Of a stretch of 64,000 bases of DNA, positions 1 to 64,000 are shown piece after piece. Under the pieces are notes generated by a model. It saw only the letters and a program-made list of their open reading frames with translations, was not told the origin of the DNA and did no database searches. Made by a program: the position numbers and the translations under genes. The number at the start of each line of letters is the position of its first letter. Position 1 is the first letter of the stretch. The stretch lies in IMG/VR virus record IMGVR_UViG_3300019776_000521, positions 1 to 64,000 of that record; one strand, 5' to 3'. This stretch comes from a virus.

Positions 1-37
1 AGCACTGGCCGATTCTGGCTTATGAAAGGACTTTGAT

Positions 38-259
38 ATGGATAAAAAACAGGTTATTGCATTGGCGCGGGAGGCTGGTGGGTTGTTACCTGACCCAATG
101 GTATTCATCGCGGCCTATGAACGCTTCTTCCAAGCCGCCTACGCCGCAGGAGCAGCAGCAGAGCGGGAGGAATGCGCGAAGTTGGCAGAGCAAACAAAAG
201 GGACAGCAGGTGCAAACTATTTGATTGCCAAAGCCATCAGAGCGAGGGGAAACACATGA
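38..259 (+). CDS. small phage protein, unknown function
   Basis: 73 residues. The ATG at 38 follows a GAAAGGA ribosome binding site, and the stop overlaps the next start as ATGA. The middle of the protein has an alanine-rich helix with an AAEREECAKL stretch, a wording common in short early proteins of proteobacterial phages whose function is not known. It is the first gene of a tightly coupled row (38-1855). No catalytic motif, membrane segment or signal peptide is visible. Confidence 0.6.
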   Translation: MDKKQVIALAREAGGLLPDPMVFIAAYERFFQAAYAAGAAAEREECAKLAEQTKGTAGANYLIAKAIRARGNT

Positions 260-897
260 CTGACAGAGAAGTAATGCAGCAGGCGCTGGAGGCGTTGGGA
301 AAAGTAAGCGCAAGACGGGTAATTATGGGAAGCACTGGTGATTACCGAGCCGGTCAGCAGGACGCTTTGACAGCGACATCTGAGGACGTTGAGCCAGCCA
401 TCACCGCCCTGAAAGCCGCACTGGAGCAGCCAGAGCAGGAGCCGGTGGCGTGGTGTACAAAAAGCGACTTGGAAAACATGGCCAAGGGTTTTAGTCAAGA
501 TGTGTCAGCACGGTCGATGCGGGTGCCTCAGCTATACCCAAAGGAAAGCACTGTGCTGTTGTACACAACCCCACTAGCAGCACAGACAGAGCGGGAGCCT
601 GAGACTCGTGCAAAATGGAATAAAGGAATCAGAGATAGCGTTGATGCGTTATTGGCTCAAGCAGGTTATCAACCTGACTCTAGTGCACGGCATCAACTTG
701 CCATGATGAACTTTGACACCCCACCCACAGCACATCCAGAGCAGGAACCAGTAGCCTCCATCTACGTGACAACAGGCGGAGAGCGAGTGTTTGACGACTG
801 GCACTGCCCACTGCCTGCGGGAAGAAATCTTCTCTACACCACCCCACCCGCAGCACAGCAGCGCAAGCCGCCCACAGCATCAAGGAGAACACAATGA
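256..897 (+). CDS. modular repeat protein with QEPVAW / LYTTP modules
   Basis: 213 residues from the ATG at 256, which overlaps the upstream stop (ATGA); an in-frame extension to 172 lacks this coupling. The protein has an N-terminal helix (MTDREVMQQALEALGK) and then repeated units that begin with EQPEQEPVAW or PEQEPVAS and end with LLYTTPLAAQ or LLYTTPPAAQ. Such units recur in accessory proteins of many enterobacterial and Burkholderiales phages, where copy number varies. The function is unknown; a recombining scaffold or decoy-like protein is only a guess. It shares modules with the next gene. Confidence 0.65.
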   Translation: MTDREVMQQALEALGKVSARRVIMGSTGDYRAGQQDALTATSEDVEPAITALKAALEQPEQEPVAWCTKSDLENMAKGFSQDVSARSMRVPQLYPKESTVLLYTTPLAAQTEREPETRAKWNKGIRDSVDALLAQAGYQPDSSARHQLAMMNFDTPPTAHPEQEPVASIYVTTGGERVFDDWHCPLPAGRNLLYTTPPAAQQRKPPTASRRTQ

Positions 898-1450
898 CTA
901 ACTTAACCCAAGTCCTGATTCAGAAAGCTGGCGGAAAGCTGTTTCTGAACGGTGAAGAGATTGGCCCCGGCACAATCGACGTTAGTCTTGACGGACTGAC
1001 ATATCGCGCATCGGAAAAGGTTGAGGTGGAGCAGCCAGAGCAGGAGCCGATTGGTTGGCTTGACGGGGCGGATATGATGGCCGAGTTCCTGCACAGAGAC
1101 ATGAAGGCAGCGCACGACCGTTGCGGGTCAGCAACACCGCGAGAATTCACGATACCTGTTTACTTGGCCCCGCCCGCAGCACAGCCAGAGCACGGAGACA
1201 TCCGCGCTTTGAAATACCGCATCCATGAGCTTGAAGGAGAGGTTATCGGGTACAAACGGATGATTGAAGAGGCGGCGCTAAAGAAACTTGCTGACCTTGG
1301 GCAACAGATTGAGCAGGAGCCGGTGGCGTGGATGTACACACGGCTCAAAGGCGGTAGCAGCATTAAATTAGTTGAAAAACGTGCAGAAATGCCTGAAGGG
1401 GGCTGGAGCTTATACAAAGAAGAACCGCTCTACACCACCCCACAAGCACA
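424..1450 (+). repeat. dispersed coding repeats (QEPVAW/YTTPPAAQ modules)
   Basis: A DNA stretch close to CAGAGCAGGAGCCGGTGGCG recurs near 431, 737, 1036 and 1311. Each copy is followed 100-130 bases later by a copy of TACACCACCCCACCCGCAGC or a variant (near 560, 835, 1162, 1431). The copies lie in two adjacent genes, so they offer substrates for in-frame homologous recombination. Confidence 0.7.
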
Positions 1451-1583
1451 GCGCCCGTGGGTAGGGCTGACTGCAAGCACAATCTTAAACATGATGCCCG
1501 AAAGCATCCCTGCCGAACACGATGGCGCACTGATGGAATTTGCCCGAGACATCGAAGCCAAACTAAAGGAAAAAAAGACATGA
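894..1583 (+). CDS. modular repeat protein, paralogous modules to the upstream gene
   Basis: 229 residues, with a start overlapping the previous stop (ATGA). The N-terminus (about residues 1-40) looks like a small beta-rich domain unrelated to the upstream protein. It is followed by EQPEQEPIGW, VYLAPPAAQ, IEQEPVAWMY and PLYTTPQAQ modules of the same type as in 256-897, and a C-terminal segment ending in a helix rich in Lys and Glu. The two neighbours appear to have exchanged or duplicated repeat modules. Function unknown. Confidence 0.65.
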   Translation: MTNLTQVLIQKAGGKLFLNGEEIGPGTIDVSLDGLTYRASEKVEVEQPEQEPIGWLDGADMMAEFLHRDMKAAHDRCGSATPREFTIPVYLAPPAAQPEHGDIRALKYRIHELEGEVIGYKRMIEEAALKKLADLGQQIEQEPVAWMYTRLKGGSSIKLVEKRAEMPEGGWSLYKEEPLYTTPQAQRPWVGLTASTILNMMPESIPAEHDGALMEFARDIEAKLKEKKT

Positions 1584-1855
1584 CAGTAAAATGCATTACC
1601 AAGACTCAAAAAGCAATCATTGCACAGCAATACTGCTTTATCAAAGTCCCAGTCAAATCACTGGCTCAAGACTACCAAGTCTCGACCAGGACCATTCACC
1701 GAGTGCTAGTAGAACAAGGAGTTGCTCCTGTTCGACGCAGCAGGAAAGTGATCATCAATCAACCAGTTGAAATCATTCAACCTGTGTCACTAACTTTCAA
1801 ACAGAAAGTCATCAAAGCACTGAAAGCCTTCTTTTCCAAACTCAATGGCCAGTAA
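1580..1855 (+). CDS. small helix-turn-helix protein
   Basis: 91 residues from the ATG at 1580, which overlaps the upstream stop by ATGA; a longer in-frame reading from 1457 would overlap the previous gene widely and is not used. Residues about 8-40 read as a resolvase-like helix-turn-helix (LAQDYQVSTRTIHRVLVEQG). The C-terminal half is basic. This suggests a DNA-binding regulator in the cytoplasm; its target cannot be read from the sequence. The final codons overlap the next gene. Confidence 0.6.
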   Translation: MTVKCITKTQKAIIAQQYCFIKVPVKSLAQDYQVSTRTIHRVLVEQGVAPVRRSRKVIINQPVEIIQPVSLTFKQKVIKALKAFFSKLNGQ

Positions 1856-2033
1856 AGCAACTACTTCTCAGCCGATACTCCGTGCGGTACCAATGGCCCT
1901 CTTTCCTACATTTGGGTCGCTTCAGGAAGTCGTTGACTTTGCTGATTCAAAACTCCCCATCACAGACAAGAACGAACTTCTTAGTCTCTTGATGACTTAC
2001 CACAACACCTTGCTTACACAAGTCAACAAGTAA
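1845..2033 (+). CDS. small protein, unknown function
   Basis: 62 residues. Its start lies inside the end of the preceding HTH gene and its stop is 7 bases before the AAA ATPase gene, so it is probably translated as part of the same message. The second half looks helical (TDKNELLSLLMTYHNTLL). No recognisable family. Confidence 0.5.
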   Translation: MASKATTSQPILRAVPMALFPTFGSLQEVVDFADSKLPITDKNELLSLLMTYHNTLLTQVNK

Positions 2034-2040
2034 ATGCCCC

Positions 2041-2835
2041 ATGTCCAACAAAACAATAGACGCTATAAGGCGAGTACTGAACATCTTCAAAACCAGTGAA
2101 GGAGAGATTCGTCCGCATTTCATTGTCACTGGTCCCAGTGGTAGTGGTAAAAGCCATACCATTCAATGTCTTGCTGAAGAAATGGAAATTCGGTACTTCG
2201 ACATCAATGCTGCTGGCTTGACCAAAGAAGGGACTGCTGGAAATTCACTCAGCAAAGCACTGACTCCTTTGCTTCAATGCGGTGGACTGCCAACCATTTG
2301 TTTTGTTGACGAGTTCGACAAGCTGTTCATCAGTGGCAACACCAATTCAGCACTAGCTCATGAAACCACCAACGGTGTGCAGAATGAGTTTCTCAAAGTG
2401 CTTGAAGGCAGTGCGTCAGTGTTTGGTGATTACGGCAAGTACATCAACATCAAAACAGACAACGTTCTGTTTGTCTTTGCTGGTGCATTCAACGGCGAGG
2501 AAAACATCGATCTTGATCGCCTTCGAGACTTTGGCATTAAAACCGAATTCCTTGGTCGAGTTGGTTTGGCTTACGGACTTGAAAAAGTCAGCCTCACTGA
2601 AATGAAAAGCATCATGGATAACAGCAAACTATTGAGCACTTACTTGACGCTGTTTCCTGATGTCAAAAAGAAAGATGTCACCGCAGTGATCATGAAGATC
2701 CTGACTGACAACTATGAAAAAAACACCATCGGTGTTCGCATGATCAACACCTTGATCCATCAGTACTTCATCGAAGGCGGAATCAAGGACAAAGAAGCCA
2801 AGAAAACCAGCTTTCAAAAAACGTTGAGCCTCTAA
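2041..2835 (+). CDS. AAA+ ATPase (ClpX/FtsH-like core)
   Basis: 264 residues. Walker A (GPSGSGKS, about residues 31-38) and Walker B (ICFVDEFDKLF, about 85-95) are clear, and the length fits a single AAA+ module with its small helical lid and no accessory protease or unfoldase domain. Such proteins use ATP to remodel partner proteins. It sits directly upstream of a second, MoxR-type ATPase, so the two could act in the same chaperone-like system. The C-terminal third (residues about 190-264) shows no arginine-finger motif that can be placed with certainty. The partner is unknown. Confidence 0.75.
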   Translation: MSNKTIDAIRRVLNIFKTSEGEIRPHFIVTGPSGSGKSHTIQCLAEEMEIRYFDINAAGLTKEGTAGNSLSKALTPLLQCGGLPTICFVDEFDKLFISGNTNSALAHETTNGVQNEFLKVLEGSASVFGDYGKYINIKTDNVLFVFAGAFNGEENIDLDRLRDFGIKTEFLGRVGLAYGLEKVSLTEMKSIMDNSKLLSTYLTLFPDVKKKDVTAVIMKILTDNYEKNTIGVRMINTLIHQYFIEGGIKDKEAKKTSFQKTLSL

Positions 2836-2855
2836 CAACCAACTCATTCAAAGCA

Positions 2856-3878
2856 ATGCAAGTCAAAATCTCTTTGGCCAAAACAATGGTGGCCTCCTAC
2901 ATTCGAGCCAAGCTTACACCCATGCTGTGGGGTAGCCCTGGCATTGGCAAGAGCGCAATCGTGCACCAGATCGCCAAGGAATATGGCCTGAAGGTCATCG
3001 ACTTGCGTCTTGCTCAATGCGATCCTACCGACCTCATGGGCTTCCCACAGATCGACGCAGCACGCCAGAAAGCGGGCTATGTGCCTATGGACACTTTCCC
3101 GATTGAAGGTGAGCCTCTGCCGGGGGGCTACAACGGCTGGCTTCTATTCCTTGATGAGGCCAACTCAGCACCCAAAGCAGTCCAAGCTGCGGCCTATAAG
3201 ATCATCCTTGATCGGATGGTCGGTCAGACCAGGCTGCACAAGAACTGCGCTGTAGTGGCAGCAGGCAACCAGGAAAGCGACAACGCAATCGTGGAGCCAA
3301 TGAGCACTGCTCTGCAGTCTCGCCTGGTGCACATCGAACTTGTGATCGATGCCACTGAGTGGACCGACAACTGGGCTGCGAACAACGACATCGATCACCG
3401 CATCAGTGACTACATCAAGTTCAAACCTGGCCAGCTGTTTACCTTCACACCGGATCACACCGACAAGACTTACGCTTGCTCTCGCACCTGGGAGTTTGCC
3501 AACCGTGTGCTGAAGGTCACTGATGAGGCTTCTCCTGAGCGCCTTCCCATGCTTGCTGGCACCCTCTCTGAAGGCGTAGCAAGAGAGTTCGTCACTTTCA
3601 TGAAGATCTACAACGATCTGCCCAAGCCCGCTCAACTGGTCAACTCACCTGAAACGATCCAGGTTCCACAAGAACCTTCAATCTTGTTTGCACTCACTGG
3701 CTCAATCAGCCACATTGCAAACGCAGACAACATGAGCCAGCTGATGAAGTACATCAAACGCTTACCTGTTGAATTTCAGGTTGTCACGATGCGTGAAACG
3801 GTTCGTCGCAACAAAACTATGATGGCTCACACTGCGGTGCAAAAATGGGTTTCCGAATCAGCAACAGATCTGTTCTGA
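2856..3878 (+). CDS. MoxR-family AAA+ ATPase (N4 gp24-like)
   Basis: 340 residues. Walker A is GSPGIGKS (about residues 25-32), Walker B is LLFLDEANSAP (about 95-105), and sensor 1 is in VVAAGNQES, the pattern of MoxR/RavA ATPases. Family members work as chaperones together with a partner carrying a von Willebrand A-like domain. Such a partner is encoded at 4631-5743, separated by two small genes and two hairpins. N4-like phages carry an equivalent pair (gp24/gp25) whose role in infection is not settled. A terminator-like hairpin follows immediately. Confidence 0.85.
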   Translation: MQVKISLAKTMVASYIRAKLTPMLWGSPGIGKSAIVHQIAKEYGLKVIDLRLAQCDPTDLMGFPQIDAARQKAGYVPMDTFPIEGEPLPGGYNGWLLFLDEANSAPKAVQAAAYKIILDRMVGQTRLHKNCAVVAAGNQESDNAIVEPMSTALQSRLVHIELVIDATEWTDNWAANNDIDHRISDYIKFKPGQLFTFTPDHTDKTYACSRTWEFANRVLKVTDEASPERLPMLAGTLSEGVAREFVTFMKIYNDLPKPAQLVNSPETIQVPQEPSILFALTGSISHIANADNMSQLMKYIKRLPVEFQVVTMRETVRRNKTMMAHTAVQKWVSESATDLF

Positions 3879-3897
3879 TTTTTCTTCACTTCAAACC

Positions 3898-3925
3898 AAG
3901 CCACCTACACAGGTGGCTTTTCTTT
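3898..3925 (+). terminator. intrinsic terminator after MoxR gene
   Basis: A 9-bp perfect stem (AAGCCACCT / AGGTGGCTT) with an ACAC loop is followed by a U-rich tract (TTTCTTTTT). Confidence 0.75.
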
Positions 3926-3940
3926 TTCAAGACACACACC

Positions 3941-4147
3941 ATGCGTACTCTCATTCACCTCTTCAAAAAACCCACTGCATTCACTATTGCTCAACAAACC
4001 TACGAGCAAGTGCAGCGTGATCTCCTGGAACAGGAATCCGCTGCTGAATACCATGCAAAGATGGTGGAGTACCACAAGCAAACTCTCCGTCGCTTGAGCA
4101 GTTACCTAAACGACCAAGGAATATCGAAAGTAGGAAAACTTGGGTGA
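3941..4147 (+). CDS. small helical protein, unknown function
   Basis: 68 residues from the ATG at 3941. An in-frame extension to 3845 would run through the terminator hairpin and is rejected. It is largely alpha-helical and charged (YEQVQRDLLEQESAAEYH). It overlaps the next gene by 8 bases. No family recognised. Confidence 0.55.
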   Translation: MRTLIHLFKKPTAFTIAQQTYEQVQRDLLEQESAAEYHAKMVEYHKQTLRRLSSYLNDQGISKVGKLG

Positions 4148-4592
4148 TAGAACAACTGTAATCCTAAAAATGCTTGTTGAAGACAGTAAAGCTGCACTTA
4201 GTCTTTTAGGATTTGAACCACAAGAAACTAATGAAAATCAAACAGGCTTTGTGGATTACAGTTTCTACGAAGTAAATTACGGCAATCTTAATGGACGGGA
4301 GCACTTGCAAAAACAAGGCATTTCCTATGACTTAAGCTGGGGAAATGGAGATAGCTTTACTTCAGGGATGGAATATTGTCGTTTTTCAAAAGAAGGTGAA
4401 CTGCTAGTTTTCGATGTATATGACAACGAAGTTGGCTTAGAGCTTCATCTACTCAAAGAAGCCATCAATGATCATGCCAAGCTCATTGAAATGATCAATC
4501 GAAAGTGGGACTCTGTAACCCCATTGCCATGGGATAAACAGAGTGAATACAGCAAGATTTTTCGAACTCTTCAACTCATCAATCCAACTTAA
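4140..4592 (+). CDS. conserved phage protein, unknown function (TTG start)
   Basis: 150 residues read from a TTG at 4140, preceded by TAGGAAAA. The first residues, MGDRTTVILKML, resemble the start of a group of phage proteins of unknown role. The first ATG in frame (4170) lacks a ribosome binding site, so TTG is preferred. The protein is acidic and mixed alpha/beta, with no visible catalytic motif or membrane segment. A hairpin terminator follows directly. Confidence 0.55.
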   Translation: MGDRTTVILKMLVEDSKAALSLLGFEPQETNENQTGFVDYSFYEVNYGNLNGREHLQKQGISYDLSWGNGDSFTSGMEYCRFSKEGELLVFDVYDNEVGLELHLLKEAINDHAKLIEMINRKWDSVTPLPWDKQSEYSKIFRTLQLINPT

Positions 4593-4593
4593 C

Positions 4594-4617
4594 AGGAGAC
4601 CATCAGGTCTCCTTTTC
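4594..4617 (+). terminator. intrinsic terminator
   Basis: An 8-bp stem (AGGAGACC / GGTCTCCT) with an ATCA loop is followed by TTTC. The short U-tract makes it a moderate terminator between 4140-4592 and the VWA-like gene. Confidence 0.65.
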
Positions 4618-4630
4618 ATTTAGAGACCTT

Positions 4631-5743
4631 ATGGAACAACTTCCACACGAAATGGCTTTGAGCAAAGCCAAGATTCAACTGATGTCTCGGCCTGACTCTG
4701 CGTTCTTCACGCATCTTGCTTTCAGCCTGAAACATTCGTTCGATGAATCGATTCCTACCGCAGGCACCGATGGTCGCAATGTGAAGTACAACCCCAAGTT
4801 CTTCATGTCGCTCAATCATGACGAACGGGTTTTTCTGATCCTTCACGAAGCCATGCATTGCGCCTATCTTCACATGGAGCGCGTCCAAAATCGAGACAAA
4901 CGCAGATACAACATTGCAGCCGACCATGTGATCAACCTTCAGCTGATCGAACGTGGATTCAGAATGCCCGTCATGGGCTTGGCTGATGGCACCTATGCAG
5001 GCATGTCCACGGAACAGGTCTACAACCTTCTACCGCCGCCTCCACCCAGCAAACCTATGGGTGGCTTCGGTGAGGATCTGCAAACGCCTGACGACCCCTC
5101 CAAGACCCTTGAAAACGACATTCAAAACGTCCTGATTCAAGCCGCCATTCAATCCAAGATGGCGGGCGATAAACCAGGAACCGTTCCAGGTGACATCCAG
5201 ATTTTTCTGGACAATCTGCTGTCGCCTAAGCTGCCTTGGTACCGCATTCTGCAAAAGTACATGCAGACGTTCAGCAAGAACGACTACTCGTTCAGGAAGC
5301 CCAACCGCAGGTTTCTTCCCAAGCACTACCTGCCGAGTATGTACAGCGAAAGCCTGATGGACCTGGCAGCGTTTGCCGACATTTCAGGCTCTGTCACTGA
5401 TAAGGAATTCCACCAGCAGCTATCCGAGACGGCTTCCATCATGAAAATGATGAAACCTTCCAAGATCACCTTTGGTCAGTTTGATACACAGATCAAGCAG
5501 ATCACCCAGGTGCGCAGCTTGACTGACATCCGAGACATCAAGTTCAGCGGCCGAGGGGGTACTCGAATCAAGCCAGTCATCGACTGGGCAAATGAGCACA
5601 AGCCTCAACTCTTGCTGCTCTTCACAGATGGCCATTTCAGGTTCCCTTCAGATCTCACCACCAAGAGTCAGGTAATCTGGCTCATCTACAACAATCCAAA
5701 GTTCACCGCACCCTTTGGAAAAGTCATTCACTACACAATTTGA
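4631..5743 (+). CDS. VWA-like / putative metallopeptidase partner of MoxR (DUF2201-type, N4 gp25-like)
   Basis: 370 residues. The N-terminal part has the HEAMHCAYLH zinc-binding motif (about residues 77-86) of the DUF2201 putative metallopeptidase family. A proline-rich linker (LLPPPPPSKP, near 137) follows, then a C-terminal VWA-like fold with DISGSVTD (about 250) as the metal-adhesion-site motif and a later LLFTDGHF strand. In bacteria such proteins pair with MoxR ATPases, here encoded at 2856-3878, probably as a cytoplasmic remodelling complex. Whether the HExxH motif is catalytic is unknown. Confidence 0.8.
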   Translation: MEQLPHEMALSKAKIQLMSRPDSAFFTHLAFSLKHSFDESIPTAGTDGRNVKYNPKFFMSLNHDERVFLILHEAMHCAYLHMERVQNRDKRRYNIAADHVINLQLIERGFRMPVMGLADGTYAGMSTEQVYNLLPPPPPSKPMGGFGEDLQTPDDPSKTLENDIQNVLIQAAIQSKMAGDKPGTVPGDIQIFLDNLLSPKLPWYRILQKYMQTFSKNDYSFRKPNRRFLPKHYLPSMYSESLMDLAAFADISGSVTDKEFHQQLSETASIMKMMKPSKITFGQFDTQIKQITQVRSLTDIRDIKFSGRGGTRIKPVIDWANEHKPQLLLLFTDGHFRFPSDLTTKSQVIWLIYNNPKFTAPFGKVIHYTI

Positions 5744-5751
5744 AGGACATC

Positions 5752-6060
5752 ATGCAATACGCTGAAGCACTGAAACAGGTTCAATCCAAAAAAATCAAAG
5801 AGAATTTCATTCTCGTTGAAATCGCTTATGACAAGAAGCTCATCCTTCCCTACAAGGAAGGACTGGCTTTCATTGGCTCTCTTGCCAATGCCGAGCAGCT
5901 GCACGATCCCTACAGCAAGCCCAAGCAGATCACAGGGCTTGCACGGGACTCGATCAAGACCGACATTCTTTCGTATGAAGAGTACGAACGAATCAAGATT
6001 GCTGCCCTTCTGGGTGTCACCACTGAAGAGGTAAAACAGTACGCACTGGAAGCCTCTTAA
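5752..6060 (+). CDS. small conserved protein, unknown function
   Basis: 102 residues from the ATG at 5752, which has a well placed GAAGGA; a TTG four codons earlier is less likely. The protein is helical at both ends, with a central LILPYKEGLAFIGSL stretch. It lies between the VWA-like gene and the helicase gene and is probably co-transcribed with both. No family recognised. Confidence 0.6.
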   Translation: MQYAEALKQVQSKKIKENFILVEIAYDKKLILPYKEGLAFIGSLANAEQLHDPYSKPKQITGLARDSIKTDILSYEEYERIKIAALLGVTTEEVKQYALEAS

Positions 6061-6073
6061 CCAACAAATCAAA

Positions 6074-7330
6074 ATGAACAGTAACACCGTTGAAATCTCT
6101 CTCACCAAAGACCAGCAAACAGCCATGGAGTTGTTCTATCAGTTCCTGACTGACCCGATTGAAACGGTGTTTGTTCTCCGTGGCTATTCAGGATGTGGCA
6201 AATCTACTCTGGTTCGCACGCTGCTTGACCGTCTTCCAGGATTTCTGCGAACGGCCAAGCTCATCAACCCAAACCAAAAGGACTACGAAGTAGCTCTGAC
6301 TGCAACGACCAACAAAGCAGCGGAGACTCTTGGAAGCATCACTGGCAACAGTGCAGTCACCATTCATTCCTTTCTTGCTTTACGGGTTCAAACAGACTTC
6401 CGAACCAACGTCACTACGCTGATTCCCAGAAACACTGATGTCAAACAAAACTACCTGCTCTTCATTGATGAAGCCAGCTACGTAGACAAGCAGCTGCTGC
6501 AGTTCATTTTTTCCCGCACAGCCAACTGCAAAGTAGTGTTCATCGGTGATCCCGCTCAGCTGACTCCGGTCAAGTCTCAAGGCACGCCTGTGTTCGACGC
6601 CAACTTCAGCGGCGCTGCACTGACCCAGGTGGTTCGACAAGCTGAAGGCAACCCCATCGTTGACCTCTCCACGAAGTTTCGTGAGACCGTCAACACCGGA
6701 GTGTTCTTCCGCTTCAAGCCTGATGGCGAGCATGTGAAGTACCTTCCCCGAGAGCAATTCAACAAGGCAATCGAAGAAGAATTCACACGACCTAATTGGC
6801 ACTACCAGGACTCTAAAATCCTGGCATGGACCAACAAATGCGTGATCGGCTACAACTCGTTTGTACGCAACCATGTGAAAGGCGATCCTGACTTTCATGC
6901 TGGTGACTACGCAATCTGCAACTCATTCATGACGATCGGCAAGCACAGCGTCAAAACAGATCAGCTGGTTTACATCAGCCACATCGGTCCTGACGAAGTA
7001 GTACATGGTGTCGCTTGCAATCGCATCACCATTGATGGCTCGTTTTCGGCTTATCAGCCCAAGAGCCTTCAAGAGAAGAATGAGCGCATCAAAAAAGCCC
7101 GACAAGACAATCACATCAACTTGGTGATTGAACTTGGAGAGCACTGGTTTGATTTGCGTGCAGCCTATGCATGCACAATCAACAAAGCCCAAGGCTCTAC
7201 ATTCGACCGAGTATTTGTTGATCTTGATGACATCCGTCGTTGCAACAGCGGAGATCAGATTGCTCGAATGCTGTACGTCGGTGTAAGTCGTGCCCGCAGT
7301 CAAGTTTTCCTTACCGGAGATCTGGTCTAA
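6074..7330 (+). CDS. SF1 DNA helicase (Dda/RecD2-like)
   Basis: 418 residues. The order of motifs is that of superfamily 1B helicases: motif I GYSGCGKST (about residues 38-46), motif Ia ATTNKAA, motif II LLFIDEASYVD (about 130-140), motif III VFIGDPAQLTPV (about 157-168), motif V/VI ACTINKAQGSTFDRV and MLYVGVSRAR near the C-terminus. The enzyme would unwind DNA 5' to 3' at replication forks or during recombination. It precedes the DNA polymerase gene with one gene between, like helicase gp37 and polymerase gp39 of N4. The length fits a compact Dda-type enzyme. Confidence 0.88.
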   Translation: MNSNTVEISLTKDQQTAMELFYQFLTDPIETVFVLRGYSGCGKSTLVRTLLDRLPGFLRTAKLINPNQKDYEVALTATTNKAAETLGSITGNSAVTIHSFLALRVQTDFRTNVTTLIPRNTDVKQNYLLFIDEASYVDKQLLQFIFSRTANCKVVFIGDPAQLTPVKSQGTPVFDANFSGAALTQVVRQAEGNPIVDLSTKFRETVNTGVFFRFKPDGEHVKYLPREQFNKAIEEEFTRPNWHYQDSKILAWTNKCVIGYNSFVRNHVKGDPDFHAGDYAICNSFMTIGKHSVKTDQLVYISHIGPDEVVHGVACNRITIDGSFSAYQPKSLQEKNERIKKARQDNHINLVIELGEHWFDLRAAYACTINKAQGSTFDRVFVDLDDIRRCNSGDQIARMLYVGVSRARSQVFLTGDLV

Positions 7331-7345
7331 ACCAACCCTAGAATC

Positions 7346-7861
7346 ATGGAAAAGCTTCAACAAGATCCTCGCACCAAAGAGCAGATCAAGGAAGCGCTGT
7401 ATGCCTTTATCTACTCACCAGTTGAAAGGAGCTTCAATCAGCGCCTTAACAATCTGATTCTAAGAAACGCAGTATCCCTGTGTTACTCCCATCGATCGTT
7501 TTATTACAAGGGAAAGATGTACAGCGTTGATACGGGGCGTCCGCCCCTACTGCGAAACAAGCTTTCCCCTCAGTTCACTACTCAAATGGAAGAGTACCTC
7601 GAAGATCTCAGGCAACTGAAAGAAGAGGAGCTTCCTTATGTAACTGGCTTCATCAACCAGGTACTCAATGCGTCGAATGGCTTTGAAGACTATCTGCATA
7701 TCCTGCCTGAATCAGTCCACAAGCCAATTGAGAAAATGATCAATCAATGCGCCTGTCGTAATAGGCAGCTCAGCGATGAAGCAATTCAACTGCTGAAAGA
7801 AAAAAACAAGGAACCCATCAACATGCTCAAACAAAGGATGTTGATGAACTTGATCACATAA
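7346..7861 (+). CDS. unknown protein between helicase and DNA polymerase
   Basis: 171 residues, mostly alpha-helical, with a charged segment (EEYLEDLRQLKEEELP) around residues 92-107 and a CAC motif near 132. The start is 15 bases after the helicase stop and the stop 8 bases before the polymerase start, so it is part of the replication transcript. No family recognised; N4-like genomes also carry a small gene here. Confidence 0.6.
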   Translation: MEKLQQDPRTKEQIKEALYAFIYSPVERSFNQRLNNLILRNAVSLCYSHRSFYYKGKMYSVDTGRPPLLRNKLSPQFTTQMEEYLEDLRQLKEEELPYVTGFINQVLNASNGFEDYLHILPESVHKPIEKMINQCACRNRQLSDEAIQLLKEKNKEPINMLKQRMLMNLIT

Positions 7862-7869
7862 GGAAATAC

Positions 7870-10506
7870 ATGCGTCACATCATCTTCAAAGAAGCCAATA
7901 CCTACAGCGTTGCTGTCTTGATGAAACCTTCGTGTTTCAACAAGCAAGAGCTTCGACACAACTACATCGACCCCCTGATCAAGCAAGGTGTAGCAGAAGA
8001 AGAGATGATAGCGTTTACGCTCAAGCACGACCAGGACGGCAAGGCACCAGTCAAGTTGATCAAGGAATACTTGGCCAACCTGTTGCCTGCTCTGGACGGC
8101 CTGGGAGTGAAGTTCCTGTACGTCAACGACGCCAGTTATTTCAAGACCATCGCTGGCGTTGTCAAAGCAGACCCACACTTCGGATACATGCTCCCCTGCA
8201 AGATCAAGGGATTTGAGCATATGTCCGTTGTGTTGGGTCTGAACTACCTTCAACTGATCTACAACCCTGCGCTTCAAGCCAAGCTAGACCTGAGCCTAGC
8301 CACCTTAGCTTCAGGTGTAACAGGCAACTATCAAGCGATCGGCACTGGGATCATCCATTCCGCACAGTACCCAGAAAGCCTCCAGGACATCGCACAAGCG
8401 CTGCAATCGCTTTACCAATACCCAGACCTCACTTGCGACATCGAAGGCTTCTCGCTTCGTTTTAACGAAGCTGGGATAGGCACCATTGCCTTTGCATGGG
8501 ATCAGCACAACGGCATTGCCTTTGCGTGTGATTACCACAAAGAAGATGCACAAGCCAATGATTTGAATTGGCACGGCAGATTCGTCAAAAACAACCGTGT
8601 TCGTAAACTGCTGCTTCAGTTCTTCATGGACTACAAGGGTGAACTGACCTTCCACAACGCACCCTACGATGTAAAGGCCATCATCCACGCACTGTGGATG
8701 ACTGACCTCCTCGACACCGTGGGTCTGTTAGAAGGTTTGGACATCATGACCGCCAGGATGAATGACACCAAGATCATCGCCTACCTGGCCACCAACTCCA
8801 CAGCCGGTAACGTGCTGGGATTGAAGCCACTGGCTCATGAGTTTGCAGGTAACTGGGCCAAGGACGACATCAAGGACATTCGCAAGATTCCTCTGAAGGA
8901 ACTGCTCGAATACAACCTGATCGATGCTCTGTCCACTCACTACGTCAAGAGTAAGTTCTGGCCAGTGATGGTCAAGGACAACCAGCTGGACTTGTACCAA
9001 TCGCTCATGCTCCCAAGCCTGAAGCTGATCATGCAGATTGAGTTGACTGGCATGCCCATGAGTAAAGACAGGGTGCAGGAAGTCAAAAACGAGCTGATCC
9101 TTATTCAGGAAACCCACCGAATCCTGATTCAAATCAGCCCTGTTATAGCCGCGTTGAACCTGTTGCTTCAGCACTCGGCCTGGGACAAGGACTACGAGAG
9201 CCGCAAAGCCAAAGCCAAGAATCCTGGGAAAATCTTTCCCAAGAATTTGACTGCATTCGATGACACCCAGTTCAATCCAAACAGTGGTCCTCAACTGCAG
9301 CGTCTGCTCTACGAACAGATGGGCTTGCCTGTTCTGGACTTCACCGACACCAAGCAACCTGCAACTGGTGCTGAAACGATCGAAAAGCTAATCAATCACA
9401 CCAACGAACCTTCCTACAAGAAGCTACTGGAATCACTGATCAGCTATGGCAAGGTCACCAAGATTTTGTCTACGTTCATCCCTGCCTTTGAGCAAGCCAT
9501 TGCCAAAGACAGTAGTGACACTGTGTGGCTCCATGGCAACTTCAATTTGGGTGGCACAGTGTCTGGTCGATTGAGTTCTTCGGACCCCAATCTACAGAAC
9601 ATTCCTGCTGGTTCCATGTATGCCAAGCTCATCAAAGAATGCTTTGTTGGTCCTGAAGGCTGGCTCTTTGCAGGTGCTGACTTCAACTCGCTTGAAGACT
9701 ACATCTCTGCATTGACCACCAAGGATCCCAACAAGCTTGCTGTGTACGAGCGTGGGTTTGATGGCCACTGTCTCCGTGCAGCGTACTACTTTCGTGATCA
9801 GTGTCCCGAGATAGATCTCAACGATCCTGTTTCGGTCAACACAATCAAGAAGAAATACCCTCAGCTACGCCAGGATTCAAAAGGACCAACATTCCTGTTG
9901 ACTTACGGCGGCACTTATCACGGGATGATGAGCAACCTGGGTTGGCCGGAAAACAAATCCAAGGAGATCGAAAAGGGCTACCACGACCTCTACAAGGTGT
10001 CTGACGAGTACGTTCAAAAACGTCTTCATCAAGCAGCCAAAGACGGCTTTGTTGAAGTGGCATTTGGCTTGAGAGTCAGGACTCCCCTGCTTTCTCAAGT
10101 TGTGTTTGGCACTCAGGGTATGCCTTACGAGGCTGCAGCTGAAGGACGCACAGCCGGTAACGCAATGGGCCAGTCATACGGCCTGCTGAACAACCGTGCT
10201 GCAGTTGATTTCATGTGCAAGGTCTGGAAGTCCAAGTATCGATACGACATCAAGCCTATCGCCTTGATCCATGACGCTATATATCTGCTCATCAAAAATG
10301 ACGTAGAGGTTGTCGAGTGGGCCAATCGAGAACTCATCAAGTCGATGCAATGGCAAGAGCTTCCAGAGATCCAACATCCCACAGTAAAACTGGGCGCTGC
10401 TTTGGACATCTTTTGGCCTAGCTGGGCAAATCCAACGACCATTCCCAACAACGCAGATCAAAAAACCATCTTGGAGTTGTGCTCCAGAAAGGAATCAAGC
10501 CTATGA
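7870..10506 (+). CDS. family A DNA polymerase with 3'-5' exonuclease (N4 gp39-like)
   Basis: 878 residues. The exonuclease domain shows Exo I CDIEGFS (D190, E192), Exo II FHNAPYDVKA and Exo III YNLIDALST. The polymerase domain has motif A AGADFNSLED (D604), motif B around RQDSKGPTFLLTYGG and motif C ALIHDAIYLL (H801, D802). Motif A departs from the DYSQIEL of E. coli Pol I, but the aspartate and glutamate are kept, a form I associate with N4-like polymerases. The enzyme replicates the phage genome with the helicase, primase and SSB encoded nearby. Its stop overlaps the next small gene (ATGA). Confidence 0.93.
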   Translation: MRHIIFKEANTYSVAVLMKPSCFNKQELRHNYIDPLIKQGVAEEEMIAFTLKHDQDGKAPVKLIKEYLANLLPALDGLGVKFLYVNDASYFKTIAGVVKADPHFGYMLPCKIKGFEHMSVVLGLNYLQLIYNPALQAKLDLSLATLASGVTGNYQAIGTGIIHSAQYPESLQDIAQALQSLYQYPDLTCDIEGFSLRFNEAGIGTIAFAWDQHNGIAFACDYHKEDAQANDLNWHGRFVKNNRVRKLLLQFFMDYKGELTFHNAPYDVKAIIHALWMTDLLDTVGLLEGLDIMTARMNDTKIIAYLATNSTAGNVLGLKPLAHEFAGNWAKDDIKDIRKIPLKELLEYNLIDALSTHYVKSKFWPVMVKDNQLDLYQSLMLPSLKLIMQIELTGMPMSKDRVQEVKNELILIQETHRILIQISPVIAALNLLLQHSAWDKDYESRKAKAKNPGKIFPKNLTAFDDTQFNPNSGPQLQRLLYEQMGLPVLDFTDTKQPATGAETIEKLINHTNEPSYKKLLESLISYGKVTKILSTFIPAFEQAIAKDSSDTVWLHGNFNLGGTVSGRLSSSDPNLQNIPAGSMYAKLIKECFVGPEGWLFAGADFNSLEDYISALTTKDPNKLAVYERGFDGHCLRAAYYFRDQCPEIDLNDPVSVNTIKKKYPQLRQDSKGPTFLLTYGGTYHGMMSNLGWPENKSKEIEKGYHDLYKVSDEYVQKRLHQAAKDGFVEVAFGLRVRTPLLSQVVFGTQGMPYEAAAEGRTAGNAMGQSYGLLNNRAAVDFMCKVWKSKYRYDIKPIALIHDAIYLLIKNDVEVVEWANRELIKSMQWQELPEIQHPTVKLGAALDIFWPSWANPTTIPNNADQKTILELCSRKESSL

Positions 10507-10649
10507 CTCGCAGAAGTAACTACACAACGATCGCCAATGATCGTCTCGGCTGGCACAACTATTACACAAACCAATTCAACAAGAATCCCAGTGAGCATGC
10601 TGAACAGCTGGCTTGCTGGTACTTGATCCTGCATCTGGCTTTTGACTAA
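10503..10649 (+). CDS. 48-residue protein coupled to DNA polymerase
   Basis: The ATG at 10503 overlaps the polymerase stop (ATGA) and the frame stays open for 48 codons to a TAA just before a terminator. It begins MTRRSNYTTIANDRLGWHNY and is rich in Asn, Tyr and Trp. The coupling and the position before the terminator argue for a real gene; its role is unknown. Confidence 0.5.
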   Translation: MTRRSNYTTIANDRLGWHNYYTNQFNKNPSEHAEQLACWYLILHLAFD

Positions 10650-10669
10650 GCTACCCCATTTCCTCCCTT

Positions 10670-10697
10670 AGCCCTCTTATGAGGGCTTTTTTTTTTA
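10670..10697 (+). terminator. strong intrinsic terminator after the DNA polymerase block
   Basis: A 7-bp stem AGCCCTC / GAGGGCT with a TTAT loop is followed by about ten T residues. It ends the helicase-polymerase transcript and separates it from the accessory/integrase block. Confidence 0.85.
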
Positions 10698-10710
10698 CTG
10701 AAAGATTCCC

Positions 10711-11238
10711 ATGCGTTTAACCAACACAATCCGTGATGCATTTATTCGTGCAGCAATGAATGACGTTCCCTCTGTCGATTACGTAGAAGAAGTTCGGAAA
10801 GTTTTGACTGACGATACGATTGCTGGTTTACCTCAAGCCATCAAGGATATTGCCAAAGATCCTGTTCTATCTGGCTTCTTGCACAGTACATACGGTGGGT
10901 TTAATACCCGCATGTGCAGCGTCAGCTATATCGCTAACCGTCACCAAGAGCATCGTTTGAGCATGACAGCTCAAAAAACGGTCGATGAGCTGATAGCAAA
11001 GCATAAAGCGCAAACCGAGCAACGCAATACATTAAACGGAAAACTGCGTATTGCAGCCTATGGCTGCAATACCCGTAAAGCTTTGGTAGAGCTTCTACCT
11101 GAGTTTGAAAAATACCTGCCTGCTGATGAAGCCAAGGCAATTACCCAGAACCTTCCTGCAGTAGCCAATGTGCTGTCTGATTTCGTGAAAGCAGGCTGGC
11201 CTAAAAACCAACCCAAGATGCCCAAGGTCACACCATGA
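10711..11238 (+). CDS. phage protein, possibly Nmad5-like
   Basis: 175 residues beginning MRLTNTIRDAFIRAAM, followed by an acidic helix and a C-terminal helical part. The N-terminal signature resembles, from memory, the Nmad5 group of putative nucleotide-modification-associated phage proteins, but no catalytic residues can be assigned, so this is a weak suggestion. It starts the accessory block after the terminator and overlaps the next start by 4 bases. Confidence 0.5.
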   Translation: MRLTNTIRDAFIRAAMNDVPSVDYVEEVRKVLTDDTIAGLPQAIKDIAKDPVLSGFLHSTYGGFNTRMCSVSYIANRHQEHRLSMTAQKTVDELIAKHKAQTEQRNTLNGKLRIAAYGCNTRKALVELLPEFEKYLPADEAKAITQNLPAVANVLSDFVKAGWPKNQPKMPKVTP

Positions 11239-11597
11239 GCGACAAATCTTACGTCGGCATGGGTTACTACGTTTGCCCTGTGTGCTGCACCAGGCACAGT
11301 CCTGAAGTGCTCATCAACACGCGAATGAAAGACACCCTCACTTCTGATGAGACGCTTGCTTGGGCAATGTGTCCTGAGCACAAAAAGCTTCACGACGAAG
11401 GCTACGTTGCATTGATCGAATGCACAAACCAACCAAGCTCAATGAACGATGCACAGCGTACAGGCCAGATTGCGCACGTTCGATCGAGTGTATGGCCTCA
11501 AATCTTTGATGCTTCTTTGCCTCCCAAGTTGCTTGCTTTTGTAGAGCCTGCTGTCATGACTGCGCTCAAGAAAATGCAAGCCGAAGAAGAGCCATGA
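11235..11597 (+). CDS. zinc-ribbon-like phage protein
   Basis: 120 residues. CPVC (about residues 15-18) and CPEH (about 50-53) are spaced as a treble-clef or ribbon-like zinc site; the sequence YVGMGYYVCPVCCTRH is typical of small accessory proteins of proteobacterial phages. It is coupled to both neighbours by 4-base overlaps. Function unknown; the metal site is an inference from the cysteine/histidine spacing. Confidence 0.6.
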   Translation: MSDKSYVGMGYYVCPVCCTRHSPEVLINTRMKDTLTSDETLAWAMCPEHKKLHDEGYVALIECTNQPSSMNDAQRTGQIAHVRSSVWPQIFDASLPPKLLAFVEPAVMTALKKMQAEEEP

Positions 11598-11854
11598 TCT
11601 TCACGACAAAAGTCAACGGCATACCTTGCAAGTGTCGCGTTGATCATTTTGTTCCTGGAGTTCCAATGCGTGTGTACGGCACTGACATGGGGGATGCAGA
11701 TCCTCCTGAACCGCCAGAGTTCACGTACACGCTGCTCGACAGATCTGGGCGCCCTGCTCCTTGGCTTGAGAAATACGTCACCGTTGAGGTCTATTCCAGG
11801 CTGCTGGAAGAGTTTGAAGTTGAAATGAAAAACGACTACTACAACCCATACTGA
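11594..11854 (+). CDS. small acidic phage protein, unknown function
   Basis: 86 residues, start overlapping the upstream stop by ATGA. It is beta-rich with a PPEPPEFTYTLLDRSG segment and an acidic tail. It looks like small phage accessory proteins without assigned roles. Confidence 0.55.
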   Translation: MIFTTKVNGIPCKCRVDHFVPGVPMRVYGTDMGDADPPEPPEFTYTLLDRSGRPAPWLEKYVTVEVYSRLLEEFEVEMKNDYYNPY

Positions 11855-11855
11855 A

Positions 11856-12080
11856 ATGCTGCCTGACACGTTTCTACGTACAGAAGAAGTTCAAGCCCTG
11901 ACCAAGCGGACGGTACGTCCAGCGCAGGTCAGGGTATTGAAAGCAATGGGCATTGAACACAGGGTACGTCCTGATGGCAGCGTTGCTATCCTCAGAGCAC
12001 ACATCTCCAAAGTGTTCGATGGCAATCCTGAAGTCACCCGTCAAACCAAAACAGCTACACCCAACTGGGATGCTATGTAA
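11856..12080 (+). CDS. DUF4224-like protein, candidate recombination directionality factor
   Basis: 74 residues. The sequence FLRTEEVQALTKRTVRPAQV with IEHRVRPDGSVAIL fits the DUF4224 family, short winged-helix-like proteins often encoded immediately upstream of phage tyrosine integrases. Its last base is the first base of the integrase ATG, so translation is coupled. A role as excisionase or integrase cofactor is inferred from this position and not shown by the sequence. Confidence 0.72.
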   Translation: MLPDTFLRTEEVQALTKRTVRPAQVRVLKAMGIEHRVRPDGSVAILRAHISKVFDGNPEVTRQTKTATPNWDAM

Positions 12081-13171
12081 TGCCTCGCAAACGCAGCAAA
12101 GACAACAAGGGTCTACCTGCTCGCTGGAGACACACTCATGGAGGCTACTACTACCAGGTTCCTCCTGGCTTGGAGCACCTATGGGATGGCAAGAAAACCT
12201 TTCGTTTGGGAGCCAAGCTCAATGAAGCCTATCAAGTATGGGCATCACGCCTTGGCAAGGTAGATCAAGCCAAGACGATCGGACAACTGCTTGATCGCTA
12301 TGCCCTTGAAGTTATCCCAGCCAAAGCAGCTGCAAGCCAAAACAGCAACCGCAATCAGCTGCAGATGCTCAGGCGTGTGTTTGGTGAGCACCCTCTCCTT
12401 CCGTTTGTTCCCCAGCTGGTCTACCAGTACGTAGACAAGCGCAGCGTCAAGAAAAAGGATCCAGACACTGGCAAAGTCACTGGTGGAAGGATTGCAGCCC
12501 ATCGTGAAATCGAACTGCTGTCGCATGCGTACACCAAAGCAGTCGAATGGGGCTACATCGATCGCCATCCATTCAAGAACGAGGTAAGGCTCTCTGGTGA
12601 AAAGTCCAGAGACCGCTACATCGAAGATTGGGAAGTCATTGAGATTCTCTCATTGGCTTCACGTAGGAAGGCTGGAAGCGTTTTAATGATCCAAGCCTAC
12701 CTTCGCCTCAAGCTCCTCACTGGAATGGCTCAGGGAGACCTTCTGAGGCTTCAGGAGAGCCATATCAAAGAAGACGGCATCCACAACCAACGGCACAAGA
12801 CTGCAAACAGCACCGGCAAGAAGACCATTTACGAATGGTCACCCGAGCTTCGTGCTGCAGTAGTCCTGGCCAAGAGATCACGACCAGTGCACATCTCACC
12901 TTTTTTGTTCTGCAACAGAGACGGTGAGAGCTATGTGAACGAAGAAACTGGAGAAGCTGCTGGTTGGAAATCCATGTGGCAACGATTCACTCAACGAGTG
13001 ATCAAAGAAACCAAGGTCACTGAGCATTTCACTGAACACGACTTTCGAGCCAAGGTAGCCAGTGATGCTAAGACTCTGGAACACGCAAGATCTCTATTGG
13101 CTCATGCCGATAGCAGAACTACTGACAAGGCTTACAGACGAAAGGCTGAGAGGGTTTCTCCTCTTCGATAA
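12080..13171 (+). CDS. int: tyrosine site-specific integrase lacking the first catalytic Arg
   Basis: 363 residues. The N-terminal region (about 1-70) resembles an arm-binding domain with HTHGGYYYQVPPG; a core-binding helical domain follows, then the catalytic domain. Box II is intact (TEHDFRAKVA, with His-x-x-Arg), LLAHADSRTT gives the second His, and AYRRK supplies the tyrosine nucleophile. The box I motif normally TGxRxxE/D reads TGMAQGDLLRL, so alanine stands where the first catalytic arginine is expected. The gene would insert and excise the phage at an att site; the substitution may reduce or abolish strand cleavage unless another arginine compensates. Integrases are rare in N4-like phages. 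Confidence 0.85.
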   Translation: MPRKRSKDNKGLPARWRHTHGGYYYQVPPGLEHLWDGKKTFRLGAKLNEAYQVWASRLGKVDQAKTIGQLLDRYALEVIPAKAAASQNSNRNQLQMLRRVFGEHPLLPFVPQLVYQYVDKRSVKKKDPDTGKVTGGRIAAHREIELLSHAYTKAVEWGYIDRHPFKNEVRLSGEKSRDRYIEDWEVIEILSLASRRKAGSVLMIQAYLRLKLLTGMAQGDLLRLQESHIKEDGIHNQRHKTANSTGKKTIYEWSPELRAAVVLAKRSRPVHISPFLFCNRDGESYVNEETGEAAGWKSMWQRFTQRVIKETKVTEHFTEHDFRAKVASDAKTLEHARSLLAHADSRTTDKAYRRKAERVSPLR

Positions 13172-13173
13172 AC

Positions 13174-13542
13174 ATGAAAATCAAACTGAGCGAAACCACA
13201 CCGCTCCAGATCAACTATCTGGTGGCGAAGTGCCAAGGGGTGAAGTTGCATCCAGTACCACAAAGCGGAGTGATGGAGATTCATTTCTCAGAGCCGAATG
13301 GTTGCGCTACTTACCAACCATCGACCGACTGGGCCCAAGGTGGGCCGATCATCGAAAGAGAGAAAATTGAACTTAAATACCTTGGCTACGACAATCCCCC
13401 GTACTGGGGCGCGTTGAAGTTTTCCCCGAGCAGTTACGAGCGTAAAAAGGCTATTGGCCCCACACCCCTAATCGCAGCCATGCGCTGCTTCGTGGCCAGT
13501 CAGCTGGGCAATGAGATTGAGGTGCCTGATGGACTTATCTAA
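13174..13542 (+). CDS. NinX-like (DUF2591) phage protein
   Basis: 122 residues. The segments LVAKCQGV, YQPSTDWAQGGPIIERE and GPTPLIAAMRCFVASQLG match the conserved core of DUF2591/NinX-type phage proteins, whose role is unknown. It starts 2 bases after the integrase stop and runs into the next gene, so the three genes probably share a transcript. Confidence 0.75.
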   Translation: MKIKLSETTPLQINYLVAKCQGVKLHPVPQSGVMEIHFSEPNGCATYQPSTDWAQGGPIIEREKIELKYLGYDNPPYWGALKFSPSSYERKKAIGPTPLIAAMRCFVASQLGNEIEVPDGLI

Positions 13543-13744
13543 CTACGTGGTCTTGTACCGCATCGAGAAGATCATGACTCCGCTTGATACCCCCTTTGGC
13601 TTTCAATGCTGGGCAGACAATGCAGATCATGCCGAAGAACAGTGCATCAATGCCTATCCAGACTGCGATGTAGTCTGGGTATGGGAAGGTCCAGAAGGTG
13701 TCGGTATGCAACCAGCTTTGGCTGACTACTGGGGGAACACCTGA
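13529..13744 (+). CDS. small phage protein, unknown function
   Basis: 71 residues from the ATG at 13529, with GAGG just upstream; a longer reading from 13511 would overlap the NinX-like gene further. The protein is acidic, with FQCWADNADHAEEQCINAYP as its most distinctive stretch, a form found in small phage proteins. The stop overlaps the next start (ATGA). Confidence 0.55.
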   Translation: MDLSNYVVLYRIEKIMTPLDTPFGFQCWADNADHAEEQCINAYPDCDVVWVWEGPEGVGMQPALADYWGNT

Positions 13745-13884
13745 TGGGCTACTGTGATCCCAAAGCCATACGCAACGGAAAGGCTTGGGCTGATGTCGTC
13801 AACAAGACGCCCATGAACCCACCCCCAAAACCTGTACTATTGCCAAAACCCAGTTCTTTGAAAATCAAGGACTTACCGACTTAG
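13744..13884 (+). CDS. 46-residue protein, tentative
   Basis: The ATG at 13744 overlaps the preceding stop and the frame runs 46 codons to a TAG. The predicted peptide starts MGYCDPKAIRNGKAW and has a proline- and lysine-rich second half. Coupling supports it, but the second half overlaps the TGTACTAT repeat cluster, so it may be fortuitous. Confidence 0.35.
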   Translation: MGYCDPKAIRNGKAWADVVNKTPMNPPPKPVLLPKPSSLKIKDLPT

Positions 13885-14049
13885 GATGTGGCCAAAAATA
13901 GTACAGCCACCATCATCCAAGTTGCTGATTCCACAAAGGAAATCGAATCCAGGACCATCTGGCTACGAACCAACAGTCTGAACCCGCAAAGCCAGTATTC
14001 ATGCGGATCTCCAGACACTGCTGTAGTATTGAAAGGCTGTTGTACTATA
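13833..14049. promoter_or_regulatory. cluster of TGTACTAT-like sites, candidate integrase arm sites / attP region
   Basis: TGTACTATT at 13833-13841, its inverted copy AATAGTACA at 13897-13905, TGTAGTATT at 14022-14030 and TGTACTATA at 14041-14049 lie between the integrase block and the tRNA-Arg gene. The repeated short site in direct and inverted orientation next to int and a tRNA is the layout of many attP regions. The stretch 13885-14056 holds no other convincing gene. Confidence 0.4.
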
Positions 14050-14056
14050 GATGCAC

Positions 14057-14133
14057 GCGCCCGTAGCTCAGTTGGATAGAGCGTTCGGCTACGAACCGAA
14101 AGGCCGGGAGTTCGAGTCTCTCCGGGCGCGCCA
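14057..14133 (+). tRNA. tRNA-Arg (anticodon ACG), with encoded CCA
   Basis: A 77-nt cloverleaf: acceptor GCGCCCG / CGGGCGC (7 bp), D stem GCTC / GAGC, anticodon stem TTCGG / CCGAA with loop CTACGAA giving anticodon ACG, T arm GGGAG-TTCGAGT-CTCTC, discriminator G and genomic CCA at 14131-14133. It would read CGU and, after A34 to I editing, CGC and CGA codons. It may supplement host arginine decoding, or mark an att site, since tRNA-Arg genes are common integration targets and int lies 0.9 kb upstream. Confidence 0.95.
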
Positions 14134-14138
14134 CCTCT

Positions 14139-14588
14139 TCACACCGTGTTGAGGCAAGCCATCTCACCATGCAGCTTTTGTGCTGCCCTGTTGTAGGCCA
14201 CTGCAGCTTCTTCTGCAGTGTCAAACCTACCCAGGTAGTGAGGCTTCTGGTTGATCTTGATCCTGGCCTCAAAACGACCAGCGTTCCTGTAGACCCCTTT
14301 GTACTTGATCTCGCCCCTTTGCTGAGGCTGGCGATTACAGGCATTGCCTGATCGATCCGTGATTCTCAAGTTGGCTTTCTGGTTGTCCAACTTGTTGTGC
14401 TTGCGATGATCAACCACTTGATCCCCCACTGCACCCATCACTAGACGGTGCATGCGGATCTTTTTGCCTTTGTGGTTTGCTACTGCATAGCCTTTGTCAG
14501 ATAAGTGCCAAGTAAATTGGCTCACTCTTTCAAAGTCTTCATCGTCAATTAAAGCAAACCCGCCTTCTACAATTGCAATTTCTTTCAT
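14139..14588 (-). CDS. HNH homing endonuclease with AP2 DNA-binding domain
   Basis: 149 residues. The first half carries an HNH_3-type core (MHRLVMGA, VVDHRKHNKLDNQKANLR), and the second half an AP2/ERF-like domain (YKGVYRNAGRFEARIKI, YLGRFDTAEEAAVAYNRAA). Free-standing HNH-AP2 proteins are mobile endonucleases that cut a specific site in phage genomes lacking them. It is transcribed against its neighbours and ends 5 bases from the tRNA, consistent with late insertion into this boundary. Confidence 0.9.
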   Translation of the reverse strand: MKEIAIVEGGFALIDDEDFERVSQFTWHLSDKGYAVANHKGKKIRMHRLVMGAVGDQVVDHRKHNKLDNQKANLRITDRSGNACNRQPQQRGEIKYKGVYRNAGRFEARIKINQKPHYLGRFDTAEEAAVAYNRAAQKLHGEMACLNTV

Positions 14589-14632
14589 ATGCCCCTTAAT
14601 TTACGAACCAGTAGGCATTCTATCAAAACCAT

Positions 14633-14893
14633 ATGAACCAAGTAATCCCAATCCCACCCATTGTCAGCACCGTAACCACTGTCCACGCAGTCGATCGCTG
14701 GAAAGAAGCCGTTGTCAACGAGCTAATGACTGCTCACATCTACGGAAGCAGCCACCAACACGATCCCAAGAAAGCCATCCAAGATGTCATTTCCTGGCAT
14801 GTGCAAGTAGCTTTGGACCCTCAAGTCTCCAGCGATGCTCAAAAGCTCATCGATCGTGGTGCAGCAGAAGAGCGTGCAAGGCTTCAGGGATGA
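14633..14893 (+). CDS. conserved small phage protein, unknown function
   Basis: 86 residues. VDRWKEAVVNELMTAHIY and SWHVQVALDPQVSSDAQKLI are stretches I recognise from small proteins of Burkholderiales and pseudomonad phages, function unknown. First gene of a three-gene coupled set; its stop overlaps the next start (ATGA). Confidence 0.6.
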   Translation: MNQVIPIPPIVSTVTTVHAVDRWKEAVVNELMTAHIYGSSHQHDPKKAIQDVISWHVQVALDPQVSSDAQKLIDRGAAEERARLQG

Positions 14894-15105
14894 GCCAGAA
14901 AGCTCCAGGAGACGCGATCGCGGCCAAGCAGGGCCATCGGTACACCTACAACAATCACAGCGTCCTGGCCCTCAATACAGGCCGCATCGTCAGGATCCTG
15001 TCTTTTGATCCTGCCAAGCCTTGGTTTGGAAAGATCCAAAAAGTACCTGCTTGCTTTCTTACACCTGAGCCTATGGCCTACTTCCATGGAGAAATTCCAC
15101 AATGA
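14890..15105 (+). CDS. small phage protein, unknown function
   Basis: 71 residues from the ATG at 14890, coupled to the previous gene; longer in-frame readings overlap that gene and are not used. It begins MSQKAPGDAIAAKQGHRYTY and looks beta-rich. No family recognised. Confidence 0.55.
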   Translation: MSQKAPGDAIAAKQGHRYTYNNHSVLALNTGRIVRILSFDPAKPWFGKIQKVPACFLTPEPMAYFHGEIPQ

Positions 15106-15275
15106 CCACAAAAGCTATTTCCCCGTTCAGCCTGGACTACGTGAGCCAGCTGAAGCCAGAACGCAAACAACCCTTCAAGAGGGTTGTGTTGACTCAGCCA
15201 CCTGTGAATGCCAGATCGAACATTGCCAGCGTGGATGAAGGCAAAGCTGCTCGGCTTCGTAAAGCCAACATCTGA
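15102..15275 (+). CDS. 57-residue basic protein, unknown function
   Basis: The ATG at 15102 overlaps the upstream stop (ATGA), and the TGA at 15273-15275 abuts the end of the convergent spanin gene at 15276. The peptide is basic (QLKPERKQPFKRVV) with a C-terminal DEGKAARLRKANI. It has no known family; the coupling is the main evidence. Confidence 0.5.
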   Translation: MTTKAISPFSLDYVSQLKPERKQPFKRVVLTQPPVNARSNIASVDEGKAARLRKANI

Positions 15276-15782
15276 CTACCGGCTCAAAGCTTCCCTGGCT
15301 TTGTTGTACTGCCTGTAGCAGGCTGCAAGCTGTAGTCGAATGGTGTCGGCTCGGAGAGCTTCTTCCACATCCTCCGATCCAATCGTTCCAGGAAGCTGGG
15401 TTCCATCACTTCCCTGGGTAGCTCCTCCAGTGCTGGCAGCTGCGGAGGCTTTGGGCATTGGGGAACTTGTGGCTCCGTTTGCTTCAGCGTTGAGCAACCT
15501 CCTAAGAAGAGAATCACGCTGAGCAGTAAGATTCCTGATTGCTTCATTGGTTTCTTTCCGGGTTACTGCCGACGACAGGCCAAGATCCTGCTCCGTCTTT
15601 CTTACCGATTCGATCGCGGCTGCAACAGCTATCGCTGTTGCCGCTCGCTCACTTGCTATCTCCAATTCCAAGCCAGCGACTTCAAGCTGACTTTTGTGCA
15701 GGCGCATTGTCTGCGCTACCAGCAGACCGCCGATCACAACCAGCAATGCGATGCCGAGGTATTCTTTGATCGCATCAACCAT
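15276..15782 (-). CDS. Rz: inner-membrane spanin (Rz-like)
   Basis: 168 residues. An N-terminal membrane anchor (IALLVVIGGLLVAQTM, about residues 9-24) is followed by a long periplasmic coiled coil rich in Ala, Glu and Arg and a low-complexity Ser/Gly/Thr linker. This is the build of an i-spanin, which spans the periplasm with the outer-membrane lipoprotein encoded inside the same DNA (15284-15547) and disrupts the outer membrane at the end of lysis. Its start overlaps the endolysin stop by 8 bases. Confidence 0.85.
   Translation of the reverse strand: MVDAIKEYLGIALLVVIGGLLVAQTMRLHKSQLEVAGLELEIASERAATAIAVAAAIESVRKTEQDLGLSSAVTRKETNEAIRNLTAQRDSLLRRLLNAEANGATSSPMPKASAAASTGGATQGSDGTQLPGTIGSEDVEEALRADTIRLQLAACYRQYNKAREALSR
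15284..15547 (-). CDS. Rz1: outer-membrane spanin lipoprotein (Rz1-like), embedded in Rz
   Basis: 87 residues in a different frame inside the Rz gene. A lipoprotein signal peptide with lipobox LFLGGCS (cleavage before Cys18) is followed by a proline-rich mature part (CPKPPQLPALEELP), as in Rz1 proteins. The lipoprotein binds the C-terminus of the i-spanin. The fully nested layout is the lambda-like arrangement. Confidence 0.82.
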   Translation of the reverse strand: MKQSGILLLSVILFLGGCSTLKQTEPQVPQCPKPPQLPALEELPREVMEPSFLERLDRRMWKKLSEPTPFDYSLQPATGSTTKPGKL

Positions 15783-16275
15783 TGATTACCTCCATGCAGG
15801 AGGCGTGTGATTTGAGCCTGTCTTTCCACAATCCAGAACAACTCCTGTTGCCTGGTGCAGAGCAATCCTGTCCATTGGACCTGTTCCACATCAGGATTGC
15901 GTTGCAGGCTCCTGCATAGTCTTCCGCGTTCAATCGCTTGACCAGAGTCGAATTGCAGAATGCACTTGAGCCAATGTTGTAGCTCAGGTTCACGTACAGA
16001 TCGTACTCAGGCTGACTCAAGGGAACCTTGACGCATTGCTTTAAGGCTCCTTCAAACTGGTTGGCATCAACCAGTGCACGCTGAATAGCGGGGACTACCT
16101 TGAGAGAGTCTCCCTGTTTCACACCTTCGGTCGTACCAAACCCAACGGTCGGTACTTTCCATCCATAGGTGGGATCAGGATAAGCTTTCTCACGATAGTC
16201 TTCACGCTGAAGGATTCCCAGGAATCCAGCAGCTGAAAGCGCCAGTACGCCAACAACCATTCGAGGATGCTTCAT
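15775..16275 (-). CDS. SAR endolysin, GH24 lysozyme
   Basis: 166 residues. An Ala/Gly-rich weakly hydrophobic N-terminus (VVGVLALSAAGFLGIL) looks like a signal-anchor-release segment. The lysozyme core has E25, D34 and T43 in the Glu-(8)-Asp-(n)-Thr triad (REDYREKAYPD, TVGFGTTEG) and the later NLSYNIGSSAFCNSTLVKRLN typical of P21/RrrD-type endolysins. Several cysteines may form activating disulphides. It cuts cell-wall peptidoglycan after the membrane is depolarised; the stop and start overlap both lysis neighbours. Confidence 0.9.
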   Translation of the reverse strand: MKHPRMVVGVLALSAAGFLGILQREDYREKAYPDPTYGWKVPTVGFGTTEGVKQGDSLKVVPAIQRALVDANQFEGALKQCVKVPLSQPEYDLYVNLSYNIGSSAFCNSTLVKRLNAEDYAGACNAILMWNRSNGQDCSAPGNRSCSGLWKDRLKSHASCMEVING

Positions 16276-16505
16276 TCGTACATCCCCATTCGACGGTAGT
16301 GCTCAGCCTCTTCTCGCTTGTCCTGCTTGTGCTTGTAGTACCAGTTGATGGCAAAGCCTCCCAAGCCAAGAGTGATACCGAGAAACACTCCAAACTCGCT
16401 GGAAAGCAGCCACCCAAGGACACTGGTGCTTGCGCCTGTGTAGGTAGCTTTGCTGCCTACTGCTGACATCGTTGCATCGAATGTAGTCTGTTGTTCTGGT
16501 GTCAT
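16272..16505 (-). CDS. holin / pinholin candidate
   Basis: 77 residues. A hydrophobic region (VLGWLLSSEFGVFLGITLGLGGFAINW, about residues 29-55) can form one long or two short membrane helices, with a basic C-terminus (YYKHKQDKREE), as in small phage holins. It directly precedes the SAR endolysin gene in the transcript with a 4-base overlap, which fits a pinholin that triggers release of the endolysin. The exact topology is not certain. Confidence 0.75.
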   Translation of the reverse strand: MTPEQQTTFDATMSAVGSKATYTGASTSVLGWLLSSEFGVFLGITLGLGGFAINWYYKHKQDKREEAEHYRRMGMYE

Positions 16506-16567
16506 AGATAAACTTTCTTTTTGGTTTTAAAGCAAATACTTGCTAAACATTGTACGTTCACGCTTAT

Positions 16568-17320
16568 TCACTGAAAATGACGCGAAGGGGAATCTGTACG
16601 AATCAGGCGGATAAATACAGCCCCTACATCCAAGTGCCACCAGTGAGTTCTGAAGTCGGCTTGCCCTGGATAGTCGTGGTGAGTTTTATGCTGCCATTCG
16701 CCCCCTGTGGGAAAAAGAAACTCCAACCAGGGTAGATTCCTAGCACCACCTTGGCGGCGGTGACTAAGAAGTTGGTGAATAACGCCAAAAGCTTGCGCAG
16801 TGCCCATTGGCATAAGGTACGCAAACAAAAACACAGTTGGAGATACGAACAGCAGAGCGCCAGCGTACACCCCCCACAAAGCAAACCAGTAACGGTGAAT
16901 AAAGTCTAGCGTTGGGTCTCCAGCTATTTTCTTTACTCGCTCCATAACCATGGGCACCCGACGGAACTGCTTAAAAATTAGGTACTTCCAGTTGACTTCG
17001 TGTGGATCAAGATCAGTATCGGCGTGGATGTGGTGAGTGGTATGCGCAGAAGCCCAGACGTAGGGCGAGCCATACAACAAAGTCGTGCTGTAGAACGCTA
17101 TGAAGTTGTGCCAGAAGCGCGAAGTCTTGAACGCTCCATGGGTGAAGTATCGATGCAGCCCACCAGACACAATAGCCGTGTTGAAATGGTGAATGAAGAA
17201 CCACGCTAAAAGCCACCAAGGACTCACCAGGCCCGCTGTTGCGAGGGCCACCCCAAAGACAACGCCAATCACCCCGATTACGTATCCAAAGCCTATATGC
17301 CACCCTGCATGCCTAAACAT
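16568..17320 (-). CDS. acyl-CoA / fatty-acid desaturase (stearoyl-CoA delta-9 type)
   Basis: 250 residues from the ATG at 17320, which has a perfect AGGAGG five bases upstream; a GTG two codons earlier lies inside that site. All three histidine boxes of membrane desaturases are present: HRYFTH (56-61), HTTHH (93-97) and HKTHH (211-215), among several hydrophobic helices. Such enzymes bind a di-iron centre in the inner membrane and introduce a cis double bond in saturated acyl chains, raising membrane fluidity. It sits in the late minus-strand unit between the holin gene and tail-fibre genes, so it is expected late in infection. The length is shorter than eukaryotic enzymes but usual for bacterial DesC-like ones. 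Confidence 0.88.
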   Translation of the reverse strand: MFRHAGWHIGFGYVIGVIGVVFGVALATAGLVSPWWLLAWFFIHHFNTAIVSGGLHRYFTHGAFKTSRFWHNFIAFYSTTLLYGSPYVWASAHTTHHIHADTDLDPHEVNWKYLIFKQFRRVPMVMERVKKIAGDPTLDFIHRYWFALWGVYAGALLFVSPTVFLFAYLMPMGTAQAFGVIHQLLSHRRQGGARNLPWLEFLFPTGGEWQHKTHHDYPGQADFRTHWWHLDVGAVFIRLIRTDSPSRHFQ

Positions 17321-17867
17321 AAGCACCTCCTAACAAAAAGCCATATACAAACCCAGAAGCAACCATCAAAGAGCCGTCAGCAACAAACGCTGTTCCGGCT
17401 GGGTGCGGCCCCAGGTCGCCCGTGCAAGTGATAACTCGCTGTCCTGGCTCAAGTGTAAAGGTGTCACCGTCTTCGATGCGAAGCACCGAGAGGTCAGGCA
17501 GCGCTGCGCGGTTAGCGTGCCAGTTGAAGCACCAGAACTCCAACTCCTCCATCACGGTTGTCGTGATGCTTCCGGCTGGCGTGTCTGGCCTGTCGCCAGA
17601 AAACATCCCCGGAACACGATCAGGGTAGGCAGTTCCATCCTCATGGATCAGAGTTGCTCGACCACGAACGTACAGCGTCAGGTTGCAGGACTTTGCACGC
17701 GGAATAGGCGCTGCTGCACGAGTAACCAGCTTGCTGCCCACAGGCATGACGTGACGATGCACTTTCCAACCAAAAGCCATCATGGGCTGCACAATGATAT
17801 GGCCCTGTTGAGCCTCTTCATGCGCCCGCCACTGCTGGCGCGTTGGTACGCTAGTCAGTGTGGTCAT
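17313..17867 (-). CDS. cupin-like protein of the tail-fibre unit, unknown role
   Basis: 184 residues. A beta-rich protein with alternating hydrophobic strands (SKLVTRAAAPIPRAKSCNLTLYVRG is the region, about residues 44-68; then GSITTTVMEELEFWCFNWH) that suggests a cupin-like barrel. It overlaps the desaturase start by 8 bases and abuts the next upstream gene. Location in the host-recognition unit hints at a virion or fibre-assembly role, but the sequence does not show it. Confidence 0.5.
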   Translation of the reverse strand: MTTLTSVPTRQQWRAHEEAQQGHIIVQPMMAFGWKVHRHVMPVGSKLVTRAAAPIPRAKSCNLTLYVRGRATLIHEDGTAYPDRVPGMFSGDRPDTPAGSITTTVMEELEFWCFNWHANRAALPDLSVLRIEDGDTFTLEPGQRVITCTGDLGPHPAGTAFVADGSLMVASGFVYGFLLGGAYV

Positions 17868-18250
17868 CAGTCGGTCCGTTCGAGGTCATAGACAATAGTG
17901 GGCGCAGGTGATTGCGATTGCGGCTCCACATAAGAAAGGGAAACACTCTGCGTTTGAGCGTCAATCTCTTGTATGGCAATCATGCTGGAATGAAAAACGC
18001 TTAGCGCGTCAATAAAGACTTGCCCGCCCTCACGCTCAATTACCCAAGAAACAAGCTGTTCTTTGGTCACTTGGTCAAACGGGGTAAATCCTTGAATACC
18101 CTCGACATCAAAGAGCGTCGTTCCGGCGCCCACGGACGTAAACCCGTTGCGCTCAAAAATGACTGTCCACTCAACCTTGGCAATAACGTTTTCATTTTCA
18201 CCAAGTTGTGGAAATACCCGCACAGATGTGATTTTAAAAGTTTGGTTCAT
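17867..18250 (-). CDS. small tail-fibre-unit protein, unknown function
   Basis: 127 residues, beta-rich N-terminal half (FKITSVRVFPQLGENENVIA) and an acidic C-terminus. Proteins of this kind are seen near tail-fibre genes in other proteobacterial phages without assigned role. It is linked to both neighbours by very short overlaps. Confidence 0.5.
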   Translation of the reverse strand: MNQTFKITSVRVFPQLGENENVIAKVEWTVIFERNGFTSVGAGTTLFDVEGIQGFTPFDQVTKEQLVSWVIEREGGQVFIDALSVFHSSMIAIQEIDAQTQSVSLSYVEPQSQSPAPTIVYDLERTD

Positions 18251-18693
18251 GGGTTTGCTGCTCCGTAAAGCTGAGATAAAGCGATTGCGCCTGACGCTGG
18301 CACGCCAGTGTTAATAGTTTCTGTGCCGGAGCTGGTTCGGCGTGTGTAGTAGGTAACCCCGCTAGCCAAAGGGCCTCGGTAGTAAGTGTAAGCACCAACT
18401 GTTACAGAGGTGGTTGCTTGCGAATTTATACCAGCGGTAACTACTGATCCCCCCCAAACTAAATAGCTATACGAATAAACACTGGGTTCGCTTTTTCCAC
18501 CACTCGAATAAACATCGTACCAATATCCCACGGAAGTACTTGCCCACCCGCCACCAGCCGGCTCAAAAATTGTTGCCGTTCGCGTAGTTGGCACGTAAGC
18601 ACCACCCCGGTAATACTCGCTCATCGAGATAGGGTTGGCCCCACCCAGCGCCGCCTGGACGCTTGCAAGGTTGTATGCGGAGACAGTTCCCAT
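18247..18693 (-). CDS. short receptor-binding/tip-like protein
   Basis: 148 residues rich in Tyr, Ser, Gly and Thr. It carries a PISMSEYYRGG motif near the N-terminus and AIALSQLYGAANP at the C-terminus, two copies of the I-S/A-L/M-S-x-x-Y-G pattern common in short phage tail-tip proteins. It overlaps the end of the large fibre gene by one base at 18693. A virion surface role is inferred. Confidence 0.55.
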   Translation of the reverse strand: MGTVSAYNLASVQAALGGANPISMSEYYRGGAYVPTTRTATIFEPAGGGWASTSVGYWYDVYSSGGKSEPSVYSYSYLVWGGSVVTAGINSQATTSVTVGAYTYYRGPLASGVTYYTRRTSSGTETINTGVPASGAIALSQLYGAANP

Positions 18694-21326
18694 TACTTAG
18701 CCAGTTGCAGTTTTAGCGCGTTGAGTTCCTCGCGCAGGCTGGTTACTTCTTTAGCCAAAGCCACGCACGCCGCCAGGGCTGCGTTGCCGTAGGCCACGGA
18801 CAGCATGCCGTCGCTGCCTTCCATGATGGCTTCGGGCATCACTTCGCGCAGGCTCTGCGCACTCACGCCGACCTGGGTAGCTCCGCTATCAATGCGTTCG
18901 TAGGCTCCATGCTTGACGGCTGCGAAGCGGGTCAGGAAGTCGGCGGGCAGTGGGCGCCAGTTTGTTTTCAAGCGCTCGTCGGAGTAAGCGGTGACGTTGC
19001 CGTTCATCGTCAAGTTGCCGGTCATGTCCATTTGCAATCGATTGACTGCAGCTGACCAGCCACCAATACGAAACACGTTGTCTGAGTCCAGACCCATGTT
19101 TAAACCATAAGCCCCTGGCCGATGCATTGACCATACTGCTCCACCACTACCTTGTCCTGTAACTTCTGGTCCAGCTTTTCCTGCATATCCTGTGTTTTGG
19201 CCAGAAACACTCAGACCAAAAATAGTTGCAGTTCCTCCAATGGTTCCTGCAGTTACCGCATAAGCAACGCTCAGCGCACTGGTCAAATACGTGCGCAAGT
19301 AATCATCACTGCCATTGGTACCCCAAACCCGAGATGGGTTTGAGTTGTTGCCTTCATTACCGTTGCTGCTGTTGATGTAACCAACTTGAAGGTAGCCGTT
19401 ACCATCAGTACGGACTACCTTGTTAGCTTCATTGTTTCGAGCGGTGTGAACATTCAATCCATAAGCTGTACCGGCATTACCAGTAACGCTAATACCCCAA
19501 GTACCTGAAGCACTGCCGCCTGTAAGAGTTGGGCTGTAGGAGTTGTAATTGCCACTATGCAGCGCAGTGTATTGAGTACCACCCCCATACGTGCCTGAAT
19601 AAATGTAAAAATCCCCGTTTTGATGAAAAAATTTCCATCCATAACTTTCGTTGTAGTAGCCAGTAGTGTTGCCATTTGACATCCAATGACCGTTGCCACC
19701 TCCTTCAGGCATGTTTTGCATTGCAATGCCTTGATACCCACCTTTAGCACCACGAATAGCAATCGGCGTGTAGCTTGAAAGGTCGTTGGCGTGAATGTGT
19801 GCACCGTAATGGTTAGGCCAGTAAAGACCATACGATCCGTTTGCTTGCAACCAAGTATTTACTTGATAATACGAACTTCCTTGCTGTGACAGTACACGAC
19901 TACCGTTGTCGTAAATACCAACAGCGTACAATTCTTTGCTGCCATATGTACCACTACCGATTTTTACTGCACCACCTTCAAAATAGTTAAGTTCAAGTGG
20001 ATCACTGCCACGACCATTCACGGTGTCAAAATAACCGTTGTTTCCAAAAATACCAAAGTTGCTATTTGCAGAGTTAACAAAGTTTGGTGCATTAACAGTT
20101 CCGCTCAACGTTCCACCGCTCAAAGGCAGTGCATAGGAACTGTAATTTCCTTCGTGTAAAAGATCTTTCCATGCATTTAAAGTAGCCGAATCTCCGTTAC
20201 GAGTTCTAAATCGAAGACCATTACCACCTCCGTTATAAGGAGCGTTTAACCACAAATCGTAGCCACTTGCAGCAAAGCGAACAATTGGTCCTGTGTATGG
20301 TGCATTAAGACCATAAGTAAACCCCGTAGCATTGGAGTCCATTGTGTTTGCATCTAACGTAAAGCCTTGATACGCCATTAAATTTGAAGGCTTACTGCTA
20401 ACGCCACTCCACGCTACTGCAGATGCCGTAGCTGCATTACCTGTAACGTTAATACCCCAAGTGCCGGAAGCTACACCTCGGATCGAAGTCATTGCGTGAC
20501 TCAAGGTTGACTTGCGCGACCAGCCATCTCCGTTGGAAGTAATAAACGAACTGATCGTCGGATTTTCAGATTCGCCAGTGTTGAAATTAATGTGATTGGC
20601 GTAGATGTAGCCGCTTGCATCACGACGAACAATATTGTCGGCGTTAACACCCGTCGAAGCTGTAATCGTTGCGGAGTTGGCTTGTCCGCTGATCGTAGCT
20701 GCATTACCCGTAATGCTGATGCCCCAAGTGCCCGATGCACCTGTACCTGTGAGCGTTGGAGCATATGAGTTGTAGTTACCTGCGTGAAGAACTGAACTAC
20801 CTTTGTAGGTAAACGTATTCATTCCAGCAGCAAAAATCACGGTAGACCATAAGTTGTCTACTACTTCAAACATTCTGTCAGCACTGTTCCCCAACTGGAC
20901 AGTTGCTGTGCCCGTCAAACGATCTGATGCACGACCAATCCACGCTTCGCCTGTATTTAAAGTAGAACTCGAAAACGTACCCATCCTAATGCGGCCTGAC
21001 ATGTCGCCGCCACTCAAAGGCAAGTAGCTTGTCAGAGCCGCACTGGTGATGTACCCATTCGGATTAGTACTGTTGTAAGGAGTAAACCCAAGTGCCGTTG
21101 TTACGTTTGCACTAGAAATCTCACCCCGAATAGTTGCCGAGCTTTTGTTCTCGACGTTACCAATACCCAGGTTGGTTCTGGCAGTCCCAGCGTTCACAAG
21201 ATCGCTCAGGTTGAGCGATGCAACAAGCTTTTGCCCAAGCTCTGTGTTCAGGGCCGTGAAGTTGCCATCAAGCTCTGCATTGGTAAGAGGAGAGCCTTTT
21301 GTATTGCGAAGCGTGAGAGCTGCCAT
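18693..21326 (-). CDS. tail fibre with S74 intramolecular chaperone/protease domain
   Basis: 877 residues. The N-terminal part (LRNTKGSPLTNAELDGNFTALN) is the usual attachment region; the middle has many repeats of the form LHSGNYNSYAPTLTG...GTWGISITGNA, typical of trimeric fibre shafts. The C-terminus contains SDERLKTNWRPL, GVSAQSLREVMPEA and a final coiled coil, the signature of the Peptidase_S74 chaperone that guides trimerisation and then cuts itself off before the serine of SDERLK. It is the main host-recognition protein of this unit. Confidence 0.9.
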   Translation of the reverse strand: MAALTLRNTKGSPLTNAELDGNFTALNTELGQKLVASLNLSDLVNAGTARTNLGIGNVENKSSATIRGEISSANVTTALGFTPYNSTNPNGYITSAALTSYLPLSGGDMSGRIRMGTFSSSTLNTGEAWIGRASDRLTGTATVQLGNSADRMFEVVDNLWSTVIFAAGMNTFTYKGSSVLHAGNYNSYAPTLTGTGASGTWGISITGNAATISGQANSATITASTGVNADNIVRRDASGYIYANHINFNTGESENPTISSFITSNGDGWSRKSTLSHAMTSIRGVASGTWGINVTGNAATASAVAWSGVSSKPSNLMAYQGFTLDANTMDSNATGFTYGLNAPYTGPIVRFAASGYDLWLNAPYNGGGNGLRFRTRNGDSATLNAWKDLLHEGNYSSYALPLSGGTLSGTVNAPNFVNSANSNFGIFGNNGYFDTVNGRGSDPLELNYFEGGAVKIGSGTYGSKELYAVGIYDNGSRVLSQQGSSYYQVNTWLQANGSYGLYWPNHYGAHIHANDLSSYTPIAIRGAKGGYQGIAMQNMPEGGGNGHWMSNGNTTGYYNESYGWKFFHQNGDFYIYSGTYGGGTQYTALHSGNYNSYSPTLTGGSASGTWGISVTGNAGTAYGLNVHTARNNEANKVVRTDGNGYLQVGYINSSNGNEGNNSNPSRVWGTNGSDDYLRTYLTSALSVAYAVTAGTIGGTATIFGLSVSGQNTGYAGKAGPEVTGQGSGGAVWSMHRPGAYGLNMGLDSDNVFRIGGWSAAVNRLQMDMTGNLTMNGNVTAYSDERLKTNWRPLPADFLTRFAAVKHGAYERIDSGATQVGVSAQSLREVMPEAIMEGSDGMLSVAYGNAALAACVALAKEVTSLREELNALKLQLAK

Positions 21327-21343
21327 ATCATTTCCTTACCTGA

Positions 21344-21802
21344 TTAAACAGCGTTCAGGGTAACGGTCCAAGTCACCGACATCGTGTCGTCTGCACCTTT
21401 GTTGACCACTGGAAACACCGTGCGGCACAGCATGTCACCAGCCGTAAGCGCATTGAAAATGCCAGCTTCAGTAACTGCACCTGTTGCATCTCCTGGCTCA
21501 AACGAAGCCACGTACTGCACCTTCTCGCTGTTGGTGCCGGTGATCGTTGAGCTATCCAAAGCTTCCCGAGAACCCAGGGTAGTTACCAGATTGGTTTGTG
21601 CTGCCGCAGCAGCTGTCGTACCAGAGCCAAGAGCCATGTGAGACATCACGGCTTTGGCCGTACCCACCATACGGCTGATGATGAAAGCCAAACCAGCATT
21701 CACTACCAGGTTCTTGACCTCACGCTCTTCTTTCACATTGCCAAACTTGTCCGTGAGGACAATGTTGAGCTGGCCACTGATTTTCAATTGATCTTTGATC
21801 AT
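21344..21802 (-). CDS. virion protein of the tail unit, unknown role
   Basis: 152 residues, beginning MIKDQLKISGQLNIVLTDKFG, with VKNLVVNAGLAFIISRMVG and ALGSGTTAAAAAQTNLVTTLG stretches that I recognise from proteins encoded next to tail-fibre genes in many phages. It is likely a small structural or attachment protein. No catalytic motif. Confidence 0.6.
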   Translation of the reverse strand: MIKDQLKISGQLNIVLTDKFGNVKEEREVKNLVVNAGLAFIISRMVGTAKAVMSHMALGSGTTAAAAAQTNLVTTLGSREALDSSTITGTNSEKVQYVASFEPGDATGAVTEAGIFNALTAGDMLCRTVFPVVNKGADDTMSVTWTVTLNAV

Positions 21803-21814
21803 AGGATTTCCTTG

Positions 21815-22732
21815 TTAAAAAGTTAGGGAAGCACCGACGTAATCTTCCGAGAAATAAGTGAAGTCTGAATATCCCTGACTTCTCAACGACCCACCATCGG
21901 ATAACTGAGTCGATTCCGCAAGAAACCTATTGAACGTTGTTTGAACCAAAAGTAAATCAGACACCGTTCCTAGATCAGTGGTTCCTTTTAAAAACTCCAT
22001 TGTCTGATCATCAAGAATAGTTGCAGCACCATCGATGTCATCTGTCGTGTTGACTTGATCGTAGAGTTGCTTGCTTTTTGCAATAAACAGCAACTCAGCA
22101 ACTGCAGCACTATCACCCAATGGTTTGTCTAAAGTCGTTGCAATTACATCTGTTGTGCTTGCGCTATCTGACAATGCTTTGAAAAAGTCAATTACATCTG
22201 CATCAGAAAAGCTGCCGGAATCAGTAAGATTTTTGATAACGCTTTGCGTTATGAAATCAGAAGTTACTGAACTATCACTCAACGGTTTATCAAAACCAAA
22301 AACAACAGTGTCTACAGCTGCGTAACTGTCGTTGATAGCCTTAAAAAACTCAATTATTTTGGTGTCATTTGCACTGGGTATCTCGCTCAGCCCTTTAGTG
22401 AACTCTGCTGCAATGGCATCAGAAAGCGTAGCGTTGTCCACAAGGCTTTTGAAAAAAGACTTGACCATCACATCCAGTGATGTAGCCGAGTCTTCTTTTA
22501 TAAGTCGAGTGATCCAGTGACCCAAGGCATACAGCAGCTTCATTCTTGAAGCTTCTGCAGTGGCAGCAATGCTGGCCACGCTTACAGACGCAGCAATTTT
22601 TGCTACTTCTACAGACGCAGCAATTTTTGTCACTCCTACAGACGCAGCTATCCGTGCCGCTACTACAGACGTAGCCATGTCCAGCCGTGCAGCTGCAAGT
22701 GATATTGCGGCTGCTACGGCAGAAAGCTTCAT
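21815..22732 (-). CDS. repeat-rich tail protein
   Basis: 305 residues. The first 60 residues are a nine-residue repeat (ASVxVxKIA, about four copies) predicted helical. Residues about 75-290 hold imperfect repeats of about 30 residues around a (F)xKxLxDSxSxSD core, a pattern of elongated tail structural proteins. It overlaps the upstream baseplate-like gene by 4 bases. Likely a shaft or connector; the precise role is not known. Confidence 0.6.
   Translation of the reverse strand: MKLSAVAAAISLAAARLDMATSVVAARIAASVGVTKIAASVEVAKIAASVSVASIAATAEASRMKLLYALGHWITRLIKEDSATSLDVMVKSFFKSLVDNATLSDAIAAEFTKGLSEIPSANDTKIIEFFKAINDSYAAVDTVVFGFDKPLSDSSVTSDFITQSVIKNLTDSGSFSDADVIDFFKALSDSASTTDVIATTLDKPLGDSAAVAELLFIAKSKQLYDQVNTTDDIDGAATILDDQTMEFLKGTTDLGTVSDLLLVQTTFNRFLAESTQLSDGGSLRSQGYSDFTYFSEDYVGASLTF
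22584..22691. repeat. 27-bp tandem repeat, four copies
   Basis: ACAGACG(C/T)AGC begins units at 22584, 22611, 22638 and 22665, exactly 27 bases apart, with the first two nearly identical. The unit is a multiple of three and encodes the nine-residue repeat at the N-terminus of the 21815-22732 protein. Confidence 0.85.
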
Positions 22733-23064
22733 GCAAGCTCCTCACGGACCTTGAACTTGAGAAGAGTAAAAATGGTCTCTCTTAGGCCACTGGAGAGCAC
22801 CACTTCGATCTCACCTTCGTAGTCCCCTGCTTCCACATCCAGGTTGCCTGCAGCCCATTCGATGTAGCAGATACCCTGTGTAGCCATCCCAACCAGGATG
22901 GTGGCTTGTCTGGAAAACAGGACTACCTCGGTATCAACCGCACGAAAATGCAGCGTTACAGAGGCATTGGTGAGGTCTATGGGCAGGTTTGTGAGTTCGT
23001 TCGTCAGCGTGAGCTTGATCTGAGGCCCAGTGTCGTTACGAACCAGTTTGATTTTTTCACTCAT
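22729..23064 (-). CDS. baseplate/tip upper-protein-like (BppU_N-like)
   Basis: 111 residues. IKLVRNDTGPQIKLTLTNEL followed by LPIDLTNASVTLHFRAV and the later GDYEGEIEVVLSSG strand match the small beta-sandwich found at the N-terminus of lactococcal BppU and in stand-alone phage tip proteins. Here it forms the whole protein. Upstream lies a pair of alternative hairpins that could control its translation. Confidence 0.6.
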   Translation of the reverse strand: MSEKIKLVRNDTGPQIKLTLTNELTNLPIDLTNASVTLHFRAVDTEVVLFSRQATILVGMATQGICYIEWAAGNLDVEAGDYEGEIEVVLSSGLRETIFTLLKFKVREELA

Positions 23065-23067
23065 GTG

Positions 23068-23109
23068 CAGGATCTCCGACGTTCTTTGAGATCCTGCTTA
23101 AACAGGATC
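23068..23109 (-). promoter_or_regulatory. alternative-hairpin leader of the 22729-23064 gene
   Basis: On the minus strand CAGGATCTC (23068-23076 complement side) can pair over 9 bp with 23088-23096, hiding the GGAGA near the start codon, while 23090-23096 can instead pair over 7 bp with 23103-23109. The two hairpins exclude each other. The 144-base gap 23065-23208 has no gene. Confidence 0.35.
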
Positions 23110-23208
23110 AAAGGGATTTAGGTCGGAAGTTCCTGCAATGATCAGACATCCGTTTCAGGCCGCTATTACACCACAGAGTCAATTAAGCCAAACACACCAG
23201 TCCTGTTT

Positions 23209-23694
23209 TCAGGGCTGGATTGGCCATTGGATATTGAGCGGATCAGGCTGGCTCGTGACATCACGCAAGGCTTGCCGATATACCTGCCAGGAAGCGTACA
23301 GAGCCTCTCCAAGGCGTTGCTTAGCCGACAAGGTATCAGTCCAGTCAGACGTAGCCAAAAGGCTTCCACGACGCAGCCTGACAAGCTCCCAGGCTCTTTC
23401 AATGCCTTCCTGGATACGCTGCGCTTCACCGTAAGGAAGCCAGCCTTCAGGAGGCTCTTGAAGCAGCCCTGAAATGGTGAACACCGAAAGCTTTTCAGAT
23501 GTTGGATCATAAAACATTTGCCCACGACGATCGACGTAAAGAGTCCAGTTGTCGCCTACACGCCGCCACACCATTCCTACAGGACAATCGCCTGTTGGTG
23601 CAATGAATTCTTTTGGGCCTTGATTGACAAACTCAGAGGCCAAGTAAGTCGAAATCACAAACCCATTTTCATCAGTCTTTGCAAGTGTGTTCAT
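23209..23694 (-). CDS. tail fibre assembly chaperone-like protein
   Basis: 161 residues from the ATG at 23694, which overlaps the stop of the upstream J-like gene (ATGA); a longer frame is not used. The C-terminus SLLATSDWTDTL with VYRQALRDVTSQPDPLNIQW is the conserved end of tail-assembly chaperone proteins (Phage_TAC/DUF4376-like) encoded beside fibre genes. The N-terminal half shows a GDCPVGMVWRRVGDNW strand region. It probably helps fold or mount the fibre. Confidence 0.7.
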   Translation of the reverse strand: MNTLAKTDENGFVISTYLASEFVNQGPKEFIAPTGDCPVGMVWRRVGDNWTLYVDRRGQMFYDPTSEKLSVFTISGLLQEPPEGWLPYGEAQRIQEGIERAWELVRLRRGSLLATSDWTDTLSAKQRLGEALYASWQVYRQALRDVTSQPDPLNIQWPIQP

Positions 23695-25823
23695 AGCTTG
23701 AATAGGCTCCATGCATAGTTGTCTAACCTGATTGAATTTACTGATACTGCAGTAGTTACGTTTCGTATTGAAACAGTGCACCACAGCCAGATTCTATTCG
23801 TAGGGCTGTTATTACCAGCGCTTCCCACTGTAAAGTGAGTTGACTTTTGCCTGATTTCGCAACTGATGTAAGTGGAAAACAATTCAGTTGGAGAACCTCC
23901 ACCAAACCACGTTACATACGAAGTATCAATTTTAAGCAATGCTCCGTAATACTGGTTTATGGAAAAATTGGCAAAGTTAGCATCGTCAATACCAGTATCA
24001 ATCCAAAAGTTATGTCCAGTGTCTTGGCTGTACGCTGTCGTGTAATAAGTATTGTCACCACTTGTATAACTGGTGGTGGAAGTCGTGTTTAGTACTACAC
24101 CTAGATAACCACTGCCAGAAGCAGCAGAATCCCGTCTTTGAATTCTGACTCGATCTGCAGTTACAGTCCCGTCGTTTAAAACACTGAATCTTCCGCCAAC
24201 AGTTGCAAAACTTTTGGCAGTCATTGCTCCATTCACAATGTCAAAGTTGCTGTTGTATATGTCACCAGCAGCAGTTACTTGAAGATATTTTCCAGTGTTG
24301 AAATTTCCAAGAAGCAACCCACTGGGTCCAAGGTAAAAACCATTACCCGAAGTTGGCCAAGCGTATCCAGAATAGGAACCACCAAATATTTCGTTGACTT
24401 GAAGGTAGTTGGCTTTGATCTTGCCATTCTCAATTACCACTGCACCTGCTTCATCTCGAAGCTTGGTAAAAGTCAGTGTGTTGATAACAGCCTGATCAAT
24501 GAACACTTCATTGTTGCTGATGATGAATGGCTTTTTCTTGTTGGCAGCAGTTCGACCAACCCAAAAGGTATCAACATCAAACCCAGCTTCAACTGTCGTG
24601 CCGTCGTTGTAAATACCAAATCCACCAATCAACCCATTCACAGTCACCTTGGCTGTGTACAGAGCACCTATCTGCGTGACTTTGCCATCCACCGTGTTGA
24701 TGTTGGTTTGCAGCGTAGTCTGAGCCGAAGCAATATTGTTGTTTAGCGTTGCCTGAGAAGTAGTGATAGCACTGCTGATCGCACCATCCGTCCCTGTCTT
24801 TGTGTAGTAGTTGGACTGCAAAGCAGCAGTATTTGTGTAATTAGCAAGAGAATTGTTCAGGGTCGTTGTTGACACCAGCGTAGACGTTGCACTCGAAATT
24901 GCCGAGTCGGTAGCCGTCTTTGTGTAATAGTTAGTTTGCAGTGACGCTGTATTTGTGTAATTACTTAAGGCTGTGTTTAGTGCCGTGGTTGAAACCAGCG
25001 TTGAAGTAGCCGAAGAAATTGCGCTATTGGTTCCAGCTTTTGTAAAGTAGTCATTCAACAGCGTTGCACGAGTAGCAGGAAGACCTGTCGTCGCGTTGTT
25101 TACCTGAGCATTCAGCAGTGTGTACAAAGAAGCGTTTGCTTCGTCTCCAGTCACCCTGGCAGATTGTTCCTGTTGAATCAAAGCCAAGTTGCTTTGGTTT
25201 GCTGCTGCCACAGTATTAAGTTGCGTTACAAGTGCGGAGTCGCCGTCCTGGCGATCTGTGATCTCTTCATTGAGAAATGTGAGCGCTTGAGTAACGCCGG
25301 TTTGTACTTGAGCCAAAGCTGTACTCAATGCAGTGTTGGACGCAATCCTGTCGTCAACCTCATCTAAAAGGTCTTGATAGTTCAGAGTGATTTTGTCAAT
25401 TTCTGTCTTCAAAGATTGAGCCAATAATCCTGAATCAATCTTGCTGGTCAACAACTCGATCATGTTGTCAATCGTAGGCCGAGCTATAGCCGAAGCTGGG
25501 CCAATCAAATCACCTATCGTACCGTTTACCGATACGATTCTGATCCAGTAGTAATACGTCAGCTGCGCGTTGACAGTGCTCTTGTCATAAAAGAAATTGC
25601 CACCAACAGTAGCAATCACTATTGCAGAATTGAAGTTGGGGAGAATACCCCGATACAAAATCACATGTGATACTGCAAACGGATTGACTGTTGGATACGT
25701 CCACGAAACATCAATGCCGCCAAACGCAGGAGTGGCAGTGAGAATGCTGTTGTTATCAGGGTCTCCAGGCTGAGGCCAATTCCCCGTACCAGTACCGCAC
25801 ACATTAGTTGAGCATGTTGCCAT
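23691..25823 (-). CDS. J-like tail tip protein (FnIII plus DUF1983)
   Basis: 710 residues. Residues about 30-115 form a fibronectin type III-like domain (GGIDVSWTYP). A helical region and repeats containing YYTKTATDSAISSATSTLVS (four related copies, about 255-370) follow, and then a DUF1983-like section (AKVTVNGLIGGFGIYNDG, TFWVGRTA, KPFIISNNEVFIDQAVIN) found in the C-terminal part of siphophage J proteins. These proteins form the tail tip and contact the host receptor. The presence in an N4-like (podovirus) setting suggests horizontal acquisition of the host-range unit. Confidence 0.78.
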   Translation of the reverse strand: MATCSTNVCGTGTGNWPQPGDPDNNSILTATPAFGGIDVSWTYPTVNPFAVSHVILYRGILPNFNSAIVIATVGGNFFYDKSTVNAQLTYYYWIRIVSVNGTIGDLIGPASAIARPTIDNMIELLTSKIDSGLLAQSLKTEIDKITLNYQDLLDEVDDRIASNTALSTALAQVQTGVTQALTFLNEEITDRQDGDSALVTQLNTVAAANQSNLALIQQEQSARVTGDEANASLYTLLNAQVNNATTGLPATRATLLNDYFTKAGTNSAISSATSTLVSTTALNTALSNYTNTASLQTNYYTKTATDSAISSATSTLVSTTTLNNSLANYTNTAALQSNYYTKTGTDGAISSAITTSQATLNNNIASAQTTLQTNINTVDGKVTQIGALYTAKVTVNGLIGGFGIYNDGTTVEAGFDVDTFWVGRTAANKKKPFIISNNEVFIDQAVINTLTFTKLRDEAGAVVIENGKIKANYLQVNEIFGGSYSGYAWPTSGNGFYLGPSGLLLGNFNTGKYLQVTAAGDIYNSNFDIVNGAMTAKSFATVGGRFSVLNDGTVTADRVRIQRRDSAASGSGYLGVVLNTTSTTSYTSGDNTYYTTAYSQDTGHNFWIDTGIDDANFANFSINQYYGALLKIDTSYVTWFGGGSPTELFSTYISCEIRQKSTHFTVGSAGNNSPTNRIWLWCTVSIRNVTTAVSVNSIRLDNYAWSLFKL

Positions 25824-25891
25824 TTGATACCCTTCAAAGAAGCATTTCTTGCTGCTTTACAAGATTTCCCCAACCAACCTGAAAGAACCAA

Positions 25892-26635
25892 GTGAAAGCA
25901 ATCTACGAAAACCATTATCTCACCGATCGTGATGTCGCCAACTATGCTAGGCAATCCTTTGCCGGTCTAGCAGAGCACTTCACCGAAGATCAAAACAACA
26001 AGCTGATTCAGTTTTTGGCTAGAGGAATGGCTTCTGGAGACTGGGAAACTCTTTTGAAAAAGATTGGTGCACCCTATGGTTTGACTCAAAAAGAGTTGCA
26101 TGAAACAGCTGTGTATCTTCGCAAGATTCCTGAGCATTGGGTTCCCTTTGGCCATCCACACATTACGCTCAGAATGCAAGCTCCAATCCCAGTCAGAGTG
26201 CAATGTTTTAAGCACAAGATAGGACTGGTTGAGTCTGAAGAATCCAGAAGGTATATCTCTAGCAGGCCGGAGGTCTACGTGCCTCCGTATTTCCGAGCCA
26301 AGGCTGCAAACGTCAAGCAAGGTTCTGGGGACATCCATCCCCACAGTGATCCTTGGAAAGACGCTTACACACGGCTCACGACGCAATGCGTAGAGACGTA
26401 CCTGCTGATGGTCGAGTCCGGCGTCTGCCCAGAGCAAGCACGGTTCATCCTGCCCCAGGGCTGCGAGGTCAACTGGGTCTGGACAGGATCCCTGTACGCA
26501 TTCGCCAACTTCTACAACCTGCGCTCAGATTCCCATGCTCAAAAAGAGATCCAGGAGCTGGCTGCAAGCGTCAATGAAATCATCTCCCCGCTATTCCCAG
26601 TGTCCTGGGCGGCATTAACGGACGGCAAGTACTAG
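25892..26635 (+). CDS. thyX: flavin-dependent thymidylate synthase
   Basis: 247 residues from a GTG at 25892. The ThyX signature appears as QCFKHKIGLVESEESRRY (about residues 110-127): the canonical RHR triad is FKH, a form found in phage ThyX, and the S/E/R ligands are kept. The C-terminus has FILPQGCEVNWVWTGSLYAF and NLRSDSHAQKEIQELA. It methylates dUMP to dTMP with methylenetetrahydrofolate and FAD/NADPH. It heads the plus-strand block that also encodes RNR; dUTPase is at 59631. The 68 bases to the divergent J-like gene must hold both promoters. Confidence 0.9.
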   Translation: MKAIYENHYLTDRDVANYARQSFAGLAEHFTEDQNNKLIQFLARGMASGDWETLLKKIGAPYGLTQKELHETAVYLRKIPEHWVPFGHPHITLRMQAPIPVRVQCFKHKIGLVESEESRRYISSRPEVYVPPYFRAKAANVKQGSGDIHPHSDPWKDAYTRLTTQCVETYLLMVESGVCPEQARFILPQGCEVNWVWTGSLYAFANFYNLRSDSHAQKEIQELAASVNEIISPLFPVSWAALTDGKY

Positions 26636-26679
26636 GCATAGAAATCACAGTAAACTCGGATCCCCGATTTATTGCAGAT

Positions 26680-26702
26680 AAAAGCCCTTCCGGGCTTTTC
26701 TA
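26680..26702 (+). terminator. hairpin terminator after thyX
   Basis: AAAAGCCC-TTCC-GGGCTTTT, an 8-bp palindromic stem at 26680-26699, followed by CT. The A and U arms can serve both directions. Confidence 0.7.
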
Positions 26703-26732
26703 TGAAGTAAGTCAGCTGTAAGGTTGACTTGC

Positions 26733-26779
26733 AGAGCCAAAGCTTCCAGGTTCCCGTGGGAGGCATTGGCTCTTTTTTT
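26733..26779 (+). terminator. second hairpin with U-tract just before nrdJ
   Basis: An outer stem AGAGCCAA / TTGGCTCT (26733-26740 with 26766-26773) encloses a smaller TCCC / GGGA stem and is followed by seven T. It lies 29 bases before the nrdJ start, so it may act as an attenuator or as a leader terminator. Confidence 0.6.
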
Positions 26780-26807
26780 GTCCCCAGGAACCCTTGAAAG
26801 AGCCTCT

Positions 26808-28748
26808 ATGCCATTTAAAAATCCCCTGCCTACCCAACTCCAGGAATACATCCACAAGAGCCGCTACGCCCGTTGGATCGACTCTAAACAGCGTCGAGAA
26901 ACCTGGGAAGAAACCGTCCAGCGATACGTGGACTACTTCGCAAACAAGTTCGAGCATTACCCAGCTGCTCAGATCTACGAAAGCATTCTCAATCTGAAAA
27001 CCATGCCTTCGATGCGAGCACTCATGACTGCAGGCCCTGCATTGGAACGCGATCCAATGGCTGGCTTCAACTGCACCTTTGTGGCAGTTGACGATCAACG
27101 GGCCTTTGATGAAATCCTCTACATTCTTATGTGTGGCAGCGGTGTCGGCTTTAGCGTAGAACGCCAGTTCATAGCCAAGCTGCCGATCGTTGGAGCCAAA
27201 GCAGTTCAAGATTCCGAAGGCTTGCTCAGCATTGAAAGCGCTGACTCGCTGACACCGATCAATGAAACGATCGTCGTGCGCGACAGCAAAGGTGGCTGGG
27301 CTGGAGCCTTCAAAGAACTTATTGCATGGCTCTACAAAGGCTTCATTCCCAAGTGGGATGTCAGCCTGGTGCGTCCTGCTGGAGCCAAGCTGAAAGTCTT
27401 TGGCGGACGAGCCAGTGGCCCACAGCCACTGATTGATCTTTTCGCTTTCACTGTCGAGACCTTCAAAGCAGCTGCTGGTCGCAAGCTCACCAGCATTGAA
27501 TGCCATGATCTGGTTTGCAAGGTTGCAGACATTGTGGTTGTGGGTGGTGTGCGTCGCAGTGCACTGATCTCGCTGAGCAACCTCAGTGACGATCGTATGC
27601 GTGGAGCCAAGAACGGCCAATGGTGGGCAGTGGAACCTCAGCGTGCCCTGGCCAACAACTCAGCTGCTTACACCGAACGGCCGTCGATGGAACTGTTCAT
27701 GAAGGAATGGCTCTCGTTGATCGAGTCCAAGTCCGGTGAACGTGGAATCTTCAATCGTGAAGCCGCAATCAAGAAGGCAGTCGAAAGCGGACGCCGTGAT
27801 GCAAGCAAAGTTGTAGGCGTCAATCCTTGCGCCGAAATCACGCTGCGCTCAGCAGGCGTATGCAACCTATCTGAAGTGGTGATCCGCAAAGACGACACCA
27901 TTGAAGCCCTGATCGAAAAGGTTCAGGTGGCCACCATCATCGGCACCTATCAATCGATGCTGACCGACTTCCGCTATGTGCGTGACATCTGGAAACAGAA
28001 CCAACAGGAAGAACGTCTGCTTGGTGTATCGCTAACCGGCATCATGGATCACCCAGTTCTCAGCCAAACAAATGACCTGGCTGAATTCTGGTTGAAGTGC
28101 ATGAAGGCTGCAGCCATCGAAACCAACAAAGAATGGGCCGAAAAACTTGGCATCAATCAATCGGTTGCAATCACTACCGTAAAACCAAGTGGCACAGTGT
28201 CTCAGCTGGTGGACTCAGCATCAGGAATCCATCCTCGTTACTCGGAGTACTACATACGTACTGTCCGAGCCGACAAGAAAGATCCCTTGGCTCAGCTGAT
28301 GCGCCAGCAAGGCTTCCCGGTTGAAGACTGTGCAATGAAACCAGGCAGCACTGACATCTTCAGCTTTCCCGTGCAAGGACCAAGCGCTGCGGTATTCCGC
28401 AACGATCGGTCTGCACTTGAACAGCTGGAGCACTACCTAATGGTGCAAACCTTCTGGTCTGAGCACAACGTCTCCATCACGGTCTACGTCAAGGACCATG
28501 AATGGATGGGTGTTGGTGATTGGGTCTACCAGAACTTTGACAAGCTGGCCGGTGTGAGCTTCCTGCCTCACAGCGATCACAGCTACAAGCAAGCGCCTTA
28601 CCAGGAGTGCAGCAAGGAAGAGTACGAAGCCCTGCTTGCACGCATGCCCAATTTTGATTGGGAAGAGCTGGCCATTTTTGAGCAAGACGACTCCACCGTC
28701 AACACCAAAGAGTTGGCGTGCACTGCTGGCCAGTGTGAATTGATCTAA
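26808..28748 (+). CDS. nrdJ: adenosylcobalamin-dependent ribonucleoside-triphosphate reductase, class II
   Basis: 646 residues from the ATG at 26808 (MPFKNPLPTQ); a longer frame to 26724 would run through the terminator. Active-site pieces of monomeric class II enzymes are in place: C89 in GFNCTF, C341 and E343 in NPCAEI, C352 11 residues later, and the C-terminal redox pair C638/C643 (ACTAGQCELI). TTVKPSGTVSQLVD and GIHPRYSEYY are the nucleotide-binding loops. It reduces NTPs to dNTPs without oxygen or iron, using vitamin B12 coenzyme that the host must supply. The length is slightly below Lactobacillus leichmannii RTPR. Confidence 0.93.
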   Translation: MPFKNPLPTQLQEYIHKSRYARWIDSKQRRETWEETVQRYVDYFANKFEHYPAAQIYESILNLKTMPSMRALMTAGPALERDPMAGFNCTFVAVDDQRAFDEILYILMCGSGVGFSVERQFIAKLPIVGAKAVQDSEGLLSIESADSLTPINETIVVRDSKGGWAGAFKELIAWLYKGFIPKWDVSLVRPAGAKLKVFGGRASGPQPLIDLFAFTVETFKAAAGRKLTSIECHDLVCKVADIVVVGGVRRSALISLSNLSDDRMRGAKNGQWWAVEPQRALANNSAAYTERPSMELFMKEWLSLIESKSGERGIFNREAAIKKAVESGRRDASKVVGVNPCAEITLRSAGVCNLSEVVIRKDDTIEALIEKVQVATIIGTYQSMLTDFRYVRDIWKQNQQEERLLGVSLTGIMDHPVLSQTNDLAEFWLKCMKAAAIETNKEWAEKLGINQSVAITTVKPSGTVSQLVDSASGIHPRYSEYYIRTVRADKKDPLAQLMRQQGFPVEDCAMKPGSTDIFSFPVQGPSAAVFRNDRSALEQLEHYLMVQTFWSEHNVSITVYVKDHEWMGVGDWVYQNFDKLAGVSFLPHSDHSYKQAPYQECSKEEYEALLARMPNFDWEELAIFEQDDSTVNTKELACTAGQCELI

Positions 28749-28755
28749 GCAAATC

Positions 28756-28778
28756 GACTCCCCTCAATGAGGGGAGTC
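28756..28778 (+). promoter_or_regulatory. hairpin between nrdJ and next gene
   Basis: GACTCCCCT / AGGGGAGTC, a 9-bp stem with a five-base CAATG loop. No U-tract follows, so it looks like an mRNA-stabilising or processing structure and not a terminator. Confidence 0.5.
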
Positions 28779-28800
28779 CAACCAACCAGGAGAAAGAACC

Positions 28801-29049
28801 ATGGAAGTACCCATGTCGAAAAAGTACCCCCAGTACTACAAGCCAGTAGGCACCTTGATTGAAGTCGATGTCTACGCAGTTCACAAGCTGTTTGAAATCC
28901 AAGATCCCTCTGGTGCCATCCAGCACGCCAGCAAAAAGCTTTTGCTTTCCGGCTCACGTAACGGTGGCAAGTCAGCCTTCAAAGACATCGTTGAAGCGCG
29001 GGACACGCTTACCCGTTGGATCCAGCTGAACGAACCAACTGTCGTCTAA
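28801..29049 (+). CDS. small RNR-linked phage protein (DUF3310-like)
   Basis: 82 residues with AGGAGAAAG before the ATG. The core DVYAVHKLFEIQDPSGAIQHA followed by KKLLLSG and DIVEARDTLTRWI resembles short phage proteins placed with nucleotide metabolism genes and reminiscent of DUF3310. A role in nucleotide metabolism or as an RNR helper is an inference from the position. Confidence 0.55.
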   Translation: MEVPMSKKYPQYYKPVGTLIEVDVYAVHKLFEIQDPSGAIQHASKKLLLSGSRNGGKSAFKDIVEARDTLTRWIQLNEPTVV

Positions 29050-29099
29050 GCACCAAGCGGGATCCTCCCGCTCTTACGATCAATCAACCAAGGTATCCA

Positions 29100-30086
29100 A
29101 TGACCCAACGATTTGCCAATGTGTCGGAAGTGCCTCTTGCACTTGCCGTGTTTCTCGCATCTGATTTTTACGATCACGATGACGATCCGTTTACCGTCAG
29201 TGCGACAACGCTGCTGAAGCCACTGCGGCAAATCATCCTACCTTCCCGCATTCCTGCTGGAGAAGGCTTGGTGAACCTTGCTGACATGATGAACAACCGA
29301 ATGGGTAGTGCCATCCATGACGGCATTGAAAAAGCCTGGATGACCAACCATCGCAAAGCCATGCAATCCATGGGTTTGCCTGCGCGAGTAATCGATCGTG
29401 TGGTGATCAATCCGCCCATGGAAGAGCTACTCGGTCCTGACTCCATTCCAGTCTACCTGGAGCAACGGCTTACTCGACAACTTGGCAAGTGGAAGATCAC
29501 TGGCAAGTTCGACTTCATTGGAGAAGGTCGGGTACAGGATTTCAAATCCACCAGCACCTTCACCTACAAGAAGCAAACGAGTGCTGACAAGTACACTCAG
29601 CAAGGCAGCATCTATCGGTGGCTTGATCCCAAGAAGATCACTCAAGATCAAATGGACATCCATTACATCTTCACCGATTGGAAGGGTGCAATGGCCAAGA
29701 CCGATTCAAGCTACCCGCCCAAACGGTTTCACACTCAGACTTTCGATCTGATGAGCCTTGCCGAAACCGAAAGCTTCATTCGACGCAAGCTGGCTTTGAT
29801 CGAACAGCACTGGGATTCTCCTGAAGAAGAAATCCCTCTGTGCGACGACACGGATCTGTGGCGCAGTGAACCCCAGTTTAAGTATTACAAGAACCCAGAC
29901 AAGACTGCTCGCAGCACCAAGAATTTCGACACCATGCAAGACGCCATGCTCCGGCTTTCAGAAGACGGCAATGTCGGCATTGTGAAAGAAGTTCCTGGTC
30001 AAGTCACCGCCTGCAAGTATTGCCCAGCATTCGCTGCATGCACCCAAAAAGACCAACTTGTTGCTTTGGGTGATCTCATTCTTTAA
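29100..30086 (+). CDS. PD-(D/E)XK nuclease, RecB/Cas4-like (N4 gp42-like)
   Basis: 328 residues from the ATG at 29100; an earlier in-frame start overlaps the previous gene. The nuclease core is GKFDFIGEGRVQDFKSTST (Asp ... Asp-x-Lys), preceded by an N-terminal MGSAIHDGIEKAW helix. C-terminal CKYCPAFAACTQ with one further upstream Cys could bind an iron-sulphur cluster, as in Cas4 and AddB. It would process DNA ends for recombination or fork repair, next to the primase-helicase, the RecA-like ATPase and SSB. Confidence 0.82.
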   Translation: MTQRFANVSEVPLALAVFLASDFYDHDDDPFTVSATTLLKPLRQIILPSRIPAGEGLVNLADMMNNRMGSAIHDGIEKAWMTNHRKAMQSMGLPARVIDRVVINPPMEELLGPDSIPVYLEQRLTRQLGKWKITGKFDFIGEGRVQDFKSTSTFTYKKQTSADKYTQQGSIYRWLDPKKITQDQMDIHYIFTDWKGAMAKTDSSYPPKRFHTQTFDLMSLAETESFIRRKLALIEQHWDSPEEEIPLCDDTDLWRSEPQFKYYKNPDKTARSTKNFDTMQDAMLRLSEDGNVGIVKEVPGQVTACKYCPAFAACTQKDQLVALGDLIL

Positions 30087-30101
30087 CTCAGAAAGCAATC
30101 C

Positions 30102-32243
30102 ATGAAAACATTTGAAGAGATGGAGTACCACCCGACTTCAGAAAAGCTTGTCAACATTCTTTGCAGCAAGACCCAAAACAGCAACCCACTGTTTTTCCGA
30201 GTGCTGGTTGGCTACTACTTCAGTCTGGTGGCATCCATGATGCGAACCACCATTGCAACGCATGATCGCGGAGACATCCCCGTGAACATGTACGCATTAA
30301 ACCTGAGTACCTCTGGTTCAGGCAAAGGCTTCTCGACCAACATCATTGAGAACGAAGTCATCAACCTGTTCCGATCCAGGTTCCTGGAAGAGACCTTTCC
30401 CATCCTGGCCGAGAACAACTTGCCAAAGCTTGCACTCAAGCGATCCAACCGCAAGAGCACGGATCCAGATGAAGAACTGGTTCGTGTCCAGAAGGAATTC
30501 GAGCAGCTTGGCTCACTGGTGTTCAGCTTTGACTCAGGCACCCCTGCTGCAGTCAAGCAGATGCGCCACAAGCTGCTGATGGCTGACGCAGGCTCCATGA
30601 ACTTGCAGATCGATGAGATCGGTTCCAACCTGGTTGGCAACATGGATGTGCTCGACACATTCATCGAACTCTACGATGTCGGCCTGATCAAATCCAAGCT
30701 GATCAAGAACACTTCAGACAATGTGCGTAACGAAGAAATCGTGGGTCGTACTCCGACCAACATGATGCTCTTTGGCACGCCATCCAAGCTGCTGAACGGC
30801 AGCAAGACCGAGGAAGAACTCTACTCAATGCTGGAGACTGGCTATGCCCGTCGATGCTTTTTTGGCTACAGCCGTGCATCCAACAAGATCCACGAACAGA
30901 CGCCTGAAGAGATCTACGCTCAGCTGACCAACAAAGACGCCAACCTGTACCTCCAGGATCTCTCCAATCGCCTGGAGAACCTTGCGGACATCATCAACGT
31001 CAACAAGCGCCTGGTCATCACCAAGGAAACCAGCCTGCTGCTGATTGAGTACAAGCTCAAGTGTGAGCGTGAAGCGCACCTGTACCCGGAGCATGAGGAG
31101 ATCAAGAAAGCAGAGATCTCGCATCGCTACTTCAAAGCCCTGAAGCTTGCCGGTGCCTATGCCTTCATCGATGATTCGACGGAACTGACCGAAGCACACC
31201 TGTACCAAGCCATCAAGCTTGCCGAAGAGTCGGGAGACTCATTCAACCGGCTGCTAACTCGAGATCGAGCCTACGTGAAGCTGGCCAAATACATCGCAAC
31301 TTGCAAGCGTGATGTTACTCAAGCCGACCTGGTGGAAGACCTTCCTTTCTATCGTGGTGCACAGGGCCAGAAATCAGAGATGCTGAGCTTGGCGATCGCC
31401 TATGGCTACAAGAACAACATCATCATCAAGAAGTCATTTTCTGACGGCATCGAATTCCTTCGGGGTGAGACGCTCAAGAAGACCGACATCAACAAGATGG
31501 TGTTGAGCTACAGCACCGACATCACCTCCGATTACCGCAACGAGCATGCACCGTTTGACCAGCTGCACAAGCTGACTCAAGCATCAGGACTCCACTGGGT
31601 AGCCCACCATCTCAATGGTGGCTATCGCAACGAGGAGAACTGCATTGCTGGCTTCAACCTGGTGGTGATCGACGTAGATGGTGGTGTCAACATCAGCACA
31701 GCCAAGTTGCTGTTGAAGAACTACAAGTTCCTCATCTACACAACCAAGCGACACACGGCACAGGAAAACAGGTTCCGCATTGTTCTGCCAATCAACTACG
31801 AGTTGGCCATGGATGCCAAGGACTACAAAGAGTTCATGGCAAACATCTACGAATGGCTTCCATTCGATGTGGACAAGGCAACCAATCAGCGTGCACGCAA
31901 GTGGCTGTCTCACGACGGCAGCTACGAGTACAACGACGGCGACATTCTCGACGCCCTGCCCTTCATTCCCAAGACCAGCAAGAATGAAGAACGCAAAGAG
32001 CTGATGAACACACAGCAATCCATGGACAACCTGGAGCGCTGGGTGATCAACAACATCGGGGATGGCAACCGTAACAACATGCTGCTGCGCTACGCAATGA
32101 TCCTGCTTGATGGTGGTTTCGACTTTGAAAACATCCGTCAGCGCGTCATGACTTTGAACAGCAAGATTGCCGACAAGCTTGATGAAGCCGAGGTCATGGC
32201 AACTATTATGATCACAGTGGCCAAGACCATTTCCAAACGATAA
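30102..32243 (+). CDS. primase-helicase fusion (DUF3987-like ATPase plus AEP primase; N4 gp43-like)
   Basis: 713 residues. The N-terminal half is a DUF3987-like ATPase with Walker A LSTSGSGKGFST (about 69-80) and an acidic Walker B-like LQIDEIG. The C-terminal part (about 505-600) has archaeo-eukaryotic primase motifs: VVIDVDGG (D524, D526), TTKRH and RFRIVLP (R557-P563). This order, helicase first and primase last, differs from T7 gp4. It would make primers and help open the fork for the family A polymerase. Confidence 0.78.
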   Translation: MKTFEEMEYHPTSEKLVNILCSKTQNSNPLFFRVLVGYYFSLVASMMRTTIATHDRGDIPVNMYALNLSTSGSGKGFSTNIIENEVINLFRSRFLEETFPILAENNLPKLALKRSNRKSTDPDEELVRVQKEFEQLGSLVFSFDSGTPAAVKQMRHKLLMADAGSMNLQIDEIGSNLVGNMDVLDTFIELYDVGLIKSKLIKNTSDNVRNEEIVGRTPTNMMLFGTPSKLLNGSKTEEELYSMLETGYARRCFFGYSRASNKIHEQTPEEIYAQLTNKDANLYLQDLSNRLENLADIINVNKRLVITKETSLLLIEYKLKCEREAHLYPEHEEIKKAEISHRYFKALKLAGAYAFIDDSTELTEAHLYQAIKLAEESGDSFNRLLTRDRAYVKLAKYIATCKRDVTQADLVEDLPFYRGAQGQKSEMLSLAIAYGYKNNIIIKKSFSDGIEFLRGETLKKTDINKMVLSYSTDITSDYRNEHAPFDQLHKLTQASGLHWVAHHLNGGYRNEENCIAGFNLVVIDVDGGVNISTAKLLLKNYKFLIYTTKRHTAQENRFRIVLPINYELAMDAKDYKEFMANIYEWLPFDVDKATNQRARKWLSHDGSYEYNDGDILDALPFIPKTSKNEERKELMNTQQSMDNLERWVINNIGDGNRNNMLLRYAMILLDGGFDFENIRQRVMTLNSKIADKLDEAEVMATIMITVAKTISKR

Positions 32244-32257
32244 AGAAAGGAGCCTAC

Positions 32258-32725
32258 ATGGGCTGCGATATTCACTGGTACTCCGAAACCAAACGCAACG
32301 GTCAATGGGAGTGCGATCAAGCAAACACATTCTGCTATGACGAAGAAAACTATCCAGAAATGGATAGCTTTCCCGGTCGTGATCGAGATTATTGGTTTTT
32401 TGGCTTGCTGCAGCCTGGTGTCCGTTCCCATTGGGATTGGTCGTTTTCTGAGCGAGAAATCATCCCTGATGACTTGTCTAAAGAAGTCAAAACAATTTGG
32501 GATCGTTGGGACTCGGATGGCCACAGCCATGGATACGTCACTCGGGAAGAGATCAAAGCCAAACTCGAAGAACTCAAACCTCTTCGCACTCAGCATCTGA
32601 TCAATCCGACCGACGAGGCAAATATCGTCAGGCACCACGTTACCAAACTAGAGAACTGCTTGACCCATCTGACCTCAGACGTTCTCGATTCCGATCAGCG
32701 GATCGTCTTCTGCTTCGACAACTGA
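32258..32725 (+). CDS. MGCDIH-type phage protein, unknown function
   Basis: 155 residues preceded by AAAGGAG. The N-terminus MGCDIHWYSETKRNGQWE is a hallmark of a group of phage proteins of unknown role. His, Cys and Asp residues at the start suggest metal binding, and DRDYWFFGLLQPGVRSHWDW is also conserved-looking. It sits inside the replication block between primase and RecA-like ATPase. Confidence 0.6.
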   Translation: MGCDIHWYSETKRNGQWECDQANTFCYDEENYPEMDSFPGRDRDYWFFGLLQPGVRSHWDWSFSEREIIPDDLSKEVKTIWDRWDSDGHSHGYVTREEIKAKLEELKPLRTQHLINPTDEANIVRHHVTKLENCLTHLTSDVLDSDQRIVFCFDN

Positions 32726-32777
32726 TCCACCAATGGGGCGCTTTCCGGCGCTTCTGCGAAAACAACCAAGGAACTCA

Positions 32778-33503
32778 ATGTCCGAAACCAATGACCATCT
32801 GGTCTTGCTCTGTGGCAAGTCTGCTACAGGCAAGTCCGCATCGCTGATGGGTATTCAAAACCCTGAAGGCGTGCTTTATCTCAACTGTGAATCTGGCAAG
32901 CGATTGCCTTTCAAAACCAAGTTCATCCAGAAGACGATCACCGATCCGCTTCAAGTAAACGAGGGCTTTGACTGGGCTGAAACGCAACCCCATGTGCACA
33001 CCATTGTGGTGGACAGCCTCACTTACCTGCTCGACATGTACGAGAGCTTGTATGTGCAGAATGCCGCCAATGGCATGCAAGCCTGGGGCCAGTTTGCCCA
33101 GTACTTCAAATCACTGATGCAGCACTACGTTGCCAAGTCAACGAAGCGCATCATCTTCACGGCTCACACTTCAGACACACTGAATGAATCCGAAATGCTG
33201 ATGGAAACCAAGGTGCCTGTTAAAGGCTCCTTGAAGAACAACGGCATTGAGTCATACTTCAGTATTGTCATCTCATCGAAGAAGGTGAACCTGAAAGCAC
33301 TGAAGGATTATGGTTCGGCTTTGCTGACCATTACTCCTGAAGAGGAAGCACTTGGATTCAAGTATGTCTTCCAAACCAAGATCACGAAGGAGACGGTGAA
33401 CGAGCGTCTGCGTGGTCCTCTCGGGTTGTTCGATACAAAGGAAACTTTTATCGACAACAACATTCAGCTGGTTCTTGACCGACTGAAAGACTACTACGCC
33501 TAA
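32778..33503 (+). CDS. RecA-like ATPase (AAA_24 / Sak4-type)
   Basis: 241 residues from the ATG at 32778 (AAGGAACTCA upstream); the longer frame from 32733 overlaps no conserved sequence. Walker A is LLCGKSATGKSAS and Walker B is HTIVVDSLTYLLD, with FTAHTSDT as the sensor strand, the layout of phage AAA_24/Sak4 proteins that anneal or exchange strands together with SSB. An SSB gene follows directly. It corresponds by position to N4 gp44. Confidence 0.8.
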   Translation: MSETNDHLVLLCGKSATGKSASLMGIQNPEGVLYLNCESGKRLPFKTKFIQKTITDPLQVNEGFDWAETQPHVHTIVVDSLTYLLDMYESLYVQNAANGMQAWGQFAQYFKSLMQHYVAKSTKRIIFTAHTSDTLNESEMLMETKVPVKGSLKNNGIESYFSIVISSKKVNLKALKDYGSALLTITPEEEALGFKYVFQTKITKETVNERLRGPLGLFDTKETFIDNNIQLVLDRLKDYYA

Positions 33504-33544
33504 AGCGTTGTATAACCACTCCCCCAAACCAAAGGAAATTAAAC

Positions 33545-34285
33545 ATGTCCCTGCTTGCAAACCTTTCTACCGACGCATCCATCACCGAAGAAAAAGACTC
33601 GGTTGGAGCCAATGGCCCCCTGGATTCGGGCCTGTACAACTCGACCGTGGCAATGGCCTATCTGATCAAATCGGATGGCGGTGCACTCGGCCTGGTTCTC
33701 AACCTGAAGACTGATTCGGACAAAGAAATCCGTCAGACTCTCTGGATGACCTCCGGCACTGCCAAAGGCGGCTTGAACTACTACACCGACAAAGCCGGTG
33801 CAAAGCAGTACTTGCCTGGTTTCAACCATGCCAACAGCCTTGCGCTGCTCACCTGCGGCAAAGAGATCTCTGCTCTGGAAACCGAAACCAAAGTGGTCAA
33901 GGTCTACTCCAAGGAAGCCAAAGCCGAGGTGCCCACCAAGGTCGAAGTGCCGATGGATCTACTTGGCAAGGAAATCCTGGTTGGCCTGATTCGCCAAACC
34001 GTGGACAAGACGGCCAAGAACGCAGCCACCGGCATCTACGAGCCGACTGGTGAAACCCGTGACGAGAACGAAATCGACAAGCTGTTCCGTGCGAAAGATC
34101 GCATGACCACTGCCGAGATTCGTGCTCAAGCCACAGAACCCGCATTCGTCGAAACCTGGGCCACCAAATGGGCCGGTAAGACGCGCGATCGTACCAAGGG
34201 TACCTCTGGTACTCCTGGTGCACCGAAACCTGCTGGAGCACCAGCAGCTGTTGCCAAGAAGCCGACGACGAGCCTGTTTGCCTGA
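33545..34285 (+). CDS. ssDNA-binding protein, N4 SSB (gp45)-like
   Basis: 246 residues. An N-terminal beta-rich domain, then an Ala/Pro/Gly-rich linker and a short basic tail ending AKKPTTSLFA. Assignment comes from position after the RecA-like ATPase and from length and layout like N4 SSB, which stimulates DNA synthesis and recruits host RNA polymerase to late promoters through its basic C-terminal end. The related tail AKTPTGLFS occurs on another protein in this block (36191-36493). A terminator follows. Confidence 0.65.
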   Translation: MSLLANLSTDASITEEKDSVGANGPLDSGLYNSTVAMAYLIKSDGGALGLVLNLKTDSDKEIRQTLWMTSGTAKGGLNYYTDKAGAKQYLPGFNHANSLALLTCGKEISALETETKVVKVYSKEAKAEVPTKVEVPMDLLGKEILVGLIRQTVDKTAKNAATGIYEPTGETRDENEIDKLFRAKDRMTTAEIRAQATEPAFVETWATKWAGKTRDRTKGTSGTPGAPKPAGAPAAVAKKPTTSLFA

Positions 34286-34300
34286 TTCTTGGCAATCCAC

Positions 34301-34330
34301 AAGAGATGGCAATTCAGCCATCTCTTTTTT
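34301..34330 (+). terminator. strong intrinsic terminator after SSB gene
   Basis: A 10-bp perfect stem AAGAGATGGC / GCCATCTCTT with an AATTCA loop and following T residues. Confidence 0.85.
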
Positions 34331-34353
34331 CTCACCTCAACTAGGAAACTTCT

Positions 34354-34554
34354 ATGCAACTTGATGGCAATATGCCCCTGACCCTGCAGCTGACCGTGGA
34401 TAGCGCAAACATTGTGCTGGCCGCTCTCAGCACCCAGCCTTACGATCGTGTGGCAGCACTGATCGGGATCATCCAGCAGCAAGCTCGGACCCAGATCGAA
34501 GCGTCGCAGCCGCAAGTGATGGCGCAAGAGCAGACCTCAATTCTGAAAGAATGA
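34354..34554 (+). CDS. small protein, unknown function
   Basis: 66 residues, helical C-terminal half rich in Gln and Ala. It starts the small-gene row after the SSB terminator. No family recognised. Confidence 0.5.
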   Translation: MQLDGNMPLTLQLTVDSANIVLAALSTQPYDRVAALIGIIQQQARTQIEASQPQVMAQEQTSILKE

Positions 34555-34555
34555 G

Positions 34556-34966
34556 ATGCACAACGTCACTTCTCCCAGAACTGACGACTCCGGCATTGAG
34601 CAGGAAATCGTAGCCAAAGGCAAAGTTGCTCCGCGCGTTACACCTGCGGACATCGAAGCCAACATTGCCAGCGAGCACTACTTTACGGCTCGTGACGGGC
34701 GCCGTGGCGCACTGTACGAAGAAACCTATGTTGGGCGCGAACGGCCAGTGGTAGACAACTCTGACCTTTTGCCGCTCGGCCTTCTGACTTTCTGCGTACT
34801 GGTTCTGCGTAACGGCTTTACCGTCACAGGTGAATCGGCCTGCGCAAGTCCTGAAAACTTCGATGCAGAAATCGGCCGCAAGATCGCCAGGCAAAACGCT
34901 GTGCAAAAGATCTGGCCCCTGATGGGCTATGAACTGCGCAGCAAACTGGCTGGAGATGCAGCATGA
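34556..34966 (+). CDS. Gp49-family phage protein
   Basis: 136 residues. The conserved Gp49 (Phage_gp49_66) core is plain: VTPADIEANIASEHYFTA near the N-terminus and the later SACASPENFDAEIGRKIARQ with KIWPLMGYELR. The family is common in phages of proteobacteria; function unknown. It begins one base after the previous stop and overlaps the next start by 4 bases. Confidence 0.85.
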   Translation: MHNVTSPRTDDSGIEQEIVAKGKVAPRVTPADIEANIASEHYFTARDGRRGALYEETYVGRERPVVDNSDLLPLGLLTFCVLVLRNGFTVTGESACASPENFDAEIGRKIARQNAVQKIWPLMGYELRSKLAGDAA

Positions 34967-35313
34967 CGCGCACAGACATCGCCCGTGTGTGCCATGAGGT
35001 AAATCGGGCCTACTGCTCAGCCCTTGGTGATCATAGCCAGCCTAGCTGGGAAGACGCACCCGAGTGGCAGAAAAGCAGCGCGCTGCTAGGTGTGAACCTG
35101 CATTGCGACAGTAATGTAGGGCCTGAAGCCAGCCACGAAAGCTGGATGAAACAAAAACTTGCTGAAGGATGGGTCTACGGGCTTGTAAAAGATCCCGTTG
35201 CCAAAACGCATCCTTGCATTGTTTTGTTCGATGATCTTCCTCAAGCACAAAAAGCCAAGGATTTCATCTTTCAAGCCATCGTTCATTCCTTGAGAGAAAG
35301 CGCAGTCCAATGA
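34963..35313 (+). CDS. RyR-domain protein
   Basis: 116 residues. IARVCHEVNRAYCSALGDHS and SAL-LGVNLH, PEASHESWMKQK, GWVYG and HPCIVLFDDLPQAQ reproduce the RyR domain, a module known from ryanodine receptors and found alone in many phage and bacterial proteins. Its role in phages is unknown. Coupled to both neighbours by 4-base overlaps. Confidence 0.82.
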   Translation: MTRTDIARVCHEVNRAYCSALGDHSQPSWEDAPEWQKSSALLGVNLHCDSNVGPEASHESWMKQKLAEGWVYGLVKDPVAKTHPCIVLFDDLPQAQKAKDFIFQAIVHSLRESAVQ

Positions 35314-35609
35314 CCAAGATTCCCGACAACACCGTGCACATCAAAAACATCGATCACTTCATCCAGATCTTGTGCCATTGGCACGAAGGCAAGGTGAAGA
35401 CTCTTGAGCACATGCTTGGCATTCCGCAAGGCGTGGAGGTCACGTTCAACGATGATGGTCCGCAGATCCTGCAAGGTGAACTGCATCGGGGCTTCATCAT
35501 CGGCTTGTCTCTTGGTTTGATGGAACTGGGCACCCTGCCCTTTGCCGTCGAAATGGAAGAAGAAGAAGAAGCAAAACCAGCAACCGTCAATGAGCCAGTT
35601 CAGCACTAG
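35310..35609 (+). CDS. small protein with acidic tail, unknown function
   Basis: 99 residues. A helical and beta mix with a run of Glu (EEEEE) near the C-terminus, coupled to the RyR gene and overlapping the RuvC-like gene by 20 bases. No family recognised. Confidence 0.5.
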   Translation: MTKIPDNTVHIKNIDHFIQILCHWHEGKVKTLEHMLGIPQGVEVTFNDDGPQILQGELHRGFIIGLSLGLMELGTLPFAVEMEEEEEAKPATVNEPVQH

Positions 35610-36216
35610 CACCATTACGGTTGTCGGCCAGGATCCCAGTCTAAGAAACTGGGGTCTTGCGGTAGGCACCTTCAATCTGGAAAGCCAAAAGCTCACGATC
35701 AAGCTGCTGGATCTGACCAACCCTGAATTGTCAAAAGCAAAACAGGTCCGTCAGAACAGTATTGACCTTGAGGCGGCGTACCAGCTGTACAAGGGTGCCG
35801 TTACCGCAGCAGAGGGCGCTCACGCAGTCTTCGTTGAAGTACCTGTAGGTAGCCAGTCCGCAAGGGCAATGGCCTCCTACGGGGTCTGTGTGGGCGTCCT
35901 GGGGGCATTGAGAGCGAATGGTATTCCCTTCTTCGAGGTGACTCCCGCAGAGGTCAAGCTTGCCGCAGGCGGTCACAAGAACGCCAGCAAGCAAGACATG
36001 ATCAAGTGGGCCATGGCTGCACATCCTGAAGCCAACTGGCCCATGTACAAGCACAACGGCAAGACCATCGTGAGCGAAGCGAAAGCAGAGCACATGGCGG
36101 ACGCTGTTGCTGCCATTTACGCAGGACTTTCCTGCAATGCGTTCAAACAAATGTTGCCGTTCTTTTCGGCACACCTGAAGAAAGAAGCCAATGCAAATTC
36201 AGCTCAAACAAACTGA
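35590..36216 (+). CDS. RuvC-like Holliday junction resolvase
   Basis: 208 residues from the ATG at 35590; longer frames overlap the upstream gene. The RNase H fold signature is VVGQDPSLRNWGLAVG (first Asp), VFVEVPVGSQSARAM (Glu), and AEHMADAVAAIYAG (last Asp). ASKQDMIKWA and VTPAEVKLAAGG fit phage RuvC-type resolvases that cut branched replication or recombination intermediates before packaging. It overlaps the next gene by 26 bases. Confidence 0.78.
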   Translation: MSQFSTSTITVVGQDPSLRNWGLAVGTFNLESQKLTIKLLDLTNPELSKAKQVRQNSIDLEAAYQLYKGAVTAAEGAHAVFVEVPVGSQSARAMASYGVCVGVLGALRANGIPFFEVTPAEVKLAAGGHKNASKQDMIKWAMAAHPEANWPMYKHNGKTIVSEAKAEHMADAVAAIYAGLSCNAFKQMLPFFSAHLKKEANANSAQTN

Positions 36217-36493
36217 AATCGTCACTGCACTGAAGCAGTACATCCACAATCAGGGCATCAACCTGACTGGGAAAGAAGTCACCATCGCCTTTACCGCTGG
36301 TCGCAAGGAAAGCGGTATCAGCGCTGAGTTGACCATTGAAGACTCCAGCATTCCTGGTTTCTCCGAAGCTGACAGTGTGGTTGCTCCGGTCACCTTGACG
36401 GTGGTTCCATCCGACTCCGGCAATGATCGACCTGCAGAGGGTGATTCCGAGCCTGAACCTGTTGCAAAGACGCCTACCGGCTTGTTCAGCTAA
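36191..36493 (+). CDS. small replication-block protein with SSB-like C-terminal tail
   Basis: 100 residues. A small beta-rich domain, a negatively charged Pro/Glu-rich linker (GDSEPEPVAK), and the C-terminal tail AKTPTGLFS, which repeats the end of the SSB (AKKPTTSLFA). No family recognised; the tail suggests it competes for, or shares, the partner that the SSB tail contacts. Confidence 0.55.
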   Translation: MQIQLKQTEIVTALKQYIHNQGINLTGKEVTIAFTAGRKESGISAELTIEDSSIPGFSEADSVVAPVTLTVVPSDSGNDRPAEGDSEPEPVAKTPTGLFS

Positions 36494-36505
36494 CAGGTCG
36501 CAGGC

Positions 36506-36730
36506 ATGGGCGTACTCAAGGGGATCGGCTATACCCTAGCCGCTATCCTGGTTCTTGCAGTACTATTGATCGGAGGAGCGCTCATATCTTCATTTGTTCT
36601 CGTAGCAGGATTTTTCCTGTTCGTGGCAGCTGTTGTGTCTCTAATCGCACTCTGGATCAAGGAATGCTGTGAATCAGTACCAAATCGAACGAAGCAAAGC
36701 CAAAGAGCAGGCCCCAAAGAAGGCGCTTGA
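36506..36730 (+). CDS. small membrane protein
   Basis: 74 residues with two hydrophobic helices (about residues 8-30 and 33-52) and a Lys/Arg-rich C-terminus. The beginning of the reading frame of the next gene lies inside it. It may act in the inner membrane during infection; no family recognised. Confidence 0.55.
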   Translation: MGVLKGIGYTLAAILVLAVLLIGGALISSFVLVAGFFLFVAAVVSLIALWIKECCESVPNRTKQSQRAGPKEGA

Positions 36731-36770
36731 GGCACTCTTCGATGAACCGCCCAAACCCAAAGGAGTACCC

Positions 36771-37076
36771 ATGGCTAACAAGATTGATGATCTTCAAAAG
36801 CAGATCGACGCCCTGCAAAGGGAAAAAGATGCGCTACTGTCCAAGGAGAGATCCTTGGCCATTGAGGACATCAATTCCAAAATCAAGACTTTCGGCATCA
36901 AAGCCAGGGATCTGGAATTTGGAGAAGGGGCGAAAGCCTCCGCCATTGGCAAGCCCAAGGTAGCCATGAAGTACCGATCAGGTGCCAACTCCTGGTCCGG
37001 TCGTGGACGCAAACCCAAATGGGTTGAAGACCACCTTACGAAGGGTGGAAAACTTGAGGACATTCTCATCAAGTGA
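36771..37076 (+). CDS. H-NS-like xenogeneic silencer / nucleoid protein
   Basis: 101 residues from the ATG at 36771, with AAAGGAG at proper distance. An N-terminal coiled coil (about 3-40) would dimerise it, and the C-terminal YRSGANSWSGRGRKPKWVED is the DNA-binding motif of Burkholderiales-type H-NS proteins. The same frame stays open upstream to a GTG at 36669 that also has AAGGA, giving a possible 135-residue form. It may silence host or competing DNA or tune phage transcription. Confidence 0.82.
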   Translation: MANKIDDLQKQIDALQREKDALLSKERSLAIEDINSKIKTFGIKARDLEFGEGAKASAIGKPKVAMKYRSGANSWSGRGRKPKWVEDHLTKGGKLEDILIK

Positions 37077-37082
37077 TGGAAA

Positions 37083-37415
37083 CCAGTGGCTTGCTTGGTT
37101 AGAATGCAAGCCCGACTCATCCCCGTAAGGGATGGCCATCAAGCAAGCCACTGAGCCTGGTAGTCGCGCTCCGGGTCGTTTCAGATGACAACAGCCGCAA
37201 GGCTAATTGGCAGTGGCTTACTTGATGGTGATTCGTAGCACAGCCGATCCTGTGTGTAAGCCCTTGTCGTAACCACATGCCAATGTGGGGGCTACGATTG
37301 GCCACCATCACCCAGCAGCGGTAATACACGATTTACCAGTGTGAGCCGAGTCTTTTAGTAGATAGGCAAGCAACAGCACAAGAAAATTCGTGTGACATCC
37401 CGGAGAGAGACGGGA
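37083..37415 (+). ncRNA. candidate structured non-coding RNA
   Basis: About 330 bases without a convincing gene, between the H-NS-like gene and a strong terminator. Long helices are visible: 37085-37098 with 37139-37152 (14 bp, one wobble) enclosing 37117-37123 with 37129-37135; 37193-37196/37201-37204 with GCAA loop; 37223-37230 with 37303-37310 and 37234-37239 with 37291-37296 forming a junction that encloses 37239-37243/37250-37254 and 37273-37278/37283-37288; 37398-37402/37411-37415. The 5' half of the first helix is repeated at 37211-37224 (one change), so two mutually exclusive pairings exist. It does not look like tmRNA, RNase P or 6S RNA. Confidence 0.5.
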
Positions 37416-37417
37416 AG

Positions 37418-37447
37418 AAACCCCCCAGGTAACACTGGGGGGTTTTT
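37418..37447 (+). terminator. strong terminator between convergent blocks
   Basis: An 11-bp stem AAACCCCCCAG / CTGGGGGGTTT with a GTAACA loop and a following T5. It ends plus-strand transcripts and lies 3 bases from the end of the virion RNA polymerase gene of the minus strand; it may also act weakly in that direction. Confidence 0.88.
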
Positions 37448-37450
37448 CTT

Positions 37451-40400
37451 TTACTTCACAATTGCCATCGCAGTGTGCACCGTAGCCAAGTTGTCCAGTG
37501 CACCAAAGTACTGGAAAGCTCCAGAGTGCAATGGATTGTTTCCAATGTGCTGCGTAAACGAACTATCCAGAACGATGGGTCCGAGTTCCATGTAATGATT
37601 CAGTGCAATGGCTGACAGTACACGGGCCGGGTTCTCCCTGGCCAGCTTCAGCAGCACCCGTTGAATGCGTAGGAAGTACTTGGTAAATGGCGTCAGGCCC
37701 ATGTCGTCCGTGTACTGCAAACCACGGTGCATCGGGATGTCGTAGTTCACAAAGGCATCCGACGCTTCCTGAATTGCAGCTTCACGGCTCAACGGGTTCG
37801 TGCCCCTGCTCACCAGGTGCTGGTACAGCGTGTACCGAGCCACGAAGTCCGACAGCTGTGTAATGCGGCTCAGAGTCTGGTACATGTTGGTGTCATGCGT
37901 CATGTACACCGCCCTGCCTGCAGCACGAATCTTGGGGTTCAGCCTGCTGGTGAACTTCTCCGTCTTTCTCACAAACTCACTCTTGTACGAGTAGATGTTT
38001 TCCTCAGCAGCAAGATCTTCCACGATCGTAGGCATCAGCCCTGCTTCAATCAGTTCCTTGACCGGATTCCTAGCAATCGCGTCTTTCAAGCGAACGATTT
38101 CATCCTTAATTTCCTTTTCCTTACCCAGTCCGTAATCGACCTCCAGCATCGTCTGCAGATCCGCCAAACGCTGGCTATCTCTCTGGTATGCCGTAGCACC
38201 TTTCAACGCCACCAGGTGATGCTGCAATACGTCCTTCAACGACACGCCTGACATGGCAAGCAGCGACAAGTTCGACCAGATGTTCCCAAGCATCACAAAG
38301 CCAGTCTTGACCACAATGATGTCTTTGGTCTCGGCTACCAATTCCTGCCATGCACGTTCGCCCCTGGTGATCACTACGGCTGCTCTCTTGGCGTAATCCT
38401 CTGCGTCAGCTGCAGACAAGCCATGCCGCATGCCTGCGTAGTTTGCAAGCACTGTCTGCACCACATACACAAACAAGCCTTCCAGCTTGTTTCGTGCATC
38501 AGGATCCTTCTGGAACATCGACGCCAAAGTCAGCTTGCGATACCCAAACATGATGTCCAGTGAATCGCTGCGCACCTTCATGCCGTCCCTACCCCACACT
38601 GCCCTGATGTCTTTCTTCGTAGCATCAGGCAGTAAATCCCAGATCGCACGCATCTCAGGATCAGTGCTCCGATCGCCAACTTCAACGTAAGAATCCTTGC
38701 GGGTTGCGTACTCCAGTTCGTACTGTTCACGCAATACAGTGACTGCTTTTTTGTTCTGTTCCCGACTGGTCTCCTTGTCGTAGATCGAACCAGCAATCAC
38801 ACCGATCAGATTCTCAAACCTGTTGTCCCGCTCAAGCAGGTTGTCCTTGGTGGACTCAGCCATCATGTAGCGCCAGTTCACGATCGCACCTGTCTCGTTG
38901 TAGACAGGAATCATGTGGTTTTCTCTTTCAGCTGACAGATCCCTACGCGGATCACCCATACCTTGCATAGCAGCCAGCTTTTCGTTGGTGATGGTCGCTT
39001 GCATGCTTGCATTCTCAAGCCCGTTCAGCGTGTTCACGTTTACGTAGCCGCTGTGCTTTTTGCTGCCCCTAGACTTCATGCTGGACAAGGAAAACGCACC
39101 CGAAAGCCAAGGAGACAAGCCACCGTCCCTGAGCACGTAGATTCGCTTAGTTTCGGTATCCGGGTCAGCACGATCGTTAGACACCAGTGCGCCTGCCGAG
39201 TAGCCCTGGTTCACAAGCTCCTTGCCTTCTGCCTCGGTAGCAATCTTGATCGCTGTATGCGGGTTTAGGATCTCCGGCGTGTAGCCATGGATCATCAGCG
39301 CAGGATTGCCTTTGAACAACCGTTGTAGCGACTCCTCTTCCAGCTGCTTGTGCAGCTTCAACAGGAACTCAACACCGTTGCCATTGTTATCAGTTCGACT
39401 GTTTTCAGTCCTGAAAACTTCTTTGGCTTGGCTCAAGTGGTCACCTGCTGTGTACTTCAAGGCGTACAAAGAGATCAATGCTGCAATCACAGGCTCTGCC
39501 TGTTTTGCTTCAGCCTCAGAGATCTGCCGCTGGTACTGAGTGTTGGCCATCCTGGAGATCAAGTGTGCATTGAGCATCAGCACAGGAATTCTGGCTCGTC
39601 CAGTTGCTTTGAAGTAACCCAAACCATTGATCTGTTCGATGTACTTGTCTTTGTATTTAGAGGTCAGCTGAGACTCAAAGTTTTCAATGGCTTTGTCTAC
39701 TGCCTTGTAATCCCCAACCAGCTTCTCCAAATCAGCAACGCTGTAGTGATTCAGCAAGTTGTGCAAACCAGTTCTTAGAAACACAGCAGACACTGCAGCT
39801 TTGGCTTCCTTGCTCATTGCTTTGCCATTCTGAAACACGCTCAGCACAAGCTTCGAGTGCTGCGTGATGATGTTCTTGCGCTCACCTTCATGGCGCTTGG
39901 TTTCACGCAGCAGAGCATTGAACTTGTCCAACGGTCCCTTCAGTTCATTGAGCAAACTTGCTGCAATGCCTTGCCTGCCTTTGAACTGCTGATCACGAAG
40001 AATTTTCAATCCGTCAATCACTTGCTCCACCCGATCATTGGCAATGGTTCGAGCTATGCCCCCTGCTGCTTGAACAAACGCATTGCCGTTGTTACGAACA
40101 AATGACGAACCAGCAAGGTCACCTGCTTTTTCCCGGATGCCATCTGCCAGCGCTTTGACGCCTCTTTCAACTGGTTCAAGAATGCTGCGCTCTGTTGCAC
40201 GCTTCTTGATGAGCACTCGCTTTTTGGCTTCGATGTCCACCAGCTGGCCAACCAACGCTTCCAGCTTGGCGTCAGCGTTCTGACCAGCGTAGGTGTGCGT
40301 GAACTTCTCATTGAAGAAATTCAAAATGCGCTCAAAGATGCTTTCGAGCTTCTCGGTGAACGTCATGTCCTGGGCTGCTTTGCGTGAAGCAACCTTGGTT

Positions 40401-43400
40401 GCTCTTTTCAACAGCGTATTGAACTTTTCGCTGGCCAGGCCCAGGGCTGCAAATCGAGCCAGGTAATCCGAGCGATCGCCGTTGTTGCTCTCCAGCTTGA
40501 ACACAAAGTCGTAGTCTTCCTGGGACGCAAAATCCGATGGCTTGAGCGTATTGCGCATTTCAAGGTACAGATCAGCCAGCTGCTTGTAGGCAATCTTGGT
40601 TTGGGACTCGTTGCCGTTCAACGCTGCCCGCACGGTGGCTTCCACCTGCTGCATGGCAAAGTCTTCCTGTGCACTACCTGCAAACCCAGACGCCACAATC
40701 GATGATGCAAAGGGAGCGTTGCCTGTTTCCATGGCTTTGAGCCATACCGCCAAGGGATTGCCTGCCTCGGTCTTGCGCATCTGCTCTGCAAACGCACCAA
40801 ACGGGCCGTGGAGCTTCTCTACGATGCCACCCAGTAGGTTGGCCAGGTGCTCCTGGAACGAAGGCTCTACGGAGCCATTGGCCAAGGCGTTGTGGATGTC
40901 CAGGGTCGTGTACTTGTCGATCTGCTCGACGGTCTCCTGAGCAAGGTTCAGGTCGGCGTTGCTTGTCTTCTTTGCTTGAGCCGCTTCCGCAAACAATCCC
41001 GACACATTTGCAACCAGCACAGCCATGCCGTTGTTGAGATTCTCGTCAGGCTTTTTGAACAGCAGTTGCGTCAGCGTAGCGATGAACTTCTTCATGCCGG
41101 TGATCAGCGAGGTGCTGCCGGTCTTGGACTCCATGGTGATCTTGCTCAGCACATCACGCTGCAGGCCCAGGTTGGTCATGCCCCAAGCCACGAACTCTTG
41201 AACGTTGGCCAAAGCTGCCGTGTAGTCGTTCAGTCCGTTTTGCTTTGCATACTCTTGAGCCTTGACCCGCAGAGCTTCAAGCTCAGCCACCAGTGCTGCT
41301 GCTTCGCCGGTTGGCTTGTCGATCACCCGTGCAATCGCTGCGTGCACCAGTTCATGCAGCAATGTTTCGGCTGTCAAACCAGAGTTCTGAAACTCTGGAC
41401 TGAGTACGTAGATTTCCTCCTGGCCATTCTTGACGACGTACCACCCACGGGAATTGGTTGTGGGCTTTTCCAGAACCATGCTTTCCGCTGTCTCGGATGT
41501 CACAAACTTGATCTTCAAGTCAGGGCTAACCACCCGACTGACCAAAGCCAGGATCTTGCGATTGATTGCATTCATCCGTCCAGGTGCACCAAGCAGTGCA
41601 ATCACTTGGGACGCCGAGGCATTCGGATTGGCTTTGAAAAACCTGACCAGATCGCCATCACTTTCAATCTTTGGCGTACCGATTGGTCCAAACAGACTAT
41701 CGGCAGTAGCAACAGGCTTCTCGGTTGCAGGAGCAGGCTTTTCGGAAACACTCATGCCCAGGGCTTCAGAGATGATCACAAGAGCTTCTTGTTCCTTGGC
41801 AGAAAGCCCCTCTTTCAACGCAGACTGCATTGCTGCAGCATCACTACGATCGGCTTCGGTGACTTCGTAATTGCCACCTTCGAGTGCGTACTGATCAACC
41901 GAACCCATCTGGCTCAATGCTTCAAGACGCACACTGTCTGCGCTGAAAGCCGTGCTTGTTGCGTTTTGCAGCATGTCGCTCAGCACCGTGTCAGGGCTCA
42001 TCTCGTTCTCACCTGCAAACTTGTTCAACGCTTGCGTGAGATTCTCGACAACCTGAACAGGAAGATCCTTCTGAGCCAACAGCTCAGACAAGCCAACAAC
42101 CGTGCGAGACAACATGTTCGCCATCTCCGTTGCCGGAGAGTAGTTCAGCAGTGCACTCCAAGTAGCTTGATTCAGGTTCTGTGCTGTCTGACTAAATCCG
42201 CCCAAACCAGATCCATGAGCATCATGGATGTTTAGCACTTCATTGCCATCTGCAGCGTTGTGTGAGATTGCAGAGTCCAGCGAATGCGTGGACATCACGA
42301 CCATTGCTACGCCAGGATTGCTTTCGATCGTTTCAAACGCAGTAGCTTCGACCGATGATTGCTCAACGTAGCCGCCTTTCTTCTTGCTCCAAACCTTGGT
42401 TCCTTTGATTGCAGAACCAAACTTGACATTGCTTTTGAACGTGCTGCGAGTGCTGAGCTTGCGGCTTGATTTCGATGCAAACAGGCCAGCACGCAAGGAA
42501 CCACTTTCCTTGGACATGAGCGTGTGCATCACAGGAGCAAGCTTGCTCACTCGTTTCTTGAGTTCTTCCTGCTGCTTGAGTGTCAGATCGTGAATCGGAC
42601 GGTTCTTGCTATCTACTGCAATTTCACCAGACGCCACCAACTCAGCCAGGTACGCATCACGCAAGCCCATGTACGCTGCGTTGTACAGCTCGAATGAGAA
42701 CTGAGCACTCTTGTTCAGTGCATCGCGTTTGCTGATGAAATTGCCAAAGTCAGCGGACATTGTTTCCGACACTGCTTTGCCCAGCGTGTTCTTGAAGCTG
42801 TTCTTTAATGCCTTGATCTGATCTGAATCAAACTCGTAAGCAAGCAGCTTTTCCACAGACATCAATGAAAGCTTGGCGCCATCACCACCCCTCAGCAATA
42901 CATTGATGTTGTTGATAGTGGCTCGAATATCTGCTTTGCCTGCAGCCACATCTTCCATGCTGGAGTAGATGGATTCAATAAAGCCATCGGCCATGCTGTC
43001 TACAGCCGAACCAACAGAGGAGCCAAAGATCATCGCCGTCAAAGGCGTCTTGATGATGTTTCGACGCTTCTTGAGAATCTCAGGTGTCTCAAGAGTCAGA
43101 TTCCCGGTAAACGCATACACAGCGTTCAAAGTTGCACCAATCTTGCTGTCTTTCAGCAGCATCTTCTGCACGGCATTCGTCATGTGCAATGCAGTGATCT
43201 CGTATAAATCTTTGGCACCAGGCTTACCACGCCAAACGTTGTAGTTGGTGTTGGGATTGCTTTTCTCGAAGAACCCACCACGATTGAGCAAGCCAAACAA
43301 ATCCTTCACAGACTTTGCTGCACCAAGCAGGATATGGCTCAGCATGGGGCCATTGGTTACCCCGTCTACCTCGCCCATCATCTGAACGGAAAAGCTGTTC

Positions 43401-46400
43401 TTGCCATCAAGCTGCGCTTGTGCTTCCGTAGCCAAAGCCATCAGTGCATCCAGCGAATGAAAATTCATTCCGCCTTTCTTGACTCCAGCAAGCAGGACTT
43501 TTCCTTCTTCTGAAGTGATGCCACCTTCAAACACTGTCTTGCGCAACACTGCTACAGCGGCTTTGATCTCCGGCTGATTGACGTAGGATTCATAAGCAGC
43601 CAACGAAGTCTTGTTGGCTTGCTTGTCTGTCTTGACTCCCAGACCTTCAAGAACCCTGAGCCGAAAGTTGTCCATCTGATCGGCATTGCCCATATCGACC
43701 ATCGTGGTCCATGCGTTGCGAAATAGCATGAAGCGATGGATCTTGCTGGTCTGCGGATTGATGACGTTGGTGGCAATACCAACTCGTTGCTGCTTCCACA
43801 CCGAATGCTCAAAATACATTGGAGCTTCGATGTCAGCCATGCTTTTGACAAACTCCATGAACCTATCCAGTTCACGAAGCAGCCCATCGTTCTTTGCCTG
43901 CAAACCTGGCTTGTTGACTGCATGAGTTTTGGTGTCGGAAATCTCAACGACACCTGCAATGCCTTGAAGCACATCGTCACCAAGCTGCGTGATCAGCTGC
44001 CACATGTCTTGCCGCACATAGTTGGCTTCTGCATTCTTGGCAGCAACAATCTTTGCAAGCTTCTCCGGTACGTTCTGGTTGGTGTTGCGTGTCTTTTTCT
44101 GCACAAACGGAACTGGCTCAAGGCTGGGTTCCTTCAAACCAGACTCTACTGAAAACAGCTTGTCGAGCACTCCTTGCGAACCAATGGATGCCTTGACGAT
44201 CCGCTCTGCATCAGCAGGCAAAGTGCTCTGCGCATTCCTGGCAAGTTTGACGAAATGAAATTCTGCGTTCGTGTTCGTGCTTTCCTTGTTCGTCAACGCA
44301 GCCATGGTCTCACCTGAGACTGTTGACCTTTCAAGCAGTCCTAGATCCATCATCAACTTCCATGCATGTGCACCCAGGGAAGCTTCCAGGTCAGGCATCA
44401 GATTGACTGGGGCATCCTTCGACACTTTGAAACCAAGCGCCTGTACAACTGCTTGGCCAAGCGAGTTGCGCACCAGGTTTTCCCTTACGCCTACGTTGCC
44501 GAGCACCATGCGTTCAGCTTGCGAGACGCTGACAGTTTCATCCCGATCGAGAATCGCGTTGATGTCTTCGTCAGTGTTGTACAGATTCTTGGATGCAGCT
44601 TCTGCAACCCAGCTGAACACTGCATAGCTGATTGCAGTCTTCACATTCTGATCAACATCTAGCTTTCCATCGTTCTCTTGGATCAGGTACTGCATCATGT
44701 CTTCGTACCGGAACTCTTTGGTACGAGCACTCAGATTCTTTTGAATCAACCCTTGCCATTGCTGGTTCAGTTCTTGAAACAGCTGCAGCACTTCTTGCTG
44801 CTTGCCGCTGAGAGACTTGATGCCAAGGAAATCCAGAACATTCTGAGCACCCTGGCTCAGGAAGTTTTTCACCTTCACTAAAGGCCGCTCAGTCAGATCG
44901 CCTTCACGACTGGCTTGCTGAGTGAAGAAGTCTGCAATGAGGTTACGAAGAGGAAACGATGTCCCCTCCGTGGACTTTTCCTGAAGCGTCGTAACAGCAC
45001 CAGGCTGCGTAGACAGTGCACTTGCGACCTCTTCAGAAACTGGAACAACCTCTGAAGGGGTCGTGCTAGTCTGCTCAGTAGACTGCAGTTGACCTTGATT
45101 TGTCTCAGGAGACGCAACAGTTGTCCTAGTAGAGCCGGAGGCTCCTACAGACGCAGCAGGCTCACCCGAAACACTTTCTACGGTTTGTCCAGCGGCGGAT
45201 TCAGTTGCTGCGGTTGCTGGTACTGAGGGGTTGACGGCTCCTCCTTCAACTCCTCCGGTCGGCTGACTCGTACCTGCTTCAGTCGAGGGCGCAGTTTCTG
45301 TGCGATTCGGACTGGCTTGTAATCCTTCGAGTGTTTGCGATACGTTCGAGACATTACTGACTCCATTGGAAATAGGTTGGGCAAACTTCAGCCCGTAGGC
45401 TGCTCGAAGCTCTGTTGCCGCCTTGGTCAGTGCATCCGATTCAATCTGAATGTTATCAACAATTTTGGTGCTGTTCCTGACAATATCCAGGCCACCATTT
45501 TGCTGACGTTCTTTTTGACTGGGCCATTTCCCAGTTTCAATCGACCAGCTTCCATTGCCATCACTAACAATGCGCCGCTCCTGCCCGTCTTTCTCAAACA
45601 GGGCTTTTGCTTCAGCAGCCACTTGTGCTTTCTGCTGATGGTCGCTGACAAAGTTGTCCAGCAGCTGCAACTGCGCAGTAGCGGCTTTTGAGTTGTTTGC
45701 TGCCAGTGCAGTCGTGACATTGGCTCGGTATTGCTGAATACCGATGTTCCCTTTGCCGCCATAGAAAACCTCCTTCGAGACCTTATCCATGGTCTTGAGT
45801 TGGTTCTCTGCTTGCCGTGCTTGCGTGAATGCCCGCAGGTAGCCCCGCTGCGGGTCCGTCAGGCCGTTTGTCGTGTCATTGGCAAGCGACGCAGCCAGGT
45901 TGGTATCCAGGCGCTCTGGCGTGGCCATAGACAGGTTGATGATGCTGTCCGCTGCAGCCTGTGAAGCTACCGGATCAGCAGCAGTGATCTTTGCAGCCTC
46001 AGCTTCTACATCCAGCTCCTTGGATTGGTTTTCCTGATTGAAGTTATTCAGCACCTCCTGAGCTGATGCAATCTGCTCATCAAGCCGAGAGATCTGCTTT
46101 TGCAACCTTGGACCAGCGTCTGTCTCCTTGGCCAGGGTTGCAAGTTCAGCTTCCAGAGCATCGACGGTAGGCTGATCTCCAGCTTCTCTGGCTTGAACCA
46201 GTTGAGCCATGTAGCCAGCCACAGCTTCAGGCGAGATAGAAGCGTAGTTTTCTTCTGCTTTTTGTTTCTGCTCAAGCAGATCAGACACGATGCCCGATGC
46301 CTGCTCAAACTTTGCTTGTTTCAGTTCGGGCGTAGCGGTCGGCAATTGGCTGTGGCCATACAAAGCCGATACAGCCTGATCTGGGGCGTAGGACGGGCTT

Positions 46401-47647
46401 TTGGGATCCAGGAAGGTAGTGACATCACCTGAGACAATCGCAGCTTGTAGGGCTTCTGCTTTCGTTGCGTCGGCTACTTTCTTTTCAAATTTAAGCAGAG
46501 ACATTTCGGATGCAGACTTCAAAGTCTGAATACCACCACCCATGATTCCGCCCATGAAGGCACCCTGACCAGCAGCAGCACCAACGCCATCAAAAAGCTC
46601 TTGTGCTGGCTTAATCTCCTTGACTGCAGAATTTCCAAAATAGCGTCCGCTACCCTCTTCTATTCCTTCCTGCCCAGCTTCTCCAACAAATGCTTTGGGT
46701 ACAGCAACAAAACCACCTGCTTTCTTGCCAATCAGAGCTTTCTCAATTGCAGTACCACCAGGAAGTGCAGAAGAAAACAACGAAACTGCTCCTGCTTTAA
46801 GCGTAGCTTCTCCGGCCAACTGCGATGCAATAGCTTGCTTGGCTTGTTGAGGACCAAGGCTTTCAGCCAAAGCTACATACTCAGGGTTTTGATCCCAAAC
46901 AGCATCAGGCAACGACATCATTCGCTGCATCGTGTCTGAACCAACATCGACACCTTGCAACACAGCGCCCGTACCAACAGCAGCAGCTGTGCCACTCTTT
47001 TCCACAGCAATCTGTCCGGCTTTGGTTGCTGCAACTTTAGGCAGTGTTTTGGCTGTAGCAGCAGCAGCTAGTTCAGCACCACGACCTACTTTGCTCATCA
47101 CTCCCAGTTGCGCTGCTTGTTGAGCCAAAAACTCAGGAATGCTTCCTGGGTCTTTTGCAGCTTCCCAGAATGCAGCACCAAACTCTGCAGCAACTTGCCC
47201 AGCTACACCTGTTACGCCATCACCTAAAGCTTCCCGTGCTGCTTTGCCCGCTTTGCCAGCAACCACTGCTTTTTCTTGATTTTTGGCTTGAGCAAAAGCT
47301 GATTTCAGTTTTTCTCGTTCATCAGACATTTTGCTGATGTCTTGTGTTTCAGGCCCGTACCAATCACCAGTGGTAGCTTTGTCGTAAACCATCGCTGGCA
47401 ACTTGGCCAGTCCATCGATACCTTGAACAGCTGACAAAGCCAAGTCTTTTGTGTAGTCCCCCCACGACCTACCTTCATCAATGGCTTGATCTCTGGCTAC
47501 TTGCGCAGTGTTTTGCGCCAACGCTTGCCGGTAAGTTTCCAAGCCAGCAAGCTTCTCTTGACGAGCTTGAAGAATTTGATCAATCTTTTCAGGATTCGGC
47601 GCACCATACTTTTGAAGCAAATACTGATCAACATTGAAGGTGGCCAT
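37451..47647 (-). CDS. giant virion RNA polymerase (N4 vRNAP-like) with embedded zincin motif
   Basis: 3398 residues from the ATG at 47647 (MATFNVDQYL); a longer frame to 47863 crosses a terminator. Single-subunit RNA polymerase motifs stand at motif A GEVDGVTNGP (D1428), motif B RRNIIKTPLTAMIFGSS (R1529, K1533, F1541) and motif C NIHDAHG (H1808, D1809). R-x3-K-x7-(Y/F)-G equals T7 RNAP R627-K631-Y639 but with Phe for Tyr. A-to-B and B-to-C distances (105, 276) are near those I recall for N4 vRNAP. LLHELVHAA (H2098, H2102) plus E2151 forms a zincin-like site after the polymerase. Size, position and neighbours fit N4 gp50, ejected with the DNA for early transcription. Confidence 0.85.
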   Translation of the reverse strand: MATFNVDQYLLQKYGAPNPEKIDQILQARQEKLAGLETYRQALAQNTAQVARDQAIDEGRSWGDYTKDLALSAVQGIDGLAKLPAMVYDKATTGDWYGPETQDISKMSDEREKLKSAFAQAKNQEKAVVAGKAGKAAREALGDGVTGVAGQVAAEFGAAFWEAAKDPGSIPEFLAQQAAQLGVMSKVGRGAELAAAATAKTLPKVAATKAGQIAVEKSGTAAAVGTGAVLQGVDVGSDTMQRMMSLPDAVWDQNPEYVALAESLGPQQAKQAIASQLAGEATLKAGAVSLFSSALPGGTAIEKALIGKKAGGFVAVPKAFVGEAGQEGIEEGSGRYFGNSAVKEIKPAQELFDGVGAAAGQGAFMGGIMGGGIQTLKSASEMSLLKFEKKVADATKAEALQAAIVSGDVTTFLDPKSPSYAPDQAVSALYGHSQLPTATPELKQAKFEQASGIVSDLLEQKQKAEENYASISPEAVAGYMAQLVQAREAGDQPTVDALEAELATLAKETDAGPRLQKQISRLDEQIASAQEVLNNFNQENQSKELDVEAEAAKITAADPVASQAAADSIINLSMATPERLDTNLAASLANDTTNGLTDPQRGYLRAFTQARQAENQLKTMDKVSKEVFYGGKGNIGIQQYRANVTTALAANNSKAATAQLQLLDNFVSDHQQKAQVAAEAKALFEKDGQERRIVSDGNGSWSIETGKWPSQKERQQNGGLDIVRNSTKIVDNIQIESDALTKAATELRAAYGLKFAQPISNGVSNVSNVSQTLEGLQASPNRTETAPSTEAGTSQPTGGVEGGAVNPSVPATAATESAAGQTVESVSGEPAASVGASGSTRTTVASPETNQGQLQSTEQTSTTPSEVVPVSEEVASALSTQPGAVTTLQEKSTEGTSFPLRNLIADFFTQQASREGDLTERPLVKVKNFLSQGAQNVLDFLGIKSLSGKQQEVLQLFQELNQQWQGLIQKNLSARTKEFRYEDMMQYLIQENDGKLDVDQNVKTAISYAVFSWVAEAASKNLYNTDEDINAILDRDETVSVSQAERMVLGNVGVRENLVRNSLGQAVVQALGFKVSKDAPVNLMPDLEASLGAHAWKLMMDLGLLERSTVSGETMAALTNKESTNTNAEFHFVKLARNAQSTLPADAERIVKASIGSQGVLDKLFSVESGLKEPSLEPVPFVQKKTRNTNQNVPEKLAKIVAAKNAEANYVRQDMWQLITQLGDDVLQGIAGVVEISDTKTHAVNKPGLQAKNDGLLRELDRFMEFVKSMADIEAPMYFEHSVWKQQRVGIATNVINPQTSKIHRFMLFRNAWTTMVDMGNADQMDNFRLRVLEGLGVKTDKQANKTSLAAYESYVNQPEIKAAVAVLRKTVFEGGITSEEGKVLLAGVKKGGMNFHSLDALMALATEAQAQLDGKNSFSVQMMGEVDGVTNGPMLSHILLGAAKSVKDLFGLLNRGGFFEKSNPNTNYNVWRGKPGAKDLYEITALHMTNAVQKMLLKDSKIGATLNAVYAFTGNLTLETPEILKKRRNIIKTPLTAMIFGSSVGSAVDSMADGFIESIYSSMEDVAAGKADIRATINNINVLLRGGDGAKLSLMSVEKLLAYEFDSDQIKALKNSFKNTLGKAVSETMSADFGNFISKRDALNKSAQFSFELYNAAYMGLRDAYLAELVASGEIAVDSKNRPIHDLTLKQQEELKKRVSKLAPVMHTLMSKESGSLRAGLFASKSSRKLSTRSTFKSNVKFGSAIKGTKVWSKKKGGYVEQSSVEATAFETIESNPGVAMVVMSTHSLDSAISHNAADGNEVLNIHDAHGSGLGGFSQTAQNLNQATWSALLNYSPATEMANMLSRTVVGLSELLAQKDLPVQVVENLTQALNKFAGENEMSPDTVLSDMLQNATSTAFSADSVRLEALSQMGSVDQYALEGGNYEVTEADRSDAAAMQSALKEGLSAKEQEALVIISEALGMSVSEKPAPATEKPVATADSLFGPIGTPKIESDGDLVRFFKANPNASASQVIALLGAPGRMNAINRKILALVSRVVSPDLKIKFVTSETAESMVLEKPTTNSRGWYVVKNGQEEIYVLSPEFQNSGLTAETLLHELVHAAIARVIDKPTGEAAALVAELEALRVKAQEYAKQNGLNDYTAALANVQEFVAWGMTNLGLQRDVLSKITMESKTGSTSLITGMKKFIATLTQLLFKKPDENLNNGMAVLVANVSGLFAEAAQAKKTSNADLNLAQETVEQIDKYTTLDIHNALANGSVEPSFQEHLANLLGGIVEKLHGPFGAFAEQMRKTEAGNPLAVWLKAMETGNAPFASSIVASGFAGSAQEDFAMQQVEATVRAALNGNESQTKIAYKQLADLYLEMRNTLKPSDFASQEDYDFVFKLESNNGDRSDYLARFAALGLASEKFNTLLKRATKVASRKAAQDMTFTEKLESIFERILNFFNEKFTHTYAGQNADAKLEALVGQLVDIEAKKRVLIKKRATERSILEPVERGVKALADGIREKAGDLAGSSFVRNNGNAFVQAAGGIARTIANDRVEQVIDGLKILRDQQFKGRQGIAASLLNELKGPLDKFNALLRETKRHEGERKNIITQHSKLVLSVFQNGKAMSKEAKAAVSAVFLRTGLHNLLNHYSVADLEKLVGDYKAVDKAIENFESQLTSKYKDKYIEQINGLGYFKATGRARIPVLMLNAHLISRMANTQYQRQISEAEAKQAEPVIAALISLYALKYTAGDHLSQAKEVFRTENSRTDNNGNGVEFLLKLHKQLEEESLQRLFKGNPALMIHGYTPEILNPHTAIKIATEAEGKELVNQGYSAGALVSNDRADPDTETKRIYVLRDGGLSPWLSGAFSLSSMKSRGSKKHSGYVNVNTLNGLENASMQATITNEKLAAMQGMGDPRRDLSAERENHMIPVYNETGAIVNWRYMMAESTKDNLLERDNRFENLIGVIAGSIYDKETSREQNKKAVTVLREQYELEYATRKDSYVEVGDRSTDPEMRAIWDLLPDATKKDIRAVWGRDGMKVRSDSLDIMFGYRKLTLASMFQKDPDARNKLEGLFVYVVQTVLANYAGMRHGLSAADAEDYAKRAAVVITRGERAWQELVAETKDIIVVKTGFVMLGNIWSNLSLLAMSGVSLKDVLQHHLVALKGATAYQRDSQRLADLQTMLEVDYGLGKEKEIKDEIVRLKDAIARNPVKELIEAGLMPTIVEDLAAEENIYSYKSEFVRKTEKFTSRLNPKIRAAGRAVYMTHDTNMYQTLSRITQLSDFVARYTLYQHLVSRGTNPLSREAAIQEASDAFVNYDIPMHRGLQYTDDMGLTPFTKYFLRIQRVLLKLARENPARVLSAIALNHYMELGPIVLDSSFTQHIGNNPLHSGAFQYFGALDNLATVHTAMAIVK

Positions 47648-47681
47648 ATAGTCTTTCGGTCTGAAGGAAGTGGTAGCTATT

Positions 47682-47712
47682 CTAAAGAAAAAGCCGGGAG
47701 TTACCCGGCTTT
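47682..47712 (-). terminator. terminator after the thermonuclease-fused gene
   Basis: AAAGCCGGG / CCCGGCTTT with a five-base loop (47690-47712); on the minus strand it is followed by TTTTTCTTTAG. It lies between 47715-49679 and the giant polymerase gene, so the latter may depend on read-through or its own promoter. Confidence 0.75.
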
Positions 47713-47714
47713 GA

Positions 47715-49679
47715 TTATTGCCTTGCTCTAAACACTGGTGGATAAACAGGATTGGGGTCTTTCCACAAGCCACGCTTTTCTTTACGTGCAGTGTTTTCTG
47801 CAATGTTGAGATCAACGTTCCTGAGAGTTTGCTGCGCAAACGCTTTGTACACCCAAGCTGCACCTTGCTCTACCATGGCATGGTCAAGACCTTTGCCTTC
47901 AATCTCAACCTGACAAATAGATCTACCGGCGTACTTGCCATCAGGACGAACAATTCTGATGTTCACTTCTTTGTTGAGAATCAGCTCTTCCAGACGTTTC
48001 TTCGATTCCTCTCCAAACGGCTGACCATTTTTGTTGTACTGCTTCTTTGCAGTCTCCGGTGCGTCGATCGTATCTATCCTGCAGTTGATTCCGTTTTCAG
48101 AAGAAAACGTGTCTCCATCAGCAACGTAGCTAACTACTGCTTTTACCCCGGTGCCTTTTGGAATAGCACCAGGAGCAGCTTTTACTGCGCTGACTGGTTG
48201 CTTCCATTTGACATCTTTGGGTAGCTCTATCGGATCAGTTTTAGCTACCGGAGAACCATTGACAGGATTGAGAGCAAAGCCAGTCGAATCAGCTACGGCT
48301 GGCTTTGATTTTGACGAAGTAGAAAAACCGCTGTTGAAGCTAACAGCAGCTGGAGCCTCAGTTACCTCTTTTTTTTTTTCCGGTGCGCTTGTTTCAGCTT
48401 TTGCACTGGAGATAGCTCCGTACCTCTGAAATTCTTCGATCAGCGGATCAACGGCCAGAGTCTGAGGAACATCAATCAGACCACCTCGTCCAACAATCCT
48501 CTGTGTTGGTCCACTAACCTTTGGTTTAGGCAGCAGACTTTCAATCTTCTTATCAAAGCTGTCAGCGTAACCTTTGCTACCAAACCAGTTGGTATCAACT
48601 GAAGAAAGCAAAGCCGATTTCACAACACTAAGCGGAACAGGTACGTTGACTGTAATCGGCTTTCCATCTTCACCAATGGTAGTCCGAGTGATACCATTTT
48701 TGGCAAGATTGGAAATTCTTTCCATCAGGTATGCACGACCGTTGCTGTCGTCTTTGCCACCAATTCCGTTAGTCTTTGCAATGGTAGCAAGCTCTACAAG
48801 ACTGTCTGGAGTCAGCAGCCCACCTTTGTACACGTTGTCTTGTAACGCAAGATCTAGCTTCTTGACGTTTTGAGCAGCAGCACGTTCACGCTCTGCTCGG
48901 TCAGCAGTCAATCTTGAAGCGTTTGTTGAAGCTTCTGAAGCACTGATGCGGGCTTGTATTTCTTTTCGAACCAAGTCGGCATTGTTAACTGTGTTTTGAA
49001 GACTTTGGTTATCAAGACCAGCTTTGGTAACAGCAAGAGGTCGCAGCAAAGCACGTTGTGATTCTTCTGTGCCTCGACGAGTTTCTTCTGCTACTCGGCG
49101 CTTCTCTTCTTCAGTATCAAAACCAAACCTTGTTGAAGCACGATCTCGTTCTGTCAGAGTCTGCTGCCGCGTATCGATCGTCTTTGCCAGGTTCACGGCT
49201 TCCCGCAGATCAGGTCGAGCAGCCAGCATCTCGCCTGCACGCTTTGGATCCTGCAAAGCCATGAGGTTGATCGCACGAACGTCTGCTTCCTGAGCAGCAT
49301 CCAGCATCGTGTTCTTGTACGTGATGCCTTGAACGTCACGCTGCTGGAGCGTATTAACGCGCCCATCACGAAGAGCATTCACTGCAGCCCGATCAATCAC
49401 AGCGCCATTTGCAGCAACAGCTTGATCCAGTGCACCAGACCTGTTCAAAACGTTGAACTGGTCCACGTTTTCAGCTTGATAAATCTTGCTCAACGCATCT
49501 TGCGTAGCAGCTTGATCTTGTCGTTTCCACAAAGCCTGATCGAAAGTATCGCTTTCTTTGAGAGTGCTTTTCAGGCTGTCAAACGCTCCAGCAAAAGCCT
49601 GTTGCGCATAAGCAAGCGGACGACTGGCATCTGCCAGGGAAGGTCCGGTAACGGTACGCCAAGTGATGGGGGTAGCCAT
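47715..49679 (-). CDS. virion protein with C-terminal SNase (thermonuclease) domain
   Basis: 654 residues. The first 500 are alpha-helical, polar and coiled-coil rich (RQQTLTERDRAS, EEEKRRVAEETRRG), as in phage internal proteins. Residues about 505-640 are a staphylococcal nuclease fold: VVSYVADGDTF, CRIDTIDAPET and KYAGRSICQV keep the Asp ligands and the Arg-Glu-Arg catalytic residues. It lies in the position of N4 internal-protein genes, suggesting it is packaged and ejected, where the nuclease could cut host DNA or RNA. Stop and start are next to neighbours, overlapping the 49679 gene by one base. Confidence 0.82.
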   Translation of the reverse strand: MATPITWRTVTGPSLADASRPLAYAQQAFAGAFDSLKSTLKESDTFDQALWKRQDQAATQDALSKIYQAENVDQFNVLNRSGALDQAVAANGAVIDRAAVNALRDGRVNTLQQRDVQGITYKNTMLDAAQEADVRAINLMALQDPKRAGEMLAARPDLREAVNLAKTIDTRQQTLTERDRASTRFGFDTEEEKRRVAEETRRGTEESQRALLRPLAVTKAGLDNQSLQNTVNNADLVRKEIQARISASEASTNASRLTADRAERERAAAQNVKKLDLALQDNVYKGGLLTPDSLVELATIAKTNGIGGKDDSNGRAYLMERISNLAKNGITRTTIGEDGKPITVNVPVPLSVVKSALLSSVDTNWFGSKGYADSFDKKIESLLPKPKVSGPTQRIVGRGGLIDVPQTLAVDPLIEEFQRYGAISSAKAETSAPEKKKEVTEAPAAVSFNSGFSTSSKSKPAVADSTGFALNPVNGSPVAKTDPIELPKDVKWKQPVSAVKAAPGAIPKGTGVKAVVSYVADGDTFSSENGINCRIDTIDAPETAKKQYNKNGQPFGEESKKRLEELILNKEVNIRIVRPDGKYAGRSICQVEIEGKGLDHAMVEQGAAWVYKAFAQQTLRNVDLNIAENTARKEKRGLWKDPNPVYPPVFRARQ

Positions 49680-50305
49680 TATTTCACTCCGTTGCGCTGC
49701 ATGTAAGAGCCAACAGACTCATACGCACCAGGATTGGATGCCACACGCGCTTTTTGCCGATCTTCCAGAGAAGAATTTGTGGTGGTCTTTTGAGCTTCAA
49801 AGTTGCGTTCAAACTGCGACTTGCTGTTTTCAAAAACGTCTTTAGCCAGGTTGTACTGCTGCATGCCCATGTACAAGCTTCCAAGACCTTGAGCTGCACC
49901 AAGTGCCAAACCACCCCAGCCCTGCTGATCGCGTGAGCCAAGAAACCCGCTGTCTCGAAGGTAGCCGGTAATGCCTCCTCCACCGCTCCCAGCTGAAGAA
50001 AAGTCTCCCCATGCGCCAGGAATGCTGTTTGCACCAAAGATGCTGGTTCCATCCAATGCTTGCTTGGATAGCGGGCTGACCATGTTGACCGGATCGTTGG
50101 GCATCATGGCTGGCTGATTGGTGTAGCCACCCCAGTCTCCCCACGCACCAGGAACAGAATTGGCACCAAACGAATTGGTGCCATCCATGGTGTTTTTCTT
50201 GAACGTCTGCTGAGGAGTGAGCAATCGTGGATCGACTCGGGGAGGCAAGTAGTCCATTCCATAACTTCCAGAACCCATAGGCTGGTAATCGTATTTGCTA
50301 GGCAT
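49679..50305 (-). CDS. virion protein with duplicated DGTxxFGANSxPGAWGD motif
   Basis: 208 residues. DGTNSFGANSVPGAWGDW and DGTSIFGANSIPGAWGDF occur about 45 residues apart, a clear internal duplication; a Gly-rich section and a helical C-terminus (QYNLAKDVFENSKSQFERNF) follow. It sits between two structural genes in the N4-like late block. Role unknown, presumably internal or tail-associated. Confidence 0.65.
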   Translation of the reverse strand: MPSKYDYQPMGSGSYGMDYLPPRVDPRLLTPQQTFKKNTMDGTNSFGANSVPGAWGDWGGYTNQPAMMPNDPVNMVSPLSKQALDGTSIFGANSIPGAWGDFSSAGSGGGGITGYLRDSGFLGSRDQQGWGGLALGAAQGLGSLYMGMQQYNLAKDVFENSKSQFERNFEAQKTTTNSSLEDRQKARVASNPGAYESVGSYMQRNGVK

Positions 50306-52514
50306 AAGAGGAATCTCCTAACGTGTCTTTCAATTTGGGAAGGGTGAGTGCGACATCCACGTAGTAGGAGATTGCAGTGATACCCAATGTTCCGATGTTA
50401 CCGGAATGTACTGTTCGATTATAAAAGGCTTGCGGCTCTTCCCCAAATATGACAATGGGAGCCAACAGATTATTGCTTTCAAGCAAGTCTTTGGCTTCAT
50501 CAAGAAGCTTGGTTTGCTCTTGGGCATAGTTGAAAAAGTCAGCTTGTTCAGTCATCAAGCCTTCCATTTTGGCTTGCATGATTGCTTGCTGAAGACCTGT
50601 AGAAAGCTGAAGCATTGCTTCGGCCCAGGGCGCTCCTTGTACACCGCCTGCTGTAATGAGTTCATAACCGCCGTAAAGCAAGGCTATGAGCGCAACAACA
50701 GTGGCAAGCTCTGTACCAAACGCTTTGACAAACAACTTGAAGCCGACTGCCAACAGCTGGCCGACAACCAAGTTCACGACAATCGTGGCTATAAGACCTG
50801 CTGATCCAGTCAAGCCAAGTGCTGTTGCAATAAATGATCCACCGTCAGCACCATAGGTATAAACCGTAATGATGATGGCAACGATAACCAGCAATAATTG
50901 AAACAAACCAGTCTGATACCACTTTACTTCTGTAACTACCCTGCTGTTGAAAACAAAATGCAATGACCTTGCATACAGAGTTTCTCTGTCTGGAATTGGG
51001 TAAGTACTAGAAATACTCTTGTCGATCGGAATCAGCAAAATGTTGTCTGTTTCATCTGCGGTAGTCGTGTACTCCCCGTATACGTAGTACGTCATCTTCA
51101 GGTTTGAAACTTGGATCTCTTCAAACAATCCAACAGCAATTTGCTTGCGATACGTGTGTGTGCCTGAAGGGATGCTTGTATAGGTTATGGCTCCAGTCTC
51201 AGAGTTCACAAACTCTGTCTGAACGTTAACTGATGAAAACAAACTGGTGTGCGTACCAATAACACCAATGGAACCTGCAACAATTTTCTTGTAGATGCCT
51301 TCGTTAGACAAAGCCATCTTGAATTGTGAATCTTTGATGATCGACGCATTTCGTGATACAGACCCATCACCAAATTTCGATTGAAGAGCGCTCAATGCTG
51401 GATAAGCCGTACCACCCATTGCGTAATGCATGGCGTCAAAATAGTCAAAAAGATACCTGCACTCAATTTGGTTTGTAGATACTGCTGGTACACCCAGCAT
51501 AAGCATGGCTTGCTCTACATCTGCAATATCCGGGTTATCGTCAATGGCTTCTGCCATCAAATCAAAATCAATTCCCAAATACTTGACCATCTTTTTTGTG
51601 GTCAAGTACGCCTGAGTTGTTTTGTTTGAGATGACGGATTGCTTGTTGTACCGGAAGTACGCAAACGGAAAATAAGAGCCATTGACTGCAGGGCCATCGA
51701 CAAACACATTGTCAAGGCTTGGGTAAGTACCAAGCTTGTTCTTGTACATCCAGTATTTGGTCTGCCCTGAGAACGAATACTTTGCGTGAAAGTAATCTGC
51801 TGTGAAATCATATTCCTGCACAGACAGGACAAACGATTCTTCGCTCAATGGAGCGTTGGCTGAAGCCTTCCACACGTAAGTCACCTTGAGGTGCAAATCA
51901 GTGGCTGTAGGGCTTTTGTAGATCGGAGATGGTGGAGCAAGGGATACCACACCCCCAAGGCTTGCAAGACGCTCTGGCGTGTATCCAGAGGCTGCAGCGG
52001 TACCCCATTGATCCAGTGCACCAAGCTCAAATGAATCCGCCTGGTTTGCAGGGACAACCACCACCATGTCTTTCAAATAGACAGGAGCGCCTTTCTGAGC
52101 AGAAAGTACGCTCATCTGATTTGTGGCTTGGCTGTAGCCATACTGGGAAACCAGCTTTGTCCAGCCAATATGCAGTGCATTTGGCGGACCATAGTGCGAG
52201 TACTCCATGAACACTTGTTGGCCTTCAAGCGTTTCAATGACTGCTTCGACCTGTAGGCGTCCCTGGGTAGAAGAGTACACATCTCCCGATGGCAAGCCGT
52301 AGACGTAGTGATCTTCGGCGTATCGGTACATGCGTTCAGCCCTTACGCCAACGCTTGCAGCCAACTCTTCCATTACAAAATCGGTCAGATCACCTTCATT
52401 GAAAAATGACTTGATGACCCCAGTCTTGATCGACTGAGGCATTGCGTCGTCTTTGATAACTCGGGAGACAACCGTACCGACTGTAGTTCTGTAGCTGCTG
52501 CTGAACAGTCCCAT
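50298..52514 (-). CDS. large virion protein with membrane segments, unknown role
   Basis: 738 residues. The first two-thirds are beta-rich and polar. Hydrophobic segments (LFQLLLVIVAIIITVYTYG, LIATIVVNLVVGQLLAVGF and ELATVVALIALLYGG, about residues 520-615) are followed by a Gln/Glu-rich helical part. A membrane-inserting region suits an ejection or tail protein that helps DNA pass through the cell envelope. Position corresponds to N4 gp51-gp53; no family is recognised. Confidence 0.65.
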   Translation of the reverse strand: MGLFSSSYRTTVGTVVSRVIKDDAMPQSIKTGVIKSFFNEGDLTDFVMEELAASVGVRAERMYRYAEDHYVYGLPSGDVYSSTQGRLQVEAVIETLEGQQVFMEYSHYGPPNALHIGWTKLVSQYGYSQATNQMSVLSAQKGAPVYLKDMVVVVPANQADSFELGALDQWGTAAASGYTPERLASLGGVVSLAPPSPIYKSPTATDLHLKVTYVWKASANAPLSEESFVLSVQEYDFTADYFHAKYSFSGQTKYWMYKNKLGTYPSLDNVFVDGPAVNGSYFPFAYFRYNKQSVISNKTTQAYLTTKKMVKYLGIDFDLMAEAIDDNPDIADVEQAMLMLGVPAVSTNQIECRYLFDYFDAMHYAMGGTAYPALSALQSKFGDGSVSRNASIIKDSQFKMALSNEGIYKKIVAGSIGVIGTHTSLFSSVNVQTEFVNSETGAITYTSIPSGTHTYRKQIAVGLFEEIQVSNLKMTYYVYGEYTTTADETDNILLIPIDKSISSTYPIPDRETLYARSLHFVFNSRVVTEVKWYQTGLFQLLLVIVAIIITVYTYGADGGSFIATALGLTGSAGLIATIVVNLVVGQLLAVGFKLFVKAFGTELATVVALIALLYGGYELITAGGVQGAPWAEAMLQLSTGLQQAIMQAKMEGLMTEQADFFNYAQEQTKLLDEAKDLLESNNLLAPIVIFGEEPQAFYNRTVHSGNIGTLGITAISYYVDVALTLPKLKDTLGDSSYA

Positions 52515-52530
52515 CTGATTTCCGATTCAG

Positions 52531-52564
52531 AATAAAAAAATGGGGAGCGCAATGCTCCCCATTT
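52531..52564 (-). terminator. strong terminator after the 52579-53748 gene
   Basis: AAATGGGGAGC / GCTCCCCATTT, an 11-bp stem with a five-base loop, followed on the minus strand by a run of seven T (TTTTTTTATTCTG). Confidence 0.88.
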
Positions 52565-52578
52565 CAGAGATCAAATGC

Positions 52579-53748
52579 TTACGCATTCACACCCGTCAAC
52601 AGCTTGTCCACTGCCCGACCTACGAACGTATCTGCCAGCTTGTTGGTCGAATCGGCCACAGTACCTTCGTCAGTAGTGCGACGAACGTTCCAGGTATCGA
52701 CCATAAGCTTGGCGGCTTTCTGTTCGGCATCTCTGGTAAAACCAGAAGTCTGAGCCTGGTAAAGCAGCTTCTGACGACCCACAACGCTGTTGTCGTCCAC
52801 ACCCAGTGCAGTGACTTGAGCGCGTTCCGTAGCGACTTTCTGGCTGAGCAGAGAAGTCTCTTGAGCCGCCTTGAGCACATTGCCCATGGTGAGATCAAAC
52901 TCTGCAGTGAGCTTGCATTGCTGAGCAGTAAGCACTGTGCCTTCGATGATGGCATTGGCTTTCTGCTGTGTGATGAGTAGCGTTTGGGCTTCAATTTGAA
53001 GACTTTGAGTAACCAGGTTTGTCGTTTGCTGGATTGCCTGAGCCTTGTTGGCATCGATGAGCAAGCCTTGCTTTGGAATGTTGCTGGCTTCAGCAAGCAA
53101 GTTGGCAGTCTGCTGCGTCACTTGATTCTTCTGAGCAACCAGCACATCGCCTTGCTTGGGAACGTTCAACGTCTCTGCAGTAATCTGCGCAGCCTGTGCG
53201 TCAACACGCAGCTTGTCTGCAGCAAGATTGAGTTTCTGCTGAAGCTGCACTTCTTTTTGAGCATCAAGCAAGGTGCCTTGCTTGGGAATGTTGAGAAGCT
53301 CAGCAGCAACATTTGCAGTTTGAGCTTCAAGCTGAGTCTTTTGAGCAGTAACAACCAGGGTTTCCTGAGCCAGCTTAATTCGCTGAGCAGTGGCTGTCAG
53401 TAGCTCGTCAACCAGGTTGGCTTTTTGTTGATTGATCAACAGCGTTTGAGCTTCGATTTGTAGCTTTTCAGAAGCAGCTTTGTCGATCTGAGACTGAGCC
53501 AGCAGAATCTGTTTTTGCAGCAGCTGAGCTTCCAGATCGGTTTTTTCCTTGGTGAGCAGGAATTGCAGAGCCGTCTGCATCACCTGCGTCAAGGAGCCTA
53601 GATAGACCGTTGAATACTCTGCACCCTTGATTCGGTTCTTGTTGAACTCCGCTTCAAGGTGAGCCTTGTTGGCTCGCATCAGAACGTCAAAAACACCCGT
53701 TCCATCAAGGGTGGCTTGAGTCAGGTCTGCTACTGCAATTGTGGTCAT
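52579..53748 (-). CDS. coiled-coil repeat virion protein
   Basis: 389 residues. The protein is dominated by imperfect repeats of about 35 residues around NIPKQG or NVPKQG (near residues 150, 185, 220) and Gln/Ala/Leu-rich heptads ([20 protein letters not shown]). The C-terminus has [19 protein letters not shown]. This is the build of a filamentous virion component; in N4-like phages a gene of this type lies beside the capsid gene. Role unknown. Confidence 0.65.
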
Positions 53749-53772
53749 AGGGCTATCCAGGCTTGGTGTTGC

Positions 53773-54345
53773 TTAGTCGATCGATTTGGCCATAGCTTGT
53801 CGCTGAGCCAGTTCCTGAAGCTCTTCAGGAGAAAGGTTTGGCAAGACTTCAATAGCAAATTCCTTGATCAGCTTGCCCTTGCGAGAAGAGTTCCCGCGAG
53901 CATCACGCACTGTGGTGAAGATCTGGCATTGACGCTGAACCAACTGGTTGTAGATCACACGGGGAACATGCCAACCTTCTTCAGCATTGAAGGGCACGAA
54001 CTTGGTGAACGAACCAATGAGGGAATTCCCGGCAGTGATGATCTCGCCTTCCCATTCGGACTTGGCTGGATTCATGCAGGTCACGCGGATTCGCACAAGC
54101 TCGTTGGATTCACGCTTCTTGCGTGCACGGCGTTGCGATTCCGTTTCTTCAGCCACTGCTACCACTTCAACAGCAGCAGGCTTGTCTTGTTTGTCGCTGG
54201 CAGTCGTGGCTGCGTTGACTTTCTCACGCAGCTTCTCCAGGCCAATCGAAGGGTGATAGCTCAGACCCAGCAGATCAGCACGGGCCTTCAAAGAGGTCAA
54301 CTCGTCTTGAGTGACCAAAGCATCATCGTTATCAATATCAGACAT
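53773..54345 (-). CDS. virion-block protein with SAP/LEM-like N-terminus, unknown role
   Basis: 190 residues. ELTSLKARADLLGLSYHPSI resembles a small HeH/SAP-type DNA-binding module; then an Ala/Glu-rich linker with basic RRARKKRESNE and a beta-rich domain (VRIRVTCMNPAKSEWEGEII). The position next to the major capsid gene matches N4 gp55-type genes. Possibly a head-DNA or neck protein; not proven by sequence. Confidence 0.55.
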   Translation of the reverse strand: MSDIDNDDALVTQDELTSLKARADLLGLSYHPSIGLEKLREKVNAATTASDKQDKPAAVEVVAVAEETESQRRARKKRESNELVRIRVTCMNPAKSEWEGEIITAGNSLIGSFTKFVPFNAEEGWHVPRVIYNQLVQRQCQIFTTVRDARGNSSRKGKLIKEFAIEVLPNLSPEELQELAQRQAMAKSID

Positions 54346-54361
54346 TGCGGTTCCTTTGGAT

Positions 54362-54399
54362 TACAAAAACAGAGGGGTGACCAGAATCAGCCACCCCTC
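54362..54399 (-). terminator. terminator after major capsid gene
   Basis: GAGGGGTG / CACCCCTC, 8 bp (54372-54379 with 54392-54399), followed on the minus strand by TGTTTTTG. This would end or trim a strong capsid transcript before the downstream genes. Confidence 0.75.
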
Positions 54400-54408
54400 C
54401 TTGCTTGC

Positions 54409-55803
54409 TTACATGCGAGCGACGGTCTTGATCAGGGCAAGACGTTCAGGGCGCAGAGCCATGAAGCCGTAGTACCACTTGATCGACATGAAGCCGGTCT
54501 CACCGTAAGGATCATTGCGATCAGCCGTAGCCTCGCCAGGAGCCTTGTGGGTAATCTTGAACTTCACGGTCTTGCCATCGGTCTGGAAGCCGATCGTGGT
54601 GAACGACTCGTCGCCAACCACCAGAATCGGGAACACATCGTAGTGAACCCCGTTGTCGTAGTTGAGCGAATCGGTGACCAGTGCACCAGCACCGGACCAC
54701 TTCATCATCTCGGGAACCACGACGATTCGGAACTGATCGACAGAGCCAACTTCACCAGTGACGGTCGTCCCACCAGCTGCATACTTCTCCACGCCGATGA
54801 AAGCGGGGTTGTTATGCAGATCCTTCATGGCCTTGAAGGTCGGCAGCAGTTCCGTGCCGATGTAGGCAATGCGTGCAGCAGGCAGCGTCTTGGTGTCCAC
54901 CAGGCGGGTACCCGTGATGACGGTGGTCATCTTGGGCGTGCGGTTGTTGTCGAGGTCAATCGACAGCCGCAGCAGATCGCCGTAGGTCACCAGGTCATTC
55001 GAGCCGATCTCGCTGTTCTGGGTGGCATCACCAGCGTACTTGATCACCCCAGCGGAGTTGATCAGGTCGATCTGCAGAGCGTCTTCGGTCATCTCGTTGG
55101 CGCCCATCACCATCTCGCGGTTGATGTGCATCATCAGTTCCGCGTCGGTGTCGAAGTCCAGAGACTCCTGGGTGTACTCATCGAAGAAGCCGAACTTCTC
55201 GATGGTGCCTTCGATTTCCTTGCGCTTGAAGCCAACCTTGTTGACCCGACCGCCCGTTTCCGAAAGAGCAGGCAGCTTGCCGCTGATGGTGCCGATGTCC
55301 TTGCTCGAACCGTACAGGTTGCCGGAACCTTGGGTACGGACAGAGTAAGGAACAGCGGCCAACACAGCAGCCGTCAGAGCCTGGGTCGAAGGAATCAGTT
55401 CCTTCTTGCTGGCGGTAACCGTCCAAGGGCTGGAAGCACCGCTCTTCACAGCGACACCGGCCTGAATGGCGTTGATGGCAGCAGCAGCAGCGGTTGCAGC
55501 AGCTTCCACCGTGTAGGTCTGAACCAGGCCAGCCAGGGTCACCGTGTAGGAAGTGGACGAAATTGCAACGCCAGCGGCATCAATGCCCTGATCGTTCAGG
55601 TTGGCGTCATCCAGCAGCGGCAGGTAGTGGTACCGCTTGATCTTCTTGCCCATGTTCTTGGGCATGGAGGTCACATCAGCCAGCTGGCTGAAGTACTGCT
55701 CTTTTTGAGCTTCGATCAGAGCTTTTTTCTGATAGAACTCGTTGACGATTTGGCTACCAGCGCTCGAAGGCGTGGTCGGGGGGGCGTTGTACTTGATAGT
55801 CAT
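54409..55803 (-). CDS. major capsid protein, N4-gp56 family
   Basis: 464 residues. The N-terminal MGKKIKRYHYLPLLDD and GINDQG-type segment, EGTIEKFGFFDEYTQESLDF, RIAYIGTELLPTFKAM and the C-terminal DPYGETGFMSIKWYYGFMAL are recognised from the N4-gp56 family of HK97-fold capsid proteins. It forms the icosahedral head. Compared with N4 gp56, a threonine/alanine-rich inserted region (about residues 85-155) stands out and may be an Ig-like or surface loop. Scaffold and portal genes are directly upstream. Confidence 0.9.
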   Translation of the reverse strand: MTIKYNAPPTTPSSAGSQIVNEFYQKKALIEAQKEQYFSQLADVTSMPKNMGKKIKRYHYLPLLDDANLNDQGIDAAGVAISSTSYTVTLAGLVQTYTVEAAATAAAAAINAIQAGVAVKSGASSPWTVTASKKELIPSTQALTAAVLAAVPYSVRTQGSGNLYGSSKDIGTISGKLPALSETGGRVNKVGFKRKEIEGTIEKFGFFDEYTQESLDFDTDAELMMHINREMVMGANEMTEDALQIDLINSAGVIKYAGDATQNSEIGSNDLVTYGDLLRLSIDLDNNRTPKMTTVITGTRLVDTKTLPAARIAYIGTELLPTFKAMKDLHNNPAFIGVEKYAAGGTTVTGEVGSVDQFRIVVVPEMMKWSGAGALVTDSLNYDNGVHYDVFPILVVGDESFTTIGFQTDGKTVKFKITHKAPGEATADRNDPYGETGFMSIKWYYGFMALRPERLALIKTVARM

Positions 55804-55818
55804 AGGAATCCTTCGTGG

Positions 55819-56994
55819 TTACAGAAATTGTTTGTTGACCAACTTGCTGAATTCTTCGTCCGACAGTGACAAAGGATTGAAGTCCTTGTTTGTCGAGCTT
55901 GGAGCAGCAGGCTTAGTGGAGCTTGCAGCTCGCCTTTTGTCTTTCAGTTTGTCTTCATCTTCCTTCTTCGGTTTCGGAGTCACCACCACTGGCTTGGCTG
56001 CTGGTTGCCCTTGAGCTTGGGAGCTACCCTTGCTCAAGTGGTTAAACGCACCCTTGGCGTGTAGTGAATCACCGACTTGCCGGTAGGCTTCGATGTCGGA
56101 CAATCCATTCAAGCGACCAAACACGCGCTCGCTTTCAACCTCTTTGCTGATGATGTCGTAAATGCCACTTTCAACATGGCCATTGATGACTTTCAGCAGT
56201 TGAGGCGATCCAGCGATCACCTGTTTGCTTGCACCGTCCCACTTAGTGCTAACAATTTCGAGAGTCCGGTTGTACGAAGGCGTGCCCTGAAGTTCATCAA
56301 GCACCGTATCCAGTTCAATCTCACGATCGTCAACAGTGTAAGCAGTCTGTTTGTATCCGCTTGCTTTCTCAGCGTCAAAATCCATAGGATCAATGCCGCT
56401 GTCTTTGACCAGCTTGTTGATTGCTGCTGGATTTTTCTTTTCCAGGTCAATCAGAAAGCCGATCTTATCTTCGCTCAAAAGACCGTTGTTTTCCAACAGC
56501 TTCATGAGTTTCAGATTCGGTTTGAGAGCCGCCATCTTCTTGTTGTAGTTGGCTCCCATCTGCATCAGGGCAATTGCATCGTCAACACTGTTGACGTTGA
56601 TCTCACGCCCGTTTGCTTTGAATGGAGCCAGAAGACGCTTGTACTCTGCCTCAAAATCAATGGTTTCTTCCTTCGGCTTTTCAGGATCTTCATCCTTCTT
56701 CTCGCCTTCAGGCTTTTCAGACTCAGGAGCTTTTTCCTCCGAGTCTTTTTTCTCAGTTTCACCGGCTTCGTCCACTTCCTCCTCTGCCACCTTGTCGGTG
56801 GCATCGTCGTCAGCGTCCGTCGCCTTGGATTCGGTATCTGCAGCTTCAGCCACGGGGGCTTCGTCAGCAGGCGGTTCGTCTTTTGCAGCCACTTCTTCCT
56901 TGGGCTGCTCAGCAACACCAGGCCCCTGGCTGTTCATGATCTCTTCGTCGGACATGCCCAGGTAAGAGGGCTGTTCATTGGTCGGATCAGCCAT
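55819..56994 (-). CDS. capsid scaffold-type acidic protein (N4 gp57-like position)
   Basis: 391 residues. The first 120 residues are strongly acidic (EEVDEAGETEKKDSEEKAPE), the middle is helical, and the C-terminus has KPAAPSSTNKDFNPLSLSDEEFSKL. High acidity, helicity and position between capsid and portal genes are those of scaffolding proteins that guide head assembly and then leave. It overlaps the 56987-57334 gene by 8 bases. Confidence 0.7.
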   Translation of the reverse strand: MADPTNEQPSYLGMSDEEIMNSQGPGVAEQPKEEVAAKDEPPADEAPVAEAADTESKATDADDDATDKVAEEEVDEAGETEKKDSEEKAPESEKPEGEKKDEDPEKPKEETIDFEAEYKRLLAPFKANGREINVNSVDDAIALMQMGANYNKKMAALKPNLKLMKLLENNGLLSEDKIGFLIDLEKKNPAAINKLVKDSGIDPMDFDAEKASGYKQTAYTVDDREIELDTVLDELQGTPSYNRTLEIVSTKWDGASKQVIAGSPQLLKVINGHVESGIYDIISKEVESERVFGRLNGLSDIEAYRQVGDSLHAKGAFNHLSKGSSQAQGQPAAKPVVVTPKPKKEDEDKLKDKRRAASSTKPAAPSSTNKDFNPLSLSDEEFSKLVNKQFL

Positions 56995-57334
56995 TGCTCA
57001 CCTCCTCGGCCAGCAGCTCGTCACGGGTTTCTTCATCGGAAGCGATTGCCTTGCGAGCAATTGCTGCTTTGTGGGCCACCGTGTGAAAGTATTGACTCAC
57101 GGCTCCAATGGCATCGATCTGAGCGACGATCGCCTTTTGCATGTCGGCGCTTTGAAAGCTTTGATCGGCTTTCAGATGAACCAGACGAATGGCTTCTTGC
57201 TCGAAGTAGCCTTCCATCACAACACGCTTGAAATCACGATTGGTTTTGAGACGCTCAAGCGCCTCACCCAGATCGGAAATCTTCCGTGCGTGTTTGATGT
57301 TCTCTTCAATCGCTTGGATTGTTTCGTTACTCAT
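56987..57334 (-). CDS. small virion-block protein, unknown function
   Basis: 115 residues, helical, with a charged N-terminus (TIQAIEENIKHARKISDLG). It lies between the portal and scaffold genes, like N4 gp58. The 73-base gap to the portal stop has AT-rich TATATAGTA but no convincing promoter. No family recognised. Confidence 0.55.
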   Translation of the reverse strand: MSNETIQAIEENIKHARKISDLGEALERLKTNRDFKRVVMEGYFEQEAIRLVHLKADQSFQSADMQKAIVAQIDAIGAVSQYFHTVAHKAAIARKAIASDEETRDELLAEEVSNG

Positions 57335-57407
57335 TGATCTACCAGTGCTTTCTAAAGTTAATAGAGGTTAGGGCAGTTAATTACCCATACCCCGTACTAT
57401 ATATCTT

Positions 57408-59573
57408 TTATTTGTCTTTTTTCAGCATGTATTGCTTCAGAAGATCACGATCTTGGTCTTCTTTATCGAATTGACGGTCCAAAAGCTTCAACTGAGCCTG
57501 ACTTCGGGCCTGTTCTCCATGGAGTTCTTTAGCCCGCTCTTGTTTCACACCAGACTCCTGCTCAACAAAGTCCAGGTTCTTCAAATCAGTATCCGATTTG
57601 ATCTGACCTTGCTTGGCTTGCTCAGTTCCAGACTTGGCTGAGTGGAGTTGCGCAGTAGATTGGTAGCTCATGGCCTGTGCATTCTCTTTGGCAATCTGTG
57701 CCTTGAGCAATTCGATCTCCAACTGCGCTTTTTCCTGAACCAAAGGATCCGGCTGAGGCTGGAACGTCATGATTCTGTGGGCCAAGTCAGGCATTTTCCG
57801 TAGTTTGGCGATGTCGGAGAGAATCATCTTCATCATTTCAGGATCGGAATTGGGTCCGACCGTCTGAAGCAGGAAACCCAGCTGCTCTGCCTTGTTGGTA
57901 TCTTCTTCGGCTGTGGAAATCGACAACCGCAGATCAAAATTACCAGGCAGATCGTCCTTGCGAACGGTGACAAACTCCTCGTTGGTGACCCGAACCACCT
58001 CTGTATCGGAGAGAAACTCGGCATTCATGCTGATGATCTTCCGACCCACCTTGATGATGCCGTTGGATAGCCGTCGCAGGATGGCAAGCTCGCGCTTGGA
58101 AGCCGCATCCAAGGCCCCACGAACGCCTGCAGCGACATCCCCAAGGCTTTGCCCTGAGACGCCCTGGGAGTACGCCTTGACGCCTGTGAGGGACTCCGCT
58201 TCCATGTTCTGCATGCTCAGCATGAACTGTGCAGATTCAGGAATTTGAGGGAAAACGTGCATGTGCACACCTTGCCGGGGATCCACATTGGCGTTGAATT
58301 CGTAATCCTGGCCTTTGTCGAACTTGCGTCGATTAGTGGTATCCAGCATGTCCTTGCGGATACCCGTCTGACCATTGGCCGATTTGCCCATGATGTCGAT
58401 CATTCCACGGGTAACTGCTCCGATGACCTTCTGGTTGTCTTCCAGGAGTGCTCCATCAGGCTCGCCGTAGATACTCTTGCGAACGGGTAGATACTGAGCC
58501 GAGACAAAAGGAATCTTCTTGTCAGGGTAGGGATTCTCTTCCATTCGGATCAGGGTATCTCCTACCCAGGCAGCAACAAATGGCTTGACGATTCCCGTGC
58601 CGTCAATATCCCAGTAACCCCAATACTCATAAACCACGAATTTCTTTCGTGGCTTGTCACTGAAATTGAAGTTCTTCGAACCATCGGACGATGAATGGTC
58701 CGGTTGATTCAGGATCGAGTTTCCAGTGAGATTGATCTTGTCGAGATTCTTGTACTTGCCGTCCTTTTCCAGCTGAGAAAGAGACGACTCAAAGCTGTAA
58801 ATGACAAAGTTGGCTTTCTCAATGTCGCCCATGCAGGTCGGATCAATGATCACGTTGCGGTAATCACAGACTTCCAGGGTGGGCTTGTTGCTCACCGTTC
58901 GGGTGCGCTTTTCTTCCTTTTGCCCAATGACCACGGGTTCAATAGGCTGGCCCTGCTCCATCGTCAGATCGTGAGCCTGCTTCAGTTCTTCCGGTACGTC
59001 GGTGGCGTATTGGCTGGGAGACTCCTGCATCATCTTGTGAAGATGCTCATGCATCGGAGCAAACTCAGGGTTCACCCTGAACTCGACTTCAGGAAAAGTA
59101 CCTGTGTATTCCTCTTCGATAAACTCCCAGCCGACTCGGACAATTACCGTGCCTTCGTCCACTGCAGCACGGACGTATTCATCCACAAACTGTGTCTTGT
59201 CAACGGCGACATTGAACTGGTGATTCAACAGCAGCTGGTTTTGTTCAGCTGCTTGTCGATCTTCCCAAGTGATTGGTTTGACGTTGAATACATCGTCGGT
59301 ACTGAGGAAGGGTTCACTCAGTGATGCATAGCGCCATTCGGCCTGTTTCCGAATCAGCTTCGGTACAATGCTCGAATTGCCCTTTGGCGTTTCAATCTTG
59401 GCTTTGCCGGTGACATTCAGGTTATCTAGCCAGATACCTATCTTGGCTTCCTGAGCATCATGAATCGACCGAGCATCCAGCAAATCCTGCTTTAGGTCTG
59501 CAATTGTCGGCGCTTTAGCCCATTTGGTCAGCGGCTTGGGGTCGTTGTTTGTCTGTTCGGTCTTTTCATTCAT
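57408..59573 (-). CDS. portal protein (N4 gp59-like)
   Basis: 721 residues. Its N-terminal and central core (IVPKLIRKQAEWRYASLSEP, EYVRAAVDEGTVIVRVGW, IPFVSAQYLPVRKSIYGEPD) is typical of large podophage portals, the dodecameric ring at one head vertex through which DNA enters and leaves. The last 120 residues are a long helical barrel region rich in Gln, Glu and Lys. Size and place next to scaffold and capsid genes agree with N4 gp59. Start at 59573. Confidence 0.88.
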   Translation of the reverse strand: MNEKTEQTNNDPKPLTKWAKAPTIADLKQDLLDARSIHDAQEAKIGIWLDNLNVTGKAKIETPKGNSSIVPKLIRKQAEWRYASLSEPFLSTDDVFNVKPITWEDRQAAEQNQLLLNHQFNVAVDKTQFVDEYVRAAVDEGTVIVRVGWEFIEEEYTGTFPEVEFRVNPEFAPMHEHLHKMMQESPSQYATDVPEELKQAHDLTMEQGQPIEPVVIGQKEEKRTRTVSNKPTLEVCDYRNVIIDPTCMGDIEKANFVIYSFESSLSQLEKDGKYKNLDKINLTGNSILNQPDHSSSDGSKNFNFSDKPRKKFVVYEYWGYWDIDGTGIVKPFVAAWVGDTLIRMEENPYPDKKIPFVSAQYLPVRKSIYGEPDGALLEDNQKVIGAVTRGMIDIMGKSANGQTGIRKDMLDTTNRRKFDKGQDYEFNANVDPRQGVHMHVFPQIPESAQFMLSMQNMEAESLTGVKAYSQGVSGQSLGDVAAGVRGALDAASKRELAILRRLSNGIIKVGRKIISMNAEFLSDTEVVRVTNEEFVTVRKDDLPGNFDLRLSISTAEEDTNKAEQLGFLLQTVGPNSDPEMMKMILSDIAKLRKMPDLAHRIMTFQPQPDPLVQEKAQLEIELLKAQIAKENAQAMSYQSTAQLHSAKSGTEQAKQGQIKSDTDLKNLDFVEQESGVKQERAKELHGEQARSQAQLKLLDRQFDKEDQDRDLLKQYMLKKDK

Positions 59574-59630
59574 AGGTTCTTTCTTCTGCGGATAGTTACA
59601 ATCATTCCATTAACTCACAGAAATAGCAGC

Positions 59631-60050
59631 ATGCATATTCAAGCACTTCACAAGGCATTCATTATGCCAACAAAGGGTACCGATCAAGCCGGAGCCTTTG
59701 ACATCTACATGCCCGAAGCAGGTGTCGCCTCTGGTGCACACACCATGTATGGGCTTGGATTCGCAGCTGCCGTTCCCAATTCTCACGTTGCTCTTTTGCT
59801 GCCACGATCCAGCACTGGAGCAAAACATGGGCTGGAACTGAACAACTCTTGTGGAGTAATTGACTCCGATTATCGTGGAGAATGGAAGGCCGTTCTACGA
59901 ACCAAGTCGGGCTTACCGTTTTCCTGGGCTGCAGGTGAACGTTTGCTCCAGTTCATAGTGGTTCCTCTTGCCCAGGTAACCCTGCAACAAGTCGAGATGC
60001 TAGACGATACCAGTCGTGGGACTGGAGGGTTTGGCTCTTCAGGCAAATAA
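59631..60050 (+). CDS. dut: trimeric dUTP diphosphatase
   Basis: 139 residues with all five dUTPase motifs: I TDQAGAFDIYMPEAG, II LPRSSTGAKHG, III GVIDSDYRGEWKAVL, IV AGERLLQFIVVPL and V RGTGGFGSSGK. It hydrolyses dUTP to dUMP and pyrophosphate, keeping uracil out of phage DNA and feeding ThyX (25892-26635). It stands alone in a late region and is read divergently from the portal gene, with only 57 bases between the two starts. Confidence 0.95.
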   Translation: MHIQALHKAFIMPTKGTDQAGAFDIYMPEAGVASGAHTMYGLGFAAAVPNSHVALLLPRSSTGAKHGLELNNSCGVIDSDYRGEWKAVLRTKSGLPFSWAAGERLLQFIVVPLAQVTLQQVEMLDDTSRGTGGFGSSGK

Positions 60051-60131
60051 GAAAGTAGGTTTGAATAAGGCAAGCCAGCCTTTATCCCTCTTCTGCATCT
60101 CAACAGTGTCTTTTGTTTACAAGGATCCTTT

Positions 60132-62915
60132 ATGACAACGAAAAACGTTTCAATCACCCCGGTCTGGTCTCAGATCGCAGACAAAACCGATGGTGAACTC
60201 CTCGTCACCTGGAAAGCGGCTGTATCGGTAGAGATTGCTCTTACCGAACTTGATGCAGTCCCAACCAAGGAAGGGCACATCTTTGCCCGTGAAACTCCTG
60301 TTACCCGCACTTTGCTGGGTGCAGGTTATGTGTGGGCCAAGATCATCCCTGGCAACTCTCCCAAGAAAGTTGTTCTCACGGTCAGCAACAGCCCCTACAT
60401 CAGCAGCGGGGGTGGTGGAGGTGGTTCCGGTACCGATCGGGAACTGGTTGTCTCAACTTACCTTTGCAAGACCGCTTTCACCGGAGCCAGTGTGGGTGAC
60501 ACCATCACGGCTACCCAGATCATCGACGTTACGAGTACCCCAACCAACGTCTCAACCATCTGGCGCAATCAAACCACTGCAGCCAATTTGGCTTCTACTC
60601 CGTCTGCAGTCAACCTGGAACTTGTTGGCTCTGCAGCGCTGACCAATGCGCAACTTCGAGCCGCTGCTGTATCCACTGCCCCCAACGTCAGCCGTGGTAG
60701 TGGAGTCGTAGATGCCAACACGCAGCGAGTAACCCTGGCTTCTGATGGGCCTGGAGTTCAAAACCTAACGGACATCAATGCCAAGACGCCCGCTTTGGTT
60801 GGTGGTGCAGTTCCTGTTACCGGGGCGCTGACCGACACCCAACTGCGTAATAGCCCGGTGCCTGTATCTCCGCAAAACATCACCACCAAGTTCCGGGATG
60901 CTTTTGAGGTCTACTCTCCTGGCCAGAACTGGAATGAAGTCAAAGGCAGTGGCGACCTGATCTACGTGGATGGCAATGCAGCAGCATCAAGCTATCTGGT
61001 TGTCAGCAAGGATCCATTGACCGCAGGTACGGAATCGACTGTTACGTCGATCCTTTCCTTTGATATGCCAATCGAACTTGCAACTGGCGTATCGATGTCT
61101 CAGCGTACTCTGGGTCAAGAGTTTGCAATCGAGATCATCGACACCCAAGCTGCTTTGGCTGCGGCTGCTGACATCGCCATTTCCAGCATCACGCAAGCCA
61201 CCACTGTTCTGACCATAGACACGGTTACCTCTCATGGTTTGAGCGTTGGTCGAGCATTCGGTATCAATGGTTGTAGCAACTTGCTGGCCAACTACCCTGC
61301 TCTGGTGGTTGCATCGGTACCCAGTCCTACCCAGTTCACGGCTACGGCAGGCCCTGGCGGTACTATCCCATCCCAAACCATCACGAACCCAGCTGGAGCC
61401 AAAGGCTCTGTCTATTTGCGTGAACGCTTGGGTCGTGCTCAGAACGGTATCAGCCAGATCTTTGAAAGCGCTACCGTCACTACTGCTTCGTTGTACATTC
61501 GATCGGAAGCAGGTGACGCTCTGCCGTCCGGCACGATTGCAGGTGCTCACGGCGTCACTGTTGGTACGACTGCACCAGTGCAGCTGGTGAACTCGGCATA
61601 CCAGTACGCATTCATTCCGACTTCTGAGTTCCGCATTTACGCTCAAGCCGATCGGGTTCAATGGGCAGACTCTGCAATCGATGCCGTTACTCAAACGACC
61701 TCGCGCTTGCTTCGTACCCAGGTATGCCCTGATCCAAGCGTTGGCTACAAAGTGCGCGTTCGAGCTGTCAACGCCAAAGCATTGACGGTACCAAATGCTC
61801 AAATCGTAACTGCGGTAAAAACCGGCACTACAACTGCAACGATCACTACTGATGTTGCGCACAATCTGACGGCCAATGATCCAGTAGCCATCTACGGTAT
61901 TCGGGATCAAGCAGCTACCAGCTTCCCCAACTTGCTGACTGCCACGGTAGTAGCTTCGGTAGTGAACGCAACCACGTTCACGATTGCGATTGGTACTGCC
62001 GGTACTGCTACCTCCTACGGAGGTTACGTTGCCAAGATCAACGGTGGCAACTTGCCGTCGTCGCTTGGCCACAGCGCAGTCATTGCACAGTCGGCAACCC
62101 TGTCCACTTTGGCTGATGGCACTCGGCAACTGGTTCTGGTCGGCAACACCAACTGGGCCAGCTTGAGCATCGGTGATCTGGTCAACACGCTGGGTGTGCG
62201 CAACGCAACCAACGGTGCCACCCTGGGTGTGGATGGAGCCTGGAAGGTTGCCAATGCGGCTACCACTACGCTGACTCTCGTACTGCCTTTCACTGGCAGC
62301 ATGTCCCTCCCGGTTGATTTTGTTTCGACCAACTGTGGTGGTGGCGTGATCAAGCGTACCGACATGCGCCTGAGCTTTGTGCGTGTGTTTGACTTCGAGC
62401 GGCAGCGAGTGGAACTGCTGGCTCGACCTGTGGGTGACATGGCAGCTGCAGTTCCAGTGGTGATGCAAGGTGGTAGCTTGTCCACCATTGCTACCGTCAC
62501 TGGTGTAACTACGGTGACGACCGTAACTACAGTTGGTACGGTGACTGCAATCACCACTCTGGGTACTCCAGCTGCACCTGCCACACCATTCTTTGTCAAC
62601 TCGACGGCATCGACCAACGGTGCATTGATCTTGACTGGAACTTCCGGGGTGAATGCTTTCTACGCCAGCAACACGGGTGCAGCTGCTGCTTACGTGAAGC
62701 TGTACAACAAAGCCACTGCACCTACGGTTGGAACCGACATTCCAGAAATGGTTGTGACGATTCCGCCGAACGGACAAGTTGAACTCACACCTGGGTTCAA
62801 TGGCTATCGTTTCGCTCTTGGTCTTGGCATTGCAATCACAGCTGGTGTTGCGGATACCGACACTGCTGCTGTTGCTGCTGGTCAAGTCAAAGTCAAACTC
62901 TCTCGCGTTGCTTAA
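60132..62915 (+). CDS. large beta-rich presumed virion protein
   Basis: 927 residues, with AAGGA before the ATG. A small N-terminal domain (1-90) is separated from the rest by a glycine linker (GGGGGGSG, 93-100), and two LTDTQLR/LTNAQLR units occur near 185 and 245. The rest has several Thr/Val/Gly-rich beta segments (TTATITTDVAHNLTANDP) as in phage surface or adhesin proteins. No catalytic motif or known family. Rightward transcription in a late region suggests a separate late unit with dUTPase upstream; N4 also has rightward genes here. Confidence 0.6.
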   Translation: MTTKNVSITPVWSQIADKTDGELLVTWKAAVSVEIALTELDAVPTKEGHIFARETPVTRTLLGAGYVWAKIIPGNSPKKVVLTVSNSPYISSGGGGGGSGTDRELVVSTYLCKTAFTGASVGDTITATQIIDVTSTPTNVSTIWRNQTTAANLASTPSAVNLELVGSAALTNAQLRAAAVSTAPNVSRGSGVVDANTQRVTLASDGPGVQNLTDINAKTPALVGGAVPVTGALTDTQLRNSPVPVSPQNITTKFRDAFEVYSPGQNWNEVKGSGDLIYVDGNAAASSYLVVSKDPLTAGTESTVTSILSFDMPIELATGVSMSQRTLGQEFAIEIIDTQAALAAAADIAISSITQATTVLTIDTVTSHGLSVGRAFGINGCSNLLANYPALVVASVPSPTQFTATAGPGGTIPSQTITNPAGAKGSVYLRERLGRAQNGISQIFESATVTTASLYIRSEAGDALPSGTIAGAHGVTVGTTAPVQLVNSAYQYAFIPTSEFRIYAQADRVQWADSAIDAVTQTTSRLLRTQVCPDPSVGYKVRVRAVNAKALTVPNAQIVTAVKTGTTTATITTDVAHNLTANDPVAIYGIRDQAATSFPNLLTATVVASVVNATTFTIAIGTAGTATSYGGYVAKINGGNLPSSLGHSAVIAQSATLSTLADGTRQLVLVGNTNWASLSIGDLVNTLGVRNATNGATLGVDGAWKVANAATTTLTLVLPFTGSMSLPVDFVSTNCGGGVIKRTDMRLSFVRVFDFERQRVELLARPVGDMAAAVPVVMQGGSLSTIATVTGVTTVTTVTTVGTVTAITTLGTPAAPATPFFVNSTASTNGALILTGTSGVNAFYASNTGAAAAYVKLYNKATAPTVGTDIPEMVVTIPPNGQVELTPGFNGYRFALGLGIAITAGVADTDTAAVAAGQVKVKLSRVA

Positions 62916-62924
62916 AGGAACCAT

Positions 62925-63089
62925 ATGGGAATTACAGAACTCATCACCATTCTCAACAACCGTCTGAACTATCTTGCAATCCAACGCAACGAAGCGTTCT
63001 CCAGGGGCGACCTTTCGATGCTTTCGATGTTCGACGCAGACATTCAAACTACCACGGCTACCCTGAGTCAGCTGCAATCCTTGGGGTAA
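62925..63089 (+). CDS. 54-residue protein after the 927-residue gene
   Basis: The ATG at 62925 is preceded by AAAGGAACC, 9 bases after the upstream stop, and the frame is open for 54 codons. It begins MGITELITILNNRLNYLAIQ and is helical and amphipathic. A strong terminator follows directly. Real from its Shine-Dalgarno sequence and position; function unknown, possibly an assembly partner of the upstream protein. Confidence 0.6.
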   Translation: MGITELITILNNRLNYLAIQRNEAFSRGDLSMLSMFDADIQTTTATLSQLQSLG

Positions 63090-63109
63090 GCTGATCAAAC
63101 CCCAATGAG

Positions 63110-63137
63110 AAAGGCCCCATCAAGGGGCCTTTTTCTT
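63110..63137. terminator. bidirectional terminator between convergent units
   Basis: AAAGGCCCC / GGGGCCTTT, a 9-bp stem with an ATCAA loop, followed by TTTTC on the plus strand and a TCTCATTGGG-type sequence on the other. It separates the rightward unit from the minus-strand gene at 63154. Confidence 0.82.
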
Positions 63138-63153
63138 TGGTGCAATGAAGTGT

Positions 63154-63906
63154 TTAAACCCAGCCGTTGCTCTCCAGCCTGGTGTTCTGGCTTCCCTGAT
63201 CCACACGGAGGTTGAAGGTTTCCAGATCCTTGCAGGCTGCTTCGTACTTAGCAGCGTAGTTGTTTCCTGCATTGAACTCGTTCGTCATGCCTGTGGGCGT
63301 GTGCACACGGCTGGCCACGAACAAAAGCAGCGGAGCCAAGTGGCTGTACGGAAGATCGACTTCAACTGCTTCAGGATCCAGATCACCTTCGTCAGTTACC
63401 AGGATCTTGTGGTTGGCCCGGTAGACCACTTCCAGGGTCGAAGTCTTCAGTTCATCCGGCAGATCCATTGAACCATTCACAATGGCTGAAGGCACACGCA
63501 AAACAAAAGCACTGGGAGTAAACAGAGAGTAGGTGTCCGAATCGTCATTCAAGCCAAGCTCAAAGCCGTCAGCCGTGTACACCCGTTCGATCTTGTGGAT
63601 GTCGTCAATGAACGGTGCAGCAGTGGAGTCCGCGATGTAGCGCACCGGCTCCTTGGATTTCGTGCTGCTCACAGCGTAGCTGCTGTTGATCGGGTAGGTA
63701 GTACGGTTGGCCTGAAGCGTCAGGATCAGCCGGCCCTCCTTCAACGGAAAGCGCTTGTGCAGTTCGGTCAAGCCAAGTCGCACATGCGACAGCACACGAT
63801 CGTAGTTCGCAGCAGAAATCACCCCAGCCTCACCACCCCCAATGCTCAGCTGCGAAAGCTCGCCATATGTCAGCTGGTCAAACACTTCTTTCAGTTTCAT
63901 AGGCAT
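63154..63906 (-). CDS. neck/packaging-region protein, adaptor-like
   Basis: 250 residues, beginning MPMKLKEVFDQLTYGELSQL. IGGGEAGVISAANYDRVLSH, LGLTELHKRFPLKEGRLIL and LPDELKTSTLEVVYRANHK look like podophage head-completion or adaptor proteins that join the portal to the tail. In N4 the comparable place holds a protein beside the terminase gene. The stop of the upstream partial gene lies 4 bases before its start region. Confidence 0.6.
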   Translation of the reverse strand: MPMKLKEVFDQLTYGELSQLSIGGGEAGVISAANYDRVLSHVRLGLTELHKRFPLKEGRLILTLQANRTTYPINSSYAVSSTKSKEPVRYIADSTAAPFIDDIHKIERVYTADGFELGLNDDSDTYSLFTPSAFVLRVPSAIVNGSMDLPDELKTSTLEVVYRANHKILVTDEGDLDPEAVEVDLPYSHLAPLLLFVASRVHTPTGMTNEFNAGNNYAAKYEAACKDLETFNLRVDQGSQNTRLESNGWV

Positions 63907-63910
63907 TCCT

Positions 63911-64000
63911 TAAACAATGTACGACGCTCTGCGATCCACGGGTTCACTGTCGATGTCGAGATCCCACATTCCTCCACCTTTGGTGGATTCGGTCATGGGA
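63911..64000 (-). CDS. partial gene, C-terminus only (possible large terminase)
   Basis: On the minus strand an open frame enters from beyond the window and ends with a TAA at 63911-63913. The visible end contains TESTKGGGMWDLDIDSEP and RRASYIV. In N4 the gene at this place is the terminase large subunit, so this could be its C-terminus; the fragment is too short to judge. Confidence 0.4.

Follow-up and report, generated by a model that had tools for sequence, protein, structure and literature searches.

The N4-like phage described here encodes an excisionase-integrase gene pair and a phage attachment site (attP) that probably targets the anticodon loop of a host tRNA-Arg(ACG) gene, and its own tRNA-Arg(ACG) would replace the host tRNA broken by integration. 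We assign this reading a probability of about 0.6. The analysis is centred on a window of 64,000 of the 73,555 bases of IMG/VR record IMGVR_UViG_3300019776_000521. N4-like phages are usually regarded as strictly lytic, and hence as safe for therapy. If the reading is correct, tRNA-dependent lysogeny extends to the N4 lineage and the tRNA gene of the phage is explained by something other than codon usage.

The N4-type affiliation proposed in the first-pass annotation is confirmed (Schitoviridae). Virion RNA polymerase, N4-type DNA polymerase, primase, single-stranded DNA-binding protein, tape measure and portal were all matched in the window using PHROG profiles, and terminase is present in the contig tail, outside the 64-kb window. 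The portal is N4-like, with at most 60% identity to portals of named phages. A search with the virion RNA polymerase gene returned no near-identical phages, and no terminal repeats were found in the 73,555 bases of the record. Open reading frames were chosen greedily and include some antisense picks (e.g., 53659-55869 on the plus strand). Three features place the module within the genome:

7870..10506, plus strand: N4-type DNA polymerase (phrog_17 DNA polymerase, E 4e-142), marking the replication block that adjoins the module
37451-47863: virion RNA polymerase (vRNAP; phrog_2206, 2078 bits, residues 77-3463)
54409-55803, minus strand: 464-aa open reading frame at the position expected for the major capsid protein

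The module and its surroundings comprise the following features:

11856..12080, plus strand: DUF4224/excisionase-like protein, 74 aa, candidate Xis (Pfam DUF4224, PHROG excisionase 1266)
12080..13171, plus strand: lambda-type tyrosine integrase, 363 aa (PHROG phrog_1; profile and fold match to lambda integrase)
13174..13542, plus strand: NinX-family protein between int and attP (Pfam Phage_P22_NinX, 70 bits)
13832..13840, plus strand: predicted left-arm Int site CTGTACTAT, in the fixed register at -129 from the core
13898..13906, minus strand: inverted left-arm site, CTGTACTAT on this strand, at -63 from the core, as in L003, L006 and L007
13960..13973, plus strand: attP core TGGCTACGAACCAA, 14 bp, corresponding to the tRNA-Arg(ACG) anticodon arm and loop; occurs once in the window
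14021..14029, plus strand: right-arm site 1, CTGTAGTAT, 19 bp ahead of site 2, as in all relatives
14040..14048, plus strand: right-arm site 2, TTGTACTAT, in the arm register
14057..14133, plus strand (as the core): complete tRNA-Arg(ACG) gene including CCA (ARAGORN; Rfam tRNA, 68 bits)
14139..14588, minus strand: AP2-domain protein gene next to the tRNA, where relatives have a hairpin (Pfam AP2, 33.6 bits)

The xis and int genes lie between the polymerase and the lysis genes. The first-pass annotation had called an integrase with a coupled DUF4224-type small protein, and both calls hold: the two frames are intact, share one overlapping base and have profile matches. The product of 11856-12080 matches Pfam DUF4224 at 42 bits (cut-off 22) and PHROG excisionase families (best E 2.5e-9). 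In hmmscan the integrase matches phrog_1 at E 2.6e-27, although phrog_1 searched against the whole record gave no match, a limit of that search; Pfam Phage_integrase scores 20.9 bits, under its curated cut-off of 27.1. A DUF4224/Xis homologue is directly upstream of int in 7/7 N4-like int carriers examined, with a gap of about 0.5 kb in L006.

The integrase keeps K240, H320, R323, H342 and the catalytic Y352, and A217 occupies the position of the usual first catalytic arginine (Arg I, TGxR motif), which is absent. Lambda integrase has Arg I (R212), whereas the window integrase has R238 downstream of A217. Lambda integrase is the nearest solved protein by profile and fold comparison, and is the best fold match of the AlphaFold model (mean pLDDT 86.7). 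The profile match starts at residue 1 of lambda Int and thus includes the N-terminal arm-binding domain; arm-binding, core-binding and catalytic domains are common to both proteins (PDB 1z1b, 1z1g).

Arg I is present in 51 of the 99 integrases in our tree (partial or frame-broken copies were dropped beforehand), and position 238 is never arginine in these 51 (it is Pro in 44). Arg I is missing from the other 48, and 47 of them have R238. Exactly one arginine at positions 217 and 238 is therefore found in 98/99 sequences, a reciprocal swap; the sole exception (L161) has neither. About seven changes of state occurred on the fast tree, and at least four by supported branches. R238 is a likely substitute for Arg I, judging from this co-variation. 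A similar case is the CTnDOT integrase, which lacks Arg I and in which, according to PMC8138268, an arginine further downstream takes over the function; that enzyme belongs to a different subgroup, and for window-type integrases it is co-variation that points to the substitution. The idea that loss of Arg I marks a dead enzyme was rejected, as at least 20 of the int genes that lack Arg I have a tRNA gene no more than 300 bp away, and R238 appears to replace it.

The attP of the window phage covers approximately 13832-14048, just upstream of the tRNA-Arg gene. The similarity of its left flank, 13832-13973, to L003 (64%, E 4e-11) and L005 (63%, E 8e-8) ends at the core. The 64-kb window contains four copies of TGTA[C/G]TAT, all within 13833-14048, and a single instance of the four-site arm geometry. 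The candidate attachment repeats of the first-pass annotation are thus real, and better founded than could be known when they were proposed. The right arm is 44 nt nearer the core than in L003, as the 3′ half of the tRNA is absent. The strong hairpin of relatives is missing as well: 13961-14020 is no more stably folded than shuffled sequence (z -1.1). An extra copy of TACGAACC at 14602, the third, was not accepted as the remnant of an insertion, given five such 8-mers in the window. A promoter scan gave about equal numbers in the sequence and in shuffles.

The search for int in N4-like relatives that the first-pass annotation had suggested yielded six carriers besides the window phage (L003, L004, L005, L006, L174 and L175). 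In all seven a tRNA-Arg(ACG) core is found downstream of int, at 0.4-1.0 kb and in the same orientation. All six relatives have the tRNA 3′ half there, with only 24 nt of it in L004 because the contig ends at that point. No tRNA-Arg(ACG) core was found in the stretch past the polymerase (only 4.5 kb in one case) of eight N4 relatives without a detected int of the window family. Over 45 nt, the L003, L174 and L175 cores are identical to Nitrosospira tRNA genes, and the L006 core (like the core of L007, whose kinship is uncertain and which was left out of the N4-like count) is identical to Polynucleobacter tRNA genes; for the L005 core we found no exact bacterial tRNA match. The identity to host tRNA genes indicates that these relatives can rebuild the host tRNA. 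A hairpin and T-run follow the CCA in relatives (in L003, -25.4 kcal/mol, z -5.8), and this hairpin behind the tRNA half looks like a terminator. Genes for proteins with an H-NS C-terminal domain adjoin attP in L006 (12137-12439) and L007 (3847-4152).

A 9-bp arm motif recurs around each core, at about -128, inverted at about -62, and as two right-arm copies 19 bp apart. Across relatives the registers are -126 to -130, +103 to +106 and then 19 bp beyond; in L005, L174 and L175 no inverted copy was recognised as such. The motif varies by phage (TTGTACTAT in L003, CTGTGCCAT in L005, TTGTATCA in L006, CCTGCAATT in L174 and L175) and agrees between both arms within one phage, with weaker agreement in L007. 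Such concerted change at fixed places should be expected of arm-type Int sites. In an arm-site test all seven sequences (window, L003, L005, L006, L007, L174 and L175) beat each of 60 shuffles, which preserved base rather than dinucleotide composition; the window was entered with its right arm 44 nt closer.

The complete tRNA-Arg(ACG) gene begins 8 bp past the right arm and aligns at 70-79% to the half tRNAs of relatives, occupying the matching place. Its isotype is that of the core, and hence of the host gene that would be disrupted. With a 14-bp core and no tRNA 3′ half behind it, the window attP cannot rebuild a tRNA. Among the bacterial loci examined, the closest tRNA is a Thioalkalivibrio gene (91%). 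The AP2 gene is probably a mobile-endonuclease-type insert and no part of the integration mechanism.

In the mechanism that we propose, the arm sites at 13832, 13898, 14021 and 14040 would serve as binding sites for Int, and strand exchange would occur in the CTACGAA of the core. As only about 14 bp are common to the host gene, integration would split the host tRNA-Arg and rebuild nothing; the complete phage tRNA, in the same direction, would then replace it. In the prophage, about 90 bp would separate the broken host 5′ half from the phage tRNA downstream of it, with no strong hairpin expected between the crossover and the phage tRNA, and the host promoter could also transcribe the phage tRNA. 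The phage is probably temperate-capable. To that extent the suggestion in the first-pass annotation that it may be temperate stands, as int, xis, and the attP core and arms co-occur and are conserved in relatives.

A less probable explanation, to which we give roughly a one-in-five chance, is that the module functions and the complete tRNA is ordinary phage cargo, its closeness to attP being accidental and further host copies making the break harmless. Phages carry tRNAs for other reasons, and five unrelated phage contigs (L188-L192) have a full tRNA-Arg(ACG) gene 91-92% like that of the window phage. The searched core was found in 38 of 60 Burkholderiales genomes, and 7 of these 38 have two to four copies. 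Against accidental cargo, the gene is the sole tRNA in the whole 73.6-kb record, shares isoacceptor and strand with the core, and is separated from the right arm by 8 bp. Further, 31 of the 38 genomes have one exact match to the core, so that loss of the host tRNA could be serious. Among five other int carriers scanned (one partial), tRNA genes were found only in G041, and were read as Asn and Tyr; these are the tRNA-Asn and tRNA-Tyr genes of the N4-like phage of L003 (L193, G041 62900-63500). One of the five unrelated contigs, L191, additionally encodes an integrase and is perhaps another tRNA-dependent case.

Somewhat less probable again is a decayed module, in which the phage or a recent ancestor lost the attP 3′ half and integrates no more, leaving int as a relic. 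The missing 3′ half and hairpin, and the AP2 gene beside the tRNA, are consistent with decay, as is the lack of a prophage in the genomes searched. The integrated copy bounded by tRNA-Arg(ACG) that the first-pass annotation had predicted was not found. None of the 80 bacterial int loci, several of which have less than 10 kb of flank, has N4 genes near int, and a search for vRNAP prophages in 399 Burkholderiales gave weak partial matches (at most 55 bits) in nine genomes. The lack of an integrated copy in these searches also weighs against the main reading, as does the lack of a recognised repressor among the open reading frames scanned. Against a relic stand the intact Int and Xis frames, the conserved catalytic K, H, R, H and Y residues together with R238, and the intact arm sites on both sides with the usual 19-bp right-arm spacing.

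Very improbable is attachment at the tRNA-Arg itself, as the first-pass annotation implied, with the full tRNA (14087-14133) as core and a host with a matching gene: it has the place of the relatives' half tRNA and the alignment to it, but left-arm homology ends at 13973, both right-arm sites precede the tRNA, and its 3′ half, at up to three mismatches, had no match in sets of 19, 399 and 398 genomes (some repeated), so that we rejected it as the core and read the tRNA as a replacement for that of the host.

Replacement of the host tRNA may have arisen by a switch. In this N4-like lineage, rebuilding of the host tRNA-Arg(ACG) would have given way to replacing it, through loss of the 3′ half and hairpin and gain of a whole tRNA gene immediately after attP, in a position to be driven by the tRNA promoter of the host. 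Combined with the proposal that the integrase family repeatedly shifted its first catalytic arginine between two positions, this forms a joint hypothesis that we advance tentatively and hold somewhat more doubtful than not. The rebuilding and replacing states in close relatives leave the switch open to study, and N4-like phages gain a defined, testable integration site.

Scans of viral contigs with the integrase and the primase gave 26 and 47 loci, respectively. Six of the 47 primase records match the integrase: three are close (73-81%), two match at 35% with an in-frame stop, and one is partial. In the N4-like relatives L061 and L067 (G033 and G039) there is another integrase of a different kind (35%), which contains an in-frame TGA. 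The neighbours of the xis-int pair in L004 are portal and dUTPase genes rather than the polymerase, so the module moves as a cassette. The seven N4-like integrases form one supported group (100/99) with L007 and the non-N4 L146, with three label changes, and the N4-like integrases were thus probably exchanged with other elements. L146 (8467-11089) is a chromosomal island, not N4-like in the stretch examined, with its integrase beside a half tRNA-Arg that adjoins a greB-like gene (labelled by eye).

A scan of bacterial genomes with the integrase alignment gave 114 loci, of which the 80 were kept. Window-family Int genes are found 67-232 bp from tRNA-Arg(ACG) in many of these genomes, and these relatives are non-N4; other int loci are near tRNA-Ser, -Arg(TCT), -Val, -Thr, -Met or -Lys. 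The sole other match to a window protein at these loci is an AP2-domain protein in L152.

Integrases in N4-like phages are already known. Integrase-bearing N4-like viruses and Moraxella proviruses were published in 2023 (PMC10654107), and that study records lysogeny genes in 54 N4-like genomes and, in addition, 40 proviruses, so a temperate N4-like phage, which the first-pass annotation held to be notable for the lineage, is not without precedent. Those viruses share an N4-like genome with integrase with the window phage; the attP anatomy is described here. tRNA-dependent lysogeny was proved experimentally in mycobacteriophages, Fionnbharth and others (PMC10865867). These resemble the window phage in having a lambda-type tyrosine integrase, a short core in a host tRNA gene, arm-type sites and a phage tRNA of the same isotype, and in both cases close relatives with a long core rebuild the tRNA. 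In contrast, the window phage is an N4-like podovirus, probably of betaproteobacteria, with tRNA-Arg(ACG) rather than Lys, Ile2 or Leu, its tRNA lies directly behind attP, and its lysogeny is predicted from sequence. Prophages like Mesorhizobium phage vB_MloP_Lo5R7ANS, in Proteobacteria, are described as bringing a tRNA of the inactivated host isotype (PMC12429752); that phage is apparently not N4-like, unlike the window phage, and is likened to it by description, not by integrase. Among the matches listed (titles and abstract openings) there was no report of tRNA-dependent lysogeny in N4-like phages, and a literature search found none of a complete tRNA in attP.

Several other genes were identified. 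The window phage encodes a protein matching Nmad5 (nucleotide-modification-associated domain; 10711-11238), a RyR-domain protein (34963-35313) and an H-NS-like protein (H-NS C-terminal domain; 36669-37076), to which the proteins encoded beside attP in L006 and L007 are related. In G050 (L006 4989-8308) and G018 the DNA polymerase gene is interrupted by about 0.7 kb, a candidate intron or similar insert, and in L006 this insert contains an extra open reading frame.

Follow-up and report, generated by a model that had tools for sequence, protein, structure and literature searches.

The window analyzed here is a stretch of 64,000 nucleotides (positions 1 to 64,000 of IMG/VR record IMGVR_UViG_3300019776_000521, the whole record being 73,555 bases long). 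Its minus strand carries, at 37451–47647, a gene for a virion RNA polymerase (vRNAP) of 3398 aa that starts at the ATG at 47647 (MATFNVDQY...). The open reading frame was listed as 37451–47863, with an upstream GTG at 47863 that adds 72 residues. When read from the ATG, however, the protein lacks cysteine altogether, and both its length and its Cys-free state are those of the LUZ7, LIT1 and PEV2 vRNAPs (PMC3715699); the DEV enzyme is also 3398 aa long (PMC10925440). The match of the ORF to PHROG 2206 (virion RNA polymerase; E 0) spans the protein from end to end (residues 6–3391), and tblastn with the window vRNAP recovered >400 phage records, mostly Schitoviridae, at identities <60%. The gene is thus what the original prediction took it to be, a virion RNA polymerase, and belongs to the Schitoviridae (N4 gp50) family. 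HELVH at residue 2098 (41342–41356, minus strand) is the HExxH motif known from the C-terminal C1 domain of the N4 enzyme (PMC12633501). By homology and from the absence of cysteine, the protein would be packaged in the virion and ejected. In one of the related records (Klebsiella phage K17alpha62, OY979417), the annotated spikes, endolysin and holin pseudogenes do not fit the underlying DNA: where the vRNAP matches, a single open reading frame runs through all 6.9 kb. The annotation coordinates look shifted.

Motif B of the polymerase (43025–43063, minus strand) reads R1529-NII-K1533-TPLTAMI-F1541-G, and F1541 is encoded by TTT at 43027–43025, as had been predicted. In a phmmer search against PDB chains, the segment 'rrniiktpltamifgs' was aligned with 'krgiaknpltitiygs' of the N4 mini-vRNAP (E ∼4e-18). 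Since this alignment is gap-free, F1541 faces N4 Y678 and, as proposed, stands opposite T7 Y639. The catalytic D1428 of motif A (EVDGVTNG; 43364–43366, minus strand) and H1808-D1809 of motif C (NIHDA; 42221–42226, minus strand; from sequence reading and alignment) are intact, in agreement with the earlier reading, and in a 40-sequence alignment their columns are invariant or nearly so. The Gly columns of motif A are also invariant. Judged from its spacing, G1433 at the end of that motif (TNG; 43349–43351, minus strand; 'FDGSCSG' in T7) is probably the equivalent of T7 G542. The window vRNAP has the motifs A, B and C of its family with the catalytic Asp, Arg and Lys. It also has the aromatic residue that ends motif B and may be Tyr or Phe; the presence of Tyr is not by itself a mark of the family.

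The polymerase domain (residues 880–1970, the equivalent of the N4 mini-vRNAP; 41738–45010, minus strand) was modelled with AlphaFold2 from 40 input sequences (pLDDT 90.6, pTM 0.87). When the model was superimposed on PDB 2po4 with VIA-align, 947 residues were aligned (Z 30.1, rmsd 4.1). The best fold matches were N4 mini-vRNAP structures (Z 24–30), followed by T7 and mitochondrial RNA polymerases (Z ∼16–21). As predicted by the model, the window vRNAP has the mini-vRNAP fold.

The original prediction implied that the Phe residue is exceptional, but its rarity was not borne out. Among 22 hand-picked vRNAPs, Phe was found in the window enzyme and in those of Ka4 (Luzseptimavirus), Littlefix and DL64 (Litunavirus), read directly in the sequences of the last three, and Tyr was found in N4 and the remaining sampled groups. 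When a wider IMG/VR set was thinned to <97% identity (169 non-redundant vRNAPs), 54 enzymes had Phe, 115 had Tyr and no third residue was observed. With further loci added (190 non-redundant vRNAPs) the numbers rose to 59 Phe, Litunavirus, Luzseptimavirus and Littlefixvirus among them, and 131 Tyr. This proportion is not an unbiased frequency, because the window and sequences related to it served as queries for part of the sampling. In the 169 set the Phe codon was TTT in 30 cases and TTC in 24; the use of both codons, and the presence of Phe in many relatives, rules out a sequencing accident. Phe as a rare residue was therefore rejected: it is widespread in the N4-like vRNAPs surveyed, an outcome that the original prediction had itself named as refuting. 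Moreover, the term "Y678F substitution" already appears in a 2010 supplementary legend (Ceyssens et al.) on phages LUZ7, LIT1 and PEV2, so that Phe at this site is not unique to the window. What that study says of it runs counter to what one would expect from the T7 mutant. In the open-access literature we found neither experimental follow-up nor biochemistry on any Phe vRNAP. A single-sequence locus search of viral contigs returned no relatives, but alignment-based searches did recover them; one scan of prokaryote genome contigs yielded a single relative, with Tyr and His.

In T7 RNA polymerase, Y639 and H784 have been described as touching the ribose 2′-OH and G542 as giving it space (PMC11617373, PMC13286181), although H784 has also been assigned another role, base-pair checking in the minor groove (PMC4551944). 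The likely H784 equivalent in the window vRNAP is H1788 (42284–42286, minus strand). A comparison of the vRNAP profile with T7 RNA polymerase by hhalign gave no usable alignment. The equivalence rests instead on the H-x2-D pattern shared by 'STHSLDSAISH' in the vRNAP and 'FVHSQDGSHLR' in T7, on the position before motif C (20 residues upstream in the window vRNAP, 27 in T7), on the fold match, and on the phage's own RNAPII, whose segment NITHSVDAYILR (in an enzyme with Tyr at motif B) bridges those of vRNAP and T7.

The columns ∼500 positions on each side of F1541 were scanned for co-occurrence with Phe. In the 169 set, His occupied the H784 column in 54/54 Phe enzymes vs. 19/115 Tyr enzymes. 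Otherwise this column holds other residues in the N4-type enzymes, and Gln in many further Tyr enzymes. H1788 was the sole listed residue present in 100% of the Phe enzymes, divergent lineages included, yet in only 17% of those with Tyr. S1792, F1618, T1829, A1538 and T1534 were rejected as compensators, because they track the superclade that holds most Phe enzymes and are absent in divergent Phe lineages. The newly fetched loci added five Phe enzymes; His was present in four of these and Ile in the fifth. By itself this small set is not strong support for the coupling. In the combined set, His was present in 58 of the 59 Phe enzymes vs. 25 of the 131 Tyr enzymes (Fisher 1.4e-27). The one exception (L377) reads NFLA, lacking the usual Gly after Phe, and has Ile at the H784 column; its motif A is EIDGISNG (S-N-G). 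That 25 Tyr enzymes also keep His shows that His does not need Phe.

A FastTree phylogeny was made without the F/Y column. On it ∼10 F/Y changes are needed: one for a large clade of 65 sequences in which Phe prevails, plus two gains that stand alone and seven reversals. The trees are midpoint-rooted and approximate, and the reversal count differs between the two of them. Inside the Phe clade ∼5 losses of His are inferred, all to Gln, and every Gln sequence there bears Tyr. A Pagel-type test supported the coupling before the sets were combined (p 7e-7) and afterwards (likelihood ratio 31.4, p 2.5e-6), with the caveat that correlated-evolution tests tend to inflate significance when independent events are few. 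The coupling persisted without the N4-type clade (p 8e-6) and inside the Phe clade (p 9e-5), and was weak outside it (p 0.04). These sequence patterns suggest that Phe is tolerated almost only where the second sugar-contacting residue, His, is kept, and they lend support to one option raised by the original prediction, namely that the enzyme compensates elsewhere. Of its other two options, the use of dNTPs or modified nucleotides is plausible on chemical grounds from the T7 Y639F analogy, and nothing in this analysis favoured a different starting nucleotide. We found no report of the Phe-His rule, of the breadth of the Phe group or of repeated Phe/Tyr changes in the open-access literature, and the breadth of the group, the repeated changes and the His dependence appear to be previously unreported.

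Like the window enzyme, the vRNAPs of LUZ7, LIT1, PEV2 and DEV (Migulavirinae) and of Littlefix combine Phe with the His equivalent to H784. Identity with the window vRNAP over the polymerase core is, however, only ∼40%, and the window sits in a separate, mostly uncultured branch whose closest members (L024, L038 and L039) are 62–70% identical to it. The window enzyme is thus a divergent member of an already noted Phe-bearing vRNAP type. With N4 vRNAP (mini-vRNAP, PDB 2po4 and 3c2p) it shares the fold, the R-x3-K-x7-(Y/F)-G signature, the giant virion protein and the C-terminal HExxH motif, but N4 has Tyr678, no His in the H784 column ('TIGTGDG') and FDG rather than HDA in motif C. The same combination (motif C FDG, no His in that column, strict Tyr) was observed in N4-type vRNAPs (e.g., L023 and many of L266–L345), which, as far as active-site residues tell, are a second distinct type in the family.

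The heterodimeric N4-like RNAPII of the phage is encoded further along the record (69013–71219; L346, i.e., record 62001–73555, positions 7013–7918 and 8158–9219). In its large subunit, motif B keeps Tyr and the position of T7 H784 keeps His. With Phe and His in the vRNAP, one phage thus has both pocket types. Upstream of these genes (69013 on) lies a cluster of hairpins with perfect stems and 3-nt TCC or TCT loops, at record positions 67304, 67539, 68172 and 68599 (to 68611). The 73.6-kb record holds 11 hairpins with such loops, four of them within 1.3 kb. N4 vRNAP early promoters have a GGA template loop with a central G; the candidate hairpins resemble them but differ from N4 in the stem base at −8. 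An integrase-like protein is encoded at 12080–13171 (plus strand; PHROG 1, E 2.6e-27) in a phage that is otherwise N4-like and presumably lytic.

The reading that we consider somewhat more probable than all others together, by analogy with T7, is that the window vRNAP is an ordinary enzyme of a large Schitoviridae subgroup in which nature has arrived at the T7 Y639F state. It would still synthesize RNA, because His would do most of the reading of the 2′-OH and NTPs far exceed dNTPs. Phe at the ribose-discriminating site, with the H784 equivalent and the motif-A Gly kept, is common to both, although T7 Y639F is an engineered single mutant of a distant enzyme and the window enzyme is natural, with further changes near motif B. 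The pocket would be of the Y639F single-mutant type and not of the Y639F/H784A type: the Tyr hydroxyl is absent, and His1788 and the motif-A Gly are retained. In the absence of that hydroxyl, contact of His1788 with the ribose 2′-OH would carry most of the RNA specificity, and cellular NTPs, far above dNTPs, would provide the remainder. The enzyme would then transcribe early genes into RNA, as N4 vRNAP does; loss of His would be poorly tolerated in the Phe background; and in vitro the pocket would be more permissive than that of a Tyr enzyme for 2′-deoxy and 2′-fluoro substrates. Relaxed sugar selectivity in vitro is accordingly a likely property, whereas nothing in this analysis supports the use of dNTPs in vivo. 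The catalytic roles of these residues, and any phenotype, we infer by analogy with T7.

A lineage effect, in which a near-neutral Phe was fixed in a His-bearing ancestor and the coupling reflects inheritance and no compensation, is a possible, if doubtful, explanation. One superclade holds 52 of the 54 Phe enzymes, one base substitution is enough to turn Tyr into Phe, the tests used are known to overstate significance with few independent events, and Tyr-to-Phe mutants of the T7 and SP6 enzymes remain active with natural NTPs (PMC13286181). The coupling, however, is present both inside and outside the superclade, four loci outside it (L092, L258, L350 and L351) have Phe with His, and within it no Phe lineage has lost His, whereas Tyr lineages changed to Gln ∼5 times.

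It is improbable that Phe acts on translocation, initiation or the motif-B loop switch and not on sugar choice. T7 Y639 also functions in translocation (PMC11617373), promoter binding converts the motif B loop of N4 into the O helix (PMC4496689), and motif B differs elsewhere as well (mostly T/K at 1534 vs. N671; A at 1538 vs. I/T675), but unlike H1788 no neighbouring motif-B difference is common to all Phe lineages.

Least probable of all is that Phe was selected for the use of dNTPs or 2′-modified nucleotides in infection, e.g., in mixed RNA/DNA transcripts or primers, even though T7 Y639F takes 2′-modified nucleotides (PMC4551944, PMC4538805, PMC13286181). A nucleotide-pool gene of the same genome, for ribonucleotide reductase (26724–28748, plus strand; PHROG 367, E 9e-182), fits such use, but His is kept in nearly all Phe enzymes, which argues for selection for ribose recognition, the RNAPII of the same phage keeps Tyr and His, and several Phe-to-Tyr reversals are inferred. 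In N4, furthermore, vRNAP works right after ejection, before phage nucleotide enzymes can be translated. It is just as improbable that a large natural group of vRNAPs has evolved a sugar pocket for both NTPs and dNTPs, with deoxy or modified nucleotides in the early transcripts or primers made as the genome enters the cell and His1788 setting the balance.

These data (i) show that the window vRNAP shares its active-site combination, a motif-B Phe paired with His in the H784 column, with the natural Phe vRNAPs of the Migulavirinae kind; and (ii) suggest that a natural Y639F-like pocket that still makes RNA would account for this combination. Y639F is the standard engineered mutation for the production of 2′-modified RNA, and natural Phe vRNAPs are a source of possibly permissive enzymes. 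A long-lived natural Phe family, with Tyr relatives and covarying His and Gln, offers a ready-made experiment on ribose choice in single-subunit RNA polymerases.
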